Positions 1 to 64,000 of a stretch of 64,000 nucleotides of DNA are shown piece by piece. Under the pieces are notes generated by a model. That model saw nothing but the letters and a program-made list of their open reading frames with translations. It made no database searches and was not told where the DNA came from. The stretch comes from Actinocorallia herbida (GTDB lineage Bacteria; Actinomycetota; Actinomycetes; Streptosporangiales; Streptosporangiaceae). A program made the position numbers and the translations under genes. The DNA is taken from NCBI RefSeq assembly GCF_003751225.1, contig NZ_RJKE01000001.1, positions 8,990,001 through 9,054,000 of the forward strand, in the 5' to 3' direction. Position 1 is the first letter of the stretch; each line of letters begins with the position of its first letter.

Positions 1-1
1 C

Positions 2-1345
2 CTAGTGTCCTGCGCCTGAAATTCGTCGGCAAAATCGTGCGAGGGATTCGAGGATCTCTTCGGCGGTCTTGGTCCAGATGAAGGGCCGGGGGTTGCTGTT
101 CCAGTCGTTGATCCAGTCGCGGATGTCGGCTTCCAGGGCCTGGACGCTTTTGTGGGCGCCACGGCGGATCTTCTGGTCGGCCAGGAAGCCGAACCAGCGT
201 TCCACCTGGTTGATCCAGGAGGACCCCGTCGGGGTGAAGTGCATGTGGAAACGTGGGTGCTTGGCGAGCCACGCTTTGATCGCCGGGGTCTTGTGGGTGC
301 CGTAGTTGTCCACGATGAGGTGGACGTCCAGGTCGGCGGGCACGGTCTTGTCGATGGTGATCAAGAACTTCTTGAACTCCGCGGCCCGGTGCTGGCGGTG
401 CATCTGGCCGATGACGGTGCCGTCGGCGATGTCGAAGGCTGCGAACAGGGTGGTGGTGCCGTGCCGGGCATAGTCATGGGTGCGGCGCTCGGGCATGCCC
501 GGCATCATCGGCAGAACAGGTTGCGACCGGTCCAGCGCCTGGATCTGCGACTTCTCGTCCGTGCACAGGACCACCGCCTTCTCGGGCGGGTCGTGGTAGA
601 GGCCGACGATGTCGACGACCTTCTCGACCAGCAGCGGGTCGGTCGACAGCTTGAACGTCTCAGCCCGGTGCGGCTTGAGCCCGAAATCACGCCAGATCCG
701 GCCGATCGTCGACTTCGACAGGCCGCTGCGCTCGGCCATCGACGCCCGCGACCAGTGTGTGGCGTTCTTCGGCGTCTCCTCCAACGTCGCCACCACCACT
801 TCCTCCACCTGATCCAGAGTGATCGACGGAGGCCGGCCCGGCCGCTCCTCGTCCATCAACCCATCCAACCCCAGCCGGACGAACCGGCCACGCCACTTGG
901 AGACGGTGGAGGCGTCCACCCCCAACCGGGCGGCGACGTCCTTGCTGCTCATCCCGTCCGCACACGCCAATATGATCTTCGCTCGCATCGCCAGGACCTG
1001 CGCGGACTTCGCCCGCCGAGCCCACCGCACCAGCACCACCCGCTCATCATCACCCACCCTCAGCACGGCCTTGGGCCGGCCCTCCCGAGGCGCATCCAGC
1101 AACCCCTCCACCCCACCGCGCGCGAACGCCGCCCGCCACTTGCGCACCGTCGTCACCGACACCCCTAGATCACGCGCCACCCGCGCGTTACTCGCCCCGG
1201 GCTCAGCACACGCCAGCACGATCCCCACCCGAAGAGCCAACGCCGACGACTCCACTGACACACCCACCAACCGCGCCCGCTCGACCTCACCCAGCTCGAT
1301 CTCGACCGCAGCAGGACCCCGATTCGCCATAACAACACGATACAT
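2..1345 (-). CDS. IS630-family transposase
   Basis: Catalyses cut-and-paste movement of the surrounding element. The protein is up to 447 aa. It has two N-terminal helix-turn-helix repeats with GRP linkers (roughly residues 25-95 and 105-175) that would bind the terminal repeats. A DDE catalytic domain follows: first Asp in [10 protein letters not shown], second Asp in [11 protein letters not shown], Glu in [15 protein letters not shown]. This is the normal family length with all three acidic residues present. Two starts are possible, ATG at 1345 or at 1330 (MANRGP); the second looks more typical. The stop codon TAG overlaps the flanking target TA, so the very last codon is supplied by the insertion junction. 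Confidence 0.93.
5..26. repeat. IS630 terminal inverted repeat, left end
   Basis: These 22 bp are the exact reverse complement of 1355-1376 and are preceded by the TA target dinucleotide at 3-4. Confidence 0.93.
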
Positions 1346-1354
1346 ACTTAACCA

Positions 1355-1376
1355 ACGAATTTCAGGCGCAGGACAC
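1355..1376. repeat. IS630 terminal inverted repeat, right end
   Basis: Exact reverse complement of 5-26, followed by the TA at 1377-1378. It lies upstream of the transposase start, so the transposase promoter probably sits in or beside it. Confidence 0.93.
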
Positions 1377-1379
1377 TAG

Positions 1380-1812
1380 TGGCGTGTCACGCAACCTTGG
1401 TCGGGTAGCTGGTCCAAGAGCTGATCGAGGATGTGCACCACGACCACCTCCCAGAACGAGCCTGGGGACAAGGCTGCCGCGCTCACCCTCCTAGATCAAA
1501 TAGCGCAGGAACGTTCGGGGACGGGCCACTAGACCGGGTACCGGTCAGACGGCTTTGCCGCTGGTGCCGTGTGCCCCCGCTGTTCGCCTCCGCTATCTGA
1601 CCGACTCAGTCTCGCGGCAGCTCCTTGACCCGCTGATCCGTGCCCTGGTGATCATCATGGTGGGGCGCGGCGTCCTTATGATCCATCCCGGACGGGGTCG
1701 CGTCCGGGAGCGGACTTGCATCTTATGGAAGCGAACAAGGTCGAGTTCGATCGGTACATCCGAGAATGTCGAGGCATCCTGGTTTGAGAGGTGAGACCAT
1801 GGTGCGTCCAGG
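1380..1812. other. Intergenic stretch between IS630 and the first accessory gene
   Basis: No convincing gene is seen on either strand. Short open frames here have neither a ribosome binding site nor a recognisable product. The stretch must hold the promoter of the gene at 1813 and might contain decayed sequence from the IS target. Confidence 0.5.
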
Positions 1813-3183
1813 ATGGTCGTCTGCGGAGGTCGTGTGTCTAGTACTTCTGTCTCTGATTCATCGAACTCGGCCAAGTCGCGCCTTGGGAGAGCGGTGCTCT
1901 TCCTGTGGCAACAAGAACCGATGATCACCCAGCAGGTTATACGCGCCGACATCGGAGTGTTGCTGCTCACCGGCCAGGCAATGGACTTCGCGACGCGACT
2001 AAAAGGCTATAACCGCATCACCAACCCTGATCTGGTCAAAAACTTCGCCCGCCTCGTGGGACTCGGTGAGCGTCAGCTTTACAAGGACGTCCTGCCGATT
2101 CTGAAGGCTTGCGATGTAATTGATTTCGAAGTCGATCAACATGGACAGATCAAATACGTCGAAGAGTTCGTCGGTGTGACCGGCAGCGTGATCAGTCAAA
2201 CGTTCAAGGTGCTGGACAGCCTGAAACCTAGCGACTCAGAGATCGCGTTGCTCCACAGCATAGAGATCGCATCTTGGGCACCACTGACCACGTCACAGCA
2301 CCTTCAACAGATCACTAATCGAGTGTCCGTTGGTGATGAATCCGCTGCTCGAGGACTGAAGTATGCGTTTGCAATCGGGATTAACCAGCGGATTCTCTCG
2401 AAGGAGCTGAATGAGGAGGTCGTCTTCAATCCTCATGTCTGGGGTACGCGGCAGGTAGAGATTGCATCGTTCCTCCAGAATCTCCCACCTAACGAGCGTG
2501 ATGCACTGCTCGGTATCTGTGAGTCGGTCACCGCAAAGCCAGGTTCTACCTTGGATTCACTCGGCGGAGAATCGAAGATTCTGACAGGTGCGCGGAAGGT
2601 TGGCCTAATCCAAGCAGCGACGGTCAAGTCCAACGCTTACGGGAAGAACCTGACCCAGACCTATGCGTTCTCCCCGCTTATCCAGACGAGTGACGACCAG
2701 GCCAGCACAACGGAAGCGCTTCACCTCAGAAAGCTCTTCATCGCTCACATCCTGTTCGGCCGTGAGAAGGCGGCTCTTGGCCGCGGGAGGATCATGGATC
2801 CGGTGGTTCTAGTCGGGAGCCTGTTGCGGCGAGGCCAAGTCGGTCCCGCAACTAACATCGGCACCGACTACCACATGCTCGAAGCGGCAGGCGTCGTCCG
2901 AGTCGAAGGCGATCCAGGCCAGCGGGCGTACCTCAAACTCATCAAGGAGGACATCGTGAGCGACGGCCTGGACTGGCTAAAGGCCAGCCTCGGATCCATC
3001 CAAGGTGGCTCTGGAGACCTCACAAAACTGGCCAACGCCCCGGGCGGGTTCGTGACGCCAGAGCGAGATCGTTCTAGCATCCCCGATGATGCGGCGTCTG
3101 AGGAGATCCTCACGTCGACCATCCTCGAGCTAAGGAAGGAGGCGCAGCGTGCAGTCCGCCACCAAAGCCCCTTCAACAGGTGA
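1813..3183 (+). CDS. Uncharacterised protein, possible multi-winged-helix partner of a nuclease-like protein
   Basis: Family not recognised. The 456-aa product is soluble, with no signal peptide or membrane segment. It is rich in short helical blocks of the winged-helix type (for example NFARLVGLGERQLYKDVLPIL near residues 75-95), so DNA binding is possible but unproven. The start is uncertain: ATG 1813 has a poor ribosome binding site, and in-frame GTG 1894 or ATG 1921 (MITQQVIRAD) could be used. The stop overlaps the next gene by 35 nt, so the two are probably translated together. Base composition is visibly less GC-rich than the chromosomal genes to the right, as expected for imported DNA. 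It could be the sensor or regulatory half of a two-gene conflict system. Confidence 0.75.
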   Translation: MVVCGGRVSSTSVSDSSNSAKSRLGRAVLFLWQQEPMITQQVIRADIGVLLLTGQAMDFATRLKGYNRITNPDLVKNFARLVGLGERQLYKDVLPILKACDVIDFEVDQHGQIKYVEEFVGVTGSVISQTFKVLDSLKPSDSEIALLHSIEIASWAPLTTSQHLQQITNRVSVGDESAARGLKYAFAIGINQRILSKELNEEVVFNPHVWGTRQVEIASFLQNLPPNERDALLGICESVTAKPGSTLDSLGGESKILTGARKVGLIQAATVKSNAYGKNLTQTYAFSPLIQTSDDQASTTEALHLRKLFIAHILFGREKAALGRGRIMDPVVLVGSLLRRGQVGPATNIGTDYHMLEAAGVVRVEGDPGQRAYLKLIKEDIVSDGLDWLKASLGSIQGGSGDLTKLANAPGGFVTPERDRSSIPDDAASEEILTSTILELRKEAQRAVRHQSPFNR

Positions 3184-4294
3184 CCGCCTCGAGGCGCGAG
3201 TGGCACAGGTTTGGTTCTGGGAGGGGTTCTACGCTCGCCGCGGCGTCAACTTCCAGCGCTATTATCAAGAGCCGCTGCAGGTTACGGATCTCGACCTATT
3301 TGCTTTTGACTTCAACCCCCAACTTGCGATTCGACGATACATCGGTGAGGTCAAGTCTGGTACTGGTAGATCTGCCCCCAAAGCTCTGGACCGGATCATC
3401 TGGCTGAGCGGGCTAAAGTCCCTTACCGGTGCCGATGCCGGTGAGCTAACGATTGCAGCCTCGATTTCTGCCAAAGCTCAGAGCCTGAGTCGTGGCTTGG
3501 GAATATCTGCTCAATCAGTTGAAGACGTGGAACGTCGTGAAAGCGATGCTGTCGGACCTCTAGCCGATCTTGGATCACAAGGTGTTAACGCCTTCATACT
3601 TGAGCAGACTGTCCGCCTAATCGCTAAGAAAAACATTGATTTGGAGCGTGCCTTTAATTTCCTGCGTGGTGAGGTTTACTTCCTCGATCCGTTCCTTGCG
3701 GCGAAGCAGCTGATCGACCTGCTTCGGAGGATTACTCTGCGGTGGACACCTCGCCTCCAGGATGGTGAAGAGATCGCCCTCCGATGGCTCGCTGCGGAGG
3801 CACTCAGCCTCCTGACACTGAATCTTGTCACTGTTGCGAGTGCTGCTATGGCCTTGGACCGGAAGAGCTGGAACGCCTATGTGATGGAGCGGTTGGCGGA
3901 AGGGGCAGTTCCCATGCGCCATATGCGCGCACTTTCAGACTCAGTCGACAAGTTTGTAGCAGGTGTCTTGTCTGCTGCTGGCGCCTCTCCTGAGATGAAG
4001 ACGGCGGCAATCGGCGCCTTCCTGCCCGAACCACCTGACTATGCCGAACCCTTTGCAGAACTCTGCTGGCGCCTCAAGAGCGATGCACCAGCTGCTCGAG
4101 CGCTTCCACGGCAGCTCGATTTCGTGGTCTACGAGAGGCTCGTTCACCAACGCCAGATCCACGAGATAGCTGCTGCCCGTCTTGGGGTGAACCGCGACAG
4201 TTCGATGCGTCTGATCCGGCTGGTCGTAGGCTTTGTCAGGGGGTGCGAAGCAAGCTTTGTAGATCTTGAGCGGGCTCTGACTGAGACCTCCTAG
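3149..4294 (+). CDS. Predicted PD-(D/E)XK nuclease-like protein, uncharacterised family
   Basis: 381 aa. The N-terminal 80 residues carry a pattern typical of the PD-(D/E)XK fold: acidic helix (E15, E25), then TDLDLFAFDF (D47, D49) on a beta strand, then IGEVKSG (E67, K69). This makes a DNA- or RNA-cleaving role plausible. The remainder is helical with no recognised domain. The start is GTG at 3149, preceded by a strong AAGGAAGGAGG ribosome binding site, and lies inside the previous gene (35-nt overlap), pointing to coupled translation. The pair ends convergently against the three-gene operon at 4323. The nuclease assignment is pattern recognition, not a database match. Confidence 0.75.
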   Translation: MQSATKAPSTGDRLEARVAQVWFWEGFYARRGVNFQRYYQEPLQVTDLDLFAFDFNPQLAIRRYIGEVKSGTGRSAPKALDRIIWLSGLKSLTGADAGELTIAASISAKAQSLSRGLGISAQSVEDVERRESDAVGPLADLGSQGVNAFILEQTVRLIAKKNIDLERAFNFLRGEVYFLDPFLAAKQLIDLLRRITLRWTPRLQDGEEIALRWLAAEALSLLTLNLVTVASAAMALDRKSWNAYVMERLAEGAVPMRHMRALSDSVDKFVAGVLSAAGASPEMKTAAIGAFLPEPPDYAEPFAELCWRLKSDAPAARALPRQLDFVVYERLVHQRQIHEIAAARLGVNRDSSMRLIRLVVGFVRGCEASFVDLERALTETS

Positions 4295-4322
4295 CTACCG
4301 ATCACTGCCGTTTTTGTCTGCC

Positions 4323-5048
4323 TCAGCTGGGCGTACGGAGGTCTGCGGCTAGGTCGTGCCAACCCATGGTCATAAAGTTCGCCTCGGTGATGCGGAGAAA
4401 GGTTTCTAGGCGGTCGGGTTCTTCATCCAACCGCTGAAGCAGGGTTGTGACCATCCGGGCGAAGCGGGTGGCCTGGTCTTCACCGCTGGACCAATGAGCC
4501 ACCATTGGGCGGATGATGTCATCGAACAGGCGCCAGGATGCGACCGGGTCAGGGGCGTTGAGAGAACGGTCGAGCCACCAGCGGCTGGCGGTGTCGATGT
4601 CTGCAAGGATCACGGCGGCCAAGTGGGTCATTCTCTTCTCGAGCAGTACCTGATCGAGTTGGGCGGCGCGCTGGGCGTCGAGATAGCTCTCTGTGCGGGC
4701 CGCGTCGGCCGGCGGGAGAACCAGGTCCAGTCGAGCCCTCACTTGGATCAAGGGGTAGTCGTCTGGGTTTCGCCAGTCAGCTAGTGCAAGGGCAGTGTCT
4801 TGCGCGGCCTCAGCCACGGCTTCCGGGGCGCTGAGGCGAGCCACATAACCGGCGAGCTTAATGGCCGAGGCTCGGGCAGCCGCCTGAGCCTCGGCCAAGA
4901 CCATGTGTTTTGCTGCTCCTGGCCTTGGGCGGTACCACACTGTTCCGGAGGCACTGAAAGAAATGCCGGGCACCGAGGTCGCGAGCGCCATGGAGAGACG
5001 GCTTTGACGAGTCCGCCGCAGCCTCTTTAGTTCACTCGCCCTGAACAC
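4323..5048 (-). CDS. SPFH/band-7-like protein, third gene of a putative conflict operon
   Basis: 241 aa from GTG 5048, chosen because AGGAGAG lies 5-6 nt upstream; a longer frame from 5147 has no such site. The start sits inside the end of the NTPase gene (overlap about 17 nt), so translation is probably coupled. The protein has a short beta-rich N-terminus (SFSASGTVWYRP). It continues with a long Ala-rich helix and a strand/helix segment (IQVRARLDLVLPPADAART) whose order resembles SPFH proteins. A helical tail with WWLDR follows. There is no transmembrane helix, which is unusual for membrane SPFH proteins but fits soluble forms near actinobacterial NTPases. The SPFH call is tentative. Confidence 0.7.
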   Translation of the reverse strand: MFRASELKRLRRTRQSRLSMALATSVPGISFSASGTVWYRPRPGAAKHMVLAEAQAAARASAIKLAGYVARLSAPEAVAEAAQDTALALADWRNPDDYPLIQVRARLDLVLPPADAARTESYLDAQRAAQLDQVLLEKRMTHLAAVILADIDTASRWWLDRSLNAPDPVASWRLFDDIIRPMVAHWSSGEDQATRFARMVTTLLQRLDEEPDRLETFLRITEANFMTMGWHDLAADLRTPS

Positions 5049-6882
5049 GGGCGCTCTCCTGCGATAGCTGGACAGCGCGCGCGAAGACCCGATCGCGGAA
5101 GTAGGTGGGATTAAGAGGACGTTTCGGCAGGAAGCTGCTGATGACATCGTCTCTTACCCATGGAGCTAGCACGGCACCGAGCACCTCCTCCGAGGCGTCC
5201 GCGGATAGATGCTCACCCTCCACTAGATTCACCCATGCTTCGATCGCGGCTTGAGCCACCATGCGGGTTTCGGTAAAGGTGAGGGAGCGGCAGAACGCCA
5301 GGATGATCGACTGGCGCACGATGCGATCTGCGAGTGCCTGACCGTGCTTGCCGCAGAGCAGCGCAACCCCGCTCCCACTCGAAGCCAAGCTCAGGAATGC
5401 GACGATCCCAGCCCGCTCGGACTTCACCGTATCGAGCCATGCGAACACTTTTTCGATGATCTTGGGTTGTGCAGTGGCCAGCGTGACAAACGCCCTGGCC
5501 ACTGCCTCGCTTCCTGGGTCTGGGGTCTTCAGCGCAGCCCAGTGGAGCCGGACCAACGCCATGTCTGGCTCGTGCTCACCGAATGGTCCGGCGCAGATGT
5601 CGGCGACGAGATCCACGAGGCTTTGGGATGGGGCTCCTGTCAGCCAGGTATATAGCCGACTCCGTACATAGCGGCCAAGCCGTGGGTCGAGGGCCGCTCG
5701 CGCGAGGGCCTGGACGGCAAGGGGCCGTCGTTCTGTCATCAGGCCGTCGCGCAGCCGATTTATGATCTTAGTATCGCGATAGAGGAGTGCAAGATCTAGT
5801 AGTGCGTCGACTACGCGCTCGGCGTCGTCTGCGGGGAGCCGGGCCGCCTGGTCGACAGCCCAGGCGGTGAGCAGATCCAGTAGGCGGGCTTCGTCCCAGA
5901 GGTGCCGTCGTACCGCCGATGCCAGTCCGTGATGAGTCGGAGAAAGGCGAACCCGGTCTCCGTAGCGCTCCACGGCTGCGTCCTTCAACCGCTGTGACGT
6001 GAACCTGCCCCCGAGAATGTCGGCGGGTTCTTGGCTGTATCCGAGACGTCGGAGGAGATCCTCCGCCATGTCGAGGACGGACGAACGCCTTCCGCCATCA
6101 CAGAACGCCGCCGACCACAGCAGCACTCTGATTTCGAGATCACCGGGAAAGTTCGCAGATAGCCAAGACTCCCAGTCGCCGTACTCGGCGATGATTCGTT
6201 CAACATCGGGGTCCGGGGCATCTCGGATAATGCGTGCCAGCCGGCAAGCGTCGGCGGCCTTCGGATTGGAGTCCCAGACATCCGCGAAGGCATGGCTATG
6301 GAGCAGGTAGGTGCGATCGTTTGATCCGAAGGCCAACAACTCTTGCTGGACCAGCTCCAGCGCATTCGGAGAGAAGTGAAGGACGGTCTGCTCCTTCAAC
6401 CGGTCCGCACCGGGTCCTTCCCAGGTGTTGGGGGCACCGAGTATCACCACGGCGACATGCCGATTCCGTGCCCAGGCGAGAAGATCTCTGCTGAAGTCCT
6501 CTGACGGCCTGTGTTCTGACAGGTCTAGGAGATAACCGTGCCCCTTGGCTACAGGAGGGAGCAGGCGCACCTGAGGGCGCGACCAGGTCGGCTCGAACTC
6601 GTGCAGTCGCTTGGAATCACAAAGATCCTGGAGCAGCCTCAGCCCGGCGGTGCGGCGGCCGGTCCCCGTATCGCCTAGCAGGACGAGGACCTGGTGGCCG
6701 CGGAGCAGATTCGGTGCGCTCGCCCAGTCCTCGCCTGTCGGGTCGATGAACCTTCCATCGGCACAAGCGGCGAGCTCCTCACTGAGGACGTCTCGGATCT
6801 CAACGAAATCTTCGCCATAATGGAAGTTCTGAATGCCCGCGACGAACGCGGTTCCGCCGTCGTATACCTCAAGAGAAGTCAT
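5032..6882 (-). CDS. P-loop NTPase with variant Walker A, STAND-like conflict protein
   Basis: 616 aa. Residues 70-78 read GDTGTGRRT, a Walker A loop with Arg where the catalytic Lys normally sits. A hydrophobic strand ending VVILGAPN (about 145-155) could be the Walker B region. The C-terminal half is all-helical, like the repeat scaffolds of STAND sensors. The first 22 residues contain GGTAFVAGIQNF, which resembles the C-terminus of the upstream nuclease. It lies 27 nt downstream of that nuclease gene and overlaps the SPFH-like gene. The likely role is the nucleotide-dependent sensor or switch of the system. Function is inferred from architecture and neighbours only. Confidence 0.8.
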   Translation of the reverse strand: MTSLEVYDGGTAFVAGIQNFHYGEDFVEIRDVLSEELAACADGRFIDPTGEDWASAPNLLRGHQVLVLLGDTGTGRRTAGLRLLQDLCDSKRLHEFEPTWSRPQVRLLPPVAKGHGYLLDLSEHRPSEDFSRDLLAWARNRHVAVVILGAPNTWEGPGADRLKEQTVLHFSPNALELVQQELLAFGSNDRTYLLHSHAFADVWDSNPKAADACRLARIIRDAPDPDVERIIAEYGDWESWLSANFPGDLEIRVLLWSAAFCDGGRRSSVLDMAEDLLRRLGYSQEPADILGGRFTSQRLKDAAVERYGDRVRLSPTHHGLASAVRRHLWDEARLLDLLTAWAVDQAARLPADDAERVVDALLDLALLYRDTKIINRLRDGLMTERRPLAVQALARAALDPRLGRYVRSRLYTWLTGAPSQSLVDLVADICAGPFGEHEPDMALVRLHWAALKTPDPGSEAVARAFVTLATAQPKIIEKVFAWLDTVKSERAGIVAFLSLASSGSGVALLCGKHGQALADRIVRQSIILAFCRSLTFTETRMVAQAAIEAWVNLVEGEHLSADASEEVLGAVLAPWVRDDVISSFLPKRPLNPTYFRDRVFARAVQLSQESARVQGE

Positions 6883-6909
6883 GGCTTCTTTCTGGCGTGT
6901 CGGCGAGCG

Positions 6910-7815
6910 TCAGCGTCCGAACTGGGGGTTGTTGAAGGTTTGGTTCTCAGCCGCGAAGACCGTTCCTGAGTGGTTCACGATGGTGAACCGAGGAGAGGAG
7001 GAAGGCGCGGTTGCCGCATTTTGGTGGAGCGGAAGATCGATGCCGTGTGCGCGGAGCAGCTCGGCCCGGACTCGGGCGGCATCCACCTGCCCGGCACGTG
7101 GACCAAGCTCCTGGGCGAATGCGCAGAGCAGGTTCAACAGGTCCGAGGATGTACGGTCGCAAGCCGACGCGAGGTCATCTAGAAGATCCAGTTCCTCCCG
7201 CCAATCAGAACCTTCCGGACCTACGTCGACCCGCCACACATGCAGCCCGGCAAGGATTCGGTGGGAGAGCGCTTCTGCCTGAGCTCCATCAGAGATCGAC
7301 ACTGCGGTTGCGACGGCCTTCACGACATGGCTGTGACGGATCCGCAGTTCTTCGCGGGTGACTCCTGGACGGAGTAGTCGTGCCAGTGATTCGTGATCGC
7401 GACGGGCTCGGGCCATCTCAGTGAGTTCCGAGAGGGGGCCGGTACCGTCATCGTCGCCGACCGCTAGCCCGAGCAGAAGACGACCCTTCACCAGCTCCTT
7501 GCCTCGTGTCTGACAGACCCCGGCTGCTGTTCGCATCACCTTGATGAAGTCGGCGTCAGAGCCCGTGATCCGCAGTCGCCGCTTCACCTGGATCTCAATT
7601 GATGGAGCCGGATTCTCTCCGCCCGCTGTGACCACGATGTCGTCGAAGTCCCGACCGTCGATACCCTGCTGGAGTTCCACCCACCCCATGGGGAGTCGCA
7701 TGCCGATCGGCACGAGCGCGCCCCGCAGCAGGCGCCCCAGCAGAACCGCCGCCACCCTGTACTCGAAAATCGTCCCAGCACCGCCCGTCGCGATGGGCGA
7801 GACCCCATCACTCAT
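6910..7815 (-). CDS. Predicted DUF4297/Cap4-like nuclease, first gene of a putative conflict operon
   Basis: 301 aa from ATG 7815 (MSDGVSPIATGG); the open frame extends to 7938 but that part looks non-coding. Residues 11-80 follow the pattern of Cap4/DUF4297 dsDNA endonucleases: GG-x-G-x-x-FEYR (E18), DFDD (D58, D59), then SIEIQVKRR with the QxK variant (Q76, K78) of PD-(D/E)XK. The rest is helical. The last residues, HSGTVFAAENQTFNNPQFG, form a short beta-like motif similar to the N-terminus of the next protein. It is followed after 94 nt of non-overlapping frame shift by no other gene on this strand except the NTPase, 27 nt on. It is the probable effector of the operon. The ribosome binding site at 7815 is weak, so the start may move. 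Confidence 0.78.
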   Translation of the reverse strand: MSDGVSPIATGGAGTIFEYRVAAVLLGRLLRGALVPIGMRLPMGWVELQQGIDGRDFDDIVVTAGGENPAPSIEIQVKRRLRITGSDADFIKVMRTAAGVCQTRGKELVKGRLLLGLAVGDDDGTGPLSELTEMARARRDHESLARLLRPGVTREELRIRHSHVVKAVATAVSISDGAQAEALSHRILAGLHVWRVDVGPEGSDWREELDLLDDLASACDRTSSDLLNLLCAFAQELGPRAGQVDAARVRAELLRAHGIDLPLHQNAATAPSSSPRFTIVNHSGTVFAAENQTFNNPQFGR

Positions 7816-7990
7816 GTCAAGCACGCCCCATTTCGTCTTGGGAATCCCCTGGCTGTTAACTCTACGAGTCCGTACTGACAAAACTGGGTGGGTTCCTGAT
7901 ATCGAGCGGCTGGCACGGGCGGGCGACCGTCCTGCCATGACATTGGTGCATGCCGAAATCGATGGACTCGCCAGCCCGAATCTGGAGCGT

Positions 7991-8413
7991 CTACTTGGGG
8001 TGGCGGGCTGCGGTTCGGCGGAGGTGGCTGGTGAGGTCGGTGATCTGGCGGGAGGGAAAGTGCAGGCTCGCGTGCGGGAGCGGGCCGGTGGAGCGGAGGC
8101 GGATGTTGGATGCCCAGCCGTTGCCGGGGCGTAGGGGTTCGGCGATGTTCAAGAGGATCTGCATGTCGGTGGGGGGCATGGTGAGCCAGGCGAAGCCGGT
8201 ATAGAAGGCGGCGTAGCGGTTCCATCGGTTGGGTGGGATGGCGGCTCCGCCTTGGGCGAGGGATTCTCCGGCGTTCTGGCAGCACATGGCCGTGTCGAGG
8301 CCGAGTTCCCATATGGCCGAGACGAGGTCGGTCATTCCCTCGTCTATGGCGACCGTGGTGCCGTCGGGCTTGGTGATGCTCTTGGTCAGGTGGACCTGTC
8401 GTGGTTCGTGCAT
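7991..8413 (-). CDS. Uncharacterised small actinobacterial protein
   Basis: 140 aa, family not recognised. Residues MTDLVSAIWELGLDTAMCCQNAG suggest a helix followed by a Cys pair; the rest is mixed alpha/beta with Trp/Tyr-rich segments. The start ATG 8413 lies 28 nt inside the phosphotransferase-like gene, so it is the last gene of the minus-strand operon that begins at 11815. No signal peptide is present. A link to the kinase-like neighbour is likely from the overlap but its nature is unknown. Confidence 0.7.
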   Translation of the reverse strand: MHEPRQVHLTKSITKPDGTTVAIDEGMTDLVSAIWELGLDTAMCCQNAGESLAQGGAAIPPNRWNRYAAFYTGFAWLTMPPTDMQILLNIAEPLRPGNGWASNIRLRSTGPLPHASLHFPSRQITDLTSHLRRTAARHPK

Positions 8414-9204
8414 GGGAGTCCTCGACGGTATTCGGCCCAGTGGCCGGTGATGTCCTGGAGTTCTCGGGCCCAGGGCTCGGCTATGCGGTCGGCGGCGGCG
8501 TTCCAGAAGGCCGCGTTCATCTCGGCGAAGTCCGTGAGAGCCGCTGTGGGGAGGCTGGTCCAGGTCGGAAAGCGGGAGAGCCATGCTTCGGCTTGCTCTG
8601 GGGTGTGGCCGGCTTTGAGGAGCCATTGGACGAGGAGGGCGAGTTCGGTCCAGGCGGCGCCTCGGCTGGCGAAGCCCCAATCGACGACGAAGACCCGATC
8701 GTCGGGGGTGATGAGGACGTTGCCGGGGTTGAGGTCGGCGTGGATGACGGTGTCGCCTTCGAGGGCGGAGATGTCGCCCAGGTCCGTCCAGCGGCGTCCG
8801 GTGGGGATCTTCAGGTCGGGGGCGTCGATCGTCTGGAGGAGGTGGATGACCGATTCCAAACGGGCGAGGTCCGGAGAGCCAGGCTGGTAGTCGGCGTGGC
8901 GGGCCTCGATGTGTTCGTAGGCGAGGAGGTGCCAGCCCTCGGCTTCCACGTTGTGCAGAAGCCGAGGGGCCAGGCCGACGACGGCGGGGTTGATGCGGGC
9001 TTCGCGCCGGAGGGCCCATAGGTCCGGGGTTTCCGGGTCGGTCTGCATGCCTTTGAGGAAGAGGGTTCGGGTCGCGGTGTGGAGGACGGCGGTGATGTCG
9101 GAGTGCTCGCCCACGTGGTGGGGGGTGGCGTGTTCGACTCGGCCGGTGTGCTCCTCGATGGCGGCCCGGGTGTTGGGCGGCAGGTCTTCCCAGGTGCGGC
9201 GCAT
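8386..9204 (-). CDS. Aminoglycoside phosphotransferase (APH)-family kinase
   Basis: 272 aa, the normal length for APH/choline-kinase-like enzymes, which move a phosphate from ATP to small molecules. The Brenner-type catalytic loop HADLNPGN (H155, D157, N162) and the metal-binding VVDWGFAS (D175) are present. The ATP-binding Lys is probably in TLFLKGM (K51). The start ATG 9204 is 11 nt after the stop of the preceding gene. The longer frame up to 9789 is not coding. The substrate cannot be read from sequence. Many actinobacterial members sit in HTH-regulated operons like this one and are not proven resistance genes. Confidence 0.85.
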   Translation of the reverse strand: MRRTWEDLPPNTRAAIEEHTGRVEHATPHHVGEHSDITAVLHTATRTLFLKGMQTDPETPDLWALRREARINPAVVGLAPRLLHNVEAEGWHLLAYEHIEARHADYQPGSPDLARLESVIHLLQTIDAPDLKIPTGRRWTDLGDISALEGDTVIHADLNPGNVLITPDDRVFVVDWGFASRGAAWTELALLVQWLLKAGHTPEQAEAWLSRFPTWTSLPTAALTDFAEMNAAFWNAAADRIAEPWARELQDITGHWAEYRRGLPCTNHDRST

Positions 9205-9215
9205 GATCGTGAACC

Positions 9216-9707
9216 TTAGGCGGCGAGGCGGGTGACCTTCAGGTAGCAGTTGTCGGTCTGGCAGCAGCTTGTGCCCTGCTCCCACATGGCGGGGTCGACG
9301 GGCCAGCCGTAGAAGGCCATCGCGGTGGTGGTGAGGGTGACGGACTTGCCGGTGCGGATGTCGTCGTGGGTGACGGGGGCGTGGTCGAGGAAGGCTCCGT
9401 CGGTGAGGTCGGCGCAGAAGGCGCGGTAGTCGGCGGTGAAGTCGAGGAAGTAGTGGATCGCGGGGTCCACGGCGGCCGACGGGGTGAGGTAGGTGAACTC
9501 GTGGCCTTCCTGGAGGAGGCCGGCGGGAGGGTTCTCGGGGTCGTAGGCGGCGACGGTGGCCATGTAGGCGAGCATCTGCTCGACCATCGTCTCGGCATAG
9601 GTCGTCGCGACGGGCATGTGCTCCTGAATACGGGCGACGATCCTGCCGAACAGGTCCGCGGAAACGCGGTCGCGGGGCGTCCTGGTCCTGGTGTCCTCGG
9701 TGATCAC
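9216..9707 (-). CDS. Uncharacterised protein in HTH/2H/APH operon
   Basis: 163 aa from GTG 9707, selected because GGAGAGGAA lies 6-7 nt upstream; an ATG at 9794 is open but has no ribosome binding site. Family not recognised. The C-terminus contains a Cys cluster (TSCCQTDNCYLKV) that could bind metal or form a disulfide. There is no membrane segment. Position between the 2H phosphoesterase and the APH-like kinase suggests a shared pathway. Confidence 0.7.
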   Translation of the reverse strand: MITEDTRTRTPRDRVSADLFGRIVARIQEHMPVATTYAETMVEQMLAYMATVAAYDPENPPAGLLQEGHEFTYLTPSAAVDPAIHYFLDFTADYRAFCADLTDGAFLDHAPVTHDDIRTGKSVTLTTTAMAFYGWPVDPAMWEQGTSCCQTDNCYLKVTRLAA

Positions 9708-9830
9708 AAGCGTTCCTCTCCATCGAGCGGGCATCTTGCTGCCGTGATCCGCCCCGCTCCCGGAGGCCGGGAGCGGAGCGGATCGCCACGGCAAGTGAAC
9801 GTCGGCGCGGGAGGAGACGGGCAGAGGAGA

Positions 9831-10541
9831 TCAGAGGAGACGGTCGTTCAGCGGAAGGGAGTGCAGGACCGTCCAGCGGTAGGCAGCGTCTTCCCTGCGG
9901 AGTTCCACCAACTCGACGGACCTCACCGCGATCCGTACTGGAAGTAGGGCGTGGAGCGAGAGGAGGTAGGGAAGGAGGTCTTGGGCGGGGCGGGGGCGGT
10001 TGTTGTAGGCCACGCCCAGGTGGGGACGGAAGCTCGGCGTCGGACGGCCGCCGGGAACTCCCGCTCTGGCATTGGCGGTGGTGAGGGTCTGATGGAGGTC
10101 GGCCAGGTGGTGCCAGGGCGTGATGGTGAAGCGGGCGGCCCCGCGTGACCCGATGAGGGGATGGGCGGTAAGGGTGAATCTCGTGGGGAGCGTTGTGGCG
10201 GCCAGGTCGGCGAGCTGGTTCGGAGTGACGCGGTCGGTCTCGCCGATCTTGGTCATGGTGATGTGGAGGCCGTCTTCGGGGATGTTGTCCATGCCGAGCG
10301 GTGCCAGGGCGTCCTGGCAGTGGCGGGCGAGCTTTAGCAGGTCAGGAGCTTCGGGGAAGGTGAGCATCCAGTAGTAGGCGCGGTATTCGGGATGCCAGCG
10401 CGCTCGGTCCCAGTGGTCCTTCATCGTGTCGAGGTCCCGGTAGGCGTCCCAGTCCCGGGTCAGGATGGCAGCCGGATCGTGCAGGTCAGAGGGCGGAGCG
10501 GCGGGGAAGGACTCCTCGTCGTGGTGTAGCCGGGGCGTCAT
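9831..10541 (-). CDS. 2H phosphoesterase superfamily protein (2'-5' RNA ligase-like)
   Basis: 236 aa. Two H-x-hydrophobic motifs typical of the 2H fold are visible, LHITMTKIG (H93) and RPHLGVAYN (H174), the second with Gly where Thr/Ser is usual. Family members hydrolyse or ligate 2',3'-cyclic or 2'-5' linked nucleotide phosphodiesters. The start ATG 10541 overlaps the stop of the upstream regulator as ATGA, so expression is coupled. A 123-nt gap separates it from the next gene. The longer open frame running to 11186 is antisense or out-of-frame to the regulator and was not used. The RNA or nucleotide substrate is unknown. Confidence 0.82.
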   Translation of the reverse strand: MTPRLHHDEESFPAAPPSDLHDPAAILTRDWDAYRDLDTMKDHWDRARWHPEYRAYYWMLTFPEAPDLLKLARHCQDALAPLGMDNIPEDGLHITMTKIGETDRVTPNQLADLAATTLPTRFTLTAHPLIGSRGAARFTITPWHHLADLHQTLTTANARAGVPGGRPTPSFRPHLGVAYNNRPRPAQDLLPYLLSLHALLPVRIAVRSVELVELRREDAAYRWTVLHSLPLNDRLL

Positions 10542-11815
10542 GGTGCTGTCTTGGCGGTGTGGCGGGTGCGGGCTGTGGCCTTCCACGAGGCGAGGCGGTG
10601 ACGGAAGCCGATTGCCTCCGGCGTACTGCTCCAGCGGGAGGCTTTCTGGGCGAGTTCCTCGGCCCGCTGCCCGATGGACTTGATGGGTGCGGAGACCGTC
10701 ATGCACAGGGCCTGGTGTCCGAGTTCCAGGGCGCGGCCCACGTCTGGGTCTCGTTGGGTGAGGAGCGCGCTTGCGGTGTCGAGGCGGAGGAGTGCCTTGC
10801 TCCAGCGGGAGTCGGACTCCTCCACGAGGGGATCGAGGGCTTCGGCGTGCTCCAGGACCTGGGTGTGGTCCCCGAGGGACAGCAGCGCGGTCGCGGCGTT
10901 GGCCATGGTGCGGGCCGGGCTGTACGGGGTGAAGGCGACGCATGAGGACATTCCTCCGGGCAGGCCTTCCGAAGTATCGGACAAGGTCAGCGCCTCCTCG
11001 ATCCGTCGCCGAGCCTCCGTATTGTGCCCGGTCGTGCGGGCGAGTGCCCGAGCCCGTCCGTTGACGAGGAGCCTGATGGCCTGCGGGTTGGACGGAGCGA
11101 GCCTGATCCCGGCCGCGGCGGCGTGGTCGGCATCGGCGTAGCGGCCTTGGTAGTAAAGCCCGAACGAGCGGGTCCCCATCGTCCACATCGCCAGCTCGAC
11201 GTCTTCGGCCTCACGCGCGAGAAGCTCGGCCTCGGTGCAGTAGGCGTCGCACAATGACGGTTTGTCGAGGTTCACGGCCATGTAGGCGAGCAGCCCTGAA
11301 ACTTTCGCCGCCAGGCGGAAGAGGGCGCGGCGCTGCCTGGCCGACTGTCGGCCGTCGAGGAGGCCGTGCAGGGTCTGCCGCAGCAGAAGCATCCGCTGGG
11401 CCAGCGGCCAGGGGCCTTCGCCCTCGTAAGCGCCGACGACCCTCGCGATCGACAGTTCAGCATCGTCGAGCACGGCGTCATCCACGTTCGAGTACGTCAG
11501 AGCGCGCGCCCGAGCGACGATCCGCGTGGCGTCCTCATCCTCCAGAGAAGACGCCGCGCCTTGCCGTTCGCCGTTGAACGCGATCTCCCACACCCGCCGG
11601 TATAGCTCGGCGTAGACCGGCCCTGGGCGGTGTTCTCCCCGCTCGTGGAACCGGATCTCGCGGACGATCGAGTCTCGGCTCGGGAGCTGCGCTCTCGTCT
11701 TCTCATCGGCTGCCAGGAAGAGCCGGCGAGCGAGCTCCTTCTGGCTCCAGCACAGGCGATGGCGCCGGGTTCGGATCTCTTCCGCCCAGGGAGGTCTTAC
11801 CGCGTCCTGGCCCAT
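10538..11815 (-). CDS. HTH transcriptional regulator with TPR-like helical sensor domain
   Basis: 425 aa from ATG 11815. The N-terminus (residues 10-75) is an XRE-like HTH with WSQKELARRLF. The rest is a string of about 34-residue helical pairs of the tetratricopeptide type, as in many actinobacterial regulators that govern short metabolic operons. It opens the five-gene operon 11815-7991 and overlaps the 2H phosphoesterase start (ATGA). It faces the divergent anti-sigma-like gene at 12020, with about 200 bp between that could hold both promoters. It probably autoregulates. The larger open frame reaching 12943 crosses two other genes and was rejected. Confidence 0.85.
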   Translation of the reverse strand: MGQDAVRPPWAEEIRTRRHRLCWSQKELARRLFLAADEKTRAQLPSRDSIVREIRFHERGEHRPGPVYAELYRRVWEIAFNGERQGAASSLEDEDATRIVARARALTYSNVDDAVLDDAELSIARVVGAYEGEGPWPLAQRMLLLRQTLHGLLDGRQSARQRRALFRLAAKVSGLLAYMAVNLDKPSLCDAYCTEAELLAREAEDVELAMWTMGTRSFGLYYQGRYADADHAAAAGIRLAPSNPQAIRLLVNGRARALARTTGHNTEARRRIEEALTLSDTSEGLPGGMSSCVAFTPYSPARTMANAATALLSLGDHTQVLEHAEALDPLVEESDSRWSKALLRLDTASALLTQRDPDVGRALELGHQALCMTVSAPIKSIGQRAEELAQKASRWSSTPEAIGFRHRLASWKATARTRHTAKTAP

Positions 11816-12019
11816 GTGCTCCTCATCGTCTTCGACGGTGGGATTCTCGCTGGTCTCCTCCAGTCTCCTCCTGACGTCGCCTTGTGCGCAGGTATTCGCT
11901 TTGAGTGATGGGCCCGGTGCCGAACACATCGGTCGGGTTCCGGTGGAACGCCGCCAGTTCGCGTAGGCGGGCGGCCTCCACGCCGACTCCGCAACCCCGA
12001 TTCCTGCATGGAGAACGAC

Positions 12020-12472
12020 ATGACATCGGTCCTCAGCACACCGAGCCTGAGAGAGGGCGAATGGCTGCGTGCCCGGGGCGCACGCGTCTGGAGGGCGACG
12101 TTCCCGGGACACCTCGATCAGGTTCGGCGCGCTCGTGCCTTCGTCAGGATACTGCTCGCGGGAACCGGTCTCGAAGACGATGCCGCCCTCATCGTCACGG
12201 AGCTGGCGAACAACTCCCTCCAGCACACGAGGTCGGGCGCGGACGGAGGATGGTTCGGCGTCGAAGTCGTCGCCGATGGTGCCCGAGTGATCGTCTCCGT
12301 CACCGACCAGGGAGCCAACAGCGCACTCGCCTGGGAGAACTCCGGGCCGCTCGCCGAGGAGGGCCGCGGTCTGTTCATCGTGGCCGACCTGGCCGCGTCG
12401 CACGGGACCCGGACCGAGCCGGGAGCGGGGCACACCGTCTGGGCGGAGCTGATCGGAGAAACCGGAGCGTAG
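12020..12472 (+). CDS. ATP-binding anti-sigma-factor-type protein (HATPase_c_2)
   Basis: 150 aa. A GHKL/HATPase domain of the RsbW/SpoIIAB kind: N-box VTELANNSLQH (about 60-70), G1 box VTDQG, G2 box GRGLFIV, and the C-terminal HTVWAE typical of Streptomyces-type members. Such proteins bind ATP and control sigma factors or anti-sigma antagonists by phosphorylation. ATG 12020 is preferred over ATG 12008 because GGAGA lies 5-6 nt before it. It is divergent from the HTH/TPR regulator and convergent with the DUF6879 gene 19 nt downstream. No cognate sigma factor is adjacent. Confidence 0.87.
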   Translation: MTSVLSTPSLREGEWLRARGARVWRATFPGHLDQVRRARAFVRILLAGTGLEDDAALIVTELANNSLQHTRSGADGGWFGVEVVADGARVIVSVTDQGANSALAWENSGPLAEEGRGLFIVADLAASHGTRTEPGAGHTVWAELIGETGA

Positions 12473-12491
12473 GGCCACTTTCGGAGCGGAT

Positions 12492-13070
12492 TCAGTCGGT
12501 GGATATGCAGTAGTCGGCGTGGTCGGTCGCGCGGCCCCACACCGTCTCGAAAGCCGAGGTGCAGAACTCGACGATGGCGGGTTCCTCGGTGAACTGATGG
12601 CCGACGAGGGCACCGTCTCCGTCGAAGATGGAGAAGCGGACCAAGCGGCCGTCGAAGACCCAGAACGGGTTTCCGGGCAGAGCGAGTGCTGACGCGCGTT
12701 CGCGAGGAAGCCAGCGGACGAGTTCCTCTGCGGCGATGTTGTGCGGTTCGGTGAGGCTGTGTTCCCAGCGCACATAGTCGGATACCGGCTCTGACACGAT
12801 GCGGGCCCTTCGGGCGACGACGCCCCTGGCGACGGTGTCCGAGACCAGCGCGCGGAACACGCGGTACGGCTCGGTGTCCTCCTCGTGGGGCTGCCCGGCT
12901 TTCCACGCAAGGAACGCCGGGTCCGTGGTGAGGTGCCGATCATGCATCTCCAGGTGTACCGCTGAGGTGACGCACTCGGAGAGCAGTTCAGCGAACGTCG
13001 GTTTACTCGCGCTCGGTCCGATCGTCTTCATCGGACCAAGGCTGCCGGCAGCCCTGCTCGCAATCTCCAT
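12492..13070 (-). CDS. DUF6879 family protein
   Basis: 192 aa from ATG 13070 (MEIASRAAG); ATG 13106 and ATG 13031 are alternatives. The sequence follows the DUF6879 pattern closely: SAVHLEMHDRH near the start, RRARIVSEPVSDYVRWEH, then EELVRWLPRERASALALPGN and FWVFDGRLV, ending with AFETVWGRATDHADY. These proteins are widespread in actinobacteria, often beside HTH-DUF5753 or DUF397 genes, and their biochemical role is unknown. Here it is flanked by two HATPase genes, suggesting a regulatory switch cassette. Confidence 0.88.
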   Translation of the reverse strand: MEIASRAAGSLGPMKTIGPSASKPTFAELLSECVTSAVHLEMHDRHLTTDPAFLAWKAGQPHEEDTEPYRVFRALVSDTVARGVVARRARIVSEPVSDYVRWEHSLTEPHNIAAEELVRWLPRERASALALPGNPFWVFDGRLVRFSIFDGDGALVGHQFTEEPAIVEFCTSAFETVWGRATDHADYCISTD

Positions 13071-13280
13071 TCGATAACCCCTGATCTTCAGTGGCAAGTC
13101 TGGCAAAGTCGGACTACGGACTCGCTTCCTTGAATATTACATATTCCAGATCGCTCTTCATTTATCTCAAGGTCGGACTTGACGCAATTTGCCGAGTCGA
13201 TTCCTCATGGTCCCCGGTTCGTCTGTTCGGTGCTACGCCGTGTGTGCGGTGGCGGGCGGGTCGGGGAAGTGAGGGAATCG

Positions 13281-13742
13281 ATGGGTGTTGAACTCGAACG
13301 TGGGCACGGGCCTTGGGAGTCGCCGGAGAGCGGCACGTTCGTTGGGCAGCAGCGGTATGCGTGGTACGCGAGTCAGGCGGCGTTGGCGCGGATGTACGCG
13401 CGGCGGATGCTCGGGCCGCGTTGCGGGTTCGATTCCGAGCTCGTCGCGGCGGAGCTGGTCTCCAACGCGATCCGGCACACGGTCTCGGGGGCCAGGGGCG
13501 GGCACTTCGTCGTTTACGTCATGCTCGGCCGCACGCCGGGCATCGCCGTGCAGGACCTCGGCGGGTCGGGGGCGCCGCGCGTTGGAATGCGCCAGGAAGG
13601 GCGGTTCAGTGAGGGCGGGAGGGGGCTTGAACTGGTGACCAGGCTCGCCGTTCGATCCGGTTACTGGGGGGACGAGCGTGAGGGGCACACCGTCTGGGCC
13701 GAGCTTCGGTCCTTGCCCTTCTCCGAGCCGATGGCCGGGTAG
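13281..13742 (+). CDS. Second HATPase_c_2 anti-sigma-type protein
   Basis: 153 aa from ATG 13281, preceded by GAGGGA at suitable spacing; the open frame reaches back to 13179 without support. N-box VAAELVSNAIRHT, G1 box VQDLGGSG, G2 box GRGLELV and the terminal GHTVWAELR show a complete ATP-binding fold. It resembles the gene at 12020 in layout but differs enough to be an old paralogue. A strong hairpin follows the stop directly, so this is a single transcription unit. Confidence 0.86.
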   Translation: MGVELERGHGPWESPESGTFVGQQRYAWYASQAALARMYARRMLGPRCGFDSELVAAELVSNAIRHTVSGARGGHFVVYVMLGRTPGIAVQDLGGSGAPRVGMRQEGRFSEGGRGLELVTRLAVRSGYWGDEREGHTVWAELRSLPFSEPMAG

Positions 13743-13743
13743 C

Positions 13744-13775
13744 GGGGCCAGCCCGTCGGTGGCGGGCTGGCCCCA
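13744..13775 (+). terminator. Hairpin terminator after the HATPase gene
   Basis: GGGGCCAGCCC at 13744-13754 pairs perfectly with 13764-13774. The stem is extended by one G-C pair and the loop is about seven bases. It begins two bases after the stop codon. There is no T-run, as is common in actinobacteria. Confidence 0.82.
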
Positions 13776-14500
13776 TGGGCCACCGTAGTGCAGGGGCCTT
13801 TTCTTGGGGGACTGTCCCGAGGGGAGGCTCCTGTTCGTTTTGGCGGGGTCGTCATGAAGTGTCAGATTGCCAATCCGTGGCCCAATCGGGGGCCCAATCC
13901 GTATACCAATCTGTGTGGCACCTTTAACAGGTAGGTCGGTCGCGTTGAGTTCCTGCTGCTTGCGCCGCGTGTTGCCCCTACCGGCAATCCCCCCGACTCA
14001 CCTATAAGGCGAACACCACCGCGAAGAATCCCGCAGGAACGGCCTGCCGAATCGGTCATTCGTGACCGTCCTCGTTAATGCCCTCTGTATGCCACCCACG
14101 GCCCCCAATCGCGTCCTGACGCCCTGGGGCGGGTCATCGTATGCCGGGGCGTCACTTTGGCCCCGGCGTTGCTGTCGGTGGCAGACGGGCGCAGCCGGGG
14201 GCTCGCAGTGCCCCCGGGCCTCGCTGCCGATGTCGTCGGATCAAGACCCTTCGCGAGACGCGACGTGCCTGCGCACGGCGATGCGGTACATGCAGAGCGC
14301 AGGGGTCTCGGATTTTTACTCTCCTTCCCTTCCGAATCAGCTCTGTTTCCGGGTGCTCCATTTGTGTAGGCGAACGGTCAGGTGCGGGGCGGCGTGTTCT
14401 TCGCTGTGGCCGCGAGTGACGACTTGACGGGGCGGAACGAGGTCGGCGTCGATCCCGGTCCCGGCCGGATGGCGGCCGATGAACGAATGGGGGACACATC
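13776..14500. other. Long non-coding stretch upstream of the recombination genes
   Basis: 725 bp without a supported gene. Several open frames cross it on both strands, but none shows a conserved-looking product or a good start. It holds the four 12-bp repeats at 13870-13917 and presumably the promoter for the genes from 14501. A GGGGGAC ribosome binding site appears just before 14501. Confidence 0.6.
13870..13917. repeat. Four tandem 12-bp repeats, iteron-like
   Basis: CCAATC begins at 13870, 13882, 13894 and 13906, exactly 12 bp apart. The units read CCAATCCGTGGC, CCAATCGGGGGC, CCAATCCGTATA and CCAATCTGTGTG. The spacing is regular and the region is non-coding, about 600 bp upstream of the recombinase-like, xis and int genes. 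Candidates are iterons, Xis or regulator binding sites, or accessory integrase arm sites. Confidence 0.8.
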
Positions 14501-14879
14501 ATGTTGAGGGTCGCCTTCTACGGGCGTGCTGTTGAGGTCGGTCGGGCCGAGGAACAGCTCATGGCTCAGCGAGGCGTGTGAGCGGATGCTTCTGCCGTCC
14601 GAGTCGATCACCGCGGTCTTCTTCGACGTCGGCCGCCGAGGTGAGGAAGGCGCGGAGCGGCTGCCGGACGGGTTCGGGCTGGAACGGAACGGGAGGCTCG
14701 ATGATCTCCTGCTCGAAGCCGCTCAGCCTGGAAGGCGGTTCGACCTCGTCGCAGTCCAGTCCGCCAGCCGGCTCTCCTGCGCGCGGGACAGCTCCGCGAG
14801 CGTTCTGCTGCGGCTTGCTGCGGCAGGTGTCCCCGTTCGCGCGGTGAAGCGGGCGCGGAGGCGGGTGGCCCGTGTCTGA
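14501..14879 (+). pseudogene. Serine-recombinase-like N-terminal domain gene, frameshifted
   Basis: ATG 14501 starts LRVAFYGRAVEVGRAEEQ, which resembles the N-terminus of serine resolvases (RVAIYARVSxxxQ), but stops at TGA 14579. The next frame (from about 14577) continues CERMLLPSESITAVFFDVGRR and later RFDLVAVQSASRLSCARDS and LAAAGVPVRAV, the second half of the same domain. Joining the frames needs two extra bases at GTGTGAG, so loss of one GT unit from a GT repeat is the simplest cause. The usual catalytic Ser after YxRVS is already replaced (YGRAVE), so the ancestral protein was probably not an active recombinase. It overlaps the xis-like gene by 8 nt. Confidence 0.65.
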
Positions 14880-15093
14880 TACCTCGCTCGCCAGGTCCAG
14901 GGCTCGGTTCGCCGACGAGGCTCCGGTGCTGCTGTCCGTCCCGATCGTCTGTGCGGAGCTCGGGATCACACGGTCGACCTTCTACGACTGGAGGGCGAAG
15001 GGGAACGCGCCTCGGTGCGTGAAGCTGCCCAACGGGTGCATTCGGGTGCGGCGGGCCGATCTCGACCTCTGGCTCACCGAGCGGGAGGGGTGA
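14872..15093 (+). CDS. xis: AlpA/excisionase-like HTH protein
   Basis: 73 aa from GTG 14872. A MerR/AlpA-type winged helix fills it: VPIVCAELGITRSTFYDWRAKG then the wing PNGCIRVRRADLDLWL. Such small proteins bind the element ends and direct the integrase towards excision. It overlaps the frameshifted gene by 8 nt and ends five bases before the integrase start, the standard xis-int arrangement of actinobacterial integrative elements. Confidence 0.85.
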   Translation: MSDTSLARSRARFADEAPVLLSVPIVCAELGITRSTFYDWRAKGNAPRCVKLPNGCIRVRRADLDLWLTEREG

Positions 15094-15098
15094 GGCGG

Positions 15099-16571
15099 GT
15101 GAACCACGGCACGACCTTCAACGTTCGGGTGCTGGCGATCGAGAGTCGCGTCAATGCCCGGGGCGAGGTGACGTCGTATCGGGCGGCGTGGAAGGTGGAC
15201 GGGAGGAAGTTCACCGAGACATGCAAGAACCTTGCGCAGGCCGACGCTTACCGGAGCAGGATTCAGACGGCGGCGAAGAACGCGGAGCCGTTCGACAAGG
15301 CCACCGGGCGTCCGGCCTCGTGGACGTTGGTCGTCGATGAGACGCCGACGATGGGCTGGTACGAGCTGGCGACCAGGTTCATCGACATGCGCTGGCCGGA
15401 CATCTCGGCCAAGCACCGGTTCGGCTTCTCCTACCTGCTGGCGAACGCCACGTTCGCGATGCTCCGCGAGTGCGACTGCCCGTACACCGCCAAGGAGGTG
15501 CGGACGGCACTGCGCCGGTGGGCCTTCAATACCAAGCACCGCGCCAACGCGCCCGACGAGCAGCGGCAGATCCTCGCGTGGGTCGGGGACAACTGCGAAG
15601 ACGTCGGCTGGCTGGCGAAGCCCGGCAACGCGCGGGAGCTGCTCAACGCGGCGATCAACAAGCTCGACGGGACGCGTGCTTCGGCGAAGACCGCGCGCAA
15701 GCACGTCTACATGCTGAACAGCGTGATGCGGTACGCGGTCGAGCTTCAGCTTCTCGACTCCGATCCGATCAAGAGCCTGAAGTGGGAGCCTCCCGCGAAG
15801 GCGGTTCTTCAGGTGGATCGGCGGTCGGTCGTCAACCCGCATCAGGCGAAGCTTCTCCTCGACGCGGTCTATGGCCGTAAGCCGAGTGGCGCGTACCTGA
15901 TGCCGTTCTTCGCGACGCTCTACTACTGCGGTCTTCGCCCTGAGGAGGCCGTCGACGTCAGACGGCATGAGCGGACGCTGCCCGGCACCGACGAGGAGTG
16001 GGGCGAGTTCTACCTGACCCGCGCGGCCCCGGATGTCGGACGGGACTGGACCGACTCCGGCGAGGCCCGCGATGACCGGGGGCTCAAGCACCGGGCGAAA
16101 GGTGAGGGGCGCCCGGTTCCCATCCCGCCGCCCCTGGTCGCGATCCTCCGCCGACACGAGAGGGACAACGGGCTCGGGCCGGATAACCGGATCTTCTTCG
16201 GAGTGCAGCGCAAGGTGCTGTCCACGAGCACGATCCAGCGGCTCTGGGGATTGGCCAGAGAAGACGCCCTTACAGAAGAAGAGCAGGCGTCGCCGCTCGC
16301 GGCCAGGCCCTACGACCTCCGTCACGCCTGCCTGTCGACCTGGCTCAACGCCGGAATCTCGGCGACTCAGGTCGCGGAGTGGGCGGGTAACAGCCCCATG
16401 GTCCTCATGACGACCTACGCCAAGTGCCTCACCGGGCAAGGCGACATCGACAAGCAGAAGATCATGAAGGTCCTCGGCGACGGCGCTTGGAAGGGGAAGC
16501 CTCTCGCGCTGGTTCCTCCGCTGCCCGCACCACGGGCCCCGTCAGGACAGCCGGGCCGTCAGGTGGTGTGA
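15099..16571 (+). CDS. int: Tyrosine recombinase / site-specific integrase
   Basis: 490 aa from GTG 15099, preceded by GGGAGGGG; the frame opens at 15015 but overlaps xis. Catalytic residues are all seen: Arg in YYCGLRPEEAV, a Lys-bearing strand HRAKGEGRPVPIP, HxxR in YDLRHACL, Trp in EWAGNSP and the nucleophile Tyr in TTYAKCL. An N-terminal arm-binding and core-binding domain occupies residues 1-270. It inserts or excises the element by strand exchange at tRNA att sites. The gene runs towards tRNA-Arg, whose 3' end begins 180 bp downstream. Confidence 0.93.
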   Translation: MNHGTTFNVRVLAIESRVNARGEVTSYRAAWKVDGRKFTETCKNLAQADAYRSRIQTAAKNAEPFDKATGRPASWTLVVDETPTMGWYELATRFIDMRWPDISAKHRFGFSYLLANATFAMLRECDCPYTAKEVRTALRRWAFNTKHRANAPDEQRQILAWVGDNCEDVGWLAKPGNARELLNAAINKLDGTRASAKTARKHVYMLNSVMRYAVELQLLDSDPIKSLKWEPPAKAVLQVDRRSVVNPHQAKLLLDAVYGRKPSGAYLMPFFATLYYCGLRPEEAVDVRRHERTLPGTDEEWGEFYLTRAAPDVGRDWTDSGEARDDRGLKHRAKGEGRPVPIPPPLVAILRRHERDNGLGPDNRIFFGVQRKVLSTSTIQRLWGLAREDALTEEEQASPLAARPYDLRHACLSTWLNAGISATQVAEWAGNSPMVLMTTYAKCLTGQGDIDKQKIMKVLGDGAWKGKPLALVPPLPAPRAPSGQPGRQVV

Positions 16572-16678
16572 CCTGGGCGAACGGTCCACCAGGGCCGGGA
16601 TGCGGGCCGGACGGGGCCGTTCCCGTGGGAACGGATTGGGAACGGGGAGCCGATCACGGCCGGGTTCCGCGTCCGTGA

Positions 16679-16702
16679 ATCGGACATATGCATGTGTCCG
16701 AT
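16679..16702. repeat. 24-bp near-perfect palindrome between int and tRNA-Arg
   Basis: ATCGGACA at 16679-16686 is mirrored by TGTCCGAT at 16695-16702 around an ATGCAT centre; 11 of 12 base pairs match. It lies 107 bp after the integrase stop and just before the terminator. It could be a protein binding site near the recombination core or a second hairpin. Confidence 0.75.
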
Positions 16703-16709
16703 AAATGCG

Positions 16710-16744
16710 AAAGGCCAGGTCGGCATCGTGCTGACCTGGCCTTT
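16710..16744. terminator. Bidirectional terminator between int and tRNA-Arg
   Basis: AAAGGCCAGGTC at 16710-16721 pairs perfectly with GACCTGGCCTTT at 16733-16744. The T or A tracts at each end suit both directions, so it can end int transcripts and the opposing tRNA transcript. Confidence 0.85.
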
Positions 16745-16750
16745 GTGCTG

Positions 16751-16795
16751 CGCACCCGAAGGGATTCGAACCCCTAACCTTCTGATCCGTAGTCA
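16751..16795. other. Putative attachment site (att) in the 3' half of tRNA-Arg
   Basis: Inferred from position only. Actinobacterial tyrosine integrases encoded next to xis commonly recombine in the 3' end of a tRNA gene, restoring it on insertion. The tRNA is intact here. A second copy of this segment should mark the other end of the element; none was seen elsewhere in the window, so it would lie left of position 1. Confidence 0.35.
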
Positions 16796-16823
16796 GATGC
16801 TCTATCCATTGAGCTACGGGTGC
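16751..16823 (-). tRNA. tRNA-Arg, anticodon ACG
   Basis: Full cloverleaf on the minus strand. The acceptor stem GCACCCG (16823-16817) pairs with CGGGTGC. The anticodon arm TCTGA-CTACGGA-TCAGA gives ACG, and the T-arm holds GGTTCGAATC. The discriminator is G and no CCA is encoded. The 3' end faces the integrase gene, so this gene is the likely chromosomal attachment site of the left-hand element. Confidence 0.95.
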
Positions 16824-16861
16824 TGGTGGGTGTTGCGGTGGGGCAACGGGAATAACCATAC

Positions 16862-17012
16862 AGGGTGGTGGGGGGTGGGGGCGAATCGGATGGCGGGGAC
16901 GGGTGGGGGGAGGGTCGGAGGGGTGGGGGGTTTGGGGGGAATGGGGTGGGGTGAGTGGGGGTGGGGAACGATTTGGGGGATCTGGGGGCGGGGGGGTGGG
17001 GGGCGGGTGTAT
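16862..17012 (+). other. G-run-rich tract upstream of the sigma factor gene
   Basis: About 150 bp packed with runs of three to seven G separated by one to six other bases, nearly all on the plus strand. The density would allow several G-quadruplexes in the non-template strand. It ends 30 bp before the sigma factor start and may affect its transcription or be a mutation hotspot. Confidence 0.75.
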
Positions 17013-17041
17013 GCAGGAGGTTGCCGGGTGAGGTGACGTGC

Positions 17042-18619
17042 ATGGTCAGATGGGCGGGGTCGGGGTCCGAGGGGGGCCGGGAGCTGGTCCGCGGGTTCCA
17101 TGAGGAGGACGCGGGGGCTCTGGAGAGGGCTTTCGCGGTCTATGGGGAGCAGCTTTACGACTACGGGTACGCGCTGGCGGGGGATCCCAGGGCGGCCGAG
17201 GACATCGTGCACGACACGTTCGTGGACGCGTTGCGCAGGGCGCCGCGGATGCGGGCGCCGGTGCGGTTGCGGGCGTGGCTGTACGGCGGGGTGCGGCGGC
17301 GGGCGCTGTTGCGGACCCGGGTGCGGGAGCTGGCGTGGCTCTCAGGCGTGCCGGGTCTGGACGAGATGAGCGGGCTGCCCATCGACGAGGCGCGGGTGAT
17401 CGTGCAGGGCGCGCTGGACCGGATCTCCTTCGCCGACCAGGAGCTCGTGCTGCTGACGCTGCGGCACGGGATCGTCGGCGGTGATCTCGGGGCGGTGCTC
17501 GGGGAGCCGCCGCACCGGGCCGCGGCGCGGGCGGGGCGGGCGCGGCGCCGGGCGGAGACCGCCGTGGCCGCGCAGTTGCGGGCGCACGAGGGCAGGTGTT
17601 CCGGCCGGGGTCCGGTGGTGGTGCGGGCCGACAACCGCAGGCCGCAGGACCAGGAGCACGCGCGGCAGTGCGCCGAGTGCCGGAAGCGGGCCAGGGTGGG
17701 GCTCCCCGCGCTGGTGACGGCGCCGGCCGTGCCGGCGCCGCCGGACGCGCTCAGGCACCGGGTGATGCACACCGGAACGGATCCGGAGCTGGCCGGGTAC
17801 CGGGCCGACATCGTCGCCAAGGGCGGGCATCTGACGGCCGAGGGGTTCCCGCGCCAGCCGGACACCCCGTCCGGGATGGGCCGCCGCTGGGTGATCGCGG
17901 GCAGCGGGATGGCGGTGACGCTGGCGTCGGCGGTCGTGGCGACCCTGGTGCTGGGGCCGCAGCTGGGGGAGCCTCCGCTGGCGTGGCCGTCGGGGGAGCA
18001 GCCGGTGCGCTCCCCGGTGGAGGCGCAGGCGGAGCTGCCGGGGCCTGGCGGTCAGGGGCCTGGGCAGGGTGGTCCGGCGCAGGGGGTGACACCCTCGGCG
18101 TCGCCGACGGCGCCGGACACCGGCCACGCCAGTGACGACAACGATCCGGACGTCCCCCAGGTGACGAGCACGGACTCGCCGGAGCCCAGCGATCCGGACG
18201 CGCCCGGGGAGCAGGGGGACACCGATGGGGGCGCCCCGGTGGCGGCGCCTTCGCCAGCGCCCGAGGCGGCTCCCGCGGATCAGCCGCAGGTGACCGTCCC
18301 CGAGACGGCGGAGCAGGCTCCGGTGGTGGCCCGGCTCACCGTGGGCGCCGCGGAGGTGGCGATCGGCCTTGGCCGCACGTCGGAGATCCCGTTGGCGGCG
18401 GAGAACGGCCCGGTGCCCTTCACCGCGGTGGCGGCCGACGACGACATCCAGCTCGCCCAGGAGAGCGGGGTGGTGAATCCCGGGGAGCCTTTCGTTCTGG
18501 AGGTGACGCTCCCGGCCGCGCTGATCCGGCTGCCGGGCAGCACCGAGGTGACGATCGTCAGCGGCAGCGACGGGACGGCGCATCAGGTCGAGGTGAGCTG
18601 GGGCCTTTCGCTGCTGTGA
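17042..18619 (+). CDS. ECF-type sigma factor fused to a transmembrane and extracellular C-terminal domain
   Basis: 525 aa from ATG 17042; the frame opens earlier but the G-rich tract is not coding. Residues 15-95 resemble sigma-70 region 2 (ALERAFAVYGEQLYDYGYAL, AAEDIVHDTFVDALRR). Residues 115-175 resemble region 4 (FADQELVLLTLRHG), though its HTH is degenerate. A zinc-finger-like HARQCAECRKRA motif follows, one transmembrane helix (about 280-308), a Pro/Asp/Thr-rich linker and a beta-rich terminal domain. This looks like a sigma factor joined to its own membrane anchor, with region 4 possibly modified. The gene ends 37 nt inside the opposing cyclase gene. The fusion may keep the sigma factor at the membrane until cleavage. 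Confidence 0.82.
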   Translation: MVRWAGSGSEGGRELVRGFHEEDAGALERAFAVYGEQLYDYGYALAGDPRAAEDIVHDTFVDALRRAPRMRAPVRLRAWLYGGVRRRALLRTRVRELAWLSGVPGLDEMSGLPIDEARVIVQGALDRISFADQELVLLTLRHGIVGGDLGAVLGEPPHRAAARAGRARRRAETAVAAQLRAHEGRCSGRGPVVVRADNRRPQDQEHARQCAECRKRARVGLPALVTAPAVPAPPDALRHRVMHTGTDPELAGYRADIVAKGGHLTAEGFPRQPDTPSGMGRRWVIAGSGMAVTLASAVVATLVLGPQLGEPPLAWPSGEQPVRSPVEAQAELPGPGGQGPGQGGPAQGVTPSASPTAPDTGHASDDNDPDVPQVTSTDSPEPSDPDAPGEQGDTDGGAPVAAPSPAPEAAPADQPQVTVPETAEQAPVVARLTVGAAEVAIGLGRTSEIPLAAENGPVPFTAVAADDDIQLAQESGVVNPGEPFVLEVTLPAALIRLPGSTEVTIVSGSDGTAHQVEVSWGLSLL

Positions 18620-19599
18620 CGGCGCAGTAGGTAGGGCCGTACCTTCCCGATCCCCTGGAGGGGTCGCGCGCTGAGCCGTCTCAGCGTGTAGCCGTCGCCG
18701 GAGGCGAGGTCGGCGGCGAGTTCCGGCGCGGCGAGCACGGTGCCGGGCCGGGCCGCGGCGGTGAGCCGGGCGGCGAGGTTGACGGGGGTGCCGAAGACGT
18801 CGCCGAGCCGGAGGATGACCTCTCCGCCGGCGAGGCCGACCCGGACGTCGGGGAAGTCGTCGGCGGCGGACCAGTCGGAGATGCGCAGGCCGATCTCGGC
18901 GGCGGCCTCGGCGGTGGGGGCGGTGAAGAGCACCTCGTCGCCGAGGGTCTTGATGACCCGCCCGCCCTCCTCGGCGATGATCGTCGCGGTGGCCGTCTCG
19001 AACCTGTCGACGAGCTCGGCGAGCCCGGACGGGCTGAGCCGCCTGCTCAGCCGGGTGAAGGAGACGATGTCGGCGAACCCGACGGAGACGAGCGCGGTGC
19101 CGGTGCCCGCGTCGGCCGTGGCGTCGGCGGCGGCCCCGAAGGCCCGCACTCCGGCGGCGGCGAGCTGGCGGCGCCAGGCGCGCAGGAGGAGTCGTTCGAA
19201 CTTGGGGCGCAGTTCCGCGCTCGCGGTGAGGGCGGCGACGACGGCGTCCTCGTCGGCGACGTCACCGGGCTTGACGAGCTGCTCGGCGAGCCGTTCCAGC
19301 CAGAGTTCGGCGACCCGGTTGGCCATCCGGTTCATGCCCTGCCCGACGCCTCGGGCGACGCGCAGGATCATCTCCTCGTCGACGTAGTCGTGGTCGAGGA
19401 GTTCGCGGATCTCGCCGAGCGCGGTGACGTCCTCCTCGGTGAAGGCGATCTCCTCGGGTGACGGGGTGGGGAATCCGAGCGCCGACCAGAGCCGCAGCCC
19501 GATTTCTGCGTCCAAGCCGGACAGTTCTTCCATGTCGGTCATCGTGTGCGTGAGCGGTTCGCCGAGAAGGAGTTCCTCGACCTCGCGCGCGTCCGTCAT
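18583..19599 (-). CDS. Class III adenylate/guanylate cyclase
   Basis: 338 aa. The C-terminal half is a cyclase catalytic domain: metal-binding Asp in VGFADIVSFTRLSRR, second Asp in KTLGDEVLFTA, and the later VFGTPVNLAARL with transition-state Asn/Arg. It converts ATP or GTP to the cyclic nucleotide. The N-terminal 150 residues are helical and match the regulatory region of the one-piece mycobacterial/actinobacterial cyclases rather than a membrane domain. It is convergent and overlapping (37 nt) with the sigma factor gene and divergent from the MerR regulator 98 bp away. Confidence 0.9.
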   Translation of the reverse strand: MTDAREVEELLLGEPLTHTMTDMEELSGLDAEIGLRLWSALGFPTPSPEEIAFTEEDVTALGEIRELLDHDYVDEEMILRVARGVGQGMNRMANRVAELWLERLAEQLVKPGDVADEDAVVAALTASAELRPKFERLLLRAWRRQLAAAGVRAFGAAADATADAGTGTALVSVGFADIVSFTRLSRRLSPSGLAELVDRFETATATIIAEEGGRVIKTLGDEVLFTAPTAEAAAEIGLRISDWSAADDFPDVRVGLAGGEVILRLGDVFGTPVNLAARLTAAARPGTVLAAPELAADLASGDGYTLRRLSARPLQGIGKVRPYLLRRHSSERPQLTST

Positions 19600-19697
19600 G
19601 TCCGGAGCCTCCGACCGTTACATCGAACAATGTCTCATTGATGTCAGGCGTAAGATTCGTACGACCGGCCCCGAGGGGTCAAGCGGGAGGAGGGCCG

Positions 19698-20465
19698 ATG
19701 GTCGAGTACCGGATCGACGAACTGGCGCAAAGTGCCGGGACGACAGTCCGCAACATCCGGTCCTACCAGGACCGCGGCCTGCTCCCCCCGCCCCGGCTGC
19801 GCGGCCGCGTCGGCCTCTATGACGATGCTCACCTCGCCCGGCTGCGGCTGATCGGGCAGATGCTGGAGCGCGGCTACACCCTCGCCAACATCAGCGACCT
19901 CGTCGCCGCGTGGGAGGCGGGCCGGGACGTCGGCGCGGTGCTCGGGCTGGAGCAGGTGCTCACCGACCCGTGGACCGACGAGATCCCCGGCTGGGCGACC
20001 TACGAGGAGCTCGTCGCGGCGTTCGGGCTGGACACCGCGCCCGACGAGATCGAGGAACGGCTGCGCCGGGCCGTCGAGCTGGGCCTGGTCGAGCCGGACG
20101 GCGACCGCTTCCGGGTGCCGAGCCCGCGGCTGCTGCACGTCGGCGCGGAGCTGGTCGCGGGCGGGGTGCCGCTGGAGGCGGTGCTGGAGATCGCCGACGA
20201 GATCCGCCGCGACTGCGAGGTGATCGCGAACCGGTTCGTGGACCTCGTGGACACGCACGTGCTCAAGGACGCCGACCTCCTCGGCGCGGACGCGGGCCGG
20301 GTGTCCGAGGTGATCCGCCGGATGCGGCCGCTGGTCCAGATGGTGGTGAACCCGTTCGTCGCGCGGGGCATGGAGCAGCGGGTCCGCGCGGAACTCGGCG
20401 ACAAGCTGGAGGTCCTCATGGCCGAGGAGCGCGCCGACGGACGGGTCGGCGATCCGGCCGTCTGA
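19698..20465 (+). CDS. MerR-family transcriptional regulator
   Basis: 255 aa from ATG 19698 with GGGAGGAGGG upstream. The N-terminal winged helix reads YRIDELAQSAGTTVRNIRSYQDRGLLPPP, with LYDDAHLARLRLIGQMLERGYTLANI as second half. The long C-terminal part is helical and may bind a ligand; no Cys metal motif is present. It is divergent from the cyclase gene, which is a reasonable target. Confidence 0.9.
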   Translation: MVEYRIDELAQSAGTTVRNIRSYQDRGLLPPPRLRGRVGLYDDAHLARLRLIGQMLERGYTLANISDLVAAWEAGRDVGAVLGLEQVLTDPWTDEIPGWATYEELVAAFGLDTAPDEIEERLRRAVELGLVEPDGDRFRVPSPRLLHVGAELVAGGVPLEAVLEIADEIRRDCEVIANRFVDLVDTHVLKDADLLGADAGRVSEVIRRMRPLVQMVVNPFVARGMEQRVRAELGDKLEVLMAEERADGRVGDPAV

Positions 20466-20541
20466 TGGCGATTCACCCCTGATGTTGGTTTCCCGGGGTT
20501 AAGGTCGGCTTCGAGCCGTCCCGCTCCCCCCGGAGGAACCC

Positions 20542-21510
20542 GTGAAGCTCGTCACCCGCAAGCAGTGGGGCGCGCGCAGCCCCCGCACCGCGGCGTCCCA
20601 TCTGGCCGGCACCAAGGGCGTGAAGGTGCACTACACGGGCAGCCGGGTGGACCCCCGCATGGCCGACGACCACGACCGCTGCGCGGCGCTCGTCCGGCAG
20701 ATCCAGAACGGCCACATGGACGGCAACGGCTGGAACGACATCGGCTACAGCTTTTGCGTATGTCCGCATAGGTATGTGTTCGAAGGGCGTGGCCTGCACA
20801 AGCTGCCCGCAGCCAACGGGGCGGGCCTGAACAGCGGGCACTACGCGGTGCTCGGCATGGTCGGCAACGAGGGTCTGACCGTGCCGAACGACGCGATGCT
20901 GCACGGAATCCGCGACGCCATCGACCACGTCCGCGCGAAGGGCGGCGCGGGCAAGGAGATCAAGGGCCACCGGGACGGCTACAGCACGGACTGCCCCGGA
21001 GCGAAGCTCTACAAATGGGTCAAGGACGGGGCGCCCCGACCGAAGGGCGATCCGACGCCGGAGCCCGTGCCCGACCCTGAGACGGCCGCTGCGGCCCTGA
21101 CGCTCGTTCTGGACCTTGGGACCGAGGGATCCGTCACGGTGGCCCCGGGGGCCCGCCTGTCGATCCCCTGGACGGTCGAGCACGCCGACCCGTCCGGGCT
21201 GCACGCCGCGAAGTCCGCGGCCTGGCTCCCCAAGGCCGCCGACTGGCACCTCGTGACGTTCTCCGCGATCGTGACCGGGCACCAGAAGGGCGAGCGCCTC
21301 AAACTCGTCATCGGGGAGTACGAGCGGACCGGGAACATCCGTCTGAAGGACCACTTCGGCGAGGACAAGATCGGCCACGGCACCAGGACCGAGCACACCG
21401 TCTCGGGCCTGGTCTGGCTCAGCGGCGACCACGGCTACCGCGCCGACCTGGTGAACCACGGCGCCGAGTCCGTGACGGTCGCCTCGGCGAGGCTGCGGAT
21501 CGCCCGCTGA
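20542..21510 (+). CDS. N-acetylmuramoyl-L-alanine amidase / PGRP-type protein
   Basis: 322 aa from GTG-preceded ATG... the start is ATG 20563-like in other frames, but the supported frame begins GTG 20542 (KLVTRKQWGARSP) after CCGGAGGAACCC. Zinc ligands of the type 2 amidase fold are visible: His in KVHYTGS, His in IKGHRDG and Cys in STDCPGAKL. It would cut the muramic acid to L-Ala bond in peptidoglycan. The C-terminal 130 residues form a beta-sandwich-like domain. There is no signal peptide, so it may act inside, be released by lysis, or be prophage-like in origin. Confidence 0.88.
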   Translation: MKLVTRKQWGARSPRTAASHLAGTKGVKVHYTGSRVDPRMADDHDRCAALVRQIQNGHMDGNGWNDIGYSFCVCPHRYVFEGRGLHKLPAANGAGLNSGHYAVLGMVGNEGLTVPNDAMLHGIRDAIDHVRAKGGAGKEIKGHRDGYSTDCPGAKLYKWVKDGAPRPKGDPTPEPVPDPETAAAALTLVLDLGTEGSVTVAPGARLSIPWTVEHADPSGLHAAKSAAWLPKAADWHLVTFSAIVTGHQKGERLKLVIGEYERTGNIRLKDHFGEDKIGHGTRTEHTVSGLVWLSGDHGYRADLVNHGAESVTVASARLRIAR

Positions 21511-21549
21511 CCGGGACCGCGGCCCGAAGGGCGCGGGGATACGTCCGGC

Positions 21550-21582
21550 CGCCCCGGGAGGGCTGGTGAGCCCCCCGGGGCG
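21550..21582 (+). terminator. Hairpin terminator after the amidase gene
   Basis: CGCCCCGGG (21550-21558) pairs with 21574-21582. The stem continues as GGGCT/AGCCC after a bulged A and closes on a GGTG loop. It lies between convergent genes and can serve both. Confidence 0.75.
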
Positions 21583-21660
21583 AGCAGGTCCGGAGGGGCG
21601 GGCGCCGGGATCCGAGCGCCCGAACGCGTCCGGGGGATGCGGGAGCGGGGCGGGTGAGGG

Positions 21661-22032
21661 CTAGTCGTTGTCCAGAACCAGGCTGAGCACCCAGCTGACC
21701 ACCGCGACGATGACGCCGCCGAAGAGGGCGGTGAGGAAGTCGTCGACGTGGAAGGCGAGGTCGAACTCGCCGGCGATCCACGAAGTGAGCAGCAGGAGCA
21801 GGGCGTTGACGACCAGGCCGAAGAGGCCGAGGGTCAGCACGTAGAAGGCGCAGCCGACGGTCTTGATGATCGGCTTGAGCACCGCGTTGACGAGCCCGAA
21901 GATCAGGGCGACCAGGACGAGGGTGAGTGCCTTCTCCTGGTCACCCGCCCCGGTGACCTCGATTCCGTCGAGGAACCAGGTGGCGGCGGCGAGGGCGAGG
22001 GCGGTGATGACGACATTGATCAGGATTTTCAC
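21661..22032 (-). CDS. Phage-holin-4/YvlD-like small membrane protein
   Basis: 123 aa from GTG 22032 (VKILINVVITALALA); ATG 22071 adds an unlikely Cys-containing prefix. Four hydrophobic helices are visible, with the conserved LVNAVLKPIIKTV and TLGLFGLVVNALLLLLTSWI segments of this family. The name comes from weak similarity to phage holins. In actinobacterial chromosomes these are inner-membrane proteins of unknown function. Confidence 0.82.
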   Translation of the reverse strand: MKILINVVITALALAAATWFLDGIEVTGAGDQEKALTLVLVALIFGLVNAVLKPIIKTVGCAFYVLTLGLFGLVVNALLLLLTSWIAGEFDLAFHVDDFLTALFGGVIVAVVSWVLSLVLDND

Positions 22033-22092
22033 GGTTTGATCGTTACATGTGGGACACCGCCCGGTCGTCACTCCAGACGGTGAACATCACAT

Positions 22093-22130
22093 CGCCCTCT
22101 CTCCTCACCGAGGCGTAAGAAGAGAGGGCG
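22093..22130 (-). terminator. Hairpin terminator after the CocE/NonD hydrolase region
   Basis: CGCCCTCTCT at 22093-22102 pairs perfectly with AGAGAGGGCG at 22121-22130. It is immediately downstream of the hydrolase stop (22139) on the minus strand and separates it from the holin-like gene. Confidence 0.8.
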
Positions 22131-22138
22131 AAGTCGGG

Positions 22139-23827
22139 TCACATCACCGGTAGGAAGAGGGCCGAGGGGCGGTCGGGGTCGTGGTAGACCTCCTGGTCGG
22201 CGGCGACCATGGTGCGCGCGGAGCCGATCGGCTCGCCCGTGCCCGGGTTGCTGGCGATCTTCGGGTAGGCGCCGCTGGCGACGTGGACCCGCAGCCGGTG
22301 GCCCTTCTTGAACCGGTGCGCGATCGGCCACATGTCGAGTTCGACCTTGCGGACCCCGTCGCCGTCGGGCGGGGAGGTCTCGGCGGTGAGCCGCAGGCCC
22401 CCTTCGCAGACGTTCTTGGACGACCCGTCCGGCGCGACGTCGCAGAGCCGGACGACGAAGTCGGTGTGCGGCCGCGTCGACCTGACGTACAGCTCGGCGG
22501 CCACCGGCCCGATGACGTCGAGGTCGTCGGCCAGCTCCGGCGAGGTGAAGACCAGGACGTCGGGACGGCGTTCCGCGGGCCGCTGGTCGACGGGGCGGCC
22601 GATCCCCAGCAGGGTCGGCCCGCCGAACGCGGGGGTCGGGTCGTTCGGGTCGTAGCGGTACGTGTCCGGCTTCGACGCGCGGGGCCCGTCGGTGCCGAGG
22701 CCGTGCCCGGCCTGGAGGTGCCAGCGTTCGGTGCGCGTGCCGGGGACGGGCCAGTCGGCGTACTCGCGCCATTCGCCCGCGCCGGTGACGAACAGCCGGA
22801 CGGGGTTCTCGCGCAGCCCTGAGGGGTCGTCCTTGAGGTGCGCCCGGAACCACACGAGGGACTCGCGGAGCGCGACGAGCCCGTGCCGCGGGTCGGCGTG
22901 CCACCAGGGCCCGACGGTGAGCTGCGGGGTCTGCCCGGTGGACCGCATCGCGATGTAGTCCTTGAGCATCCAGGGCAGGAAGACGTCGTACCAGCCGCCG
23001 ACCATGGACGCCGGCGGGAGGTCCCCGTCGCAGGCGGCGCTGTGCACCCGGCCGTCCCAGAACGGGTCTTCGGGGACCCCGTGGCCCGCTAGGAGCTGCT
23101 GGAAGAACGGGACGCTGCCTCCGGTCGTGTAGGCGTCGAGTTCTTCGAGCGGCAGCCCTGCGCGCACCGCGCGCGCGGTGCGGCGGCGCATCCGGAAGAG
23201 GTCGAGGGGGTGCTCGATCCGGGTGGTGACCGACGCCCAGCCGAGGGTGGACTCCAGCGCGAAGGATCCGCCGATGTAGATCGCGTCGCGGAACTGGGAG
23301 GCGGTGACGGCCAGGGACATCGCCTTGTGCTCGGGCCCCGCCTTCCCGGCGATCGCCCACTGGGTGTGCCCGAGGTAGCTGGGCCCGTAGGTGGCGAACG
23401 TGCCGTGGAACCAGGGCTGCTGCTTGAGCCATTCGACGGTGGCGAGGCCGTCCACCTGCTCGTTGAGCGGGTCGAAGCTGCCACCGGAGCCGAACGTCCC
23501 GCGGACGCTCTGGACGACGATCTGGTAGCCGAAGAAGGCGAACGGGTAGCCGTTGATGGCGCCGGTGACGCCCCTGCGTCCGTAGGGGGTGCGGACGAGG
23601 ATCGTCGGGGGGGTCTTGACGCCCAGCGGCACGTAGCGGTCGGCGAGGAGGACCGTACCGTCCGGCATGGGGACCGGAATGTCTTTGATGTGGCTCACCC
23701 GGTAGGTGGCCGAGGGCAGGGCCGGGAGACCGGGAATGCCGTGGATGTGGGGGAGGTGGGGGATTTGCGGGAGCTGCGGAAGCTGGCGCAGCCGCTCGGG
23801 GACACTCAACCGGTCGGTGATTGCCAT
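22139..23827 (-). CDS. CocE/NonD-family hydrolase (X-Pro dipeptidyl-peptidase S15-like)
   Basis: 562 aa from ATG 23827, with GGGGAGGA six bases upstream. It has an alpha/beta hydrolase core with the nucleophile in ATYGPSYLGHTQW, preceded by the oxyanion region RTPYGRRG and the VVQSVRGTFGSGG strand. The C-terminal third is the jelly-roll domain of this family (YVRSTRPHTDFVVRLCDV, LRVHVASGAYP). Known members cleave esters or amides such as cocaine, beta-lactams or X-Pro peptides. The substrate here is unknown. No signal peptide is seen. Confidence 0.92.
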   Translation of the reverse strand: MAITDRLSVPERLRQLPQLPQIPHLPHIHGIPGLPALPSATYRVSHIKDIPVPMPDGTVLLADRYVPLGVKTPPTILVRTPYGRRGVTGAINGYPFAFFGYQIVVQSVRGTFGSGGSFDPLNEQVDGLATVEWLKQQPWFHGTFATYGPSYLGHTQWAIAGKAGPEHKAMSLAVTASQFRDAIYIGGSFALESTLGWASVTTRIEHPLDLFRMRRRTARAVRAGLPLEELDAYTTGGSVPFFQQLLAGHGVPEDPFWDGRVHSAACDGDLPPASMVGGWYDVFLPWMLKDYIAMRSTGQTPQLTVGPWWHADPRHGLVALRESLVWFRAHLKDDPSGLRENPVRLFVTGAGEWREYADWPVPGTRTERWHLQAGHGLGTDGPRASKPDTYRYDPNDPTPAFGGPTLLGIGRPVDQRPAERRPDVLVFTSPELADDLDVIGPVAAELYVRSTRPHTDFVVRLCDVAPDGSSKNVCEGGLRLTAETSPPDGDGVRKVELDMWPIAHRFKKGHRLRVHVASGAYPKIASNPGTGEPIGSARTMVAADQEVYHDPDRPSALFLPVM

Positions 23828-23867
23828 CGGTCCTCCCCTGTACGGAGATGTCTGAGATAGATACCCA

Positions 23868-23889
23868 CGTGTTACCTCGTGGTAACACG
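23868..23889. promoter_or_regulatory. Perfect inverted repeat, probable operator
   Basis: CGTGTTACC (23868-23876) is mirrored by GGTAACACG (23881-23889) with a 4-bp centre. It lies 40 bp upstream of the CocE/NonD hydrolase start in the 258-bp divergent region shared with the acyltransferase gene. The form fits a TetR- or GntR-type dimer site. Confidence 0.65.
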
Positions 23890-24085
23890 CGCCCACCCGA
23901 ACCGGATTCCGGCCGGGCACCGCTACCAAGCAGATCATTGGGGAATCGTGACAAATACCGGGGCAGCGACACGGTCGCCGGTGATAAGTATTACCAGCCG
24001 GTAGCAGGCCGGTCACCGACGAGTAACGGAACCCCGATAGGGTGACCCCACCGAAAATCGGTCATCAGGAGCCTTGGGAGACCCG

Positions 24086-24763
24086 TTGCTCTATCGCTTC
24101 ATGCGACTGGTGGTGCCGCCCGCGTTCCGTGTCCTGTTCCACCTCAAAGTGGAGGGCCAGGAGAACATCCCGGAGGCCGGCCCCCTGATCGTTGCGGCCA
24201 ATCACCAGTCCTTCATCGACAGCTACGTCATCCCCGTGTCGCTGCTGCCCCTCAAGGTCGTCTTCCTGGCGAAGGCCGAGTACTTCGAAGGCACCGGGTT
24301 CAAGGGCCGGCTCAGCCGGTGGTTCTTCACCTCGATGGGCATGGTCCCGGTGGCCCGCGGCGACGGGTCGTCGGCGATGGGCTCCCTGGAGCAGGCCGCC
24401 GAGATCGTCGAAGGCGGCGACGTCTTCGCGCTCTACCCCGAAGGCACCAGGTCGATGGACGGGCGGCTGTACCGCGGCCGCACCGGCGCCGGATGGCTCG
24501 TGCTGGAGACCGGCGCCAAGGTCCTGCCCGTCGGGCTGGTCGGCACCGAGAAGCTCCAGCCGTACGGCAGCCGCTTCCCCAAGATCGGCACGCGGGTCAC
24601 CGTCCGGATCGGCGAGCCGCTGGAGTTCGGCGGCTACGCCGCCATGCCCAAGGGCCGCGCCCGCAGGGTGATCACCGACGAGATCGTCCAGGCGATCCAG
24701 AAGCTCACCGGGCAGGAGTACGTGCCCGAGTACAACGACCACCAGAGCAAGGGCGACAGCTGA
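24086..24763 (+). CDS. plsC: 1-acylglycerol-3-phosphate O-acyltransferase (PlsC family)
   Basis: 225 aa if TTG 24086 is used, with GGGAG five bases upstream; TTG 24074 is possible but too close to its site. The acyltransferase blocks are clear: NHQSFIDSYV (the HxxxxD catalytic pair), then the phosphate-binding EGTRSMDGRLYRGRTG and a VLPVGLVG strand. It would transfer an acyl chain to lysophosphatidic acid at the membrane. It stands alone, with a terminator after it. Confidence 0.9.
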   Translation: MLYRFMRLVVPPAFRVLFHLKVEGQENIPEAGPLIVAANHQSFIDSYVIPVSLLPLKVVFLAKAEYFEGTGFKGRLSRWFFTSMGMVPVARGDGSSAMGSLEQAAEIVEGGDVFALYPEGTRSMDGRLYRGRTGAGWLVLETGAKVLPVGLVGTEKLQPYGSRFPKIGTRVTVRIGEPLEFGGYAAMPKGRARRVITDEIVQAIQKLTGQEYVPEYNDHQSKGDS

Positions 24764-24788
24764 CCTGAGTCTCCTCGCGACCTACGCC

Positions 24789-24820
24789 GAAGGACCCCGG
24801 AGAGCGCTCCAGGGTCCTTC
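24789..24820 (+). terminator. Hairpin terminator between plsC-like gene and lipoprotein gene
   Basis: GAAGGACCC at 24789-24797 pairs with GGGTCCTTC at 24812-24820. The two genes converge here, so it may act in both directions. Confidence 0.8.
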
Positions 24821-24837
24821 GTGCGTCTCCGCCCCGG

Positions 24838-25422
24838 CTAGAAGCCGGACGGCGGCTGCCGGTCCTTGATGTTGAGGCCGTCGTCCTTGGCCTGCTTGCG
24901 CATGTCCTCGAGCGCGCTGCTGGCGTCGCCGATGCCCGAGACGTCACCGGTCTTGATCTTCTCGATCGCGGCGGTCGCGGTCGCCCAGACCGCCTCGACC
25001 GGGGCCTTGAGCGACTTGCACAGCGTCGGGTCCGCGTTGATCATCTTGCGCGCCGCGTTCAGCCGGTTGAGCGAGAACGCGCCCGCCGCGACGGCCTTGG
25101 CGATCGTCCGCTTGCGGTTGGCCGCGTCCGCGTTGAAGCCGCCCGCCTTGTAGGGCTTGAGGATCCACTGGTTGAAGGCGCCGAAGGCCAGGCCGGCGTC
25201 CGCCACGAACCGCGTCTTGGCGAACTTCTTGGTCGCCGCGGTCGGACAGGCCGCCGCGGCCGTGGCCGACGCGGCCGCCGAAGCCGATGCCGCGTTCGAG
25301 GCAGCGGCCCCCGAGGCCGTCGCGACGGCGTCCGAAGCCCTTTCCGCGACATCCTGACCACCACCCCCACAAGCAGTGAGAGAAACAGTCAAGGCAGACA
25401 CCGCGAGCAACTTCCCGAACAT
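24838..25422 (-). CDS. Putative secreted lipoprotein, Ala-rich
   Basis: 194 aa. A signal peptide ends in the lipobox LTAC (Cys18). It is followed by a Ser/Ala-rich linker of about 45 residues and a helical domain with two Cys (ACPTAAT, TLCKSL) that may pair. Family not recognised. A second lipoprotein gene starts 93 bp away on the other strand, and both have a similar size and Cys spacing, so they could be related or work together on the cell surface. Confidence 0.82.
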   Translation of the reverse strand: MFGKLLAVSALTVSLTACGGGGQDVAERASDAVATASGAAASNAASASAAASATAAAACPTAATKKFAKTRFVADAGLAFGAFNQWILKPYKAGGFNADAANRKRTIAKAVAAGAFSLNRLNAARKMINADPTLCKSLKAPVEAVWATATAAIEKIKTGDVSGIGDASSALEDMRKQAKDDGLNIKDRQPPSGF

Positions 25423-25515
25423 GTTGTTTTCCCCCCGAGACTGAGCCCTTGGATCTCGGCCTACCCCGTTGTGGCGCGAAGATCACCGCGCCGGGGCGCA
25501 GTATCGTCGGCTTCC

Positions 25516-26226
25516 ATGCTGCTGAAGCGTCTGATCCCTCCGGTTATGGCGGTGCTCGTCGCTTCCGCCGCGGGCTGCTCCGGCGGCGCCGACGACACCG
25601 CGCCGCCCGCGGTCCGGACCCCCGAGGCCGGGGCGGCCTCCTACACCTCCGACCAGCTCCGTCAGGCGCTGCTCAGCGACGTCGCGGGATACGTCCGGGC
25701 GGGCGAGCCGGAATCGGGGACGTACGGGATGCTCCGGGCGATCCGGAACTTCACCCAGCTCCAGGGCCAGGTGAAGCTCGACAAGCCCGAGTGCGCCGAC
25801 GCCGCCAAGGCGCTGGAGACCGCGGGCGACCTCGCCGCGGCCCCCGCGGCCCTCACCACCTTCGCCAAGGCCACCGGCGAGACCGTCACCCAGACGCTGC
25901 TGGCGGTCTCCGCGCAGGCCGCCGAGCGCGAGATCGAGCGCCGGGTGCCCAAGCTCTGCCGGACCTACAAGACCAAGGTCGGCGGCGAGTGGTCCACCCA
26001 CCAGGTGCTGGAGCAGACCCCGGACCGGCATTTCGTCGGGGAGGGTTCGCGGACCGTGGGACTGGTCACGATGAGCGGTGAGGTCGAAGTGAACATGTGG
26101 TTCGTGGTCTTCACCGCGCCGGGCTACCTCGGGACGGTGTCGGTCTACGGGCCCAAGGCCACCAAGGGCGAGGCCGAACGCCTGGCCCGCGACGCCGCGG
26201 GGCAGATCGAGCGGGTCCTGGGATAG
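25516..26226 (+). CDS. Putative lipoprotein
   Basis: 236 aa from ATG 25516. The signal peptide MLLKRLIPPVMAVLVASA ends at AAGC, a plausible lipobox. The mature part is a helical domain with PECADAAKAL and KLCRTYKTK (two Cys), then a beta-rich C-terminus (VEVNMWFVVF, YLGTVSVYG). Family not recognised. It is divergent from the lipoprotein gene ending at 24838 and upstream of murA, with 148 bp between. Confidence 0.82.
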   Translation: MLLKRLIPPVMAVLVASAAGCSGGADDTAPPAVRTPEAGAASYTSDQLRQALLSDVAGYVRAGEPESGTYGMLRAIRNFTQLQGQVKLDKPECADAAKALETAGDLAAAPAALTTFAKATGETVTQTLLAVSAQAAEREIERRVPKLCRTYKTKVGGEWSTHQVLEQTPDRHFVGEGSRTVGLVTMSGEVEVNMWFVVFTAPGYLGTVSVYGPKATKGEAERLARDAAGQIERVLG

Positions 26227-26374
26227 CTGCCGGAACACCCGAACCTCGGCACCTGTCCGGCAGTCTCACCCAATCGGAACGAGCGCGCGGGACCAGGGAC
26301 GGAACGGTCAGCGCATCCGGGGCCCGGTGGAATACTGGGGCCGCGTGTGTCTAGGGGAAGGGGACCACCCGGTA

Positions 26375-27643
26375 ATGAGCGTTACCTACCGTGTACGCGG
26401 GGGCCGACAGCTGCAAGGCACCGTCTTCATCCAGGGCGCGAAGAACTCCGCCCTGCCGATGATCGGCGCCGCACTCATGGCCGCCAAGGGACGGACGGTG
26501 CTGCGGAACGTCCCGATCATCGAGGACGTCCGGCGCGCGGTGGAGCTCGCCGAGGCCATCGGGGCCAAGGCCGAGCTGCACGAGGCCGAGCGGACCCTGG
26601 TGATCGACGCCTCCGAGCTGTCCAGCCCGGTGCTCCCGGCCGACATCGCGGCCCGTTTCCGCGGGTCCTTCCTGTTCGTCCCGGCGCTGCTGCACCGGCT
26701 CGGCGAGGCGGTGATCGAGGGCGTCGGGGGGTGCAACCTCGGCAGCCGGAACCTCGACTTCCACTACAACGGCTTCAAGCGCATGGGCGCGACCGTCACC
26801 GAGCACGACACCAACATCCATGTGAAGGTGGGCCAGCTCCAGGCGGGCACGCTCTACTGCGACACCCCCTCGCACACCGGCACCGAGAACCTCGTCATGG
26901 CCGGCGCGCTGGCCAACGGCACCACGCTGATCAAGAACACCGCGCTGGAGCCCGAGGTCCTGGACAACATCGACTTCCTGCAGCGGATGGGCGCCGAGAT
27001 CGAGGGCGGCGGCACCGGCTTCATCCGGGTCCACGGGGTAGACGAGCTCACCGCCGTCGAGCACACCGTCATGCCCGACCGGATCGACGCGGGCGTGCTG
27101 GTGATGGCCTGCGCGATCACCGGTGGCGAGGTCAGCCTGGTCGGCGCGGAGATGGAGCACCTGGGCGTCGCGGTCGACAAGCTCGAGCAGATGGGCGTGG
27201 AGTTCAGCCAGCAGGGCGCGGTGCTCCAGGTCCGCCGCGAGCGCCCGCTGCGGCCGATCAACGTCATCACCGACGAGTACCCGGGCTTCGCCACCGACCT
27301 CCAGTCGCCGATCATGGCGCTGGCCAGCCAGGCCGAGGGCGAGTCCTACATCTACGAGCGGATCTTCGACAGCCGCTTCCAGCTCGCCGACGAGCTGATC
27401 AAGATGGGCGCGTCGATCGAGGTCGACGGCAACCAGCGCGCCAGGGTCTACGGCCGCACCCCGCTCAAGGGCGCCCAGACCGTCGCGCACGACCTGCGCT
27501 CGGGCGCGGCCCTGGTCCTCGCCGGGCTCGCCGCGGAAGGCGAGACGGAGATCAGCTCCGCGTACTACATCGACCGCGGGCACTCGAACTTCGCGGAACG
27601 GCTGAACGCCCTCGGCGCCGACGTCATTCGCGAGACCGAGTAA
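26375..27643 (+). CDS. murA: UDP-N-acetylglucosamine 1-carboxyvinyltransferase
   Basis: 422 aa from ATG 26375. It transfers enolpyruvate from PEP to UDP-GlcNAc, the first committed step of peptidoglycan precursor synthesis, in the cytoplasm. The family blocks are present: FIQGAKNSALPMI with the catalytic Lys/Asn, GVGGCNLGSRNLDFH with the active-site Cys, and DEYPGFATDLQSPIMALASQA near the PEP-binding Asp. Some positions (GGCNLGSRNLDFHYNG, LQSPIMALA) differ from the commonest MurA pattern, so it could be a second paralogue. It is followed by a strong terminator. Confidence 0.93.
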   Translation: MSVTYRVRGGRQLQGTVFIQGAKNSALPMIGAALMAAKGRTVLRNVPIIEDVRRAVELAEAIGAKAELHEAERTLVIDASELSSPVLPADIAARFRGSFLFVPALLHRLGEAVIEGVGGCNLGSRNLDFHYNGFKRMGATVTEHDTNIHVKVGQLQAGTLYCDTPSHTGTENLVMAGALANGTTLIKNTALEPEVLDNIDFLQRMGAEIEGGGTGFIRVHGVDELTAVEHTVMPDRIDAGVLVMACAITGGEVSLVGAEMEHLGVAVDKLEQMGVEFSQQGAVLQVRRERPLRPINVITDEYPGFATDLQSPIMALASQAEGESYIYERIFDSRFQLADELIKMGASIEVDGNQRARVYGRTPLKGAQTVAHDLRSGAALVLAGLAAEGETEISSAYYIDRGHSNFAERLNALGADVIRETE

Positions 27644-27729
27644 CGAGACTGAGTAATACGACACAGATGCCATACGGCGGCCGGATTCGGACACCGACCG
27701 CCGTGGCCACAAATCACTGAGAGCCCTTC

Positions 27730-27773
27730 CCAGCCCATGATCCGCACCTTTAGGGTGCGTGGTCATGGGCTGG
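27730..27773 (+). terminator. Strong hairpin terminator after murA
   Basis: CCAGCCCATGA at 27730-27740 pairs perfectly with TCATGGGCTGG at 27763-27773. An inner stem CGCACC/GGGTGCG closes on TTTA. Confidence 0.87.
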
Positions 27774-27995
27774 TGTGCTGACCGGAACCTGACCATCCGG
27801 TAAGGATTTTCTGTCCGCCCCTGTCTATAGGTTACTTTTTCGCCGCACTCTTGATTCGGTTTCGCGTCAGAGAGTCACATCCCCGCGCGGAGGGGCGATC
27901 CGCGTGTTGAGGATGGTTCGACCCCGAGGTGCGCGTGCGTACGTCGGGCTACACATACGGGCAACGTGGGCGGCCGAAAGGCAGGGGCGGAAGCC
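27774..27995 (+). promoter_or_regulatory. Upstream region of the regulator/peptide/kinase operon
   Basis: About 220 bp without a gene, locally A/T-richer (TATAGGTTACTTTTT at about 27824-27838), which fits a promoter. The 10-mer CGTGTTGAGG at about 27902 recurs at about 29390 just before the kinase gene, so a shared regulator site is possible. Exact promoter boxes cannot be fixed by eye. Confidence 0.4.
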
Positions 27996-29342
27996 ATGAC
28001 AGGACCACGGACGGGGGCGGTGACCCCGGACCTGACGATCGGGGTCGTCGGTCCGCACGACCTCGTCGAACGGGTCATGCTGATGGGGCACGGACCGACA
28101 CCGGTTCCGAGCAGACTTGTGGCGGCGGCGTACCGGGACGAGCAGGAGGCCGCCGACAAGGTGATGCGCCTGGGCTCGGGCGTCGACGTCTGCCTGTTCG
28201 CCAGCCCCGTCCCGTATGACTTCGCACGCAAAGCGGGCGTGCTGACCATGCCCGCCACCTATGTCCCGCTCAACGGCGCCGCGTTGCAGGGGGCACTGCT
28301 CCGCGCCGCGCTGGACGAGCGGTTCGACCCCTCCAAGGTGAGCATCGACGTGCTGGCCCGCGGCGAGGTGGAGGAGGCCTACGCGGAGATAGGCCTTCCC
28401 GTCGAGCAGGTCCACCTGCGCGAGGAGGTGGCAGGGCCGGGCACCCTGGCCGCGTTCCACGAGCGGCTGTGGCGGCGCGGCGTCACCAGCGTCGCGCTCA
28501 CCTGCGTGCACGCCACGGCCGAGCGGATGGAACTGGCCGGCGTGCCGACGCTGCGCATCCGCCCCACCGGCGCGGCCATCCGCAGCGCGCTCCAGACCGC
28601 GGCGCTGCTCGGCGCGCACCACAGGCTCGAGGAGTCGCAGCTGGTCGTGGTGCTGGTCGACGTGCCGACGCTGCGCGAGTCGCCGCGCCGCGTCACGCCC
28701 CGGTACTGGCGCGAGGAACTGAAGCTCGCGCTGCACCGGGTGCTGCTCCAGGAGGCGCACCGGATGAACGCCGCGGTGTGGCCGCTGGACGACCACAGCT
28801 ACCTCGTGACGGCCACCCGCGGCTCGGTGTCCTCGGGCACCGAGGGCTTCCGGACGCCGCCGTTCGTCGAGCGGATCCGCGAGGAGCTGGGCCTGGCCGT
28901 CGAGGTCGGGATCGGCATGGGCCGCACCGCGCAGGAGGCCGAGGCGCACGCGCGCGCGGCCCTGGCCCGCTCCCAGACCTCCCAGCGCGCGCAGGGCTTC
29001 GCGCTGGACAGGGACGGCAGAGCGCTCATCCCCGCCCCCCGGACTCCCCCGCGCGGCGCCCCTCCGGTCAAGCCGAAGGGCCTGGAGATCCTCGCCAGGC
29101 TGGCCGACCGGCTGGGCGACCAGGTCGAGACGGGCGCACCGCTCATCGTCGACGCCGAGAACGCGGGGAAGATGCTCGGTGTGACTTCGCGCACTGCGCG
29201 GCGGCTCCTGCGCACCCTCGTCGAGGAGGGTCTGGCCTGGCCGCTGCCGCCGAACCGCACGCCGCAGCCGGGAAGGCCGCGTCAGCTCTACCGGCTCATC
29301 GTGGAAAAGCTCGGTCCCGCAAAAACGGTGAGCGGACCATGA
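27996..29342 (+). CDS. GGDEF-like/HTH transcriptional regulator, first gene of a signalling operon
   Basis: 448 aa from ATG 27996; GTG 27966 is an alternative. Residues 15-180 look like an alpha/beta sensor domain (LTIGVVGPHDLVERVML, VDVCLFASPVPYDFA). Residues 215-330 look like a degenerate GGDEF-like module ending GIGMGRTAQEAEAHARAAL. The C-terminal 100 residues carry a winged helix (ENAGKMLGVTSRTARRLLRTLVEEG). No GGDEF signature is present, so cyclase activity is unlikely; binding of a nucleotide or other ligand is more likely. The stop overlaps the 19-aa gene at 29339 (ATGA) and the Ser/Thr kinase follows. Confidence 0.78.
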   Translation: MTGPRTGAVTPDLTIGVVGPHDLVERVMLMGHGPTPVPSRLVAAAYRDEQEAADKVMRLGSGVDVCLFASPVPYDFARKAGVLTMPATYVPLNGAALQGALLRAALDERFDPSKVSIDVLARGEVEEAYAEIGLPVEQVHLREEVAGPGTLAAFHERLWRRGVTSVALTCVHATAERMELAGVPTLRIRPTGAAIRSALQTAALLGAHHRLEESQLVVVLVDVPTLRESPRRVTPRYWREELKLALHRVLLQEAHRMNAAVWPLDDHSYLVTATRGSVSSGTEGFRTPPFVERIREELGLAVEVGIGMGRTAQEAEAHARAALARSQTSQRAQGFALDRDGRALIPAPRTPPRGAPPVKPKGLEILARLADRLGDQVETGAPLIVDAENAGKMLGVTSRTARRLLRTLVEEGLAWPLPPNRTPQPGRPRQLYRLIVEKLGPAKTVSGP

Positions 29343-29398
29343 AAAAGCTAAACTTTCGCCAACCACTGGCCGACTACATGCGTCTCAGCACGTGTTGA
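29339..29398 (+). CDS. 19-residue peptide gene coupled to the regulator
   Basis: A mini-ORF encodes MKKLNFRQPLADYMRLSTC. Its ATG overlaps the regulator stop as ATGA, so ribosomes could reinitiate directly. It ends 21 bp before the kinase start. Its codons (AAA, CTA, AAC, TTT, CAA) are strikingly A/T-rich against the surrounding sequence, which argues against chance. The peptide is basic at its N-terminus, amphipathic and ends in Cys. It could be a signalling peptide, a RiPP-like precursor, or a leader affecting kinase translation. No family is recognised. Confidence 0.6.
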   Translation: MKKLNFRQPLADYMRLSTC

Positions 29399-29419
29399 GG
29401 GGTGGCGGGAGGGACTGGC

Positions 29420-31159
29420 GTGCAAAGGAACTGGACGGTACCGGGTTACCGGCATCTGCGTGAGCTCGGACGCGGCGCGTCCGGCCATGTCGTCATGGCC
29501 GTGCACGAGGAGACCTCGATCGAGGTCGCGATCAAATACCTCGCCCCCGCACTCGCCATGGACCCCGACTTCGTGCTGCGCTTCCGCGATGAGGCGCAGG
29601 CGCTGTCGGAACTGGAAGAGCCGCATCTCGTCCAGTTCTTCGAGTACGTGGAGACCTCCACGAGCGCGGCGGTCGTCCTCGAGCTGATCGACGGCGTCGC
29701 GCTGGCCCATCTGCTGGGCGACTCCGGGCCGATGCCCGCCGAGGCCGCCATGGCCGTGCTCAAGGGAGCGCTGCTCGGCCTCGCCGCCGCGCACCCCTCG
29801 GGCGTGGTGCACCGCGACCTCAAGCCGGCCAACATCCTGGTGGACGGCCAGGGCCAGACCTACCTGACCGACTTCGGCATCGCGCTCCCCGTCCCCGGTC
29901 ACCCGGGTGCGGTGGGGACGCCCGCGTACATGCCCGCCGAGCAGTGGGAGGGCGGCCCGGTAGGACCGACCGCCGACGTGTACGCGGCCACGGCCGTCGC
30001 CTACGAGTGCATGACAGGGCTGCCCCCTTACCGGGCCGCCTCCCTGTCCGCCCTGGCCGCCGCCCACCGGTCGGCTCCTGTGCCCGTCGAGGACGTCCCG
30101 GAGGGGCTGCGCGCGCTCGTCGCCGCCGGCCTCGCCAAGGACGTGCGGGAGCGGCCGCAGAGCGCGTTCGCGTTCCTGCTCGAGCTGGAGATGACGGCCG
30201 GGGCCGTCCTCGGCCCCGGGTGGGAGGACCGCGGCAAGGCCCAGCTGAAGTCCCGGGCGCTCGCCCTCGCGCTGCTGTTCCCGATCAGCCGTCCGGCGGA
30301 CTTCATCCCCACCGCGCCGATTCCCCACGTCCCGGCGCCCGCTCCGGCGCCGGCGCGTCCGGTGCACACGCCGCGGGCGGGCACGCCCCAGGCGGGGAAG
30401 GCGCAGCCGGGCACCATGCGGCTCCCCGCGGCCTCCGGCGCGGCCACCGCCTCGCTGACCATGCTCGACCTCCCGCCGCTCGGCCTCGACGCCGAGGAGC
30501 GGTACCGGCCGAGCAAGCGGCTGGGGCTCGCGGCGGTCACCGCCGGTGCCTTCGCCTCGCTGGCGCTGCTCAGCGGCGCGGTGTACCTGGTCCAGTCCCT
30601 GTCCGACGACATTCCGCTGCACCAGCAGGCCGCGCCCTCGCCCGTCGCCTCTCCGGCCGCGCAGGCGGGCGGCAACGAGCCTCCGTCGCGGTCCGCGAAG
30701 GACGACGACGCGAAGCGCAAGCCCCTCATCACCGTGGACCCGGTGTCGGAGGTGCCGGGCTCCCCCGCGCCGACGACCCCGACCTCCCCGACGGTCTCGC
30801 CGAGCGACCCGACCCCGTCGGAGACCGACGAGCCGGATCCCGACCCGACCGACCCGACCGAGTCCCCCGACCCGACGGACTCCCCGGATCCGACCGATCC
30901 CGCCGAGCCCACCCCGACCGACCCGACCGATCCGACGGACCCCTCTACGCCGACCGACCCGGTCGAGCCCGAGGAGTCCGAGACGCCCGAGACCCCGACC
31001 GTCCCGGAGGTGACGCCCGAGCCCGAGGCGTCCGAGGAGGACCAGTCGGTCCCGATCGCCGGTCAGCGCGTGTCGTTCGTGGTCGGCCGCGCCGCGGTGT
31101 CGATCTCCGTCGGCACTCCCGTGTCCCTCGTGCCGGTCCCGGTGCTCGGCGCGGGATGA
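29420..31159 (+). CDS. Membrane-anchored Ser/Thr protein kinase (PknB-like)
   Basis: 579 aa from GTG 29420 with GGGAGGG upstream. A complete kinase domain spans residues 1-265: glycine loop LGRGASGHVVMAV, Lys in EVAIKYLAP, catalytic HRDLKPANIL, DFG in TDFGIAL, and GTPAYMPAEQW. A linker and one transmembrane helix (about 370-394) follow. The extracellular tail is made of DPTDPTE-type repeats, then a short beta domain. The tail has no PASTA repeats, so its ligand differs from PknB. The stop overlaps the next gene (ATGA). The kinase probably phosphorylates a regulator of this operon. Confidence 0.93.
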   Translation: MQRNWTVPGYRHLRELGRGASGHVVMAVHEETSIEVAIKYLAPALAMDPDFVLRFRDEAQALSELEEPHLVQFFEYVETSTSAAVVLELIDGVALAHLLGDSGPMPAEAAMAVLKGALLGLAAAHPSGVVHRDLKPANILVDGQGQTYLTDFGIALPVPGHPGAVGTPAYMPAEQWEGGPVGPTADVYAATAVAYECMTGLPPYRAASLSALAAAHRSAPVPVEDVPEGLRALVAAGLAKDVRERPQSAFAFLLELEMTAGAVLGPGWEDRGKAQLKSRALALALLFPISRPADFIPTAPIPHVPAPAPAPARPVHTPRAGTPQAGKAQPGTMRLPAASGAATASLTMLDLPPLGLDAEERYRPSKRLGLAAVTAGAFASLALLSGAVYLVQSLSDDIPLHQQAAPSPVASPAAQAGGNEPPSRSAKDDDAKRKPLITVDPVSEVPGSPAPTTPTSPTVSPSDPTPSETDEPDPDPTDPTESPDPTDSPDPTDPAEPTPTDPTDPTDPSTPTDPVEPEESETPETPTVPEVTPEPEASEEDQSVPIAGQRVSFVVGRAAVSISVGTPVSLVPVPVLGAG

Positions 31160-31935
31160 CCGACGTGCCAGGTCCGCCGTTCGATCCGCGCGAAGGCCCG
31201 GGTCCCGCGGACGCCACCCGCTTCGATCTCGGCGGCGGCACGCAGGACCCTACCCGGACCAGGCTCGACCGATCCGACGACACCTCGCTCGACCCGACGG
31301 TGACCCGGCGTGAGTACGGCCACGGCGGCACCCGCCCGGCCGGCGGCGACACGACCCGGCCCCCGGCGTCCGCCCGCCCGGCGGGCTACCCCTGGCCGGG
31401 CGTCACCCCGCCGGGCGACGACGCGGTGCGCGTCAGGCTCGGCTCCGGCCCGACCGGCCCGCAGCCGATGTGGAGCCCGGACTCGGTGCCCGCACGGCAC
31501 CGCCGCCGGAACTCCCGGACCGCGCCGTTCCTCAGCGTGATCCTCTCGTTGGCGGTGATCGGCGCGTTGCTCGCGTGGCTGGCCCTCCGGGGCGGCGAGG
31601 AGGTCGTGCCCCTGGCCGTCAAGGACGTCCGGGTGGAGGCCCCGGGCGGGCAGCAGCGCTGCGACACCGCGAAGCAGGCCAGGACCGTCGACCTCACCGC
31701 GATCGTCACGTTGAACGGCGCGCCGGGTGTGCTGTCCTACCGCTGGGTGCAGAGCGACGGCACACCGGGCGCCTTCCAGAAGGCGACCATCATGGACGGG
31801 CAGACCGCCTTCGAGGCCCCCCTGCACTGGACGGTCTCCGGTGAGGGCCGCAAGGAGCTGACCGCGACGTTCGAGCTGAAATCCCCGAAGAGGACCAAGT
31901 CCTCGGCGACCTTCGAGTACGTCTGCCGCCCCTAG
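31156..31935 (+). CDS. Single-pass membrane protein partner of the Ser/Thr kinase
   Basis: 259 aa. The start ATG 31156 overlaps the kinase stop (ATGA). The N-terminal cytoplasmic part is unusually Thr/Asp/Arg-rich (DPTRTRLDRSDDTSLDPTVTRR), with many TR/TQ sites that could be phosphorylated by the kinase. One transmembrane helix (about 121-142) follows, then an extracellular Ig-like beta domain with two Cys (QQRCDTAKQ, FEYVCRP). Probably a substrate or accessory sensor. It ends six bases before the convergent SDR gene. Confidence 0.8.
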   Translation: MTDVPGPPFDPREGPGPADATRFDLGGGTQDPTRTRLDRSDDTSLDPTVTRREYGHGGTRPAGGDTTRPPASARPAGYPWPGVTPPGDDAVRVRLGSGPTGPQPMWSPDSVPARHRRRNSRTAPFLSVILSLAVIGALLAWLALRGGEEVVPLAVKDVRVEAPGGQQRCDTAKQARTVDLTAIVTLNGAPGVLSYRWVQSDGTPGAFQKATIMDGQTAFEAPLHWTVSGEGRKELTATFELKSPKRTKSSATFEYVCRP

Positions 31936-31941
31936 CCCGGG

Positions 31942-32685
31942 TCACCAGGGGAGCCGTTCTCCCCCTTCGCCGTAGAAGCCGCCGGTGGGCCCGTCTGCGT
32001 CCAGCAGCGCGAGCCTGACGATGTCGGCCGCGCCCTCTTCGGCCTTTCGGACGCCGCTGTGCCCGTTGAGGTCGGTCGCGCAGTAACCGGGATCGGCGGA
32101 GTTCACCTTGATGGGCGTGTCCGCGAGTTCCTTGGCGTAGGCGAGGGTGACGCCGTTGAGCGCGGTCTTGGAGGAGCAGTAGGGCAGGAAGTTGAGCGCG
32201 TGGTAAGGGTGGGTGCGGTCGCTGCCGATGGTCAGGGAGCCGAGCCCGCTGGAGACGTTGACGATCCGGGCCGCGGGCGCCTCGCGCAGCAGCGGGAGGA
32301 GCGCCCCGATCGTTCGGATCGCCCCGAACACGTTGGTCTCGTAGGTGCGCCGAACCGTGTCGGCCGTCGTCCGGCTGGGCAGGTGGTCCGCCGGCGGGAC
32401 GTCCGGGGGCGTGGTGATCCCCGCGTTGTTGATGAGCACGTCGAGCCGCCCGTACTCGCGTCCGATGAGGTCGGCGGCCGCGGCCACCGAGGCGTCGTCG
32501 GCGACGTCGAGCGGCACGCACCGCGCGGTGCCGCCCTCCGCGGTGATCCGCGCCGCGGCCTCCTGCCCGCGCTCGGCGGAGCGCGCGCCGACGAGCACGG
32601 TGAACCCGTGCCCGGCCAGCGCCCTCGCCGATTCGAAGCCCAGTCCTCTGTTGGCCCCGGTCACCAGGGCGATGCGTGTCGTCAT
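31942..32685 (-). CDS. Short-chain dehydrogenase/reductase
   Basis: 247 aa from ATG 32685. Classical SDR: cofactor loop TGANRGLG (residues 9-16), NNAG, the Ser of VNVSSGLGS and the catalytic YCSSK motif, with a PGYCATDLNG turn. The Asp after beta-2 is replaced by Arg (LVGARSAERG), which favours NADP(H). The substrate is unknown. The divergent XRE regulator 113 bp away probably controls it. Confidence 0.9.
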   Translation of the reverse strand: MTTRIALVTGANRGLGFESARALAGHGFTVLVGARSAERGQEAAARITAEGGTARCVPLDVADDASVAAAADLIGREYGRLDVLINNAGITTPPDVPPADHLPSRTTADTVRRTYETNVFGAIRTIGALLPLLREAPAARIVNVSSGLGSLTIGSDRTHPYHALNFLPYCSSKTALNGVTLAYAKELADTPIKVNSADPGYCATDLNGHSGVRKAEEGAADIVRLALLDADGPTGGFYGEGGERLPW

Positions 32686-32798
32686 ACGGCCGAGTCCACC
32701 GTGGTGCGGCCCCACGCGGGAGAGCACCGGTGATCGGGGGATCGGGAATACCACCTTCGGCCGGTGCCATCCGGGGCCGGATGGGCGATGCTCGACCT

Positions 32799-33653
32799 GT
32801 GGACAGAGCAAGCCTCGCCGCTTTCCTGCGCTCCCGCCGCGAGCGCGTCAGACCCGAGGACGCCGGGCTCACGCGCGGCCCGCGCCGCCGCACCCCCGGG
32901 CTGCGCCGTGAGGAGGTCGCCCGGCTCGCGGGGATGTCGGTCGACTACTACATCCGGCTGGAGCAGGCCAGGGGGCCGCACCCTTCCCGGCAGATCCTCG
33001 CCGCGGTGGCCCGCGCGCTAAGGCTCGGCGACGCCGAACGCGTCCATCTGTTCCGGCTCGCGGGCGAGTCGCCGGAGCCGCCGCCCGGTCCTCCGTCGGA
33101 GGTCCCCCAGGCCGTCCTGCACCTGCTGGACCGGCTCGACGACACCCCCGCGTTCGTCCTGGACGCCAAGTGGGAGCCGCTGGCCTGGAACGCCATGGCC
33201 GACGCGCTCCTCGGCCTCACGGCGCTGCCGCCGAAGGCCAGGAACATCACCCGCGGCCTCTTCCTGACGCCGGGCGTCCGCCTCGCCGACCTCACCCCCG
33301 AGCAGCGCGACTTCGCGCGCGGGTGCGTCAACGACCTGCGCCGGGCGCTCGCCCGCTATCCGCACGACCCGGGCGTCACCGGGCTGATCGCCGAACTCGA
33401 GCGCAGCCCGGATTTCCGGGCGCTGTGGGCCGAGCACGGTGTCGAGGTCCGATCGGGGCAGGAGAAGACGATCCGGCACCCGCGCGTCGGGACGATCACG
33501 CTGCACTGCGACTCGCTGCTCGTGCCCGACCGCGACCAGCGGGTAGTGCTGTACACCGCGGCGCCGGGCACCCCGGCGCACGAGGCGCTCCGGCTGCTGC
33601 GGGTGATCGGCGCGCAGGACCTGCGCGTGGAGGATCAGACTCGGTGGGGGTAG
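32799..33653 (+). CDS. XRE-family regulator with MmyB-like ligand-binding domain
   Basis: 284 aa from GTG 32799; ATG 32781 is close and also possible. The HTH lies at residues 30-75 ([25 protein letters not shown]). The C-terminal region ([29 protein letters not shown]-type blocks, [15 protein letters not shown]) is the MmyB ligand-binding domain. It is divergent from the SDR gene, which it likely represses or activates in response to a small molecule. The gene ends 19 nt inside the opposing aminotransferase gene. Confidence 0.9.
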
Positions 33654-34705
33654 GCCGCCGCGGCGGCCAGCAGGGCGTTGTTGTCCTCGACCGAGCCGAT
33701 GGAGATCCGGACGCCCTCCCCGGCGAACGGCCGGACGCTGACGCCGTCGCGCTCGCACGCCTCGGCGAAGTCGACGGTCCGGTCGCCGAGCCGCAGCCAC
33801 ACGAAGTTCCCCTGGGACGGGACGACGGTCCAGCCCTGGTCGCGCAGCGCGTGGCCGACCCGCTCCCGCTCCTTCACGGTCTCCTCGACCCGGGTCGTCA
33901 GCTCGTCCTCGGCCTTGAGCGCGGCGACCGCGGCGGCCTGCGCGATGCTGCTGACGCTGAACGGGAGGTAGACCTTGCGAATCGCCTCGGCGATCGTCGG
34001 GTGCGCGATGAGGAAGCCGACGCGCAGGCCCGCGAGCCCGTACGCCTTGGAGAAGGTGCGCAGCACGGCGACGTTGGGCCGGTCCCGGTAGAGCGTGAGG
34101 CCGTCGGGCACGTCCTCGTCCCGGATGTACTCCCGGTACGCCTCGTCCAGCACGACGAGGACGTCCTTCGGCACCCGGTCGAGGAACGCGATCAGCTCGT
34201 CGCGCCGGACGACCTCGCCCGTCGGGTTGTTCGGGTTGCAGACGATCACCATGCGGGTGGCCGGGGTGATCGCGGCGAGCATCGCGGCGAGATCATGCGT
34301 CTCGTCGGCCTTCAGCGGCACCTGCACCGGCTCGGCCCCGGCCAGCGCGGCGAGTAGCGGATACGCCTCGAAAGACCGCCACGCGTAGACGACCTCGGCC
34401 CCCGGCTCGCTCACGGCCTCGAACAGGTGCGCGGCCACGACGACCGACCCGTTCCCGACCGCGACATGATCCTCAGGCACCCCGAAATGCCCGGCGATCT
34501 CCGCGATCAGCTCGGTGCACCCGTTGTCCGGATACCGGTTGACCGTCGCGGCCGCCGACGCGATCGCCGTCAGCACCGAAGGCAGCGGCCCGTGCGGTGA
34601 CTCGTTCGACGACAGCTTGTACGACCTGCCGTCGGCGGAGACGGCGGTCTTCCCCGGCTTGTAGGCCTGGAAGCGGTCGAGAACGGAACGGAACCGCGGG
34701 CTCAT
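33635..34705 (-). CDS. hisC: Histidinol-phosphate/aromatic aminotransferase (PLP fold type I)
   Basis: 356 aa. Residues follow HisC/Pat: [12 protein letters not shown] near the start, [20 protein letters not shown] and the PLP-binding Lys in [16 protein letters not shown]. It transfers an amino group from glutamate, either to imidazole-acetol phosphate or to aromatic keto acids. No other his gene is nearby, which favours the Pat-type role. The start is ATG 34705; the 19-nt tail overlap with the XRE gene is convergent. Confidence 0.9.
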
Positions 34706-34867
34706 CGCCGGATACCTCCTGTACTGGGGAATGCCCCAACTTTATGTGACCGGGGCGGGGGAGGCGGCATCCCATGCATCAGGTGGATGAAGCCCAACAT
34801 CCCCGCGAAACACCCCTGAATGGTAGAACTATCTCTCTAATCGCGGCTTTTCGGACAAGGCGGGCGC

Positions 34868-36175
34868 GTGTTCCAGCGAATGACGGCCGTGGGTTCGGCC
34901 GCGATGCTCCTGATGACGCTCCTCGGCGCGGCCCCCGCCCGCGCCGCGGCGACCTACCAGGTGCTCGACGCCACCGCCCAGGTGACCGACATCTTCGAAG
35001 GCGACCTCTACCAGGTCGCGCTGAGCGGTCGGCTCGTCACGGTGGACGGCGACGGCACGACCGTCCCCGTCGCGAACGCCCCCATGAGGGCCACCTCCCC
35101 GCTGGCCGACCCGTGCCAGCCCTCGTCCGTCGACTTCGTCACCGACGCGTCCGGCAGGTTCACCGCGCTCTCCGGCCGGGTCTGCGGCGGCCGGCCCTGG
35201 ACGATCAAGGCGAGCCCGGCGGGCACCCCCGTCACACGGCAAGTGGCGCTGACCCCGGCGCAGGTCCGCGTCAAGGCGTTCGAGGCGCTGCCCAGCATCA
35301 CCGCCACCGGGAGCCTGCTGAGCCTGGACGCCACCGTCGAGCAGCGAGACCGCGGCGGAGCCTGGATCCCCATGTCGGCCCCCGTCACGATCGCCAACGC
35401 GGATGGCAGCTTCGTCATCCACACCTCCACCGGCTCCGACGGACGCGTCTCGCGCACCTCCACGGACGCCGCGCGGTCCGCCGACTGGCACATCGAGCTC
35501 GACGGCCTCAAGGACGTCCACGGCGGCGCGACGGCCACCTCGTTCTACGCGTACCCGATCAAGGCGTCCTTCTTCGCGGTCAAGGCGCGGACCCCGAAGA
35601 AGTCGGGCGACGGGCTGTCCCTCACCGGAACGCTCGGGTTCGGCCCGAAGAACGCCACGGACCTGCGGTCGTCCGCCTCGGTGCGGCTTGAGCATTCCAG
35701 GGACGAGAAGTCCTGGAAGCAGGTCGGCGGCGCCGCGATCGGCACCGGGAACACCTTCTGGATCCTTGAGGAGAACCCGACCCGCGGCTACTACCGGGTG
35801 CGCCTGCCCGCCGCGGGCGCCTTCGCCGGGGCCGTCGGCCCGTCCACCCGGGTACAGGCGCAGACGCAGGTGGAAGGTCGTCCGGACGTCCTGTCCAAGA
35901 AGAAGGGCAAGTCGACCGTACGCGTCAAGGGGCGGCTGGGGTGGTACACCGGCAGCGCGTACGCGGCCTTCGCCGAGCAGCCGCTCACCCTCTGGTTCAA
36001 GCCCGCCGGCGGCAAGAAGTGGACGCGGAAGAAGACGTTCCGCACCGATGCGAAGGGCAAGTACGACTTCAAGACCGTCGCGACGCGCACAGGGCAGTGG
36101 GAGGTCAGATTCGCGGGGACGAGCTGGACCCTCCCGTCCGTCGGCGACCGCGTCACCGTCGCCGTCCGGGGCTGA
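34868..36175 (+). CDS. Secreted multi-domain beta-rich protein
   Basis: 435 aa from GTG 34868. A signal peptide (residues 1-27) ends AAPARAAA, a signal peptidase I site. Three or four beta-sandwich repeats follow, each with Gly-Thr-rich turns and Lys/Arg-rich strands. The last 80 residues (TLWFKPAGGKKWTRKKTFRT) resemble the ends of the secreted proteins at 56862 and 57643. No catalytic motif is recognised. It is probably a cell-wall or surface-binding protein. Confidence 0.82.
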   Translation: MFQRMTAVGSAAMLLMTLLGAAPARAAATYQVLDATAQVTDIFEGDLYQVALSGRLVTVDGDGTTVPVANAPMRATSPLADPCQPSSVDFVTDASGRFTALSGRVCGGRPWTIKASPAGTPVTRQVALTPAQVRVKAFEALPSITATGSLLSLDATVEQRDRGGAWIPMSAPVTIANADGSFVIHTSTGSDGRVSRTSTDAARSADWHIELDGLKDVHGGATATSFYAYPIKASFFAVKARTPKKSGDGLSLTGTLGFGPKNATDLRSSASVRLEHSRDEKSWKQVGGAAIGTGNTFWILEENPTRGYYRVRLPAAGAFAGAVGPSTRVQAQTQVEGRPDVLSKKKGKSTVRVKGRLGWYTGSAYAAFAEQPLTLWFKPAGGKKWTRKKTFRTDAKGKYDFKTVATRTGQWEVRFAGTSWTLPSVGDRVTVAVRG

Positions 36176-36326
36176 CCGCCGCTCAGGCGCGATGGTCCTT
36201 GGGCTGGAGGTCCTCCGTAGACGATGGTGCCCAGCGCGGCCAGGACGCCCAGCGCCGTCGGCTCAGAGGCTCGGCCCTGTCCGTGCGTGACTCTGAGCGG
36301 ATGATTCGAGTGTTCGCGGGGGGCGA

Positions 36327-36513
36327 GTGAAGAACACCAAGAGTCCGAACCTGCGCGGGCGCAAGAGCAGCCAGAGCACCGGTTCCGGAGACGACTGCGT
36401 GGAGCTCGCCGGGGTCGGGGCGGCCGTCGGGGTGCGGGATTCGAAGAATCCGGAGGCGGGGTTCCTCGTGGTGGGGCGGGCCTCGTGCGGCGCGTTCGCC
36501 CGGGGGCCACTAA
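36327..36513 (+). pseudogene. DUF397-domain gene, probably frameshifted
   Basis: From GTG 36327 the frame reads KSSQSTGSGDDCVELA, VGVRDSKNPEAGFLVV and ASCGAFARG. This is the DUF397 pattern, including the CVEVA and VRDSKxP cores. The usual Trp before the end is lost (GRASCGAF). The open frame runs on to 36905, antisense through the Nudix gene, which is not credible. Removing one G from the G5 run at about 36502-36506 brings TAA 36511 into frame right before a hairpin. No HTH partner gene is adjacent, so it is an orphan. Sequencing error is an alternative. Confidence 0.62.
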
Positions 36514-36534
36514 CGCGAGAGATTTTCGCGTTAG
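36510..36534. terminator. Hairpin overlapping the end of the Nudix-like gene
   Basis: CTAACGCGA at 36510-36518 pairs with TCGCGTTAG at 36526-36534 across a 7-base loop. The TAA stop of the minus-strand gene sits in the right arm. It probably terminates both that gene and the DUF397 fragment. Confidence 0.75.
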
Positions 36535-37220
36535 CGGACGGAGAGGGAGCTGGGGCGGAGCATGGGCGGGTGCAGCTGCTCGGCTCGGCCTCGGCGGAAG
36601 AGCTGGGCGGGGCGGCCGCCGTCGCGGGTCGTCGTGGTGCCGGTGGGGACGAGGAATCCCTCGGCGCCGGTGACCTTGCGGTGGAAGTTGCGGGGGTCGA
36701 GTGGGGTGCTCCAGACGATCTCGTAGACACGGCGCAGCTCGGCGACGGTGAACTCCGGCGGGCAGAAGGCCGCGGCCAGGGAGGTGTACTCGAGCTTGGA
36801 GCGGGCCCGTTCCACGCCTTCGCGGAGGATGCGGCGGTGGTCGAAGGCGTTCTCCTCGTCGTTGAGGAGGATGCCCACCGGCTTCCACGTCACCTGGGCT
36901 CGTGAGGAGGCGGGGAGGTTCGGGGCCAACCCCAGGTACGTGACGCTGACGACGCGCTGGCGGGGGTCGCGGTCGGGGTAGCCGAAGGTGGCCAGCTGCT
37001 CCAGGTGGATCGCGGTGTCGGCGAGGCCGGCCTTCTCGTCCATGAAGCGGGCCGCGGCCACCGGAAGGTCCTCGTCCAACTGGATGAAGCCGCCCGGGAG
37101 GCACCAGCGGCCCCGGTAGGGCTCGTGGTCGCGAAGCCAGGTCAGTGCGCAGAGCCGCTGCTCGCGCACGGTGAGCACGACGAGGTCCACCGTGAGAGCG
37201 ACTCTGGGCACCGACGACAT
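36531..37220 (-). CDS. Nudix-like transcriptional regulator (NrtR type)
   Basis: 229 aa from ATG 37220. The N-terminal half is a Nudix fold (RGRWCLPGGFIQLDEDL), but the box is degenerate: RFMDEKAGL replaces REUxEExGU, losing a catalytic Glu. The C-terminal half (EFTVAELRRVYEIVW, FHRKVTGAEGFLVPTG) is the winged helix of NrtR. Such proteins bind ADP-ribose or NAD-related ligands and repress NAD or sugar genes without hydrolysing. The gene ends in a hairpin. No NAD gene is adjacent, so the target is elsewhere. Confidence 0.87.
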   Translation of the reverse strand: MSSVPRVALTVDLVVLTVREQRLCALTWLRDHEPYRGRWCLPGGFIQLDEDLPVAAARFMDEKAGLADTAIHLEQLATFGYPDRDPRQRVVSVTYLGLAPNLPASSRAQVTWKPVGILLNDEENAFDHRRILREGVERARSKLEYTSLAAAFCPPEFTVAELRRVYEIVWSTPLDPRNFHRKVTGAEGFLVPTGTTTTRDGGRPAQLFRRGRAEQLHPPMLRPSSLSVR

Positions 37221-37237
37221 GCCCCAGAACCTATCGG

Positions 37238-38104
37238 CTATCGGGACGCCTGGCCCCACTTACGACCGGTGAGCCTTTCGTACGCTTCGATGTACTTCGC
37301 CTGAGTCTGTTCGACCACGTCGGCGGGCAGCGACGGCGGGGCCTCGCCGGAGGCCGGGTCCCATCCGGAAGCGGGCGAAGTCAGCCAGTCCCGGACGAAC
37401 TGCTTGTCGAAGGACGGCTGGGAACGTCCGGGCTGCCATTGATCGGCGGGCCAGAAGCGGGACGAGTCGGGCGTCAGCACCTCGTCGCCGAGGACGAGCT
37501 CGCCGTCCAGCAGACCGAGTTCGATCTTGGTGTCGGCGACGATCACGCCGCGGTCCAGCGCCAGCTCGGCGCCGCGCCGGTAGACCTCGAGGGTGATGTC
37601 CCGGAGCTTCGCCGCGAGTTCGCCGCCGACTGATCCCTCGACCTCGGCGTACGTCATCGGCAGGTCGTGGTCGCCGACGTCGGCCTTGGTGGTGGGGGTG
37701 AAAATCGGTTCGGCAAGCCGGGACCCGTCTTCCAGGCCGGCGGGCAGCGCGATCCCGCAGACCCCGCCCGTCGCGCGGTAGTCCTTCAGGCCGCTGCCGA
37801 CGAGGTAGCCGCGCGCGACGCACTCGACCGGAACCATCTCGAGCTTCTTGACGACCACGGAGCGCCCCGCCCATTCAGCGGGCGCGCCCTCGGGGAGATC
37901 GGTGGAGATCACATGGTTGGGCACCACATCGGCGAGCTGCTCGAACCACCACAGCGACAGCTGCGTCAGCACCGCGCCCTTCTCCGGAATGGGCGTGTCC
38001 AGCACATAGTCGTACGCGGAGATCGTGTCGCGCGCGACGATGAGGAGTTCACCGCCGGGCAGCTCGTAGAGATCCCTGACCTTGCCACTGTGCACGTGCT
38101 TCAC
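37238..38104 (-). CDS. purC: Phosphoribosylaminoimidazole-succinocarboxamide synthase (SAICAR synthetase)
   Basis: 288 aa from GTG 38104. It joins CAIR and aspartate with ATP in purine synthesis. Signature blocks are HSGKVRDLYELP, ISAYDYVLDTPIPEKG, LEMVPVECVARGYLVGSG and ADTKIELG. The start overlaps the stop of the MOSC gene by 4 nt (GTGA), making it the last gene of the corA-MOSC-purC operon. purD lies divergently 2.2 kb away, so two purine genes bracket the operon. A ribosome binding site of its own is weak, consistent with coupled translation. Confidence 0.94.
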   Translation of the reverse strand: MKHVHSGKVRDLYELPGGELLIVARDTISAYDYVLDTPIPEKGAVLTQLSLWWFEQLADVVPNHVISTDLPEGAPAEWAGRSVVVKKLEMVPVECVARGYLVGSGLKDYRATGGVCGIALPAGLEDGSRLAEPIFTPTTKADVGDHDLPMTYAEVEGSVGGELAAKLRDITLEVYRRGAELALDRGVIVADTKIELGLLDGELVLGDEVLTPDSSRFWPADQWQPGRSQPSFDKQFVRDWLTSPASGWDPASGEAPPSLPADVVEQTQAKYIEAYERLTGRKWGQASR

Positions 38105-38904
38105 GCTGCGAACTCCATGACTTCCACCGACTGGCCGACGTGAAGGGTACCGGTCACGCGCGGGATCGCGTTCTGGCCGAACATGATCAGGCGCTCGCCG
38201 TCGAACTCCGCGGTCCGGTACCGGGCGAGCGTGGCGAGTGGTTCGCGGCCTTTGACCCCGGTGTCCTGGTCGACCGTGGTCAGCACGCACCGCCCGCACG
38301 GCTTGACCAGTTCGATCTCGACGCCGCCGATCCGCAGCCGTCGCACGGAGTCCTCACCGTACGGGCCGAGCCCGGACAGCACGATGTTCGGCCGGAACCG
38401 GTTCATCGGGACGGGCTCGGCGAGCCGCCCGTTGAGGTCGTCGAGGGAGTCCTCACCGATGATCAGGAGCGGATAGCCGTCCTCGAACGCCACCTTGCCG
38501 CCGCCCCGGCCCGTCGGCCTGGTCCCGGTGAACCGGACGAGCCGAACGGGCATGCCCATGAAGTCCGAGAAGAACCCTGCGGCCTCCGCGCCCTGGTCGA
38601 CGCCCTGGCAGGGCTTGCCGTGCACGGTGACGTCGACGACCGGGCCGCCGTCGGGGCCGACCGCCTTGTGGTGGAAGCCGTTGACGTCCAGGGCGACCCC
38701 GTCGTAGGCGGTGCGGAGCAGCGCCATCCGGGGGTGCTTGCGCTGTGACAGGAACCTGCCCTCCGCGTCGACCAGCATGAACTCGCGGTCATGACGCAGC
38801 CCCGTCTCGAGCAGATCGGCCGCGTGGACCGGTGTCGCCGACCCGCTCTTCAGCGGGTGCACGTTCAGCCCCGTGACGGTGATCAACCGTGCCCCCCGGA
38901 TCAC
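38101..38904 (-). CDS. MOSC domain-containing protein (YcbX-like)
   Basis: 267 aa from GTG 38904. An N-terminal MOSC_N barrel (VTGLNVHPLKSGSATPV) is followed by the MOSC domain with FRPNIVLSGLGPYGED and the conserved Cys of KPCGRCVLTTVDQDTG. Relatives bind molybdenum cofactor and reduce N-hydroxylated compounds. Both ends overlap neighbours by 4 nt (GTGA), so it is locked between corA and purC. Metabolic reason for this grouping is not evident. Confidence 0.9.
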   Translation of the reverse strand: MIRGARLITVTGLNVHPLKSGSATPVHAADLLETGLRHDREFMLVDAEGRFLSQRKHPRMALLRTAYDGVALDVNGFHHKAVGPDGGPVVDVTVHGKPCQGVDQGAEAAGFFSDFMGMPVRLVRFTGTRPTGRGGGKVAFEDGYPLLIIGEDSLDDLNGRLAEPVPMNRFRPNIVLSGLGPYGEDSVRRLRIGGVEIELVKPCGRCVLTTVDQDTGVKGREPLATLARYRTAEFDGERLIMFGQNAIPRVTGTLHVGQSVEVMEFAA

Positions 38905-39989
38905 AACCAGCCGTTGCGGCGGAAGCCCCGGTAGAGCAGAAGACAGCCGACGGCGATGACGGAAATAACTGTCGGATAAGAGTATGCCCAGCTCAGCTCG
39001 GGCATGTGGTCGAAGTTCATGCCATAGATACCGGCGATCGCGGTCGGCAGCATGAGGATCGCGCCCCAGGCCGAGATCTTCCGCATGTCCTGGTTGTCGC
39101 CGACGGTCACCTGGGTCATGTGCGCCTGGAGGATCGGGTTGAGCAATTCGTCGCAGGCGTCGACCTGCTCGCGGACCCGGGCGAGGTGGTCCTCGACGTC
39201 GCGCAGGTATTCGCGGATCTCGGTCGGGACCATCCGGCGGGTGCACAGGGTGCGCAGCGGCCCGGCGAGCGGGCCCACCGCGCGCTTGAGCTGGATCGTC
39301 TCGCGCTTGAGGTGGTAGATGCGGTTCGTGTCGTTGGTCCGCTCGGGGGAGAAGACCGACTCTTCGACCTCATCGACGTCCTGCTGGATGCCCTCGGCGA
39401 CCTGGAGGTACTCGTCCACGACCCGGTCGGCGACCGCGTGCAGCACGCTCGCGGGGCCGAGCGCGAGGCGCTTCGGGTCGGCCTCCAGCCTGCGCCGGAC
39501 CGAACCGAGCTCGCCGTGCGCGCCGTGCCGGACCGTGACGACGAAATCAGGGCCGCAGAAGATCATGATCTCGCCGGTCTCGACCGCGTCGACGCCGTCC
39601 TCCTGCGCCACGTAGCCGACGGTCTTCAACACGAAGAACTGCAGTTCGTCATAGCGTTCCAGCTTGGGCCGCTGATGCGCCTTGATGGCGTCCTCGACGG
39701 CCAGGGCGGGCAGCCCGAACAGCGCGGCAAGACGCTCCAACTCGGTGGAATCGGGGTTGTGCAGACCCACCCACACGAAACCGGGCGAGTCCGTGTTGGC
39801 AGGGACGAAAAGCTCGCCGTCGCGGACCAACCGGACGGCATCGGCGACGCTCTCGGTCACCACTCGCTGGCCGTCGATGTAGACGGCCCAATCGATGACC
39901 GCGCTGTCGCGGCACACCGGGTCGAGCGGGAGCGGCTTGGCACCGCGGCCGAACAGCGAAAGCCCGGGACGCACCTTGGTCATGGCCAT
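38901..39989 (-). CDS. corA: CorA-family magnesium/cobalt transport protein
   Basis: 362 aa from ATG 39989 (MAMTKVRPG), with AAGGAG upstream; ATG 40007 is an alternative. A large cytoplasmic alpha/beta domain and long stalk helix precede two C-terminal membrane helices. The selectivity signature YGMNFDHMPEL lies between the helices. It forms a pentameric Mg2+ channel in the membrane. First gene of the overlapping operon; its upstream region is shared divergently with purD. Confidence 0.93.
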   Translation of the reverse strand: MAMTKVRPGLSLFGRGAKPLPLDPVCRDSAVIDWAVYIDGQRVVTESVADAVRLVRDGELFVPANTDSPGFVWVGLHNPDSTELERLAALFGLPALAVEDAIKAHQRPKLERYDELQFFVLKTVGYVAQEDGVDAVETGEIMIFCGPDFVVTVRHGAHGELGSVRRRLEADPKRLALGPASVLHAVADRVVDEYLQVAEGIQQDVDEVEESVFSPERTNDTNRIYHLKRETIQLKRAVGPLAGPLRTLCTRRMVPTEIREYLRDVEDHLARVREQVDACDELLNPILQAHMTQVTVGDNQDMRKISAWGAILMLPTAIAGIYGMNFDHMPELSWAYSYPTVISVIAVGCLLLYRGFRRNGWL

Positions 39990-40337
39990 GACCGGAATCT
40001 CCTTCACGCACGGATGCGGGACCCGGCGGGGGAACGGCGCTACGACCTCGCGACGCCGTCAGGCCGATGAACAGACCGTGAAGGAATCAGGCGAGGGAAC
40101 GCACGTGCGTGACGGGGCCCCGAAAAGAAGTGGATCGTGGATGATGAGGCGTTTCGCCGGTACTACAAGGGTCTCCGGTACTCATTTCGCCCTCCACCTC
40201 CCTTCGTGTCAGGGGACAGGCCCGGGGCGGCACCGCCAAAAGCAGGGCGGCCGGCCCCTGGCAGATTAGCACCCGACACTTCAGACGCCGGGGGCATCGT
40301 CCAGGTTCACACGCCGTTGCCGATAGGCTCGCGTAAC
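39990..40337. promoter_or_regulatory. Divergent upstream region of corA operon and purD
   Basis: About 350 bp between divergent starts. No gene is supported; a frame continuing upstream of purD from 40137 is not coding. Promoters for both directions must be here. The purD GTG has no ribosome binding site in the preceding bases (CTCGCGTAAC), so leaderless translation is possible. No riboswitch fold was recognised. Confidence 0.55.
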
Positions 40338-41585
40338 GTGCGCGTCCTTGTTCTGGGATCTGGCGGCCGTGAGCACGCCCTGGTCCGTTCCCTCGCCCAA
40401 GACCCCTCCGTGAGCGCGCTCTACTGCGCGCCCGGCAACCCAGGCATCGGCGAGCTCGCCGAGAACCACCACCTGGACCCCACCGACCCCATCGCGGTCA
40501 CCGAGCTGGCCATCAGGCTGCGGGTGAACCTCGTGGTCATCGGCCCCGAGGCACCGCTGGTCGCGGGCGTCGGAGATGCCGTGCGCCGCGAGGGCATCCC
40601 CTGCTTCGGCCCCGACGCCGGGCCCGCCCGGATCGAGGGCTCCAAAGCCTTCGCGAAGGAGATCATGGAGGCGGCGGGCGTTCCGACGGCCCGCGCCTTC
40701 GTCTGCGACGGCCCCGCCCAGGTCGCGCACGCGCTGGACACCTTCGGCGCGCCGTACGTGGTGAAGGAGGACGGTCTCGCCGCGGGCAAGGGCGTCGTCG
40801 TCACCCACGACCGCGCCGTGGCCGAGGCACATGCCGAAGGCTGTGAGCGGGTCGTCATCGAGGAGTACCTCGACGGCCCCGAGGTCTCGCTGTTCGCGCT
40901 CAGCGACGGCGAGCACGCGATCCCGCTGCTGCCCGCGCAGGACTTCAAGCGCGCCTACGACGGCGACGAGGGCCCCAACACGGGCGGCATGGGCGCCTAC
41001 CTGCCGCTGCCCTTCCTCACCCCGGACCTGGTGCCCGAGGTCATGCGCACCGTCGTGCAGCCGACCATCGACGAACTGCGCCGCCGCAACAGCCCTTACG
41101 TCGGCGTCCTGTACGCGGGGCTCGCCCTGACGTCCAAGGGCCCGCGGGTCATCGAGTTCAACGCGCGGTTCGGCGACCCGGAGACCCAGGTCGTGCTGGA
41201 CCGGCTCGCCACCCCGCTCGGCACGCTGCTCCAGGCCTGCGCGGTCGGCAACCTGACCCCGGAGACCACGACGGCGTGGCGGGACGGCGCCGCGGTGACG
41301 GTCGTGGTCGCCGCCGAGAACTACCCGGCGAACCCCGTCAAGGGCGACGCCATCGAGGGGCTCACCGAAGCGAACGCCGTCGAGGGCGCCTACGTGCTGC
41401 ACGCGGGCACCGCCCTCAACGAGGAAGGCGTCCTGTACAGCAACGGCGGACGGGTCCTTTCGGTCGTCGGCACCGGCGAGAACCTCACCGAAGCCCGCGC
41501 GGCCGCCTATGAGGCAGTGTCTAAGATCACCCTCCGCGGGTCCCACTACCGCGGCGACATCGCGCTGAAGGCCACCGAATCCTGA
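40338..41585 (+). CDS. purD: Phosphoribosylamine-glycine ligase (GAR synthetase)
   Basis: 415 aa from GTG 40338. It joins phosphoribosylamine and glycine with ATP in purine synthesis. ATP-grasp fold: [15 protein letters not shown] at the N-terminus, [24 protein letters not shown] for ATP, and the signature [14 protein letters not shown] with NTGGMGAY. Length and domain order are normal. It stands alone with a terminator after it and is divergent from the operon that ends with purC. Confidence 0.95.
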
Positions 41586-41615
41586 CCTTCCCGCTACCGC
41601 ACCTCCTTTGCTCGA

Positions 41616-41653
41616 CCGCGTGCCCGGACCCCTCACCGGTTCCGGGCACGCGG
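41616..41653 (+). terminator. Hairpin terminator after purD
   Basis: CCGCGTGCCCGGA at 41616-41628 pairs perfectly with 41641-41653 over a 12-base loop. It lies 30 bp after the stop. Confidence 0.85.
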
Positions 41654-41767
41654 CATCTCCGCACCCGCCCATGAGCGGCCCGTGAGGGGTTCCCTCTTCC
41701 TGAGTTTGCCGAGGCGAGAACGTCGGATACGTGGCCCGGAGGTCACGCTCCGTTACCTTGGGGCGGT

Positions 41768-42241
41768 ATGGACGCGGGATTGTTGTTGTTGCGACTGGTC
41801 TTCGGGCTGGTCCTCGCCTCACATGGCGCACAGAAACTGTTCGGCTGGTTCGGCGGCGGCGGAATCAAGGGCACCGGGATGTTCTTCGGGAAGCTCGGTT
41901 TCGAGCCGGGCCAGTTCTACGCGGTGATCGCGGGACTCACCGAGTTCGTCGGCGGGCTGCTGCTCGCCCTCGGCCTGCTGTGGCCGCTCGGCCCCGCGAT
42001 GGTCGTCGGGGTCATGCTGACCGCGGCGTTCAGCACCTGGAAGCAGGGCTTCTTCTCCGGCACCGAGACCCCGCTGCTCATCGCGGCGGCCGGCGCGAGC
42101 CTGGCCCTCACCGGGCCGGGCCGCTACAGCCTCGACGAAGGCCGCCCGTGGCGGCGCACCACCACCGGCGAGGCCTGGGGCTGGGGCGCGATCGCCTTGG
42201 GCGTCGTCGCCTCGCTCATCGCCATGCTGGTCAAGGGCTGA
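41768..42241 (+). CDS. DoxX-family membrane protein
   Basis: 157 aa with four hydrophobic helices. Typical family residues are RLVFGLVLASHGAQKLFGWFGG and GLTEFVGGLLLALGL. DoxX relatives support redox or thiol homeostasis at the membrane; this one has no partner gene to specify its role. Its last 11 nt overlap the opposing hydrolase gene. Confidence 0.9.
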   Translation: MDAGLLLLRLVFGLVLASHGAQKLFGWFGGGGIKGTGMFFGKLGFEPGQFYAVIAGLTEFVGGLLLALGLLWPLGPAMVVGVMLTAAFSTWKQGFFSGTETPLLIAAAGASLALTGPGRYSLDEGRPWRRTTTGEAWGWGAIALGVVASLIAMLVKG

Positions 42242-42821
42242 CCCGCGGCACCAGCCTGACCGATGGGTCCAGGCACCACTCCAAGACCGATGGCCACCGG
42301 CCGTACCCGGCGTCGAGATCGAGGTGTCCGGCGCCGGGCACCAGATCCGCGTCCAGCGCCAGCGGACGCCCGTACACCTCGAGCGCCCCGCCGACGCAGT
42401 AGGGATCGTTGTCGGACGCGACGAGCCGCACGACTCCCGCGGCGGCCACCTCCGCCGGGGTGAGCGGCGGCGGCGCGAACGCCGTGATCTCCGGCTCACC
42501 CGCACAGAACTCCGGCGATGGCGGCGCGACCAGCAGCACCCGGTCGGCCTTCACCAGGCCGCGCCCGGCGGCGTGCAGCCAGGCCACGCACGCGAGGCTG
42601 TGGCAGACCACGACCTTCTCGTCGGCCTCCCCGTGACCGGGCGGCTCCGCCAGGAGCCCGGCGATCTCCGCGAGCCAGACCTCCAGATCCGGGACATCGG
42701 GATCCGGCAGCTGCGGGTACTCCACCGCCAGCCCGCGCCCCGCGAGCTCCTCTGCGAGTACCCGCTCCCAATGCCCTTCCGGGCGGTGGTTCTGCCAGCC
42801 GTGCAGCACGAGAACACCCAT
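42231..42821 (-). CDS. Alpha/beta hydrolase of the RBBP9/YdeN family
   Basis: 196 aa from ATG 42821. The small serine-hydrolase fold shows VLVLHGWQNHRPEGHWER near the N-terminus, the nucleophile in VVVCHSLACVAW and the His in VPGAGHLDLDAGYG. The acid is probably in ASDNDPYC. The substrate is unknown. It is convergent with and overlaps DoxX by 11 nt, and is divergent from pruA. Confidence 0.88.
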   Translation of the reverse strand: MGVLVLHGWQNHRPEGHWERVLAEELAGRGLAVEYPQLPDPDVPDLEVWLAEIAGLLAEPPGHGEADEKVVVCHSLACVAWLHAAGRGLVKADRVLLVAPPSPEFCAGEPEITAFAPPPLTPAEVAAAGVVRLVASDNDPYCVGGALEVYGRPLALDADLVPGAGHLDLDAGYGRWPSVLEWCLDPSVRLVPRVSP

Positions 42822-42923
42822 CGCGCAGCCCCCTCTCATGATCGGTCAAGGAAATTCTGCCGACCCCGACAATCCCTGTACATCCCTCACTCGAGGGAGC
42901 CGTGATCAGGTGCGCCCGCCGCC

Positions 42924-42939
42924 TCATACAGCTGTATGA
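42924..42939. promoter_or_regulatory. Perfect 16-bp palindrome upstream of pruA, probable operator
   Basis: TCATACAGCTGTATGA reads the same on both strands. It lies 108 bp before the pruA start, in the divergent region shared with the hydrolase gene, and fits a dimeric regulator of proline or glutamate catabolism. Confidence 0.65.
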
Positions 42940-43047
42940 AAGATCACCACGGAGGTCGTGACACCTGTCGATGGTGAAGGGCAAGGCCCGCTCTTAGCTT
43001 CGAGAGAGAAGGCCCAACCCACGATCGCCCGGAGGCGGAAGAAGCTC

Positions 43048-44673
43048 ATGGACTCCCGAACCACCGTGCCCGCGCCGGTCAACGAGCCGGTACACGCCTA
43101 CGCGCCCGGCGGCCCCGAGCGTGCCCGGCTGGAGGCCAAGCTCACCGAACTGTCCGTCGGCGGCGCCGAACTGCCCTCCGTCATCGGCGGCGAGCACCGG
43201 ATGGCCAAGGGCGACCGGATCAAGGTCGTCCAGCCCCACGCGCACCGCGAGATCCTCGGCGTCACCGCGAACGCCGACCACTCCGACGCCCGCGACGCCG
43301 TCGAGGCCGCCCGCGCCGCCGCCCCCGGCTGGCGCGCGCTGAGCTTCGACGACCGCGCCGCGATCCTGCTGCGCGCCGCCGACCTGCTCACCGGCCCCTG
43401 GCGCGAGACGATCGCCGCCGCGACGATGCTGGGCCAGTCCAAGACCGCCCAGCAGGCCGAGATCGACTCCCCGTGCGAGCTCGCCGACTTCTGGCGGTTC
43501 AACGTGCACTTCGCGCGCCAGATCCTCGAAGAGCAGCCCGTGTCGTCCCCCGGCGTCTGGAACCGGGCCGACCACCGGCCGCTCGAGGGCTTCGTCTACG
43601 CGATCACGCCGTTCAACTTCACCGCGATCGCCGCGAACCTGCCGACCGCGCCCGCGCTGATGGGCAACACGGTCATCTGGAAGCCGTCGCCCACCCAGCA
43701 GTTCTCCGCGCACTCCACGATGAAGCTGCTCGAAGAGGCGGGCCTGCCCCCGGGCGTCATCAACATGGTGACCGGCGACGGCATCGCCATGTCCGACGTC
43801 GCGCTCAGCGCCCCGGACCTCGCCGGCATCCACTTCACCGGCTCCACCCCGACCTTCAAGCACCTGTGGCGCACGGTCGGAGAGAACCTCGACTCCTACG
43901 CGACCTACCCCCGGCTCGTCGGCGAGACCGGGGGCAAGGACTTCATCGTCGCGCACCCCTCGGCCGACCCGGCGGTACTGCTGACCGCGATGGTCCGCGG
44001 CGCGTTCGAGTACCAGGGCCAGAAGTGCTCAGCGGCCTCCCGCGCCTACGTCCCGCGCTCGGTGTGGAACCTCATCCGCGACGACTTCGCCTCGACCGTC
44101 GAGAGCCTCACCATGGGCGACGTGCGCGACCTGCGGAACTTCATGGGCGCCGTCATCGACGCCCGGTCGTTCGCGAAGCTCAAGGGCGTCCTGGACCGCG
44201 CGGCGGCCGACCCGAAGATCGACGTCCTCGTCGGTGGCACCTATGACGACGCCGAGGGCTACTTCGTCCGCCCGACCGTCCTGGTGAGCGACGACCCGGC
44301 GCACGAGATCTTCCGCGACGAGTACTTCGGCCCGGTCCTGTCCGTCCACGTGTACGAGGACGCCGCCTACGACGCGATGCTCGCGCAGATGGAGAAGGCC
44401 AGCGCCTACGGCCTGACCGGCTCGATCATCGCCCGCGACCGCGCCGCCGTCGCGCACGCCACCGAGGCGCTGCGCTTCGCCGCGGGCAACTTCTACATCA
44501 ACGACAAGCCGACCGGCGCCGTCGTCGGGCAGCAGCCGTTCGGCGGCGGCCGGGCCTCGGGCACCAACGACAAGGCCGGCTCCCTTCAGAACCTGCTGCG
44601 CTGGACGTCCACCCGGACGATCAAGGAGACCTTCGTGCCTCCGACGACGCACGGCTACCCGCACATGGGCTGA
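43048..44673 (+). CDS. pruA: L-glutamate gamma-semialdehyde (1-pyrroline-5-carboxylate) dehydrogenase
   Basis: 541 aa from ATG 43048. It oxidises glutamate semialdehyde to glutamate with NAD+, the second step of proline breakdown. An aldehyde dehydrogenase fold is complete: GFVYAITPFNFTAIAANL, the Glu of LVGETGGKDF, the nucleophile Cys in YQGQKCSAASRAY and the terminal PFGGGRASGTNDKAG. Length matches the single-function form. No proline dehydrogenase gene is next to it in this window. Confidence 0.94.
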   Translation: MDSRTTVPAPVNEPVHAYAPGGPERARLEAKLTELSVGGAELPSVIGGEHRMAKGDRIKVVQPHAHREILGVTANADHSDARDAVEAARAAAPGWRALSFDDRAAILLRAADLLTGPWRETIAAATMLGQSKTAQQAEIDSPCELADFWRFNVHFARQILEEQPVSSPGVWNRADHRPLEGFVYAITPFNFTAIAANLPTAPALMGNTVIWKPSPTQQFSAHSTMKLLEEAGLPPGVINMVTGDGIAMSDVALSAPDLAGIHFTGSTPTFKHLWRTVGENLDSYATYPRLVGETGGKDFIVAHPSADPAVLLTAMVRGAFEYQGQKCSAASRAYVPRSVWNLIRDDFASTVESLTMGDVRDLRNFMGAVIDARSFAKLKGVLDRAAADPKIDVLVGGTYDDAEGYFVRPTVLVSDDPAHEIFRDEYFGPVLSVHVYEDAAYDAMLAQMEKASAYGLTGSIIARDRAAVAHATEALRFAAGNFYINDKPTGAVVGQQPFGGGRASGTNDKAGSLQNLLRWTSTRTIKETFVPPTTHGYPHMG

Positions 44674-44680
44674 CACCGGA

Positions 44681-44718
44681 CCGCGGCACCCGTGCGGGGC
44701 GACGCACGGGCACCGCGG
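44681..44718. terminator. Hairpin terminator between pruA and the STAS gene
   Basis: CCGCGGCACCCGTGCG at 44681-44696 pairs with CGCACGGGCACCGCGG at 44703-44718 apart from two positions. It lies eight bases after the pruA stop and between convergent genes. Confidence 0.75.
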
Positions 44719-44740
44719 TTCCCGTCCCGCGAGGCCGTCC

Positions 44741-45133
44741 TCACCTGGTGAGGGCGGCCTCGACGGCGTCCGGGGTGGACTCCCACAGGGACATGAAGCG
44801 GAGCGCGCCCATCGCGCGCAAGGCTTGCAGCAGCCTCTCGGACGAGCAGCCGAACGTCATCGTCACGTTCCGTTCCGCGGCGAGGCGCGCGGCCTCCATG
44901 AGGGTCGGGTGGACGACGTCGGCGATGTCGACGGCGTCCTCCAGATCGACGATCAGGGGCGTGCGGACCTCTTCCTGGAGGAGCGGCAGCAGCGCGGCCT
45001 CCAGCCCGGCGACGGCGCTCGCGTCGAGCGTCCCGGCGAGCATGAGGAGGCGATGGCTTCCGTAGCGGAGTGTCGTCGCCCGGAAGGCGGGGGCTCCGGT
45101 GGGCCGCTGCTGCGGCGCGGACTGCTCTGACAT
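44741..45133 (-). CDS. STAS-domain protein (anti-sigma antagonist-like), atypical
   Basis: 130 aa with a STAS fold: RLLMLAGTLDASAVAGLE, then TPLIVDLEDAVDIADVVHPTLMEAA. The phosphorylatable Ser/Thr of SpoIIAA-type antagonists (usually in DSSG) is replaced here by ADVVHP, so control by phosphorylation is doubtful. It may still bind an anti-sigma factor of the HATPase type such as those at 12020 and 13281, but they are not adjacent. Confidence 0.85.
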   Translation of the reverse strand: MSEQSAPQQRPTGAPAFRATTLRYGSHRLLMLAGTLDASAVAGLEAALLPLLQEEVRTPLIVDLEDAVDIADVVHPTLMEAARLAAERNVTMTFGCSSERLLQALRAMGALRFMSLWESTPDAVEAALTR

Positions 45134-45288
45134 GCGTCACCGTCCTGTGGGTGCCGGGGTTGCGGACTTCCGGCGTAGGGTAATCGGATGACCTCGTTGC
45201 GTGAGGACATATCCCGGAATCGGCATCGCGCCGGAACGGGCGGGGCGGTGGCCCGAGGCGCCCGGGGAAACCCGGTAACTTCGGGTCC

Positions 45289-46164
45289 ATGCGGCTTCAT
45301 GTGGGATGTGCGATGTGGACGCTCGCTCCCTGGCGAGGGCGGTACGTCCCGCATCCGCTGCCCGCCGAGCAGCGGCTGAGCGCTTACGCGTCCTGGTGCA
45401 ACGCGGTCGAGGGGAACACGACGTTCTACGCGACACCGACCCGGGAGACCGCCGCGTCCTGGGCGGCGCAGACCTCGCCGGACTTTCGCCTTCCGCTCAA
45501 GCTGCCCAGGACCGTCACGCACGAGCGGCGGCTGACGGGGGCGGAGGCCGAACTAGCGGCCTTCTACGACGCGGTCGAGCCGCTCGGGCCCCGGTCGGGG
45601 GTGCTGTGGATCCAGCTGCCCGGAGGGTTCGGGCCCGGGGACGTCGGGGCACTCGCGACGTTCCTGCGCCACCTGCCGCGCACACATCGGTACGCCGTCG
45701 AGGTCAGGCACAGGGCGTTCTTCGAGGACGAGCGGGCAGTGCGGCTTCTGGAGCGGACGCTGGACGCGGCGGGGGCGGAATGGGTGCCTTTCGATACGAC
45801 CGTGCTGTTCTCGACGCCGCCCACGACCGACGCGGAACGTCAGGCGTGGACGCACAAGCCCCGGATGCCGCGGCGGTCGCTCGCGCTGACGCGGGCCCCG
45901 ATCGTCAGGTACCTCGGGCGGGACTCTTCCGAGGAGACCGTCGCGGGGTGGGCGCCCTGGGTGGAGACGGTGGCGGAGTGGCTGCGTGAAGGGCGTTCGC
46001 CCACGTTCTTCCTGCACACGCCCGGGAACGATGAGGCGCCCGCGCTGGCGCGGCGGTTCCATGACGAGGTGCGGGCGCGCCTCGGCGCGGCGGCGGAGGC
46101 GCTGGCGCCTCTCCCCGAGCCCGTCCCGCCGGTGGCGCCTGAGGAACCCTTGACTCTCTTCTGA
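45289..46164 (+). CDS. DUF72 family protein (YecE-like)
   Basis: 291 aa. TIM-barrel-like sequence with the DUF72 start HVGCAMWTLAPWRGRYVP, then YASWCNAVEGNTTFYATP and the strand FRLPLKLPRTVTHERRL. The middle block YAVEVRHRAFF is also typical. Function of the family is unknown; it is sometimes linked to DNA or sulfur metabolism. The start ATG 45289 is preceded by a TAACTT-like -10 candidate. Confidence 0.9.
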   Translation: MRLHVGCAMWTLAPWRGRYVPHPLPAEQRLSAYASWCNAVEGNTTFYATPTRETAASWAAQTSPDFRLPLKLPRTVTHERRLTGAEAELAAFYDAVEPLGPRSGVLWIQLPGGFGPGDVGALATFLRHLPRTHRYAVEVRHRAFFEDERAVRLLERTLDAAGAEWVPFDTTVLFSTPPTTDAERQAWTHKPRMPRRSLALTRAPIVRYLGRDSSEETVAGWAPWVETVAEWLREGRSPTFFLHTPGNDEAPALARRFHDEVRARLGAAAEALAPLPEPVPPVAPEEPLTLF

Positions 46165-46224
46165 GCGTGTTCATCCGACGCCGGGGGGTTTACACAGGTC
46201 CTCCGGTATTGGTCGAATGCCGGA

Positions 46225-46773
46225 ATGTACCGTGTTGTTCTCAGGCGGTTGTGTCCTGCGGATGCCGACGAGGTGGCACGGCTCGGAAGGTTGAGCCGGC
46301 GGCTGCACGGGCGCTGGGTGTACATGCCGCGAGCGACGGCGGAATGCCTCGACTACCTGCTCCGGCTCGCCGACGAAGGCGCGATCCCCCTGGCCGTCCG
46401 GCGGATCGAGGACGACGCGATCGTCGGGGTCGTCATCATCAGCGGGGTCACGCGGGGCGTCTACGAGCGGGCGGTCCTCGGGTACGCGGGGTTCGCGCCT
46501 TCGGTCGGGCAGGGGTATCTCACCGAGGGGCTCTCCCTGGTCGTCCAGTACGGGTTCGGGCCGCTCGGGCTGCACCGGCTGGAGGCCGACATCGAACCGG
46601 AGAACACCCCGTCGCTGCGGCTCGCCGAGCGCGTCGGGTTCCGGCGGGAGGGGCTTTCGCGGGGGTTCATCCGGGTCGGCGGGATATGGCGTGACCACGA
46701 GCGATGGGCGATCACCGCGGACACGGCGGACGGGCTCGTGCGGTGCGAGCCTTGGCAACTGCCGGACACCTGA
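46225..46773 (+). CDS. GNAT acetyltransferase, RimJ/RimL-like
   Basis: 182 aa. Acetyl-CoA is bound by the GQGYLTEGLSLVVQYGFG segment, preceded by the beta-4 strand and followed by LHRLEADIEPENTPSLRLAERVGFRREG. These are the hallmark blocks of N-terminal acetyltransferases for ribosomal or other proteins. The target is unknown. It ends 74 bp before the fxsB start on the same strand but is probably separate. Confidence 0.91.
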   Translation: MYRVVLRRLCPADADEVARLGRLSRRLHGRWVYMPRATAECLDYLLRLADEGAIPLAVRRIEDDAIVGVVIISGVTRGVYERAVLGYAGFAPSVGQGYLTEGLSLVVQYGFGPLGLHRLEADIEPENTPSLRLAERVGFRREGLSRGFIRVGGIWRDHERWAITADTADGLVRCEPWQLPDT

Positions 46774-46846
46774 GTTTTAACATCCCGACTTTGGCCACAT
46801 AACCGGATGAAACCGGATAGACGCCATCGCCGGGGAGTTGATCAGC

Positions 46847-48055
46847 GTGGCCGTCCACGGCGGTGAGTGGCCCTCGCTCCTCGACGTCCAAGGGCTGCTG
46901 GAAGGCGGATGGCGGCCCACGCCGTTCCGCGAGTTCGTGCTCAAGATCCACAGCCGGTGCAACCTCGCCTGCGACTACTGCTACATGTACGAATCGCCCG
47001 ACCAAGGGTGGCGTGCCCAGCCGCGGCGCATGGCGCGCGGGACCCTTGACCAGACGATCGCGCGGATCGCCGAACACGTCGCGGCGCACCGGCTGCCCGC
47101 GGTCACCGTGGTGCTGCACGGGGGCGAGCCTCTGCTCGCGGGGGTCGAGCACCTGCGGTACGCGGTGGCCGCGACCCGGGCGGCGCTGCCCGGGGTGCGC
47201 GTCGACTTCCAGGTGCAGACCAACGGGACACTGCTCGATCCGGTCTTCCTCGCCCTTTTCGACGAGCTCGACGTGCGCGTCGGGGTCAGCCTCGACGGCG
47301 ACTCCACCGCCAACGACAGGCACCGGCTCCGGCGCGACGGCGGGAGCAGCCACGAAGCCGTCCGGCGGGGTCTGGAACAGCTCACCGCACCCCGGTACCG
47401 GCATCTGTTCAGCGGGCTGCTCGCCGCCGTCGACCTCGCCAACGACCCTGTCGTCACCTACGAGGCGCTGCTCGCGCACGACCCGCCCGAGATCGACTTC
47501 CTGCTCCCGCACGGGACCTGGGACCTGCCGCCGCCCGGCCGTCCCGCCGACCGCTCCACCCCTTACGGCGACTGGCTCGTCAAGGCGTTCGACCGCTGGT
47601 ACGGCGCACCCGTGCGGGAGACCCGCGTCCGGCTGTTCGGCGAGATCCTGCACCTGCTGCTCGGCAGGCCCTCGCGCAGCGAGACCATCGGCCTCTCCCC
47701 CGTCGCGACCGTCGTGGTCGAGACGAACGGCCGCATCGAACAGGTCGACACCCTCAAGGCGGCCTTCGAGGGCGCGAGCGGCACCCCCCTGCACGTCGCC
47801 CGCGACTCCTTCGACGACGCCCTTCTCGTCCCCGGCATCGCCGCCCGCCAGATAGGCGCCCGCGCTCTCTCCGCCGAATGCCGCTCCTGCACCCTGGTCC
47901 GCGTCTGCGGCGGCGGCCTCTACCCCCACCGCCACCGCACCCCCACCGGCTTCCGCAACCCCTCCGTCTACTGTCCCGACCTCTACGCACTCATCACCCA
48001 TGTCCGCGACACCCTCACCACCGACATAGCCACCCTCCGCCCGCCCCACTCATGA
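46847..48055 (+). CDS. fxsB: FxsB-family radical SAM/SPASM peptide-modifying enzyme
   Basis: 402 aa from GTG 46847; TTG 46838 is an alternative but sits on top of GGGGAG. The radical SAM cluster motif is SRCNLACDYCYMYE (CxxxCxxC, about residues 42-49), followed by the VVLHGGEPLL block that binds SAM. The C-terminus is a SPASM-type Cys-rich region (AECRSCTLVRVCGGGLYPH, VYCPD). FxsB enzymes form a cyclophane crosslink in FxSxx-COOH peptides. The stop overlaps the next gene (ATGA). The precursor lies 4 kb downstream. Confidence 0.92.
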   Translation: MAVHGGEWPSLLDVQGLLEGGWRPTPFREFVLKIHSRCNLACDYCYMYESPDQGWRAQPRRMARGTLDQTIARIAEHVAAHRLPAVTVVLHGGEPLLAGVEHLRYAVAATRAALPGVRVDFQVQTNGTLLDPVFLALFDELDVRVGVSLDGDSTANDRHRLRRDGGSSHEAVRRGLEQLTAPRYRHLFSGLLAAVDLANDPVVTYEALLAHDPPEIDFLLPHGTWDLPPPGRPADRSTPYGDWLVKAFDRWYGAPVRETRVRLFGEILHLLLGRPSRSETIGLSPVATVVVETNGRIEQVDTLKAAFEGASGTPLHVARDSFDDALLVPGIAARQIGARALSAECRSCTLVRVCGGGLYPHRHRTPTGFRNPSVYCPDLYALITHVRDTLTTDIATLRPPHS

Positions 48056-49290
48056 GGGGCGGCACGGGCGGGCTGCCCGTCGAGGTGTTGCGGAGTGTGG
48101 CGGCAGGGGGCGGGGGCGAGGGGGCGGCGCGCGTATTGCGGGAGGGGCAGGGCGGACGGCGAGGGGTGTTGGTGCGGGGGGTGTTGGAGGTGGCTCGGGG
48201 TGGAGGGTGGGGCGGGGCGGGGGAGCAGGCTTGGCGGGTGCTCGCGGAGGTGCGGGAGAGGGAGCCTTCGGCGTTCGCTCAGGTCGTGGGGTATCCGTCG
48301 GTGGGGCCTGCCGCGCGGCGGGTGCTGCGGGGGGTGGTGAGCGGGGAGGGCGGGCAGGGGGCGGAGGCTGCGGCGCTACTTGGCGGGGTCGCGGCGGCGG
48401 CGGCCGTGCTGGGCGGGGTACGGGCCACGGTCACGGTGCCGCAGGCCGGGGAGGTCCTGGTGTTGCCCTCGGTGGGGTGTCTTGCGCTGCCGGAGGGGTG
48501 GGCGGGGGAGGACCTCGTGGTGCGGACAGGGGACGGGGTCGAGGTAATCGGCGGGGGAGGCGTGCTGTGTGTGCCGCGTAAGGGAGCGGCGCCTGGGTGG
48601 GCGCCCGTGCGCGCGCTTCACGTGGGGGAGGGCGGTGCGGGGATGACGCTGCTGCTCGACGAGGCCGATCCGGACCGGATGCCCGGAGCGTCGCTGCGCG
48701 GGGGCCGGCTCACCGCCGCCGAGGCGGACCGGTGGGGCGTCCTCCTGGAGGAGGCGTGGACGATCCTGCTGCGGCGGCACTGGACGACCGCCGCCGAGGC
48801 CCGGGTCCTCCTGCGCGCCGTCACCGTGCTCGACGCGCCCCCGGGACGCGCCACCAGCGGCACCCCGAGACACGCGCCCGGCCTCATCGGGCTCTCGTCC
48901 CCCGTCGACGCGCGGGGCCTCGCCGAGACGATCGCGCACGAGATCCAGCACACGAAGCTCAACGCCGTCCTCGACCACCACGTCCTCACAGAGGCCGACG
49001 ACGGCGTCCGTCACCCCGTCGCCTGGCGTCCCGACCCCCGTCCGCTCCTGGGCGCTCTCCACGGCGTCTACGCCCATCTGGGCGTCGCCGGGTTCTGGCG
49101 GCGCGAGCGCCCGGCGGCCGGGCCGCGCGCCGAAGGCGCCTACGCCCGGTGGCGCGACGCCGCCCATGCCGCGGCGGTCGCCCTGGCGGAAAGCCCTGCC
49201 CTCACCCCTCACGGCCGACTCTTCCTCGAAGGCACCACCGCGACCCTCGCCGCCTGGAAGTCCGATCCCCCGGCCGCCCTCCCCGCCTGA
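48052..49290 (+). CDS. HExxH-type peptide hydroxylase-like protein of the FxSxx-COOH system
   Basis: 412 aa from ATG 48052 in an ATGA overlap with fxsB. The first 200 residues are Gly/Val/Ala-rich and low in complexity. The C-terminal half carries ETIAHEIQHTKLNAVLDHH, the HExxH metal site that names the family, with PVAWRPDPRPLLGALHGVYAHL after it. The family is annotated as alpha-ketoglutarate-dependent peptide beta-hydroxylase and accompanies FxsB. It would further modify the precursor. Convergent with fxsT. Confidence 0.88.
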   Translation: MRGGTGGLPVEVLRSVAAGGGGEGAARVLREGQGGRRGVLVRGVLEVARGGGWGGAGEQAWRVLAEVREREPSAFAQVVGYPSVGPAARRVLRGVVSGEGGQGAEAAALLGGVAAAAAVLGGVRATVTVPQAGEVLVLPSVGCLALPEGWAGEDLVVRTGDGVEVIGGGGVLCVPRKGAAPGWAPVRALHVGEGGAGMTLLLDEADPDRMPGASLRGGRLTAAEADRWGVLLEEAWTILLRRHWTTAAEARVLLRAVTVLDAPPGRATSGTPRHAPGLIGLSSPVDARGLAETIAHEIQHTKLNAVLDHHVLTEADDGVRHPVAWRPDPRPLLGALHGVYAHLGVAGFWRRERPAAGPRAEGAYARWRDAAHAAAVALAESPALTPHGRLFLEGTTATLAAWKSDPPAALPA

Positions 49291-49353
49291 CGCGTTGCGG
49301 ACTTCCGCCCGACGCCGGATCGGTGGGTTCTGGCCGCGCGCCGGGCCGGACCG

Positions 49354-51888
49354 TCAGATGGGCGGGGGGTCGAAGTCGGAGTCGAGGTGGCGGCGGTCCT
49401 GGGCGACCACGGCGTCGGGGTGGGCGAGCCCCAGGGTGGCGGAGTACGCCTCCAGGGTGCTGGTGAAGAGCGCGTCGGACTCGTCCTTGCGGTCCAGGAG
49501 GGTGAGGTCGGCGGAGAGGTTCGCGGTGCAGGAGAGCGTCATCGGGTGGCGGGGGCCGAGGACGCGGGTGAGGCGGACCCTGGTGTCGGTGCCGAGCGTG
49601 ACCGACTCGTCGAGCCGGCCCAGGTCGGCGTAGTCGCTGGCGAGGTTCGCCGCGACGGTCAGCGGATAGTGGTGGTCGCGGCCCAGCTTGGCCTCCAGGC
49701 CCGCGAGCGCCGCCTCGTTGAGCGCGCGCGCTGCCTCCGACTCGCCCGTCGCGCGGCGCAGGATCGCGAGATTGCCCGCGCAGCCGTGGTTGTAGGGGTG
49801 CTCCGGCCCGTAGACGTTCGGGTACCGGTTGACGGTGTCGGCCGCCAGCTCCACCGCAGAGTCCAGGTCGCCCAGCGCGCGCTGGACGTTGGCGAGGCAC
49901 ATCGCCGAGGCGAGCGTGTCGGGGTGGCTCAGCCCGTACAGCCGGACGTACCTCGCGTGCATCTCCAGGGCGAGTTCCAGCGCCCGGTCCAGCTCGCCCA
50001 CCCTCCGCCAGGCGATGGACAAGTCCTTGCCTGTACGCAGCGTCCACGGGTGGTCCGCGCCGAGTTCGTTGACGCCGTAGTGGTACGCCTCCTCCCCGAC
50101 ATCACACGCCTCCGCGTAATCCCCGCACAGGCGGACCGCGCGGGCGAGCCCGCTCCAGGGCGCCAGGACGTCGACGGCCCCCGCCCGCCTCCCCAGTGCC
50201 CGCATCCTCATGTAGCCCTCCTCGTGGAGGCGCTTGGACTGCTGGTAGTCGCTGATGAGCCCGTAGTCGAGCGCGAGGCTGTTGATGACGCGCAGGGTGT
50301 GCGGCTCGTTCTCCCCGATGACGGCCTCGTGCCGCTCCCTGGACTCCAGGTCGTGCGCGCGCGCCGCCGGGAAGTCTCCGCGCGCCCGCAGGTCGGCCCC
50401 TATCGTGTTGACGAGGCGGAGCACCTCCTGCTCCTCCGGGTGGGCGCGTCCCCGGTGCAGCTCCAGCGTCACCTGGTTCAACTCGTACGCGGCCTGGTAG
50501 AGACCGAGTTCCCTCAGGACGTTTCCCAGCTGCCGTCGCGCCTTCAGGACGTCGAGATCATCCGGCGCCCCGTCTTCGGACCACCTGTCGATGAACCCCT
50601 GCACGAACAGCCTTGCCGAGGCGTAGCCGCCCGAGGCGTACAGGTACCGGACGACGTCCAAAGCGAGCTGCCGTACTTCGGGCTCCGTGCTCTCGGCCAC
50701 CCCGGACGGCTGGATGTGCCCGAGCAGGTCGTAGTACGCGGGCCAGCTCGTCCTGTCGTCGGGGGTGCCGGGCGCGGCCATCGCCAGGAGCACGTGCACC
50801 TCGTGCCGGAAGCGGCGCTGCTCCCCAGCGTCGAGCTCCTCCCGGACCAGCGCCTGGATCAGCCGGTGCACCTGGATCGTGCGGGCCGAGGCGTCGATCT
50901 TGGCGAGCGCGTACCTGCCGAGCTCCCCGACCGCCCGGCTCAGCCGGATCGGGTCGCGCAGGAGCGCCGCGAGCTTCGGGCCGAGGTCTCCGCTCGGCTG
51001 GCTGAACACGTCGCGCGGGATGGGTTCTGGGCCGAAGAACGCGCAACACCGCAGCAGCTCGATCGCCTCGGGCATGGTGCCGCTCAGGGACGCCACCGAC
51101 AGGCCCCACGCGGCGGTCATCGACACCGGGTACTCCGACGGCTTGCCTTCCGAGAGGAGTTGCGCCGTGCGCTCGGTCAGCAACTCCAGGTACTGCGTGA
51201 CCGGCATGCCCGTTTCCGCCTGAAGCGCTCCGGCCTGCTCCAGCGCCAGAGGCAGGTCGCCGAGCTCGTGCGCGAGACGGTCGGCGTCCGCCCCGCCGAC
51301 GGTCCGCGGCACCCTTTTCGCCAGGAACTGGATGCTCTCCGCACGGGTGAACACATCCACGGGAACCGTGTCGACGACCCCCTCCCAGCGGTGGTTCCGC
51401 GAGGTGATCAGCACATGGCCGGGCCCCTGGGGCAGAACATCCTTGAGGTCCTCCGGCTGGTCGGCGTTGTCGAACACCAGCAGCCAGCGCGCGTACGGCT
51501 CGCCCCTGCGCAGGGCGTCCAAGACGGCGTTGGCGGCGTCCTCGATGCCGGTCGCGGTCGCCGGGGGCAGACCCAGATGCGGGGCCAGCGCGGCGAGGCT
51601 GGAGCGCACCAGCGCGGGCTGGTCGGCGGGCACCCACCAGACGAGGTCGTACTCCTGCCGATAGCGGTAGGAGTACTCGACGGCCATCTGCGTCTTGCCC
51701 ACGCCGCCCAGCCCGTGCAGCGCGTGCGGCACGACCGCGGTCACCTGCCCCGTGACGCGCTCGCGCAGCCGCGTCAGCAGATCTTCCCTGCCGGTGAAGT
51801 TCTTGTTGCGCGGGGGCACCTTCCCCCAGACGTCCGGCACACGCCCGAGCGGCCTGCCCGGCACGCCCGCGGAACGGGATTTCACCAT
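49354..51888 (-). CDS. fxsT: FxsT-like NB-ARC/TPR protein of the FxSxx-COOH system
   Basis: 844 aa from ATG 51888, with GCGGAGG six bases upstream; ATG 51912 is open but lacks one. It begins VWGKVPPRNKNFTGREDLL, the signature leading to an NB-ARC (STAND) ATPase: HGLGGVGKTQMAVEY (Walker A) and WLLVFDNADQP (Walker B). The C-terminal 400 residues are ten or so tetratricopeptide repeats of the kinesin-light-chain style (LGADHPWTLRTG, YGPEHPYNHG). It probably senses or escorts the peptide. It lacks an N-terminal TIR domain seen in some longer family members. Confidence 0.9.
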   Translation of the reverse strand: MVKSRSAGVPGRPLGRVPDVWGKVPPRNKNFTGREDLLTRLRERVTGQVTAVVPHALHGLGGVGKTQMAVEYSYRYRQEYDLVWWVPADQPALVRSSLAALAPHLGLPPATATGIEDAANAVLDALRRGEPYARWLLVFDNADQPEDLKDVLPQGPGHVLITSRNHRWEGVVDTVPVDVFTRAESIQFLAKRVPRTVGGADADRLAHELGDLPLALEQAGALQAETGMPVTQYLELLTERTAQLLSEGKPSEYPVSMTAAWGLSVASLSGTMPEAIELLRCCAFFGPEPIPRDVFSQPSGDLGPKLAALLRDPIRLSRAVGELGRYALAKIDASARTIQVHRLIQALVREELDAGEQRRFRHEVHVLLAMAAPGTPDDRTSWPAYYDLLGHIQPSGVAESTEPEVRQLALDVVRYLYASGGYASARLFVQGFIDRWSEDGAPDDLDVLKARRQLGNVLRELGLYQAAYELNQVTLELHRGRAHPEEQEVLRLVNTIGADLRARGDFPAARAHDLESRERHEAVIGENEPHTLRVINSLALDYGLISDYQQSKRLHEEGYMRMRALGRRAGAVDVLAPWSGLARAVRLCGDYAEACDVGEEAYHYGVNELGADHPWTLRTGKDLSIAWRRVGELDRALELALEMHARYVRLYGLSHPDTLASAMCLANVQRALGDLDSAVELAADTVNRYPNVYGPEHPYNHGCAGNLAILRRATGESEAARALNEAALAGLEAKLGRDHHYPLTVAANLASDYADLGRLDESVTLGTDTRVRLTRVLGPRHPMTLSCTANLSADLTLLDRKDESDALFTSTLEAYSATLGLAHPDAVVAQDRRHLDSDFDPPPI

Positions 51889-52092
51889 CGAAACCTCCGC
51901 GTGATCGTCCATATTCGCATCAGATGTCCCGCGTCATGCTAACCCCGTGTTCGACAATGGTCGCAACAGCGCGTTTCCGTGATCGTGGCATCCGGCACAA
52001 GTCGGTCGCAGATCTTTTTCCTTTCGCTCTGGAAAGCGGTTGGACCGCGTGCGAAGATTGGTGCGACCTGTGACCGCCGACCGGGAGGACTC

Positions 52093-52269
52093 ATGGAAGA
52101 TCACGCTCGCGGTGATCTCGTGGACGTTTCCGGACTGTCCCTGCCGGATCTCGACTCACTCGACCGCTCAAGCCTCTGGCATGTGCTCACCGAGATCCTG
52201 GGCCCCGCCGAACCCGATGCCGGCGACACCGTCGCGGCCTTCAACGCGAGCCTTCCGCCCGTCCGCTGA
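52093..52269 (+). CDS. fxsA: FxSxx-COOH-type RiPP precursor, variant C-terminus
   Basis: 58 aa from ATG 52093 with GGGAGGA upstream. The leader has the family-typical LSLPDLDSLDRSSLWHVLTEIL. The end reads AAFNASLPPVR, where the canonical precursor stops at F-x-S-x-x. Here Ser at the third position is Ala, and PPVR extends the chain beyond the SL ending. The crosslink may thus form elsewhere, or trimming may be needed. It is divergent from fxsT (204 bp apart) and followed after 65 bp by a STAND-TPR gene. Confidence 0.82.
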   Translation: MEDHARGDLVDVSGLSLPDLDSLDRSSLWHVLTEILGPAEPDAGDTVAAFNASLPPVR

Positions 52270-52334
52270 CCCGGCCTGCGGAAAACGGAAAACCACTGCA
52301 CAGGCACATCGACGTGCCTGGCCGGATGAGGCCA

Positions 52335-54260
52335 ATGACGTTTCCCGCGCAGTTTCCCGGAAATCGAGAGTTCACCGCGCGGGACCGTCCGCACTTCCAT
52401 GGCCGAGCCGTCGAGACCGCCGAACTCGCGGATCTGTGGCAGCGGCAGGAAATCACCATTCTGCATGGCGAATCCGGTGCCGGAAAGAGTTCACTGCTGC
52501 ACGCGGGTGTCATTCCCGCGCTACGCGACGGGGCGCGTCGGGTACTTCCCCCGGCGCTGCCCGGGTACCGGCCCGCGCTGCCCCTCGCCGCAATTCCGCG
52601 GCAGAATCCTTTCGCCTTCGCCATCCTGGCCTCCTGGCGGCCCGAGGTCGCGCCGACCCGCCTCGCCGGGCTCACCGCGGCGGCGTTCCTGCGCGGTATC
52701 GCGGGCCCCGACGCGCACGGACCCGCCCATCTGGCGATCGACCGGGCGGAGGAGCTGTTCGCGCCATCGGCCGCCGAGGCTGCGCGGGTCGCCTTCCTCA
52801 ACGACTTGGCCGAGGCGCTGTCCGGCCACGCAGGCTTCCGACTTCTCTTGTGCGTCCGTGAAGAGCGGCTCCCTGAAGCCCTCGCCTTCGCCTCACGACT
52901 AAGCGAACCGGGCAGGATGCTGCTCGGCCCGCTCGACCGCGCCGCGGCCGCCGCCGCGATCCGCGGCCCGCTCGGCCCCCATGGCGACCCCGACCTGCCG
53001 GACCGCCTCGCCGCCGATCTGGCCGGCGGCCGGCAGGGCCGCGGCCGCGACGAGGCGGCCTGGGTGGAGCCGTCGCTCCTCCAGCCCGTGTGCGCGCGGC
53101 TGTTCGGCCCGGACGCGGCGGGCGGCCCCGGCCACGATCTCGGCCCGGACGTCGACCAGGCGCTCGCCGACCACACGGCGGCCGTGCTCGCCCGGGTCGC
53201 CGCCGGGCACCGGATGACGCCCGCCGCGCTCACCGGCTGGTTCCGCGACGTGTTCGCGCCCCGTTCCGGCGGCGCCCGGGTGGCCTACGAGGACGGGCCG
53301 AAGACCGCGGGCATGCCCGCCGCCGTCATACGCGACCTTGTGGACGGCCACCTACTGCGCGCCCACCGGCACCGGGACGGGCTGCTCTTCTACCGGCTGA
53401 CGCATCCCCGCCTCGTCCGTCCCGTACGCGCGCTGCATCCGGCGCCGGCCTTCCGCCCCTCTCCCGAGGACCACCTCCAGGCCGCCGACAAGGCGCTGCA
53501 CTGGGGAGAGCACGCGCTCGCGCAGGCCAACGCCGAGGCCGCGTGCAAGAGCGAAGGCTCACTGCGGGTCCACGCCGCCGCCGAGACGACTCTGGGGAAC
53601 ATCGCCTACGAGCGCGGCCTTGCCGAGGCCGCGGCGGCGCACTACCGAGCGGCCGCCGTGGCGTACGAGGCTGTGCAGGACACGACGGCCGTAGGACGGC
53701 TGCTCGCGGCCATCGGAAGGCTCCGGCTCGGCCACGGCACTTCGCCCGAGCGCGCGGTGGCCGACCTGAACTCCGCGGTGGGACGCGTCCCGCACGACCC
53801 CGCCATCCAGACCGGCCTCGGCCGCGCCCTGTGGTTCGCCGGACGCCCCGTCCCCGCGCTCGCCGTCCTCACCGGCGTCCTCGCCCTCGACGGCGGCACC
53901 CTCGAAGCCCTGGGGACGCGCGCCGAGATCCTCGCCGACCTCGGCGACCCCGTCTCCGCCGCGTCGGCCCTGCGCGACCTGGACCGCCTCACCGCTCCCC
54001 TGCCACCCGCCCAGGCGGCCCGCGCGCTGGCCCTCGCCGTCCTGAACCGCCCCGCCGAGGCCCGGGCCGCCCTCCCCGATCCCGACGCCTCCCCGGCCGA
54101 CAGCTCCCTGGTCCTCCTCCGCGCCGCCCGCGTGGCCGCCCTGACCGGCGACCCAGCCACCGCGGCCCGCCTGGCCACCCGAGCCACCCAGGCCACCGAC
54201 CCGCCCCTGCCCGCGCACCTCCACCCCACCGCCCATCACCTCACCTCCTCCGCCAATTAG
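52335..54260 (+). CDS. STAND-type NTPase with TPR domain
   Basis: 641 aa from ATG 52335; ATG 52326 and GTG 52314 are alternatives. Residues 20-60 hold FHGRAVETAELADLW and the P-loop ILHGESGAGKSSLLHAG, typical of nSTAND1 ATPases, with HLAIDRAEELF as Walker B-like. The C-terminal 250 residues are TPR-like helices and an Ala-rich tail. It lies 65 bp downstream of the precursor gene and on the same strand, so co-expression is likely. It may be a sensor or effector for the peptide product, in the manner of conflict NTPases. Confidence 0.85.
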   Translation: MTFPAQFPGNREFTARDRPHFHGRAVETAELADLWQRQEITILHGESGAGKSSLLHAGVIPALRDGARRVLPPALPGYRPALPLAAIPRQNPFAFAILASWRPEVAPTRLAGLTAAAFLRGIAGPDAHGPAHLAIDRAEELFAPSAAEAARVAFLNDLAEALSGHAGFRLLLCVREERLPEALAFASRLSEPGRMLLGPLDRAAAAAAIRGPLGPHGDPDLPDRLAADLAGGRQGRGRDEAAWVEPSLLQPVCARLFGPDAAGGPGHDLGPDVDQALADHTAAVLARVAAGHRMTPAALTGWFRDVFAPRSGGARVAYEDGPKTAGMPAAVIRDLVDGHLLRAHRHRDGLLFYRLTHPRLVRPVRALHPAPAFRPSPEDHLQAADKALHWGEHALAQANAEAACKSEGSLRVHAAAETTLGNIAYERGLAEAAAAHYRAAAVAYEAVQDTTAVGRLLAAIGRLRLGHGTSPERAVADLNSAVGRVPHDPAIQTGLGRALWFAGRPVPALAVLTGVLALDGGTLEALGTRAEILADLGDPVSAASALRDLDRLTAPLPPAQAARALALAVLNRPAEARAALPDPDASPADSSLVLLRAARVAALTGDPATAARLATRATQATDPPLPAHLHPTAHHLTSSAN

Positions 54261-54502
54261 CTCCCGGCCCTTCTCGGTCCGCATCACGCACGGGCGATCA
54301 CGATGCGGGGCGTGGGGATCGCGGGTGGGGTTTGACTCGGGTGAACATCATGGGTCACCGGACGATCACGGGGCGTTTTAGTAGGCTGCTCGGAATCCGG
54401 GGCGCTCTCGACGACGGGGGCGGTCCGCGGGCCGGGCGCCCGCGCTGAGGGCGCGGCGGCGCATGCCCCTTCGCAGCGGGATCTCAGGAAGGCACCACCG
54501 GG

Positions 54503-55717
54503 GTGAGCGCTTGGCGCCGTGACTTCGCACTGCTGTGGGCCGGGTCGGCGGTGGCTCAGCTCGGCCGTACCGGTACCGCCACCGCGCTGCCGCTTCTCGC
54601 ACTCGGCCTTACCGGCTCGCCTTCGGCGGCGGGCTGGGCCGCGGCCTGCGGAACCCTGCCTCACCTGCTCGCCCACGTCCCGGCGGGGAGGCTCGCCGAC
54701 CGCGGCGACCAGCGGCGCATCATGCTCTGGAGCCAGTCACTCCGGCTCGTCTTCGCCTTCCTCGGCGCGGGTGCCCTTCTCCTTCTCGGGCACCCTCCCG
54801 TCTCGGGGCTCCTTCTGCTGGCGGCCCTCGACGGCACCGCCGCGGCCTTCTACGCGGTCGCCGAGCAGACGGCCCTTCCCCGGGTCGTCCCCACGAGGAG
54901 TCTTGACGCCGCCGTCTCCCGCAACGAACTTCGCCTCCACCTATCGCTCGTGCTGGGCCGCCCCCTAGGCGGACTTCTCTACGGGACGGGCCGGGCGTTC
55001 CCGTACGTCGCCGATGCCTTGGCCAGCGCCACCGCACTCCTCACGCTGGTGTTCCTCCGCCCGTTCGCTTCCCCGGCCCGTCGCGGGGCGGGGCCTTCGG
55101 GGACCCTGCGCGAGGCGGTCATGTGCGTGTGGAGCGACCCGTTCCAGCGGCGGTCCGTGGCGCTGTGCGCGGCGACGAACGCGCTGTTCCCCGCGGTCCT
55201 GCTGATGCTGCTCGTCCTCGCCGAACGGCAGGGCACGCCGCCGCTCCAGATCGGGGTGCTGGTCGCGGCCTCGGGCGCCGGCGGGGCCGTCGGGGCCGCG
55301 GTCGCGCCGCGCTGGGCGGACCGGCTCGGCGCCGCGGTGCCCGCGGTGTGCGGCTGGGGATGGGCCGCGCTCATCCTGCTCGTCACGGCCCTGCACCGGC
55401 CGGAGGCGGGCATGATCGCGTGGGCGGGGGTCGGCCTGCTCGGCTCGCTGATGAACGTCGCGCTCGCCGCCCAACGCTGCCGCGTCACCTCGCCGGACTT
55501 GCTCGGAAGGGTGACCGGAGTCAGCGCGCTAGCGACGGGTGCGACCACGCCGTTCGGCGCGCTCGCCGGAGGCTACGCGATCACCTTCCTCGGCACCCGC
55601 GGCGTCGCCGCCGCGGTCACCATCGCGCTGGTGTGCCTCGCGGCGGCGGTGACGCCCTGGCGGCGTCCGGCGGCGCGGCGACCCCGCGCCGCCGTCCGGG
55701 TGCCCGCTCAGGTCTGA
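54503..55717 (+). CDS. Major facilitator superfamily transporter
   Basis: 404 aa from GTG 54503 with about 12 hydrophobic helices. The first loop contains HVPAGRLADRGDQRRIMLWSQ, the MFS motif between helices 2 and 3. It matches the MFS_3 group of drug or metabolite exporters. It follows the FxSxx locus by 240 bp and could export its product, but this is not shown. The end overlaps the L,D-transpeptidase gene by 10 nt (convergent). Confidence 0.9.
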   Translation: MSAWRRDFALLWAGSAVAQLGRTGTATALPLLALGLTGSPSAAGWAAACGTLPHLLAHVPAGRLADRGDQRRIMLWSQSLRLVFAFLGAGALLLLGHPPVSGLLLLAALDGTAAAFYAVAEQTALPRVVPTRSLDAAVSRNELRLHLSLVLGRPLGGLLYGTGRAFPYVADALASATALLTLVFLRPFASPARRGAGPSGTLREAVMCVWSDPFQRRSVALCAATNALFPAVLLMLLVLAERQGTPPLQIGVLVAASGAGGAVGAAVAPRWADRLGAAVPAVCGWGWAALILLVTALHRPEAGMIAWAGVGLLGSLMNVALAAQRCRVTSPDLLGRVTGVSALATGATTPFGALAGGYAITFLGTRGVAAAVTIALVCLAAAVTPWRRPAARRPRAAVRVPAQV

Positions 55718-56643
55718 ACCGGCGTGTCCAGCGCGCCGCCCGCGACCCACTGCTTCCACGGGATCTGGTGGAAGCCCCAGCCGTTGTTCCAGGCCAGCTT
55801 GCGCTTGGTGCCGGTGATGATCACCCGGTCACCGCGGTAGGACCAGTTCATGAACCACTTGGCGTCACCGCTGGGGGAGCGCACGCAGCCGTGCGAGCAG
55901 TTCCGCTTGCCGAGGCAGGTCGGGTCGTCCATGTTCTGGTGGATGTACTCGCCCGACCCGCTGATCCGGGTCGCCCACGGGATCATCTCGTCGTAGTAGC
56001 CGGGGTCGCCCTCCTCCTTGCCGGGGGAGATCATGCGCTCCAGCTTGCTGTGCGCCATGACGAGGTGGATGCCGCTCGTGGTGATGAGCACGTCCGTCCC
56101 GTTGACGACCTCGCCGCCCGAGCCCATGCTCACCGGCCACGACCGGACCAGCTTGCCGTTCCGGTACGCCTTCGCACGGAACTTCTTCGCCGCGATCTTC
56201 ACGACGTGGTCGTCGCCGATGCGGAAGCTGTGCTTGAGGTTCTTGGACCCGACGAGGCCGGGCCCCGCGCCCTGGAGGCCCTTGAGGTTCGCGGTGACGG
56301 TCACCGTCTGGTTCGGCTTCCACGCGGTCTTCGGCCGGAAGATCGCCAACGGCATGCCCGACGCGCTCTTCGTCCAGTACCAGGCGCCGATGGTCGACTT
56401 GCCCGACGTCACCTTCAGCGCGCGTTCCACCTTCTTGCGGTTGCGGATCGGCTGGGTGAAGCGCAGCATGATCGGCATCCCGGTGCCGACCTTCTCCCCC
56501 TTCTTGGGGGTCACGTCGTCGACGTAGAGCTTGCCCGCGGGCGCCCGCTCAGGCTCGGGGGCCGCCTGCGCCGCGCCCACCCCGAAGACCGAGGCCGCCG
56601 CCAGAACGACTGTGCCGACGCCTATATGGGCGATTCGTCGCAT
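55708..56643 (-). CDS. L,D-transpeptidase, YkuD domain with Ig-like N-terminus
   Basis: 311 aa with signal peptide (residues 1-27, ending GAAQAAP). An Ig-like domain (VTPKKGEKVGTGMPIMLRF) and a second beta domain precede the YkuD catalytic region. Its signature IHQNMDDPT...NCSHGCVRSP holds the catalytic Cys and His. It forms 3-3 crosslinks in peptidoglycan outside the cell. Domain order equals the Ldt enzymes of mycobacteria. It overlaps the MFS gene at the 3' end. Confidence 0.93.
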   Translation of the reverse strand: MRRIAHIGVGTVVLAAASVFGVGAAQAAPEPERAPAGKLYVDDVTPKKGEKVGTGMPIMLRFTQPIRNRKKVERALKVTSGKSTIGAWYWTKSASGMPLAIFRPKTAWKPNQTVTVTANLKGLQGAGPGLVGSKNLKHSFRIGDDHVVKIAAKKFRAKAYRNGKLVRSWPVSMGSGGEVVNGTDVLITTSGIHLVMAHSKLERMISPGKEEGDPGYYDEMIPWATRISGSGEYIHQNMDDPTCLGKRNCSHGCVRSPSGDAKWFMNWSYRGDRVIITGTKRKLAWNNGWGFHQIPWKQWVAGGALDTPVQT

Positions 56644-56861
56644 AGTTCACTCCGTGGGAGGGTTCGAGGGATCTTGGCAGCCTAGCGCCCTCCACCCCCA
56701 CGCCTCACCCGAGTCCCACAGAGCCCGTGTGACGGTTTGGTGAACGCGACCATGACAAAAGTCGATCAAGAGCGGCAAAAGCGGCGTGAGACGCAGAGTG
56801 CAGCAAATCCTCTAAGTAGCCTCGCCCTTCAGACAGGCCCCCCTACTCACAGGAGCGCTTC

Positions 56862-57575
56862 ATGCCCCGCACGCCCCTCGCCGTTCTCGTCGCCGCTTCC
56901 GTCGCCCTCACCGCGTTCGCGGCCCCCGCGAACGCGGCGGAACCGGAGCGCAGGGCCACCTTCGCCACCGCGTCGCCGAAGAACGCGGTGGTGACCACCG
57001 GCAAGTCGACGACCCTCACCGTCAGCGCCTCCATCGACGCCGCGGAGCCCTTCTACGAAGGCAAGATCTGGGCCGAGCTGACCGCGCTCAGCGGAAACGG
57101 CTACGAGCCCCTCGACCTCTTCGACCCCGACGGCGACGGCGTCTACACCGGCAAGGTCCAGCTCACCGCCCTGTTCGCGGTGCCCGGCAAGTGGTCGATC
57201 ACCACCAAGGCCATCGGCGACGAGACCGGCAACGAGATCCCCGGCCCGACGGGCGCCTTCACCGTCCGGACCAAGACGAAGCTCGCCGCCTCGGTCTCGC
57301 CCAAGAAGCCGAAGAAGAAGTCCCCCGTCACCCTCTCGGGCGCGCTCCGCACCATCGAGTTCGGCTCCTACACGGGCTTCGGCAAGAAGAACCTCAAGAT
57401 CCTCTTCCGCAAGAAGGGATCTTCGAAGTGGACCCTTCTGTCCACCGTGAAGACCAAGGCCAACGGCAGGTTCACCAAGACCGTCACCCCGAAGGCCGCC
57501 GGCGCCCTCCAGATCGTCTGGCCCGGCACCCCGACCACGACCCCCGTCAAGTCCAAGCCCTTCCCCGTCAAGTAG
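56862..57575 (+). CDS. Secreted beta-rich protein of unknown function
   Basis: 237 aa. The signal peptide ends at ANAAEPE (residues 1-27). Two beta domains follow: one with TLTVSASIDAAEPFYEGKIWAEL and one Lys-rich (KKNLKILFRKKGSSKWTLLSTV). The second matches the C-terminal domain of the protein at 34868. Likely a wall-associated or extracellular binding protein. It starts 219 bp from the divergent L,D-transpeptidase and ends in a hairpin. Confidence 0.84.
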   Translation: MPRTPLAVLVAASVALTAFAAPANAAEPERRATFATASPKNAVVTTGKSTTLTVSASIDAAEPFYEGKIWAELTALSGNGYEPLDLFDPDGDGVYTGKVQLTALFAVPGKWSITTKAIGDETGNEIPGPTGAFTVRTKTKLAASVSPKKPKKKSPVTLSGALRTIEFGSYTGFGKKNLKILFRKKGSSKWTLLSTVKTKANGRFTKTVTPKAAGALQIVWPGTPTTTPVKSKPFPVK

Positions 57576-57607
57576 CGCGCCCGGTCCCTCCGGAGCCCCG
57601 GGCGCGC
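57575..57607 (+). terminator. Hairpin terminator after the secreted protein gene
   Basis: GCGCGCCCGG at 57575-57584 pairs perfectly with CCGGGCGCGC at 57598-57607. The stem begins at the last base of the stop codon. Confidence 0.8.
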
Positions 57608-57642
57608 TCCGCCGCCGCCGGGCCGCGGCCCGGCGCCTCGGC

Positions 57643-58443
57643 TCAGCGGTTCAGGTAGACCGCTTTGCTCGTGGAGGCCCAGTGGCGCTGGGACTGGACC
57701 TGGCCGTTGTCGGTGCGGATGAGCCAGAGGCGCCAGTGGCCCTTGGTGGAGCCCAGAGGACGGGCGACCGGCAGGGAGAACCTGCCGTCCGGGGTGCAGT
57801 TCACCGGGGGCTTGCGCTGCCAGGTCGACTTGCCCTTGGCACGGAACTCGGGGATGAGCCGGCAGTCCTTCATCCGGGTCAGGCCGGTGGTCTGCCACTC
57901 GCCGTAGACCCAGCGCTGGATGCGGCCGCTCATGAAGACCTTCGGCTGCTTCTTCTTGGCCTTCTCCTTGAAGACCTTCACACCGGCGATCCTCGTCTTG
58001 TACAGGGCATCGAACCTCGTGAGGTCGCCCTCGGCGGGGGCGATGGTCGAGTTGCCCGCGTAGGTCACCTTGAAGTCGGAGGTGAAATCCTTCAGCACGG
58101 GCTTGAACGTGTACGTGCCCGTCGCGTCGGTCCACGCCTCGGCCACGACGGCGCCGGCATCGGTCCGCAGCGTCACCAGCGCGCCGCTGAGCACGTTCTG
58201 GTCGGTCACCAGCCTGCCGGTAAGGGTGATCGGGGCGGTCCGCACCGGCTGCATCGGGGTGATCGACACCGGCCCGTTGCCCCACGTGTTGACCGGGTCG
58301 GTCGCCGGAGGCCGGATCAGATACGTCGCGATCAGCCCGTCGCCGGGCGCCGCGGCGGCGGCCGGCGCGACGACCGCCCCCACCCCGGCCAACGCCGCCA
58401 CCAAGCCGACAGAACGTACAAACAACCCACGCATTGACACCAT
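57643..58443 (-). CDS. Secreted beta-rich protein, related to 56862 and 34868
   Basis: 266 aa. Signal peptide residues 1-33, ending APAAAAAPG. A bacterial Ig-like segment (ITLTGRLVTDQNVLSGALVTL) is followed by a Lys-rich linker. The C-terminal domain contains FRAKGKSTWQRKPPVNCTPDGRFS and a pair of Cys. The end resembles the C-terminal domains of the secreted proteins at 34868 and 56862. It is convergent with the latter. No catalytic motif is seen. Confidence 0.82.
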   Translation of the reverse strand: MVSMRGLFVRSVGLVAALAGVGAVVAPAAAAAPGDGLIATYLIRPPATDPVNTWGNGPVSITPMQPVRTAPITLTGRLVTDQNVLSGALVTLRTDAGAVVAEAWTDATGTYTFKPVLKDFTSDFKVTYAGNSTIAPAEGDLTRFDALYKTRIAGVKVFKEKAKKKQPKVFMSGRIQRWVYGEWQTTGLTRMKDCRLIPEFRAKGKSTWQRKPPVNCTPDGRFSLPVARPLGSTKGHWRLWLIRTDNGQVQSQRHWASTSKAVYLNR

Positions 58444-58766
58444 CTACCTCTCACCAGAAAGAGGGCGAATTCACCAGATTCACCCGCCGGTGATCTTAGA
58501 TCCGCCCCCCTCCCCCACGAGACCGGTTCCCCCGAACCCGCACCGCCCCCGGGAACGAGAACAGCGCCCGACCAGAACTGCCACCGAAGCGCGATTGCTC
58601 CAGGGCATTACGCATCCGCTCATGCCGACGACCGGGCGCTCCGAGGGTGTCCGGAACCTACTTCATCTGCCACAGCCCCGCGCCGTCGGCCTGAACGTCC
58701 TGGTCGGGTCCCCGGGAATGCGGTGGCCAGTGGAGGAGCCGTCCCAGACCGGAAAAACGGTCGCCA
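58444..58766. other. Intergenic stretch, no gene seen
   Basis: 323 bp between two minus-strand genes. Short open frames on the plus strand have no start support. It should contain the promoter for the gene ending at 57643 and the 3' end of the gene above; no clear hairpin was found. Confidence 0.45.
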
Positions 58767-59534
58767 CTAGAGCAAGGAGAAGACGACGGAAGCCAAGCCG
58801 ATGCTCAGCGGGGCGAGGAAGAGCGAGCAGACGAAGCCCCAGCCGCCGGTGAGGCGCTTGGCCGGGTCCCGCAGCGGCCGGTCGAGGCTCCTCCAGGCAG
58901 GCCGTCGTTCCAGGAGCAGATAGAGCACCGCTCCCGACAAACCGGTCGTCATCAGCCAGAACCACGCCCACCGGTTCGCGTAGTGATGGTCGGGTCGGCT
59001 GAGCATGAGCACGAAAGTCCCCAGCCCGATGATCGAGATCAGGAGCCGCAGCCGCCCTTCGGGGAGTCGGTCGGACAAAGACCGGCTGTCCGCTCGCGAC
59101 AGATCCCCTCCGCTCACCCGCAGGTCGACCTCCGGATCGAGCCATTCATCGAAACCCGGCCCGCCGTGGTCCCCGGTCACCACTCGGATCAGACTCGGCC
59201 ACCGACGAGCCTCCGCAAGCTGAGCCCGTGAGAGCCGCCCTCGGAACTCCCACCAGGTCAGCCTGCTGGTGGACCACCGGAACCCGAAGATGTTGGTCTC
59301 GCGACTCGCCTTGAAGTCGACGGTCACCAACTCCAGATGATCGACGCGATGATGATCGAGATCGTCGTAAAGGCGCTCGATCGAACTCGTCCGCTGCGGT
59401 CTGTCATAGGCCAGGGCCGTCACGGCGGCATAACCCATGCACAAGATGAGCAGGATCCGCACCGGCCTGTCCGCCAGGCTGAAAGCCGCCCGGATACGCC
59501 CGATCACGACCTGCCGATTCACCCGACACTCCAC
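58767..59534 (-). CDS. Uncharacterised membrane protein
   Basis: 255 aa. One hydrophobic helix lies near the N-terminus (VRILLILCMGYAAVTALAY), and three more lie in the C-terminal third (LLISIIGLGTFVLML, AWFWLMTTGLSGAVLYLLL, VCSLFLAPLSIGLASVVF). Between them is a soluble alpha/beta segment of about 110 residues. Family not recognised. The start is ATG 59534. It has no clear operon partner. Confidence 0.72.
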   Translation of the reverse strand: MECRVNRQVVIGRIRAAFSLADRPVRILLILCMGYAAVTALAYDRPQRTSSIERLYDDLDHHRVDHLELVTVDFKASRETNIFGFRWSTSRLTWWEFRGRLSRAQLAEARRWPSLIRVVTGDHGGPGFDEWLDPEVDLRVSGGDLSRADSRSLSDRLPEGRLRLLISIIGLGTFVLMLSRPDHHYANRWAWFWLMTTGLSGAVLYLLLERRPAWRSLDRPLRDPAKRLTGGWGFVCSLFLAPLSIGLASVVFSLL

Positions 59535-59587
59535 GCATTTCTAGTACAAAACGACCTGAAGCCTGTCACAGGACTGGCGAGTCGCGG

Positions 59588-60022
59588 TCAGCGGGAGACG
59601 AAAATGCGGCCGTACTCCTCCATCAGGTGGGTGGTGCTCCCCACGCCGACCGGCTCGGCCGTGCCGGGGAAGCGGACCAGATCGTTCGCCCGCAGGCGCA
59701 GGCCGTCCGCGGACATGGTCCGGGTGGTCCAGGCGCCCTTCGCGGTGCGGTGGTAGAGGTGGGAGAGCTGGTCGGGGCCGGTCCAGATGTCTTCGCCGAC
59801 GGCCCACAGGCCGCCGTGGCCGTCCGCGACGCGGATGCGCTGATCATGTGCGGGTCCCTTCTCGACACGCCGGCGGGTGCCGTTCCAGCGGAGCACGCCG
59901 ATGCCGCCGCGCCGGTTGACCGCCCAGATCCGCTGCTCGCCCGTCCGGACCTTGAGGTTTTCGGGCCGGTGGCCCGGCGCGGGTTTCCGACTCCACGAGC
60001 GGCCGTCGGCGTCGGGGTCGCG
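59588..60022 (-). pseudogene. Probable C-terminal remnant of a larger beta-propeller-like protein
   Basis: An open frame without a start at its upstream end runs from just after an in-frame TGA at 60023-60025 to the stop at 59588. It encodes repeated segments (QRIWAVNRRGGIGVLRWNG, QRIRVADGHGGLWAVGEDIW, SHLYHRTAKGAWTTRT), each of about 40 residues with a central Trp, as in beta-propeller blades. A GTG at 59896 could start a 102-aa fragment. The missing N-terminus and lack of a ribosome binding site suggest decay. It may instead be a short intact gene. Confidence 0.45.
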
Positions 60023-60134
60023 TCACTGCGCGGTAGGGACCGCCGGGTCTCGGCCGGCTGGTCGAAGACGGGGAAGGCACCTCTTGGTGCCGTCCGGCTG
60101 CGTCGTAGAGCTCCCGTGACCAGGGTCGGGAAAT

Positions 60135-60175
60135 GATCAGGGCCTCCGCTCATCGAATGAGCGGAGGCCCTGATC
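60135..60175 (-). terminator. Strong terminator downstream of tRNA-Ser
   Basis: GATCAGGGCCTCCGCTCA at 60135-60152 pairs perfectly over 18 bp with 60158-60175, loop TCGAA. It sits six bases beyond the 3' end of tRNA-Ser. Confidence 0.9.
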
Positions 60176-60180
60176 GGGGG

Positions 60181-60269
60181 CGGAGGTGGCGAGATTTGAA
60201 CTCGCGATGGGCTTGCACCCAAACCGCATTAGCAGTGCGGCGCCATAGACCGTACTAGGCGACACCTCC
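60181..60269 (-). tRNA. tRNA-Ser, anticodon GCT
   Basis: Class II tRNA of about 89 nt on the minus strand. The acceptor stem GGAGGTG pairs with CACCTCC at the two ends. The anticodon arm CCGCA-CTGCTAA-TGCGG gives GCT, and a long variable arm and the T-loop GTTCAAAT are present. The discriminator is G and CCA is not encoded. Confidence 0.95.
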
Positions 60270-60325
60270 GTGGCCCTGGGGGCCAGGTGACAGGGTACCG
60301 GGGATGGCGGGGGTCGGCAAAGCGG

Positions 60326-60715
60326 TTAGGAGATCGGGCCGCATTCGCGTTCCATCGCCGAGACGGCGTCGGCCAGGCGGCCGCTCGCGGTGAGGGACGG
60401 GCGGTCGGCGGAGGAGCCGGACTTGGCGGCCTCGACGACCTGGTCAAGGGCGTCGGCGATCTGGTCGCCGACCTTCTCGACGCGCTCGTCGGCGGCGTCC
60501 GAGGCGATCTTGCGGATCTCGTCGGCCGCGTCGTTGTACGGGCCGGTGAGCGTCGACGGATCGGAGAAGTCGACGCCGACCTGGGTCGTGCCGAGCGTGT
60601 TGATCGCCGTCTTGTAGCCGTCGCAGGCCGTCGCGTGGTCGGTGGAGCCTCCTCCGCCGCTGCAGGCGGCGAGGGGCACGAGGGCGGCGGCCACGAGAAC
60701 CGAGCGCAAGCGCAT
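60326..60715 (-). CDS. Small lipoprotein
   Basis: 129 aa from ATG 60715. Signal peptide with lipobox LAAC (Cys18), then GGGGSTDHATACDGYK. The mature part is one helical bundle with a Cys near each end (ACDGYK, MERECGPIS) likely to pair. Family not recognised. It lies upstream of tRNA-Ser on the same strand. Confidence 0.82.
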   Translation of the reverse strand: MRLRSVLVAAALVPLAACSGGGGSTDHATACDGYKTAINTLGTTQVGVDFSDPSTLTGPYNDAADEIRKIASDAADERVEKVGDQIADALDQVVEAAKSGSSADRPSLTASGRLADAVSAMERECGPIS

Positions 60716-61042
60716 GGTGGGCTCCAGGGGGAAGGCGGGGAGTCCCGAGACTAGCGGGCCCCGGCGTGTCGGCCGGGCGGCTTCACCGTACCGACGCCGG
60801 CCGGCTCGGCCCCCTCCGACCCGGCACCACGGGACTCCTCCGACGATCCGTACATGTACCGACATGCACCGACGAATCCGCCGGGTTGGTAGAAGAATCC
60901 TCCATTTCGGGCCCCCTGGGGAAGAGGAATCTCTACCCAGTAGATGATTTCTCTCCCCGCGTGCCAGGGACTTGTGGACAAAATGGTCGACTCATGGTTG
61001 ATAGCTAGTAAGTGTGGAGCACGAAGACAGGTGAGGAGGGGC
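60716..61042. other. Divergent intergenic region with a short direct repeat
   Basis: 327 bp between divergent starts. ATGTACCGAC (60854-60863) is followed directly by ATGCACCGAC (60864-60873), a 10-bp tandem repeat with one change. An A/T-richer stretch near 61000 (TTGATAGCTAGTAAG) is a candidate -10 region for the plus-strand gene. No gene is seen. Confidence 0.5.
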
Positions 61043-61987
61043 ATGGGACGTCGGCGTGAGCTGCGGGCCGCGGTGCTGGGGGCGGCGCCGAGAAGGCTGC
61101 TGACCCCTGCGGAACCGCCGCTGCACGCGGTCGAGGGGCGCATCGTCGACGCGAGTCCGCACCTGCTCGTGCTGCGTGCGCCGGCCCGCACCAACGGACA
61201 AGAACCGGTGTTCTATGACTTTCGTATGGCAATGTCGGAATCGACGGTGATCTGGCATGGCGGAAAGGCAGATTTGTCGGCACTTGTCCCAGGTCGTGAG
61301 GCTGTGGTGCGGCCGACGGCCGACGGACTCGCCGCCGACCGGGTCTGGGTCGACATCCTGCGCGTCAACGGCGTCATCGTCTCGGTCGCCCGCGAGCGGG
61401 GGGCGCGCGGGGCCGTGCACAACGTCGAGGTCGATCAGGGGCCGCACCGGCCGCGCGCGCACGTGGTGATCCCGCCGGAGAACTTCGGGCACATCCTCGT
61501 GCGGCATCCCCGCATGGAGCCCGGCCAGCTCTTCGACGTGATCGCGCTGCGGTCCGAGCGCGGCCCGGTCGCGGTGCGGCCCGGCACCGCGCAGGCGGGG
61601 CCGCTCGCCGAGGTGCCCAGCCCGGCTCCGGGGACGCTGCTGCGCGGGACGGCGACCTGGTTCTCGGCCGAGGGCCGCGGCGCCGCCTATCCGGCGCTCG
61701 ACCCGTACGGCGACGCGGGGGGCTGCGCGGGGGCGCCCCCCTCGTGCGCGCCGCTTCCACTGCTCTCCCTCGGCTCCACCCTGCACGTGCGCAACGACTG
61801 CGGCAAGCGCAGCGCCGAGGTGCGGGTGATCGAGTGCGGCTGTACCGCCGCACGCTTCTGCGACCGCTGCGTCGTCTGCGGGACGTCGCCGCGGGGCCGG
61901 GTGACCGAGCTCACCCGGGCCAGTTTCGTCGATCTGGGCGGCGATCTGGATGTCGGCTGTTTCAACGTGACCCTGGTGGTGGGGTGA
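61043..61987 (+). CDS. RlpA-like double-psi beta-barrel protein, unusual
   Basis: 314 aa from ATG 61043 with GAGGAGG upstream. No signal peptide. Residues 90-185 form a beta-rich domain; residues 200-314 resemble a double-psi barrel (RGTATWFSAEGRG, LGSTLHVRNDCGKRSAEVRVIECG, LTRASFVDLGGDLDVG). The VIECGCTAARFCDRCVVCG stretch adds six Cys, reminiscent of a metal or redox site. It ends one base before the MauE-like gene, so the two are an operon and may form a redox pair. Confidence 0.75.
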   Translation: MGRRRELRAAVLGAAPRRLLTPAEPPLHAVEGRIVDASPHLLVLRAPARTNGQEPVFYDFRMAMSESTVIWHGGKADLSALVPGREAVVRPTADGLAADRVWVDILRVNGVIVSVARERGARGAVHNVEVDQGPHRPRAHVVIPPENFGHILVRHPRMEPGQLFDVIALRSERGPVAVRPGTAQAGPLAEVPSPAPGTLLRGTATWFSAEGRGAAYPALDPYGDAGGCAGAPPSCAPLPLLSLGSTLHVRNDCGKRSAEVRVIECGCTAARFCDRCVVCGTSPRGRVTELTRASFVDLGGDLDVGCFNVTLVVG

Positions 61988-61988
61988 G

Positions 61989-62720
61989 ATGACCAACGAA
62001 TTCCTCGGGGCGCAGCTCCTCGTGATCATCGTGGTGTTCGCACTGGCCTCCTGGGGCAAGCTGCACGGGCCGAAGAACCGGATGGCCCTGGTCTACGCGC
62101 TCGCCGAGGGCGTGCTGGCGCTGGCCCTGCTCGCGACCGACGCGCTGGTGCCGCGCCTGGTGACCGTGGCGGGGCTCGCCGCGGCGACCTGGGTGGTGAG
62201 CGAGCTGCGCACGACCCGGCCCGACGACGGTTGCGGCTGCTTCGGCAGGCTGAGCCGCATCCGGATCGGCTGGCGCACGGTCGCGCGCACGGCGCTCATC
62301 GCCGGGGTGGCGTTCGCCGCCTGCTGGGCGCCGATGGCGGGCTGGGAGGTGTTCGCCGACGGCCCCGGCCTCGCCGAGGTCTTCCTCGTCGCCGAGCTGG
62401 CGGTCATCGCGGCGGTGTCCCCGGAATCCGCCGCGCTGCTCAAGCGTGCGGCGGTGCCGTGCGAGCGCCGCCCGGTGCCGCTCACCGACACGCTGCGGGT
62501 GCTGCACGGCAGCGCGGCCTGGCGGAAGCACGGGGCGGGCCTAGGCGAGCCCTCGGACGTGTGGCGCGAGCTGTGCTGGCGGTTCCTGGTCTATCCGGTA
62601 CGCGGCGGCGAGCTGGTCTTCGCGGTGTCCATCGCCGACGGCGAGGTCAGGGCCGCGCATGTCCCCGTGCTGCCCGAGCGCAACGGCTCGGGTCTGCTGT
62701 CGGCTCCCGTCTTCGTCTGA
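61989..62720 (+). CDS. MauE/DoxX-type redox-associated membrane protein
   Basis: 243 aa. Four hydrophobic helices fill the first 150 residues. A GCGCFGRLS Cys motif between them is typical of MauE-like proteins, which help mature quinone- or thiol-bearing enzymes. The C-terminal 90 residues are a soluble domain that continues LTDTLRVLHGSAAWRKHG. It starts one base after the stop of the Cys-rich partner. Function by analogy only. Confidence 0.83.
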   Translation: MTNEFLGAQLLVIIVVFALASWGKLHGPKNRMALVYALAEGVLALALLATDALVPRLVTVAGLAAATWVVSELRTTRPDDGCGCFGRLSRIRIGWRTVARTALIAGVAFAACWAPMAGWEVFADGPGLAEVFLVAELAVIAAVSPESAALLKRAAVPCERRPVPLTDTLRVLHGSAAWRKHGAGLGEPSDVWRELCWRFLVYPVRGGELVFAVSIADGEVRAAHVPVLPERNGSGLLSAPVFV

Positions 62721-62802
62721 CACCCGGCTTCCGGCGAGCGCGGCTTCTGACACACACCACGACACTCCCGCAAAGGGGTTCGATCCACCCGGACTCAACA
62801 GC

Positions 62803-62844
62803 TCTCTACGGCTTTCTAGGCAGATCGCTAGAAAAACATAGAAA
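62803..62844. repeat. Degenerate copy of the downstream inverted repeat
   Basis: The left arm (62803-62819) differs by one base from the left arm at 62859-62875, 56 bp away. The right arm (62828-62844) matches its counterpart in 12 of 17 positions, all mismatches lying in G/C positions. It looks like an older or decayed duplicate of the hairpin. Confidence 0.7.
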
Positions 62845-62858
62845 CCACTCGTCACATC

Positions 62859-62900
62859 TCTCTACGGCTCTCTAGGGAAAACGCTAGAGAGCCGTAGAGA
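62859..62900. terminator. Perfect 17-bp inverted repeat between convergent genes
   Basis: TCTCTACGGCTCTCTAG (62859-62875) pairs perfectly with CTAGAGAGCCGTAGAGA (62884-62900) over an 8-base GGAAAACG loop. Placed between the MauE-like gene and the AAA ATPase gene, it can terminate both directions. Confidence 0.82.
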
Positions 62901-62923
62901 TCCCGATCCGGCGACGACCGCCG

Positions 62924-64000
62924 TCAGGACGGCTGGGCCCGCAGGAACTTCCCGAAGTGCGGCACGGTGAAGGCGACGAGGCCGCGTTCCGCGCTGTAGA
63001 TGAGGCCCTTTTTGATGAGGCCGTCCCGCGCCGGGGAAAGGCTCGATGGCTTACGGCCCAGTTCATCGGCGACGGAGGCGGTGGGCACGGGTTCGTCGCC
63101 CAGGAGGGCCATCGCGCGCATGTAATCGCGTTCGGCCGGGGTGGCCCGCTCGTACCGGCTGCCGAAGAAGCCCACGGCGAGCTCGCTCTCCGCCTCGGGC
63201 GCGGCCACCGCGATGTCGTGCGCGGTGATGGGCGAGGTGGGCGCGAGGTCCCAGACGACCTTGGCGTAGGCCTGGACGAAGTAGGGATAGCCGTCCGCGG
63301 CCTCGTACAGGGCGTCGAGGGCCTCCGGGGTGAAGCTCACCTCCTCGCGTTCGGCCGGGACCAGCAGGGCCAGATCGGCCGACTCGCGGTCGAGGCGATC
63401 GATCCTGGCATAGCGGAAGAGCCGTTCGGAGTAGGACTTGCTGGCGCTCAGCACCGCGGGCAGGTGCGGCAGCCCGGCGCCGACGACGATCAACGGCCCG
63501 CCCGTCTGGGAGAGCTCGTGGCAGGCCGCGCAGAGCGCCGAGACGTCCTCGGCCGGGATGTCCTGCATCTCGTCGACGAACAGGCCGATGCCGACGCCGA
63601 GGTCGGTCGCCACGGAGGCGGCGTCGACGAACAGCTCGGTGAGGTCGATCTCGAGGTCGCCGGAATCGGCGCGGCCGCGCACGGCGGGCACGTCGATGCC
63701 CGGCTGCCAGCGGTGCGCCGGGGCCTTGGCCCGGGTGGTCGGCTGCGGCCCCGCCTGCGCGAACGCCTTGAGGACGCCGAGGAACCACTCGATCCGATCG
63801 GGCGCGCGGTGCCGGGGCGCGAGCTCGCGCACCGCGGTGTGCAGCGCCGCCGCGACCGGCCGCCGGATCGACTGCTCCGGCCGCGCCTCGATCTTGCCGG
63901 TGCCCCACAGCCGCTGGATGGCCATCGACCGGAAGGTGTTGAGCAGCACGGTCTTGCCGACGCCGCGCAGGCCGGTGACGACCATGCTGCGCTCGGGCCT
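62924..64000 (-). CDS. AAA ATPase (AAA_16-type), cut by window end
   Basis: The minus-strand frame is open to the window edge. The fragment of about 358 aa opens with the Walker A VVTGLRGVGKTVLL; Walker B is LFVDEMQDIPAED. Sensor-like segments IVVGAGLPHLP and a C-terminal winged helix (PTASVADELGRKPSSLSPARDGLIKKGLI) follow, as in ORC/Cdc6-like or MalT-type ATPases. ATG 63988-like starts are internal, so the true start is beyond the window. Function unknown; many actinobacterial members occur beside phage or mobile genes. Confidence 0.85.
   Translation of the reverse strand, partial: RPERSMVVTGLRGVGKTVLLNTFRSMAIQRLWGTGKIEARPEQSIRRPVAAALHTAVRELAPRHRAPDRIEWFLGVLKAFAQAGPQPTTRAKAPAHRWQPGIDVPAVRGRADSGDLEIDLTELFVDAASVATDLGVGIGLFVDEMQDIPAEDVSALCAACHELSQTGGPLIVVGAGLPHLPAVLSASKSYSERLFRYARIDRLDRESADLALLVPAEREEVSFTPEALDALYEAADGYPYFVQAYAKVVWDLAPTSPITAHDIAVAAPEAESELAVGFFGSRYERATPAERDYMRAMALLGDEPVPTASVADELGRKPSSLSPARDGLIKKGLIYSAERGLVAFTVPHFGKFLRAQPS

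Follow-up and report, generated by a model that had tools for sequence, protein, structure and literature searches.

The three-gene operon at 4323-7815 of the window, that is, of the whole 64,000-nt stretch of Actinocorallia herbida DNA analyzed here, rather probably encodes a split immune receptor that signals via a short amyloid-type motif. Its best reading is a nuclease-armed variant of the BASS-like NLR systems, reportedly described by Dyrka et al. in 2020, with an extra conserved subunit, C. The occurrence of a common short sequence in the switch (B) and in the putative DNA-cutting enzyme (A) points to a self-defence circuit on the pattern of the cell-death amyloid relays of animals and fungi. 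For this operon we infer amyloid formation, activation and phage defence.

Table 1. Features of the operon and of the surrounding island (window positions).
Feature	Position	Strand	Remarks
IS, DDE_3 transposase	2-1345		Pfam match
C, 241 aa, conserved partner of B	4323-5048	-	no known family
B, receptor, 616-aa P-loop NTPase, probably STAND type	5032-6882	-	Walker A GDTGTGRR, conserved LLDLSE
Receptor-side motif DGGTAFVAGIQNFHY	6817-6861	-	B residues 8-22; best match to the A-tail profile in 616 aa
Effector-side motif HSGTVFAAENQTFNN	6928-6972	-	A residues 282-296; C-termini of seven stand-alone A proteins align here
A, effector, 301 aa	6910-7815	-	predicted PD-(D/E)xK-type nuclease domain (residues ~1-265) and disordered tail
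Tyrosine-integrase-like gene of the island	15015-16571	+	sub-threshold Phage_integrase match (E 6.1e-5, 23.3 bits; cut-off 27.1)
Attachment-like repeat, 3' part of tRNA-Arg, right end of the island	16750-16792	-	43-bp exact repeat
tRNA-Arg	16750-16823		adjoins the integrase-like gene

The three ORFs were confirmed on the minus strand, and the operon of overlapping or nearly touching genes proposed in the preliminary description was borne out. A and B are 27 nt apart, and the end of B overlaps C by 17 nt if C starts at the putative GTG at 5048, which was taken as its start (the ORF is open to 5147). A starts at the ATG at 7815, where its homologues also begin, and its ORF is open upstream to 7938. 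The lower GC content noted for the region also held, with 0.628 for 4323-7815 versus 0.712 for 16824-64000. The operon sits in a ~17-kb island at tRNA-Arg; the IS and the integrase, described as its neighbours, do share this island but are not adjacent, lying 3 and 7 kb off. The left copy of the 43-bp repeat is at contig position 8989835, beginning 166 bp before the window start, and a further copy is at 8988581. PADLOC gave no match at E<=1 for five window proteins (A, B, C and the products of two genes at 1813-4294), and Pfam, PADLOC and NCBIfam were uninformative for A, B and C, A itself having no match in any of them at E<=1 and B none in Pfam, nSTAND3 included. PDB sequence profiles gave no match for A or B, and no relatives of either were found in viral contigs or, for B, in phages.

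The PD-(D/E)xK superfamily is defined by an alpha-beta-beta-beta-alpha-beta core with a D...(E/Q)xK site. The AlphaFold2 model of A (pLDDT 81.6, pTM 0.78) has this order of elements, and T10, G11, A13, G14, E18, D58, D59, Q76 and K78 are invariant across nine sequences. Element order and site residues (D58, D59, Q76 and K78) support A as a predicted nuclease of this superfamily, and in this respect the earlier proposal of a nuclease fold was supported. Its assignment to DUF4297/Cap4 (PF14130) was rejected: Pfam searches with seven A members at E<=10 returned scattered single-member matches alone (best E 0.088), none of them Cap4, and hhalign gave 0.1-0.2% against a shallow Cap4_nuclease profile of three members (three of the five found over the cut-off; L163 and L164 were left out).

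B is clearly a P-loop NTPase, as judged from its sequence, and probably of the STAND type. The nSTAND3 model exceeded its cut-off in one B relative, that of L132, and matched weakly, over short stretches, in 10 of 13 members of the B family, and profile-profile comparison gave 55-77% probability to two nSTAND3 proteins. This assignment is weakened because the same model responded in 14/14 control genomes, over its cut-off in seven. Thus, of the earlier label of STAND-like P-loop NTPase, the P-loop part stood, and the STAND part is probable only and comes via family members. As a single query in genome contigs, B found no relatives.

C most likely serves B as a subunit for regulation or sensing, and its profile was present in 23 of 394 genomes of the class. 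Its model is of modest quality (pLDDT 71.8, pTM 0.47), with strands at 14-23 and 30-41, helices at 51-72 and 75-88, a strand at 101-110 and a long helix at 113-149. The SPFH (Band 7, PF01145) character first ascribed to C found no support by sequence: Pfam searches with 12 C members at E<=10 yielded four unrelated families, each matched in a single C member (best E 0.022), and no Band_7, and hhalign gave 0.2% or less against 18 of the 20 fetched Band_7 loci. PDB sequence profiles matched five unrelated chains (best E 0.041).

Fourteen matches to A were found among 338 genomes of the family, half of them stand-alone genes. Stand-alone A precedes B in 7/7 loci, with C next in 6/6 where the contig continues, and B is directly upstream of C in 18 of the 19 fetched C loci. 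The recurrence of the A-B-C or B-C order in other genomes argues for gene coupling beyond chance. The preliminary description would have doubted the unit had the trio rarely co-occurred, and the opposite was seen, stand-alone A always standing before B. B-C is the core, and the first gene is exchangeable.

Among 55 B loci, five were without an upstream ORF candidate; from the other 50, six near duplicates and three non-credible upstream ORFs were dropped, leaving 41 non-redundant pairs in which effector and B are adjacent by construction. Their first genes were cyclase-like (17), TIR (9), nuclease (7) or unclassified (8), as counted with cyclase and TIR models that were themselves derived from these effectors (13 and six of them, respectively). 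TIR_2 matched with 35.3 bits in L120. The cyclase-like identity is only probable: it comes from one profile match to 3mr7, the structure of a class III cyclase (E 6.2e-4), designed armadillo proteins scored nearly as well (0.002), and single members (L038, L054, L044, L084, L122) gave no Pfam match. Seven small first-gene proteins (145-196 aa) we take, by eye, to be BELL-like. At the sister B-C locus L054, the cyclase-like first gene adjoins a PycTM gene (4.8e-37) and a Crp/Fnr gene.

By sequence comparison, the C-terminal end of the effector and the N-terminal end of the receptor in the window pair appear to carry a common short motif, GTxFxAxxQxF. In the A model this region belongs to the tail, with strands at 277-281 and 285-289 and pLDDT below 50. 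A profile of six other A C-termini scored 21.2 at the motif of B and 8.0 at the next best site, and the A-tail profile score on B was reached by two of 5000 shuffles of the N-terminus. With each receptor's own effector left out, the A-tail profile placed all seven nuclease-type receptors within the top 8 of 41. Across the 41 pairs, the effector C-end scored 47.5 against the N-end of its own B and 25.9 against other partners, versus 22.7 and 21.9 for a control segment inside the effector. The own-pair score was matched in 0/20,000 partner shuffles, again in 0/20,000 when shuffling was restricted within the first-pass effector class, and in 0/20,000 for a thinned set of 36 pairs that did not include the window's pair. 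Chance resemblance was rejected on this permutation, the N-terminus shuffling and the thinned set. Counting against the amyloid-type reading, the own partner ranked first in just 17 of 41 cases; the window's pair, with a pairwise score of 29, came 12th among the 41, L035 ranked 20th, and L038, L048, L050 and L127, with own partners at ranks 34-39, had no match. In the seven nuclease pairs, which have a single motif in common and for that reason do not discriminate, own partners scored no better than swapped ones (32.9 versus 35.0; equalled in 17,066 of 20,000 shuffles). Neither the paired end motif linking genes 1 and 2 nor the exchangeable gene 1 before a core of genes 2 and 3 appeared in the preliminary description.

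Matched motifs need imply only contact. A conventional docking signal, such as strand addition, could hold A inactive until B frees or activates it by conformational change and without amyloid. A stable split Avs/NLR made of A and B would also fit the one-chain fusions, in which the A domain is joined to NB-ARC and TPR (L071) or to other STAND-like proteins. We consider docking unlikely, however, because the motif copies are alike on both partners, as homotypic assembly requires and as a docking pair need not be, and because adjacent genes with an effector C-end and a receptor N-end motif are the published BASS layout (PMC7889193). Nine of nine single-chain fusions tested were without a comparable motif, as expected if the motif stands in for the covalent link.

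A nuclease and an NTPase on a mobile island would also suit a module for restriction-like defence or plasmid exclusion, with foreign DNA recognized by C or B and cut directly by A, and with an incidental motif resemblance due to composition bias (G-, N- and Q-rich ends). This is improbable and a restriction-type complex was rejected, since permutation and shuffling preserve composition and still reject chance, and relatives of this B-C core follow first genes of the TIR and cyclase-like kinds, whose products are not DNA enzymes. Least credible is a role outside immunity, in which the operon would regulate development or stress in filamentous actinomycetes by means of a STAND-type switch: B was indeed found in actinomycetes only (genome searches within the window's family or class; 11/11 records with B in the plasmid collection), but the nuclease, TIR and, at the sister locus, Pycsar-type membrane effector genes are typical of defence, and the island location and the patchy occurrence of B (at E<=1e-10 in 50 of the 341 genomes of the family) point the same way.

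In the amyloid-type reading that we favour, B with its constant partner C would hold the system inactive. Detection of an invader would lead B to bind NTP and oligomerize, as STAND proteins do, and the oligomer would gather many copies of the N-terminal motif. As in BASS, HET-s and RHIM systems, these copies may act as templates for the like motif in A's disordered tail, and this would cluster the nuclease domains and turn them on. Active A would then cut DNA, either the invader's or, as abortive infection, the host's. There is about an even chance that B and C together make up a receptor core of their own kind in the amyloid signalosomes of actinomycetes, and that matched tails plug several sorts of effector into it: nucleases, small BELL-like proteins, TIR enzymes (whose C is membrane-anchored) and cyclase-like enzymes. 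The last may hand the alarm over to a second messenger and a membrane effector of the Pycsar type.

If this is true, bacterial amyloid (prion-type) immune signalling would reach beyond membrane-killing and TIR effectors to include DNA cutting, and a single receptor core, with its dedicated third subunit, would be rewired to other effectors by a changed tail of 15-25 residues. We know of no earlier amyloid-wired nuclease, and the one in the window would be the first. The compact operon would also offer a direct test of a possible role of bacterial amyloid motifs in phage defence.

The window system resembles BASS, as described in passages of three papers (PMC7889193, PMC8086366, PMC12261475), in its adjacent genes (A and B 27 nt apart here and adjacent in all stand-alone A loci), its effector C-terminal and receptor N-terminal motif, its NTPase receptor, its multicellular actinobacterial hosts and its several kinds of effector, TIR among them, and differs in its predicted nuclease effector, probably nSTAND3-like receptor and third conserved gene. 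Those passages name BELL, CHAT and TIR effectors, and the word nuclease is absent from the three texts. Literature titles and abstract openings, which do not establish absence from print, contained no matched-motif amyloid nuclease effector and no three-gene version. The effector-associated-domain (EAD) ternary conflict systems (PMC7159879, PMC8195603) likewise place a shared adaptor on both receptor and effector, with effectors that can be exchanged and multicellular bacteria as hosts, but the adaptor of the window is a motif of ~15-25 residues instead of a globular domain, and MoxR-vWA is absent; of the two papers, one has 'amyloid' solely in a reference title and the other does not have it at all. 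Avs and other nuclease-STAND fusions also combine a nuclease-type domain with a STAND-type NTPase, and some fusions of this type contain the A domain itself. Avs unites effector, STAND NTPase and sensor repeats in one large protein, whereas the window has three chains, with a B of 616 aa, matched motifs on separate effector and receptor, no Cap4 similarity and subunit C. The sister locus L054 resembles Pycsar in its gene neighbours, but its cyclase-like gene is motif-linked to a B receptor, and it is not the window's own system.

The three-gene operon of the preliminary description consists of minus-strand ORFs, A (candidate nuclease effector), B (P-loop NTPase, proposed receptor) and C (conserved partner of B). 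A gap of 27 nt separates A from B, and C, from its GTG start, shares a 17-nt overlap with the end of B. The lower GC content noted earlier was also found (0.628 for the operon and 0.643 for window positions 1-16750 vs 0.712 for 16824-64000). Because of this composition, the tRNA and integrase-like gene, and copies of the tRNA-Arg 3' part (a 43-bp exact repeat 166 bp outside the window's left edge, at 8989835 in genome coordinates, and a further copy at 8988581), we place the operon within an integrated island of ~17 kb. The island also carries a DDE_3 transposase and a second two-gene pair, so that both the insertion sequence and the integrase described beside the operon lie within it. At tRNA-Arg, the island (window 1-16792 and G000:C1 8988581-8990000 of the same genome) contains a repeat of 43-46 bp in three copies, which may reflect two neighbouring integrations. 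A DUF6879 gene (12492-13106, minus strand, 4.6e-49) and a HATPase_c_2 gene (13179-13742, plus strand, 7.7e-7) are located inside it.

Features of the operon, its motif pair and the island boundary (window positions unless residues are stated)
Feature	Position	Strand	Description
A	7815-6910	-	301 aa ORF
B	6882-5032	-	616 aa ORF
C	5048-4323	-	241 aa ORF, start taken as GTG
tRNA-Arg and integrase-like gene	15015-16823		
Effector-side motif	residues 282-296 of A		HSGTVFAAENQTFNN, C-end of A
Receptor-side motif	residues 8-22 of B		DGGTAFVAGIQNFHY, N-end of B

None of the three proteins gave an informative match in Pfam, PADLOC or NCBIfam. An AlphaFold2 model of A from nine sequences (pLDDT 81.6, pTM 0.78) predicted the element order H13-31, E42-48, E60-64, E72-80, H88-109 and E113-121, as in the core of PD-(D/E)xK nucleases. 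E18, D58, D59, Q76 and K78 were invariant across nine sequences, Dyella and a deltaproteobacterium among them; in the model, D58/D59 lie before the second strand and Q76-V-K78 inside the third. The preliminary description would have been refuted by a structure prediction without a nuclease fold; the model is instead consistent with a PD-(D/E)xK-type fold. The tail (266-301) had pLDDT mostly <50, with predicted strands at 277-281 and 285-289. Assignment of A to DUF4297/Cap4 was not supported: Cap4 was not among the Pfam matches of seven A members at E<=10, and in a shallow comparison the A profile did not match three of five PF14130 members over the cut-off.

B harbors a Walker A motif (GDTGTGRR) and a conserved LLDLSE. 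Matches to nSTAND3 were weak in 10 of 13 B relatives (best E 0.0016). The L132 relative exceeded the curated cut-off (31.8 vs 27.2 bits) and that of locus L128 fell just below it (27.1 bits); a genome search with nSTAND3 placed both over the cut-off (33.9 and 29.1 bits). Profile-profile probability of B to two nSTAND3 proteins was 55-77%, compared with <=0.7% for unrelated pairings. However, the nSTAND3 model matches something in 80/80 genomes and 14/14 controls, and the matches of these relatives span only its positions 1-43 of 155. Therefore, of the "STAND-like P-loop NTPase" claimed previously, the P-loop NTPase is firm, whereas the STAND type is probable.

B was detected in 50/341 family genomes (E<=1e-10) and A in 14/338 (E<=1e-5). 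Co-occurrence of the trio, also suggested as a check, was borne out: A is a stand-alone gene in seven of the 14, with B directly downstream in all seven and C next in six, the contig ending at the seventh (L033). Of the remaining seven A matches, six fall close to the N-terminal end of long open frames of 700-1764 aa, and the last (L077) is a partial match. In the class sample, A was present in 5/394 genomes, of which one is the window's genome, three have A in a long frame and one has it close to a contig end; the C profile gave 25 matches in 23/394. The 19 C loci fetched account for 20 of these matches. Another three (G000, G317, G120) had already been collected as B loci, and those of G125 and the second one of G491 fall outside the neighbourhood count. 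A B frame (stop to stop) was directly upstream of C in 18/19 fetched loci, the exception being L129 with a long unrelated frame, and therefore B-C is the core of the system. L122 (834-3747, minus strand) has one B, then two tandem C-like frames, the C adjoining B being a second copy.

The first gene is exchangeable, and its tail matches its own B. In 41 B loci it was cyclase-like (17), TIR (9; TIR_2 in L120, 35.3 bits vs a cut-off of 28), nuclease A (7) or unclassified (8, namely seven small proteins, 145-196 aa long, plus the 385-aa ORF of L050, which is possibly not the partner). By eye, the effector C-end resembles the N-end of its own B, as in L054 (GEHGVQTYNL/GKHGIQAYNL), L124 (GPVNTGRGHQY/GPVNSGEGHQY) and L089 (GDDVQAAIGNTVAGDL/GDGAQAAIGNRVSGDL; effector/B). 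Over the 41 pairs, the mean local score was 47.5 for own and 25.9 for non-own partners, and own B took first place in 17 pairs and one of the first three places in 27. The observed sum was reached by 0/20,000 partner permutations, by 0/20,000 when partners were swapped only inside first-pass classes (observed 1948 vs a mean of 1339, sd 70), and again by 0/20,000 after similar receptors were thinned to 36 pairs (the window's pair being among those removed). An internal 60-residue effector segment, as a control, gave no own-partner signal (22.7 vs 21.9). By first-pass class, shuffles as good per 20,000 numbered 0 for cyclase (12 pairs), 2 for other (9), 116 for TIR (6), 288 for small (7) and 17,066 for nuclease (7); inside the nuclease class, own and swapped partners could not be told apart because all seven carry one motif. 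As a counter-result, own B ranked only 34-39 in L038, L048, L050 and L127; the window's own pair ranked 12.

For the window's B, we used a profile from the other six A tails only. The motif segment scored 21.2 and the next-best place 8.0, and 2/5000 shuffles of the B N-end reached 21.2. With the own tail left out, the A-tail profile put the seven nuclease-type receptors in seven of the top eight places among 41; the eighth was L052, a cyclase-type receptor with a similar motif. With A tails, nuclease-type receptors scored 35.0 and the remaining receptors 23.1.

Single-chain fusions of the A domain served as a natural control. The domain is joined to NB-ARC and TPR in L071 (39.6 vs 23.5 bits), a PADLOC STAND_TPR protein in L075 (1.6e-110), AAA/STAND-like giants in L072 and L073 (weaker matches), pentapeptide repeats in L074 and a TPR protein in L076; the long frames of L144, L146 and L147 gave no match in a Pfam scan. 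Nine fusions were scored (L072-L076 and L144-L147; L145 and L071 are the same place), and none had a comparable motif, the best score anywhere being 13.6, compared with 18.3-38.8 for split-system tails and N-ends, which themselves helped build the profile. This absence is expected if the motif stands in for a covalent link.

C had no family over its cut-off among 12 members and no similarity to 18 Band_7 proteins, leaving its proposed SPFH-like nature without sequence support. A model from four sequences (pLDDT 71.8, pTM 0.47) predicted a strand pair, two helices, one strand and one long helix. In 14/44 C-family genes, the N-terminal region includes a strongly hydrophobic stretch (KD19 1.9-2.8): those of all nine TIR-type loci among the 41 pairs, L121 and L123 (both nearly identical to L124), L122 (cyclase-type), L125 (whose first gene is unassigned) and L129 (without B). 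The other 30, the window's C included, had KD19 <=1.5. Among L120-L138, C of nuclease-type and other examined cyclase-type loci had no such stretch. This pattern would fit a scaffold or sensor subunit located to suit the effector.

Building on the observed gene order and its conservation, the fold class of A, the matched tails, the exchange of first genes and the lack of the motif in fusions, we propose that B oligomerizes upon sensing, that its clustered N-ends would template the A tails, and that A would be activated by proximity and then cut DNA. Signaling by the A/B motif may be amyloid, because the A-B layout equals that of bacterial amyloid signalling sequence (BASS) systems. In the portions of the sources covered, BASS genes are adjacent or overlapping, with the motif at the NLR N-terminus and effector C-terminus, mainly in actinobacteria and cyanobacteria (PMC7889193; see also PMC8086366 and PMC12261475). 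The effectors described there are BELL and, more rarely, CHAT and TIR, encoded in two-gene clusters (PMC7889193, PMC12261475, PMC8086366), whereas the window's operon has a nuclease-type effector and a third gene; "nuclease" occurs 0 times in these three papers. Among the best-ranked titles and abstract openings listed by our literature searches, there was neither a nuclease version nor a third gene. EAD systems of Kaur et al. follow the same logic, but with globular adaptors (PMC8195603, PMC7159879). By layout and matched motif, the operon appears to work like a BASS-type signalosome, with a probable STAND receptor and a putative amyloid motif.

Beside the operon in the island, two plus-strand genes overlap (1813-3183, 456 aa; 3149-4294, 381 aa), with no family over cut-off in Pfam, PADLOC or NCBIfam. 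The 381-aa protein has a GEVKSG stretch, nuclease-like by eye. Its plasmid-borne relatives in Streptomyces anulatus (60.5% identity) and Pseudarthrobacter (39.0%) likewise overlap a preceding gene of comparable length; this is a candidate undescribed gene pair. Elsewhere in the window, two divergent NTPase genes encode DUF7779 and TPR (49354-51912, minus; NB-ARC just under cut-off, 22.1 vs 23.5 bits) and nSTAND1 (52314-54260, plus; 2.4e-28). In the B-C locus of L054 (5717-10678), the first gene is cyclase-like and follows a Crp/Fnr gene and a PycTM gene (PADLOC 4.8e-37), a possible receptor-driven Pycsar relay; gene order in L052 is similar by eye.
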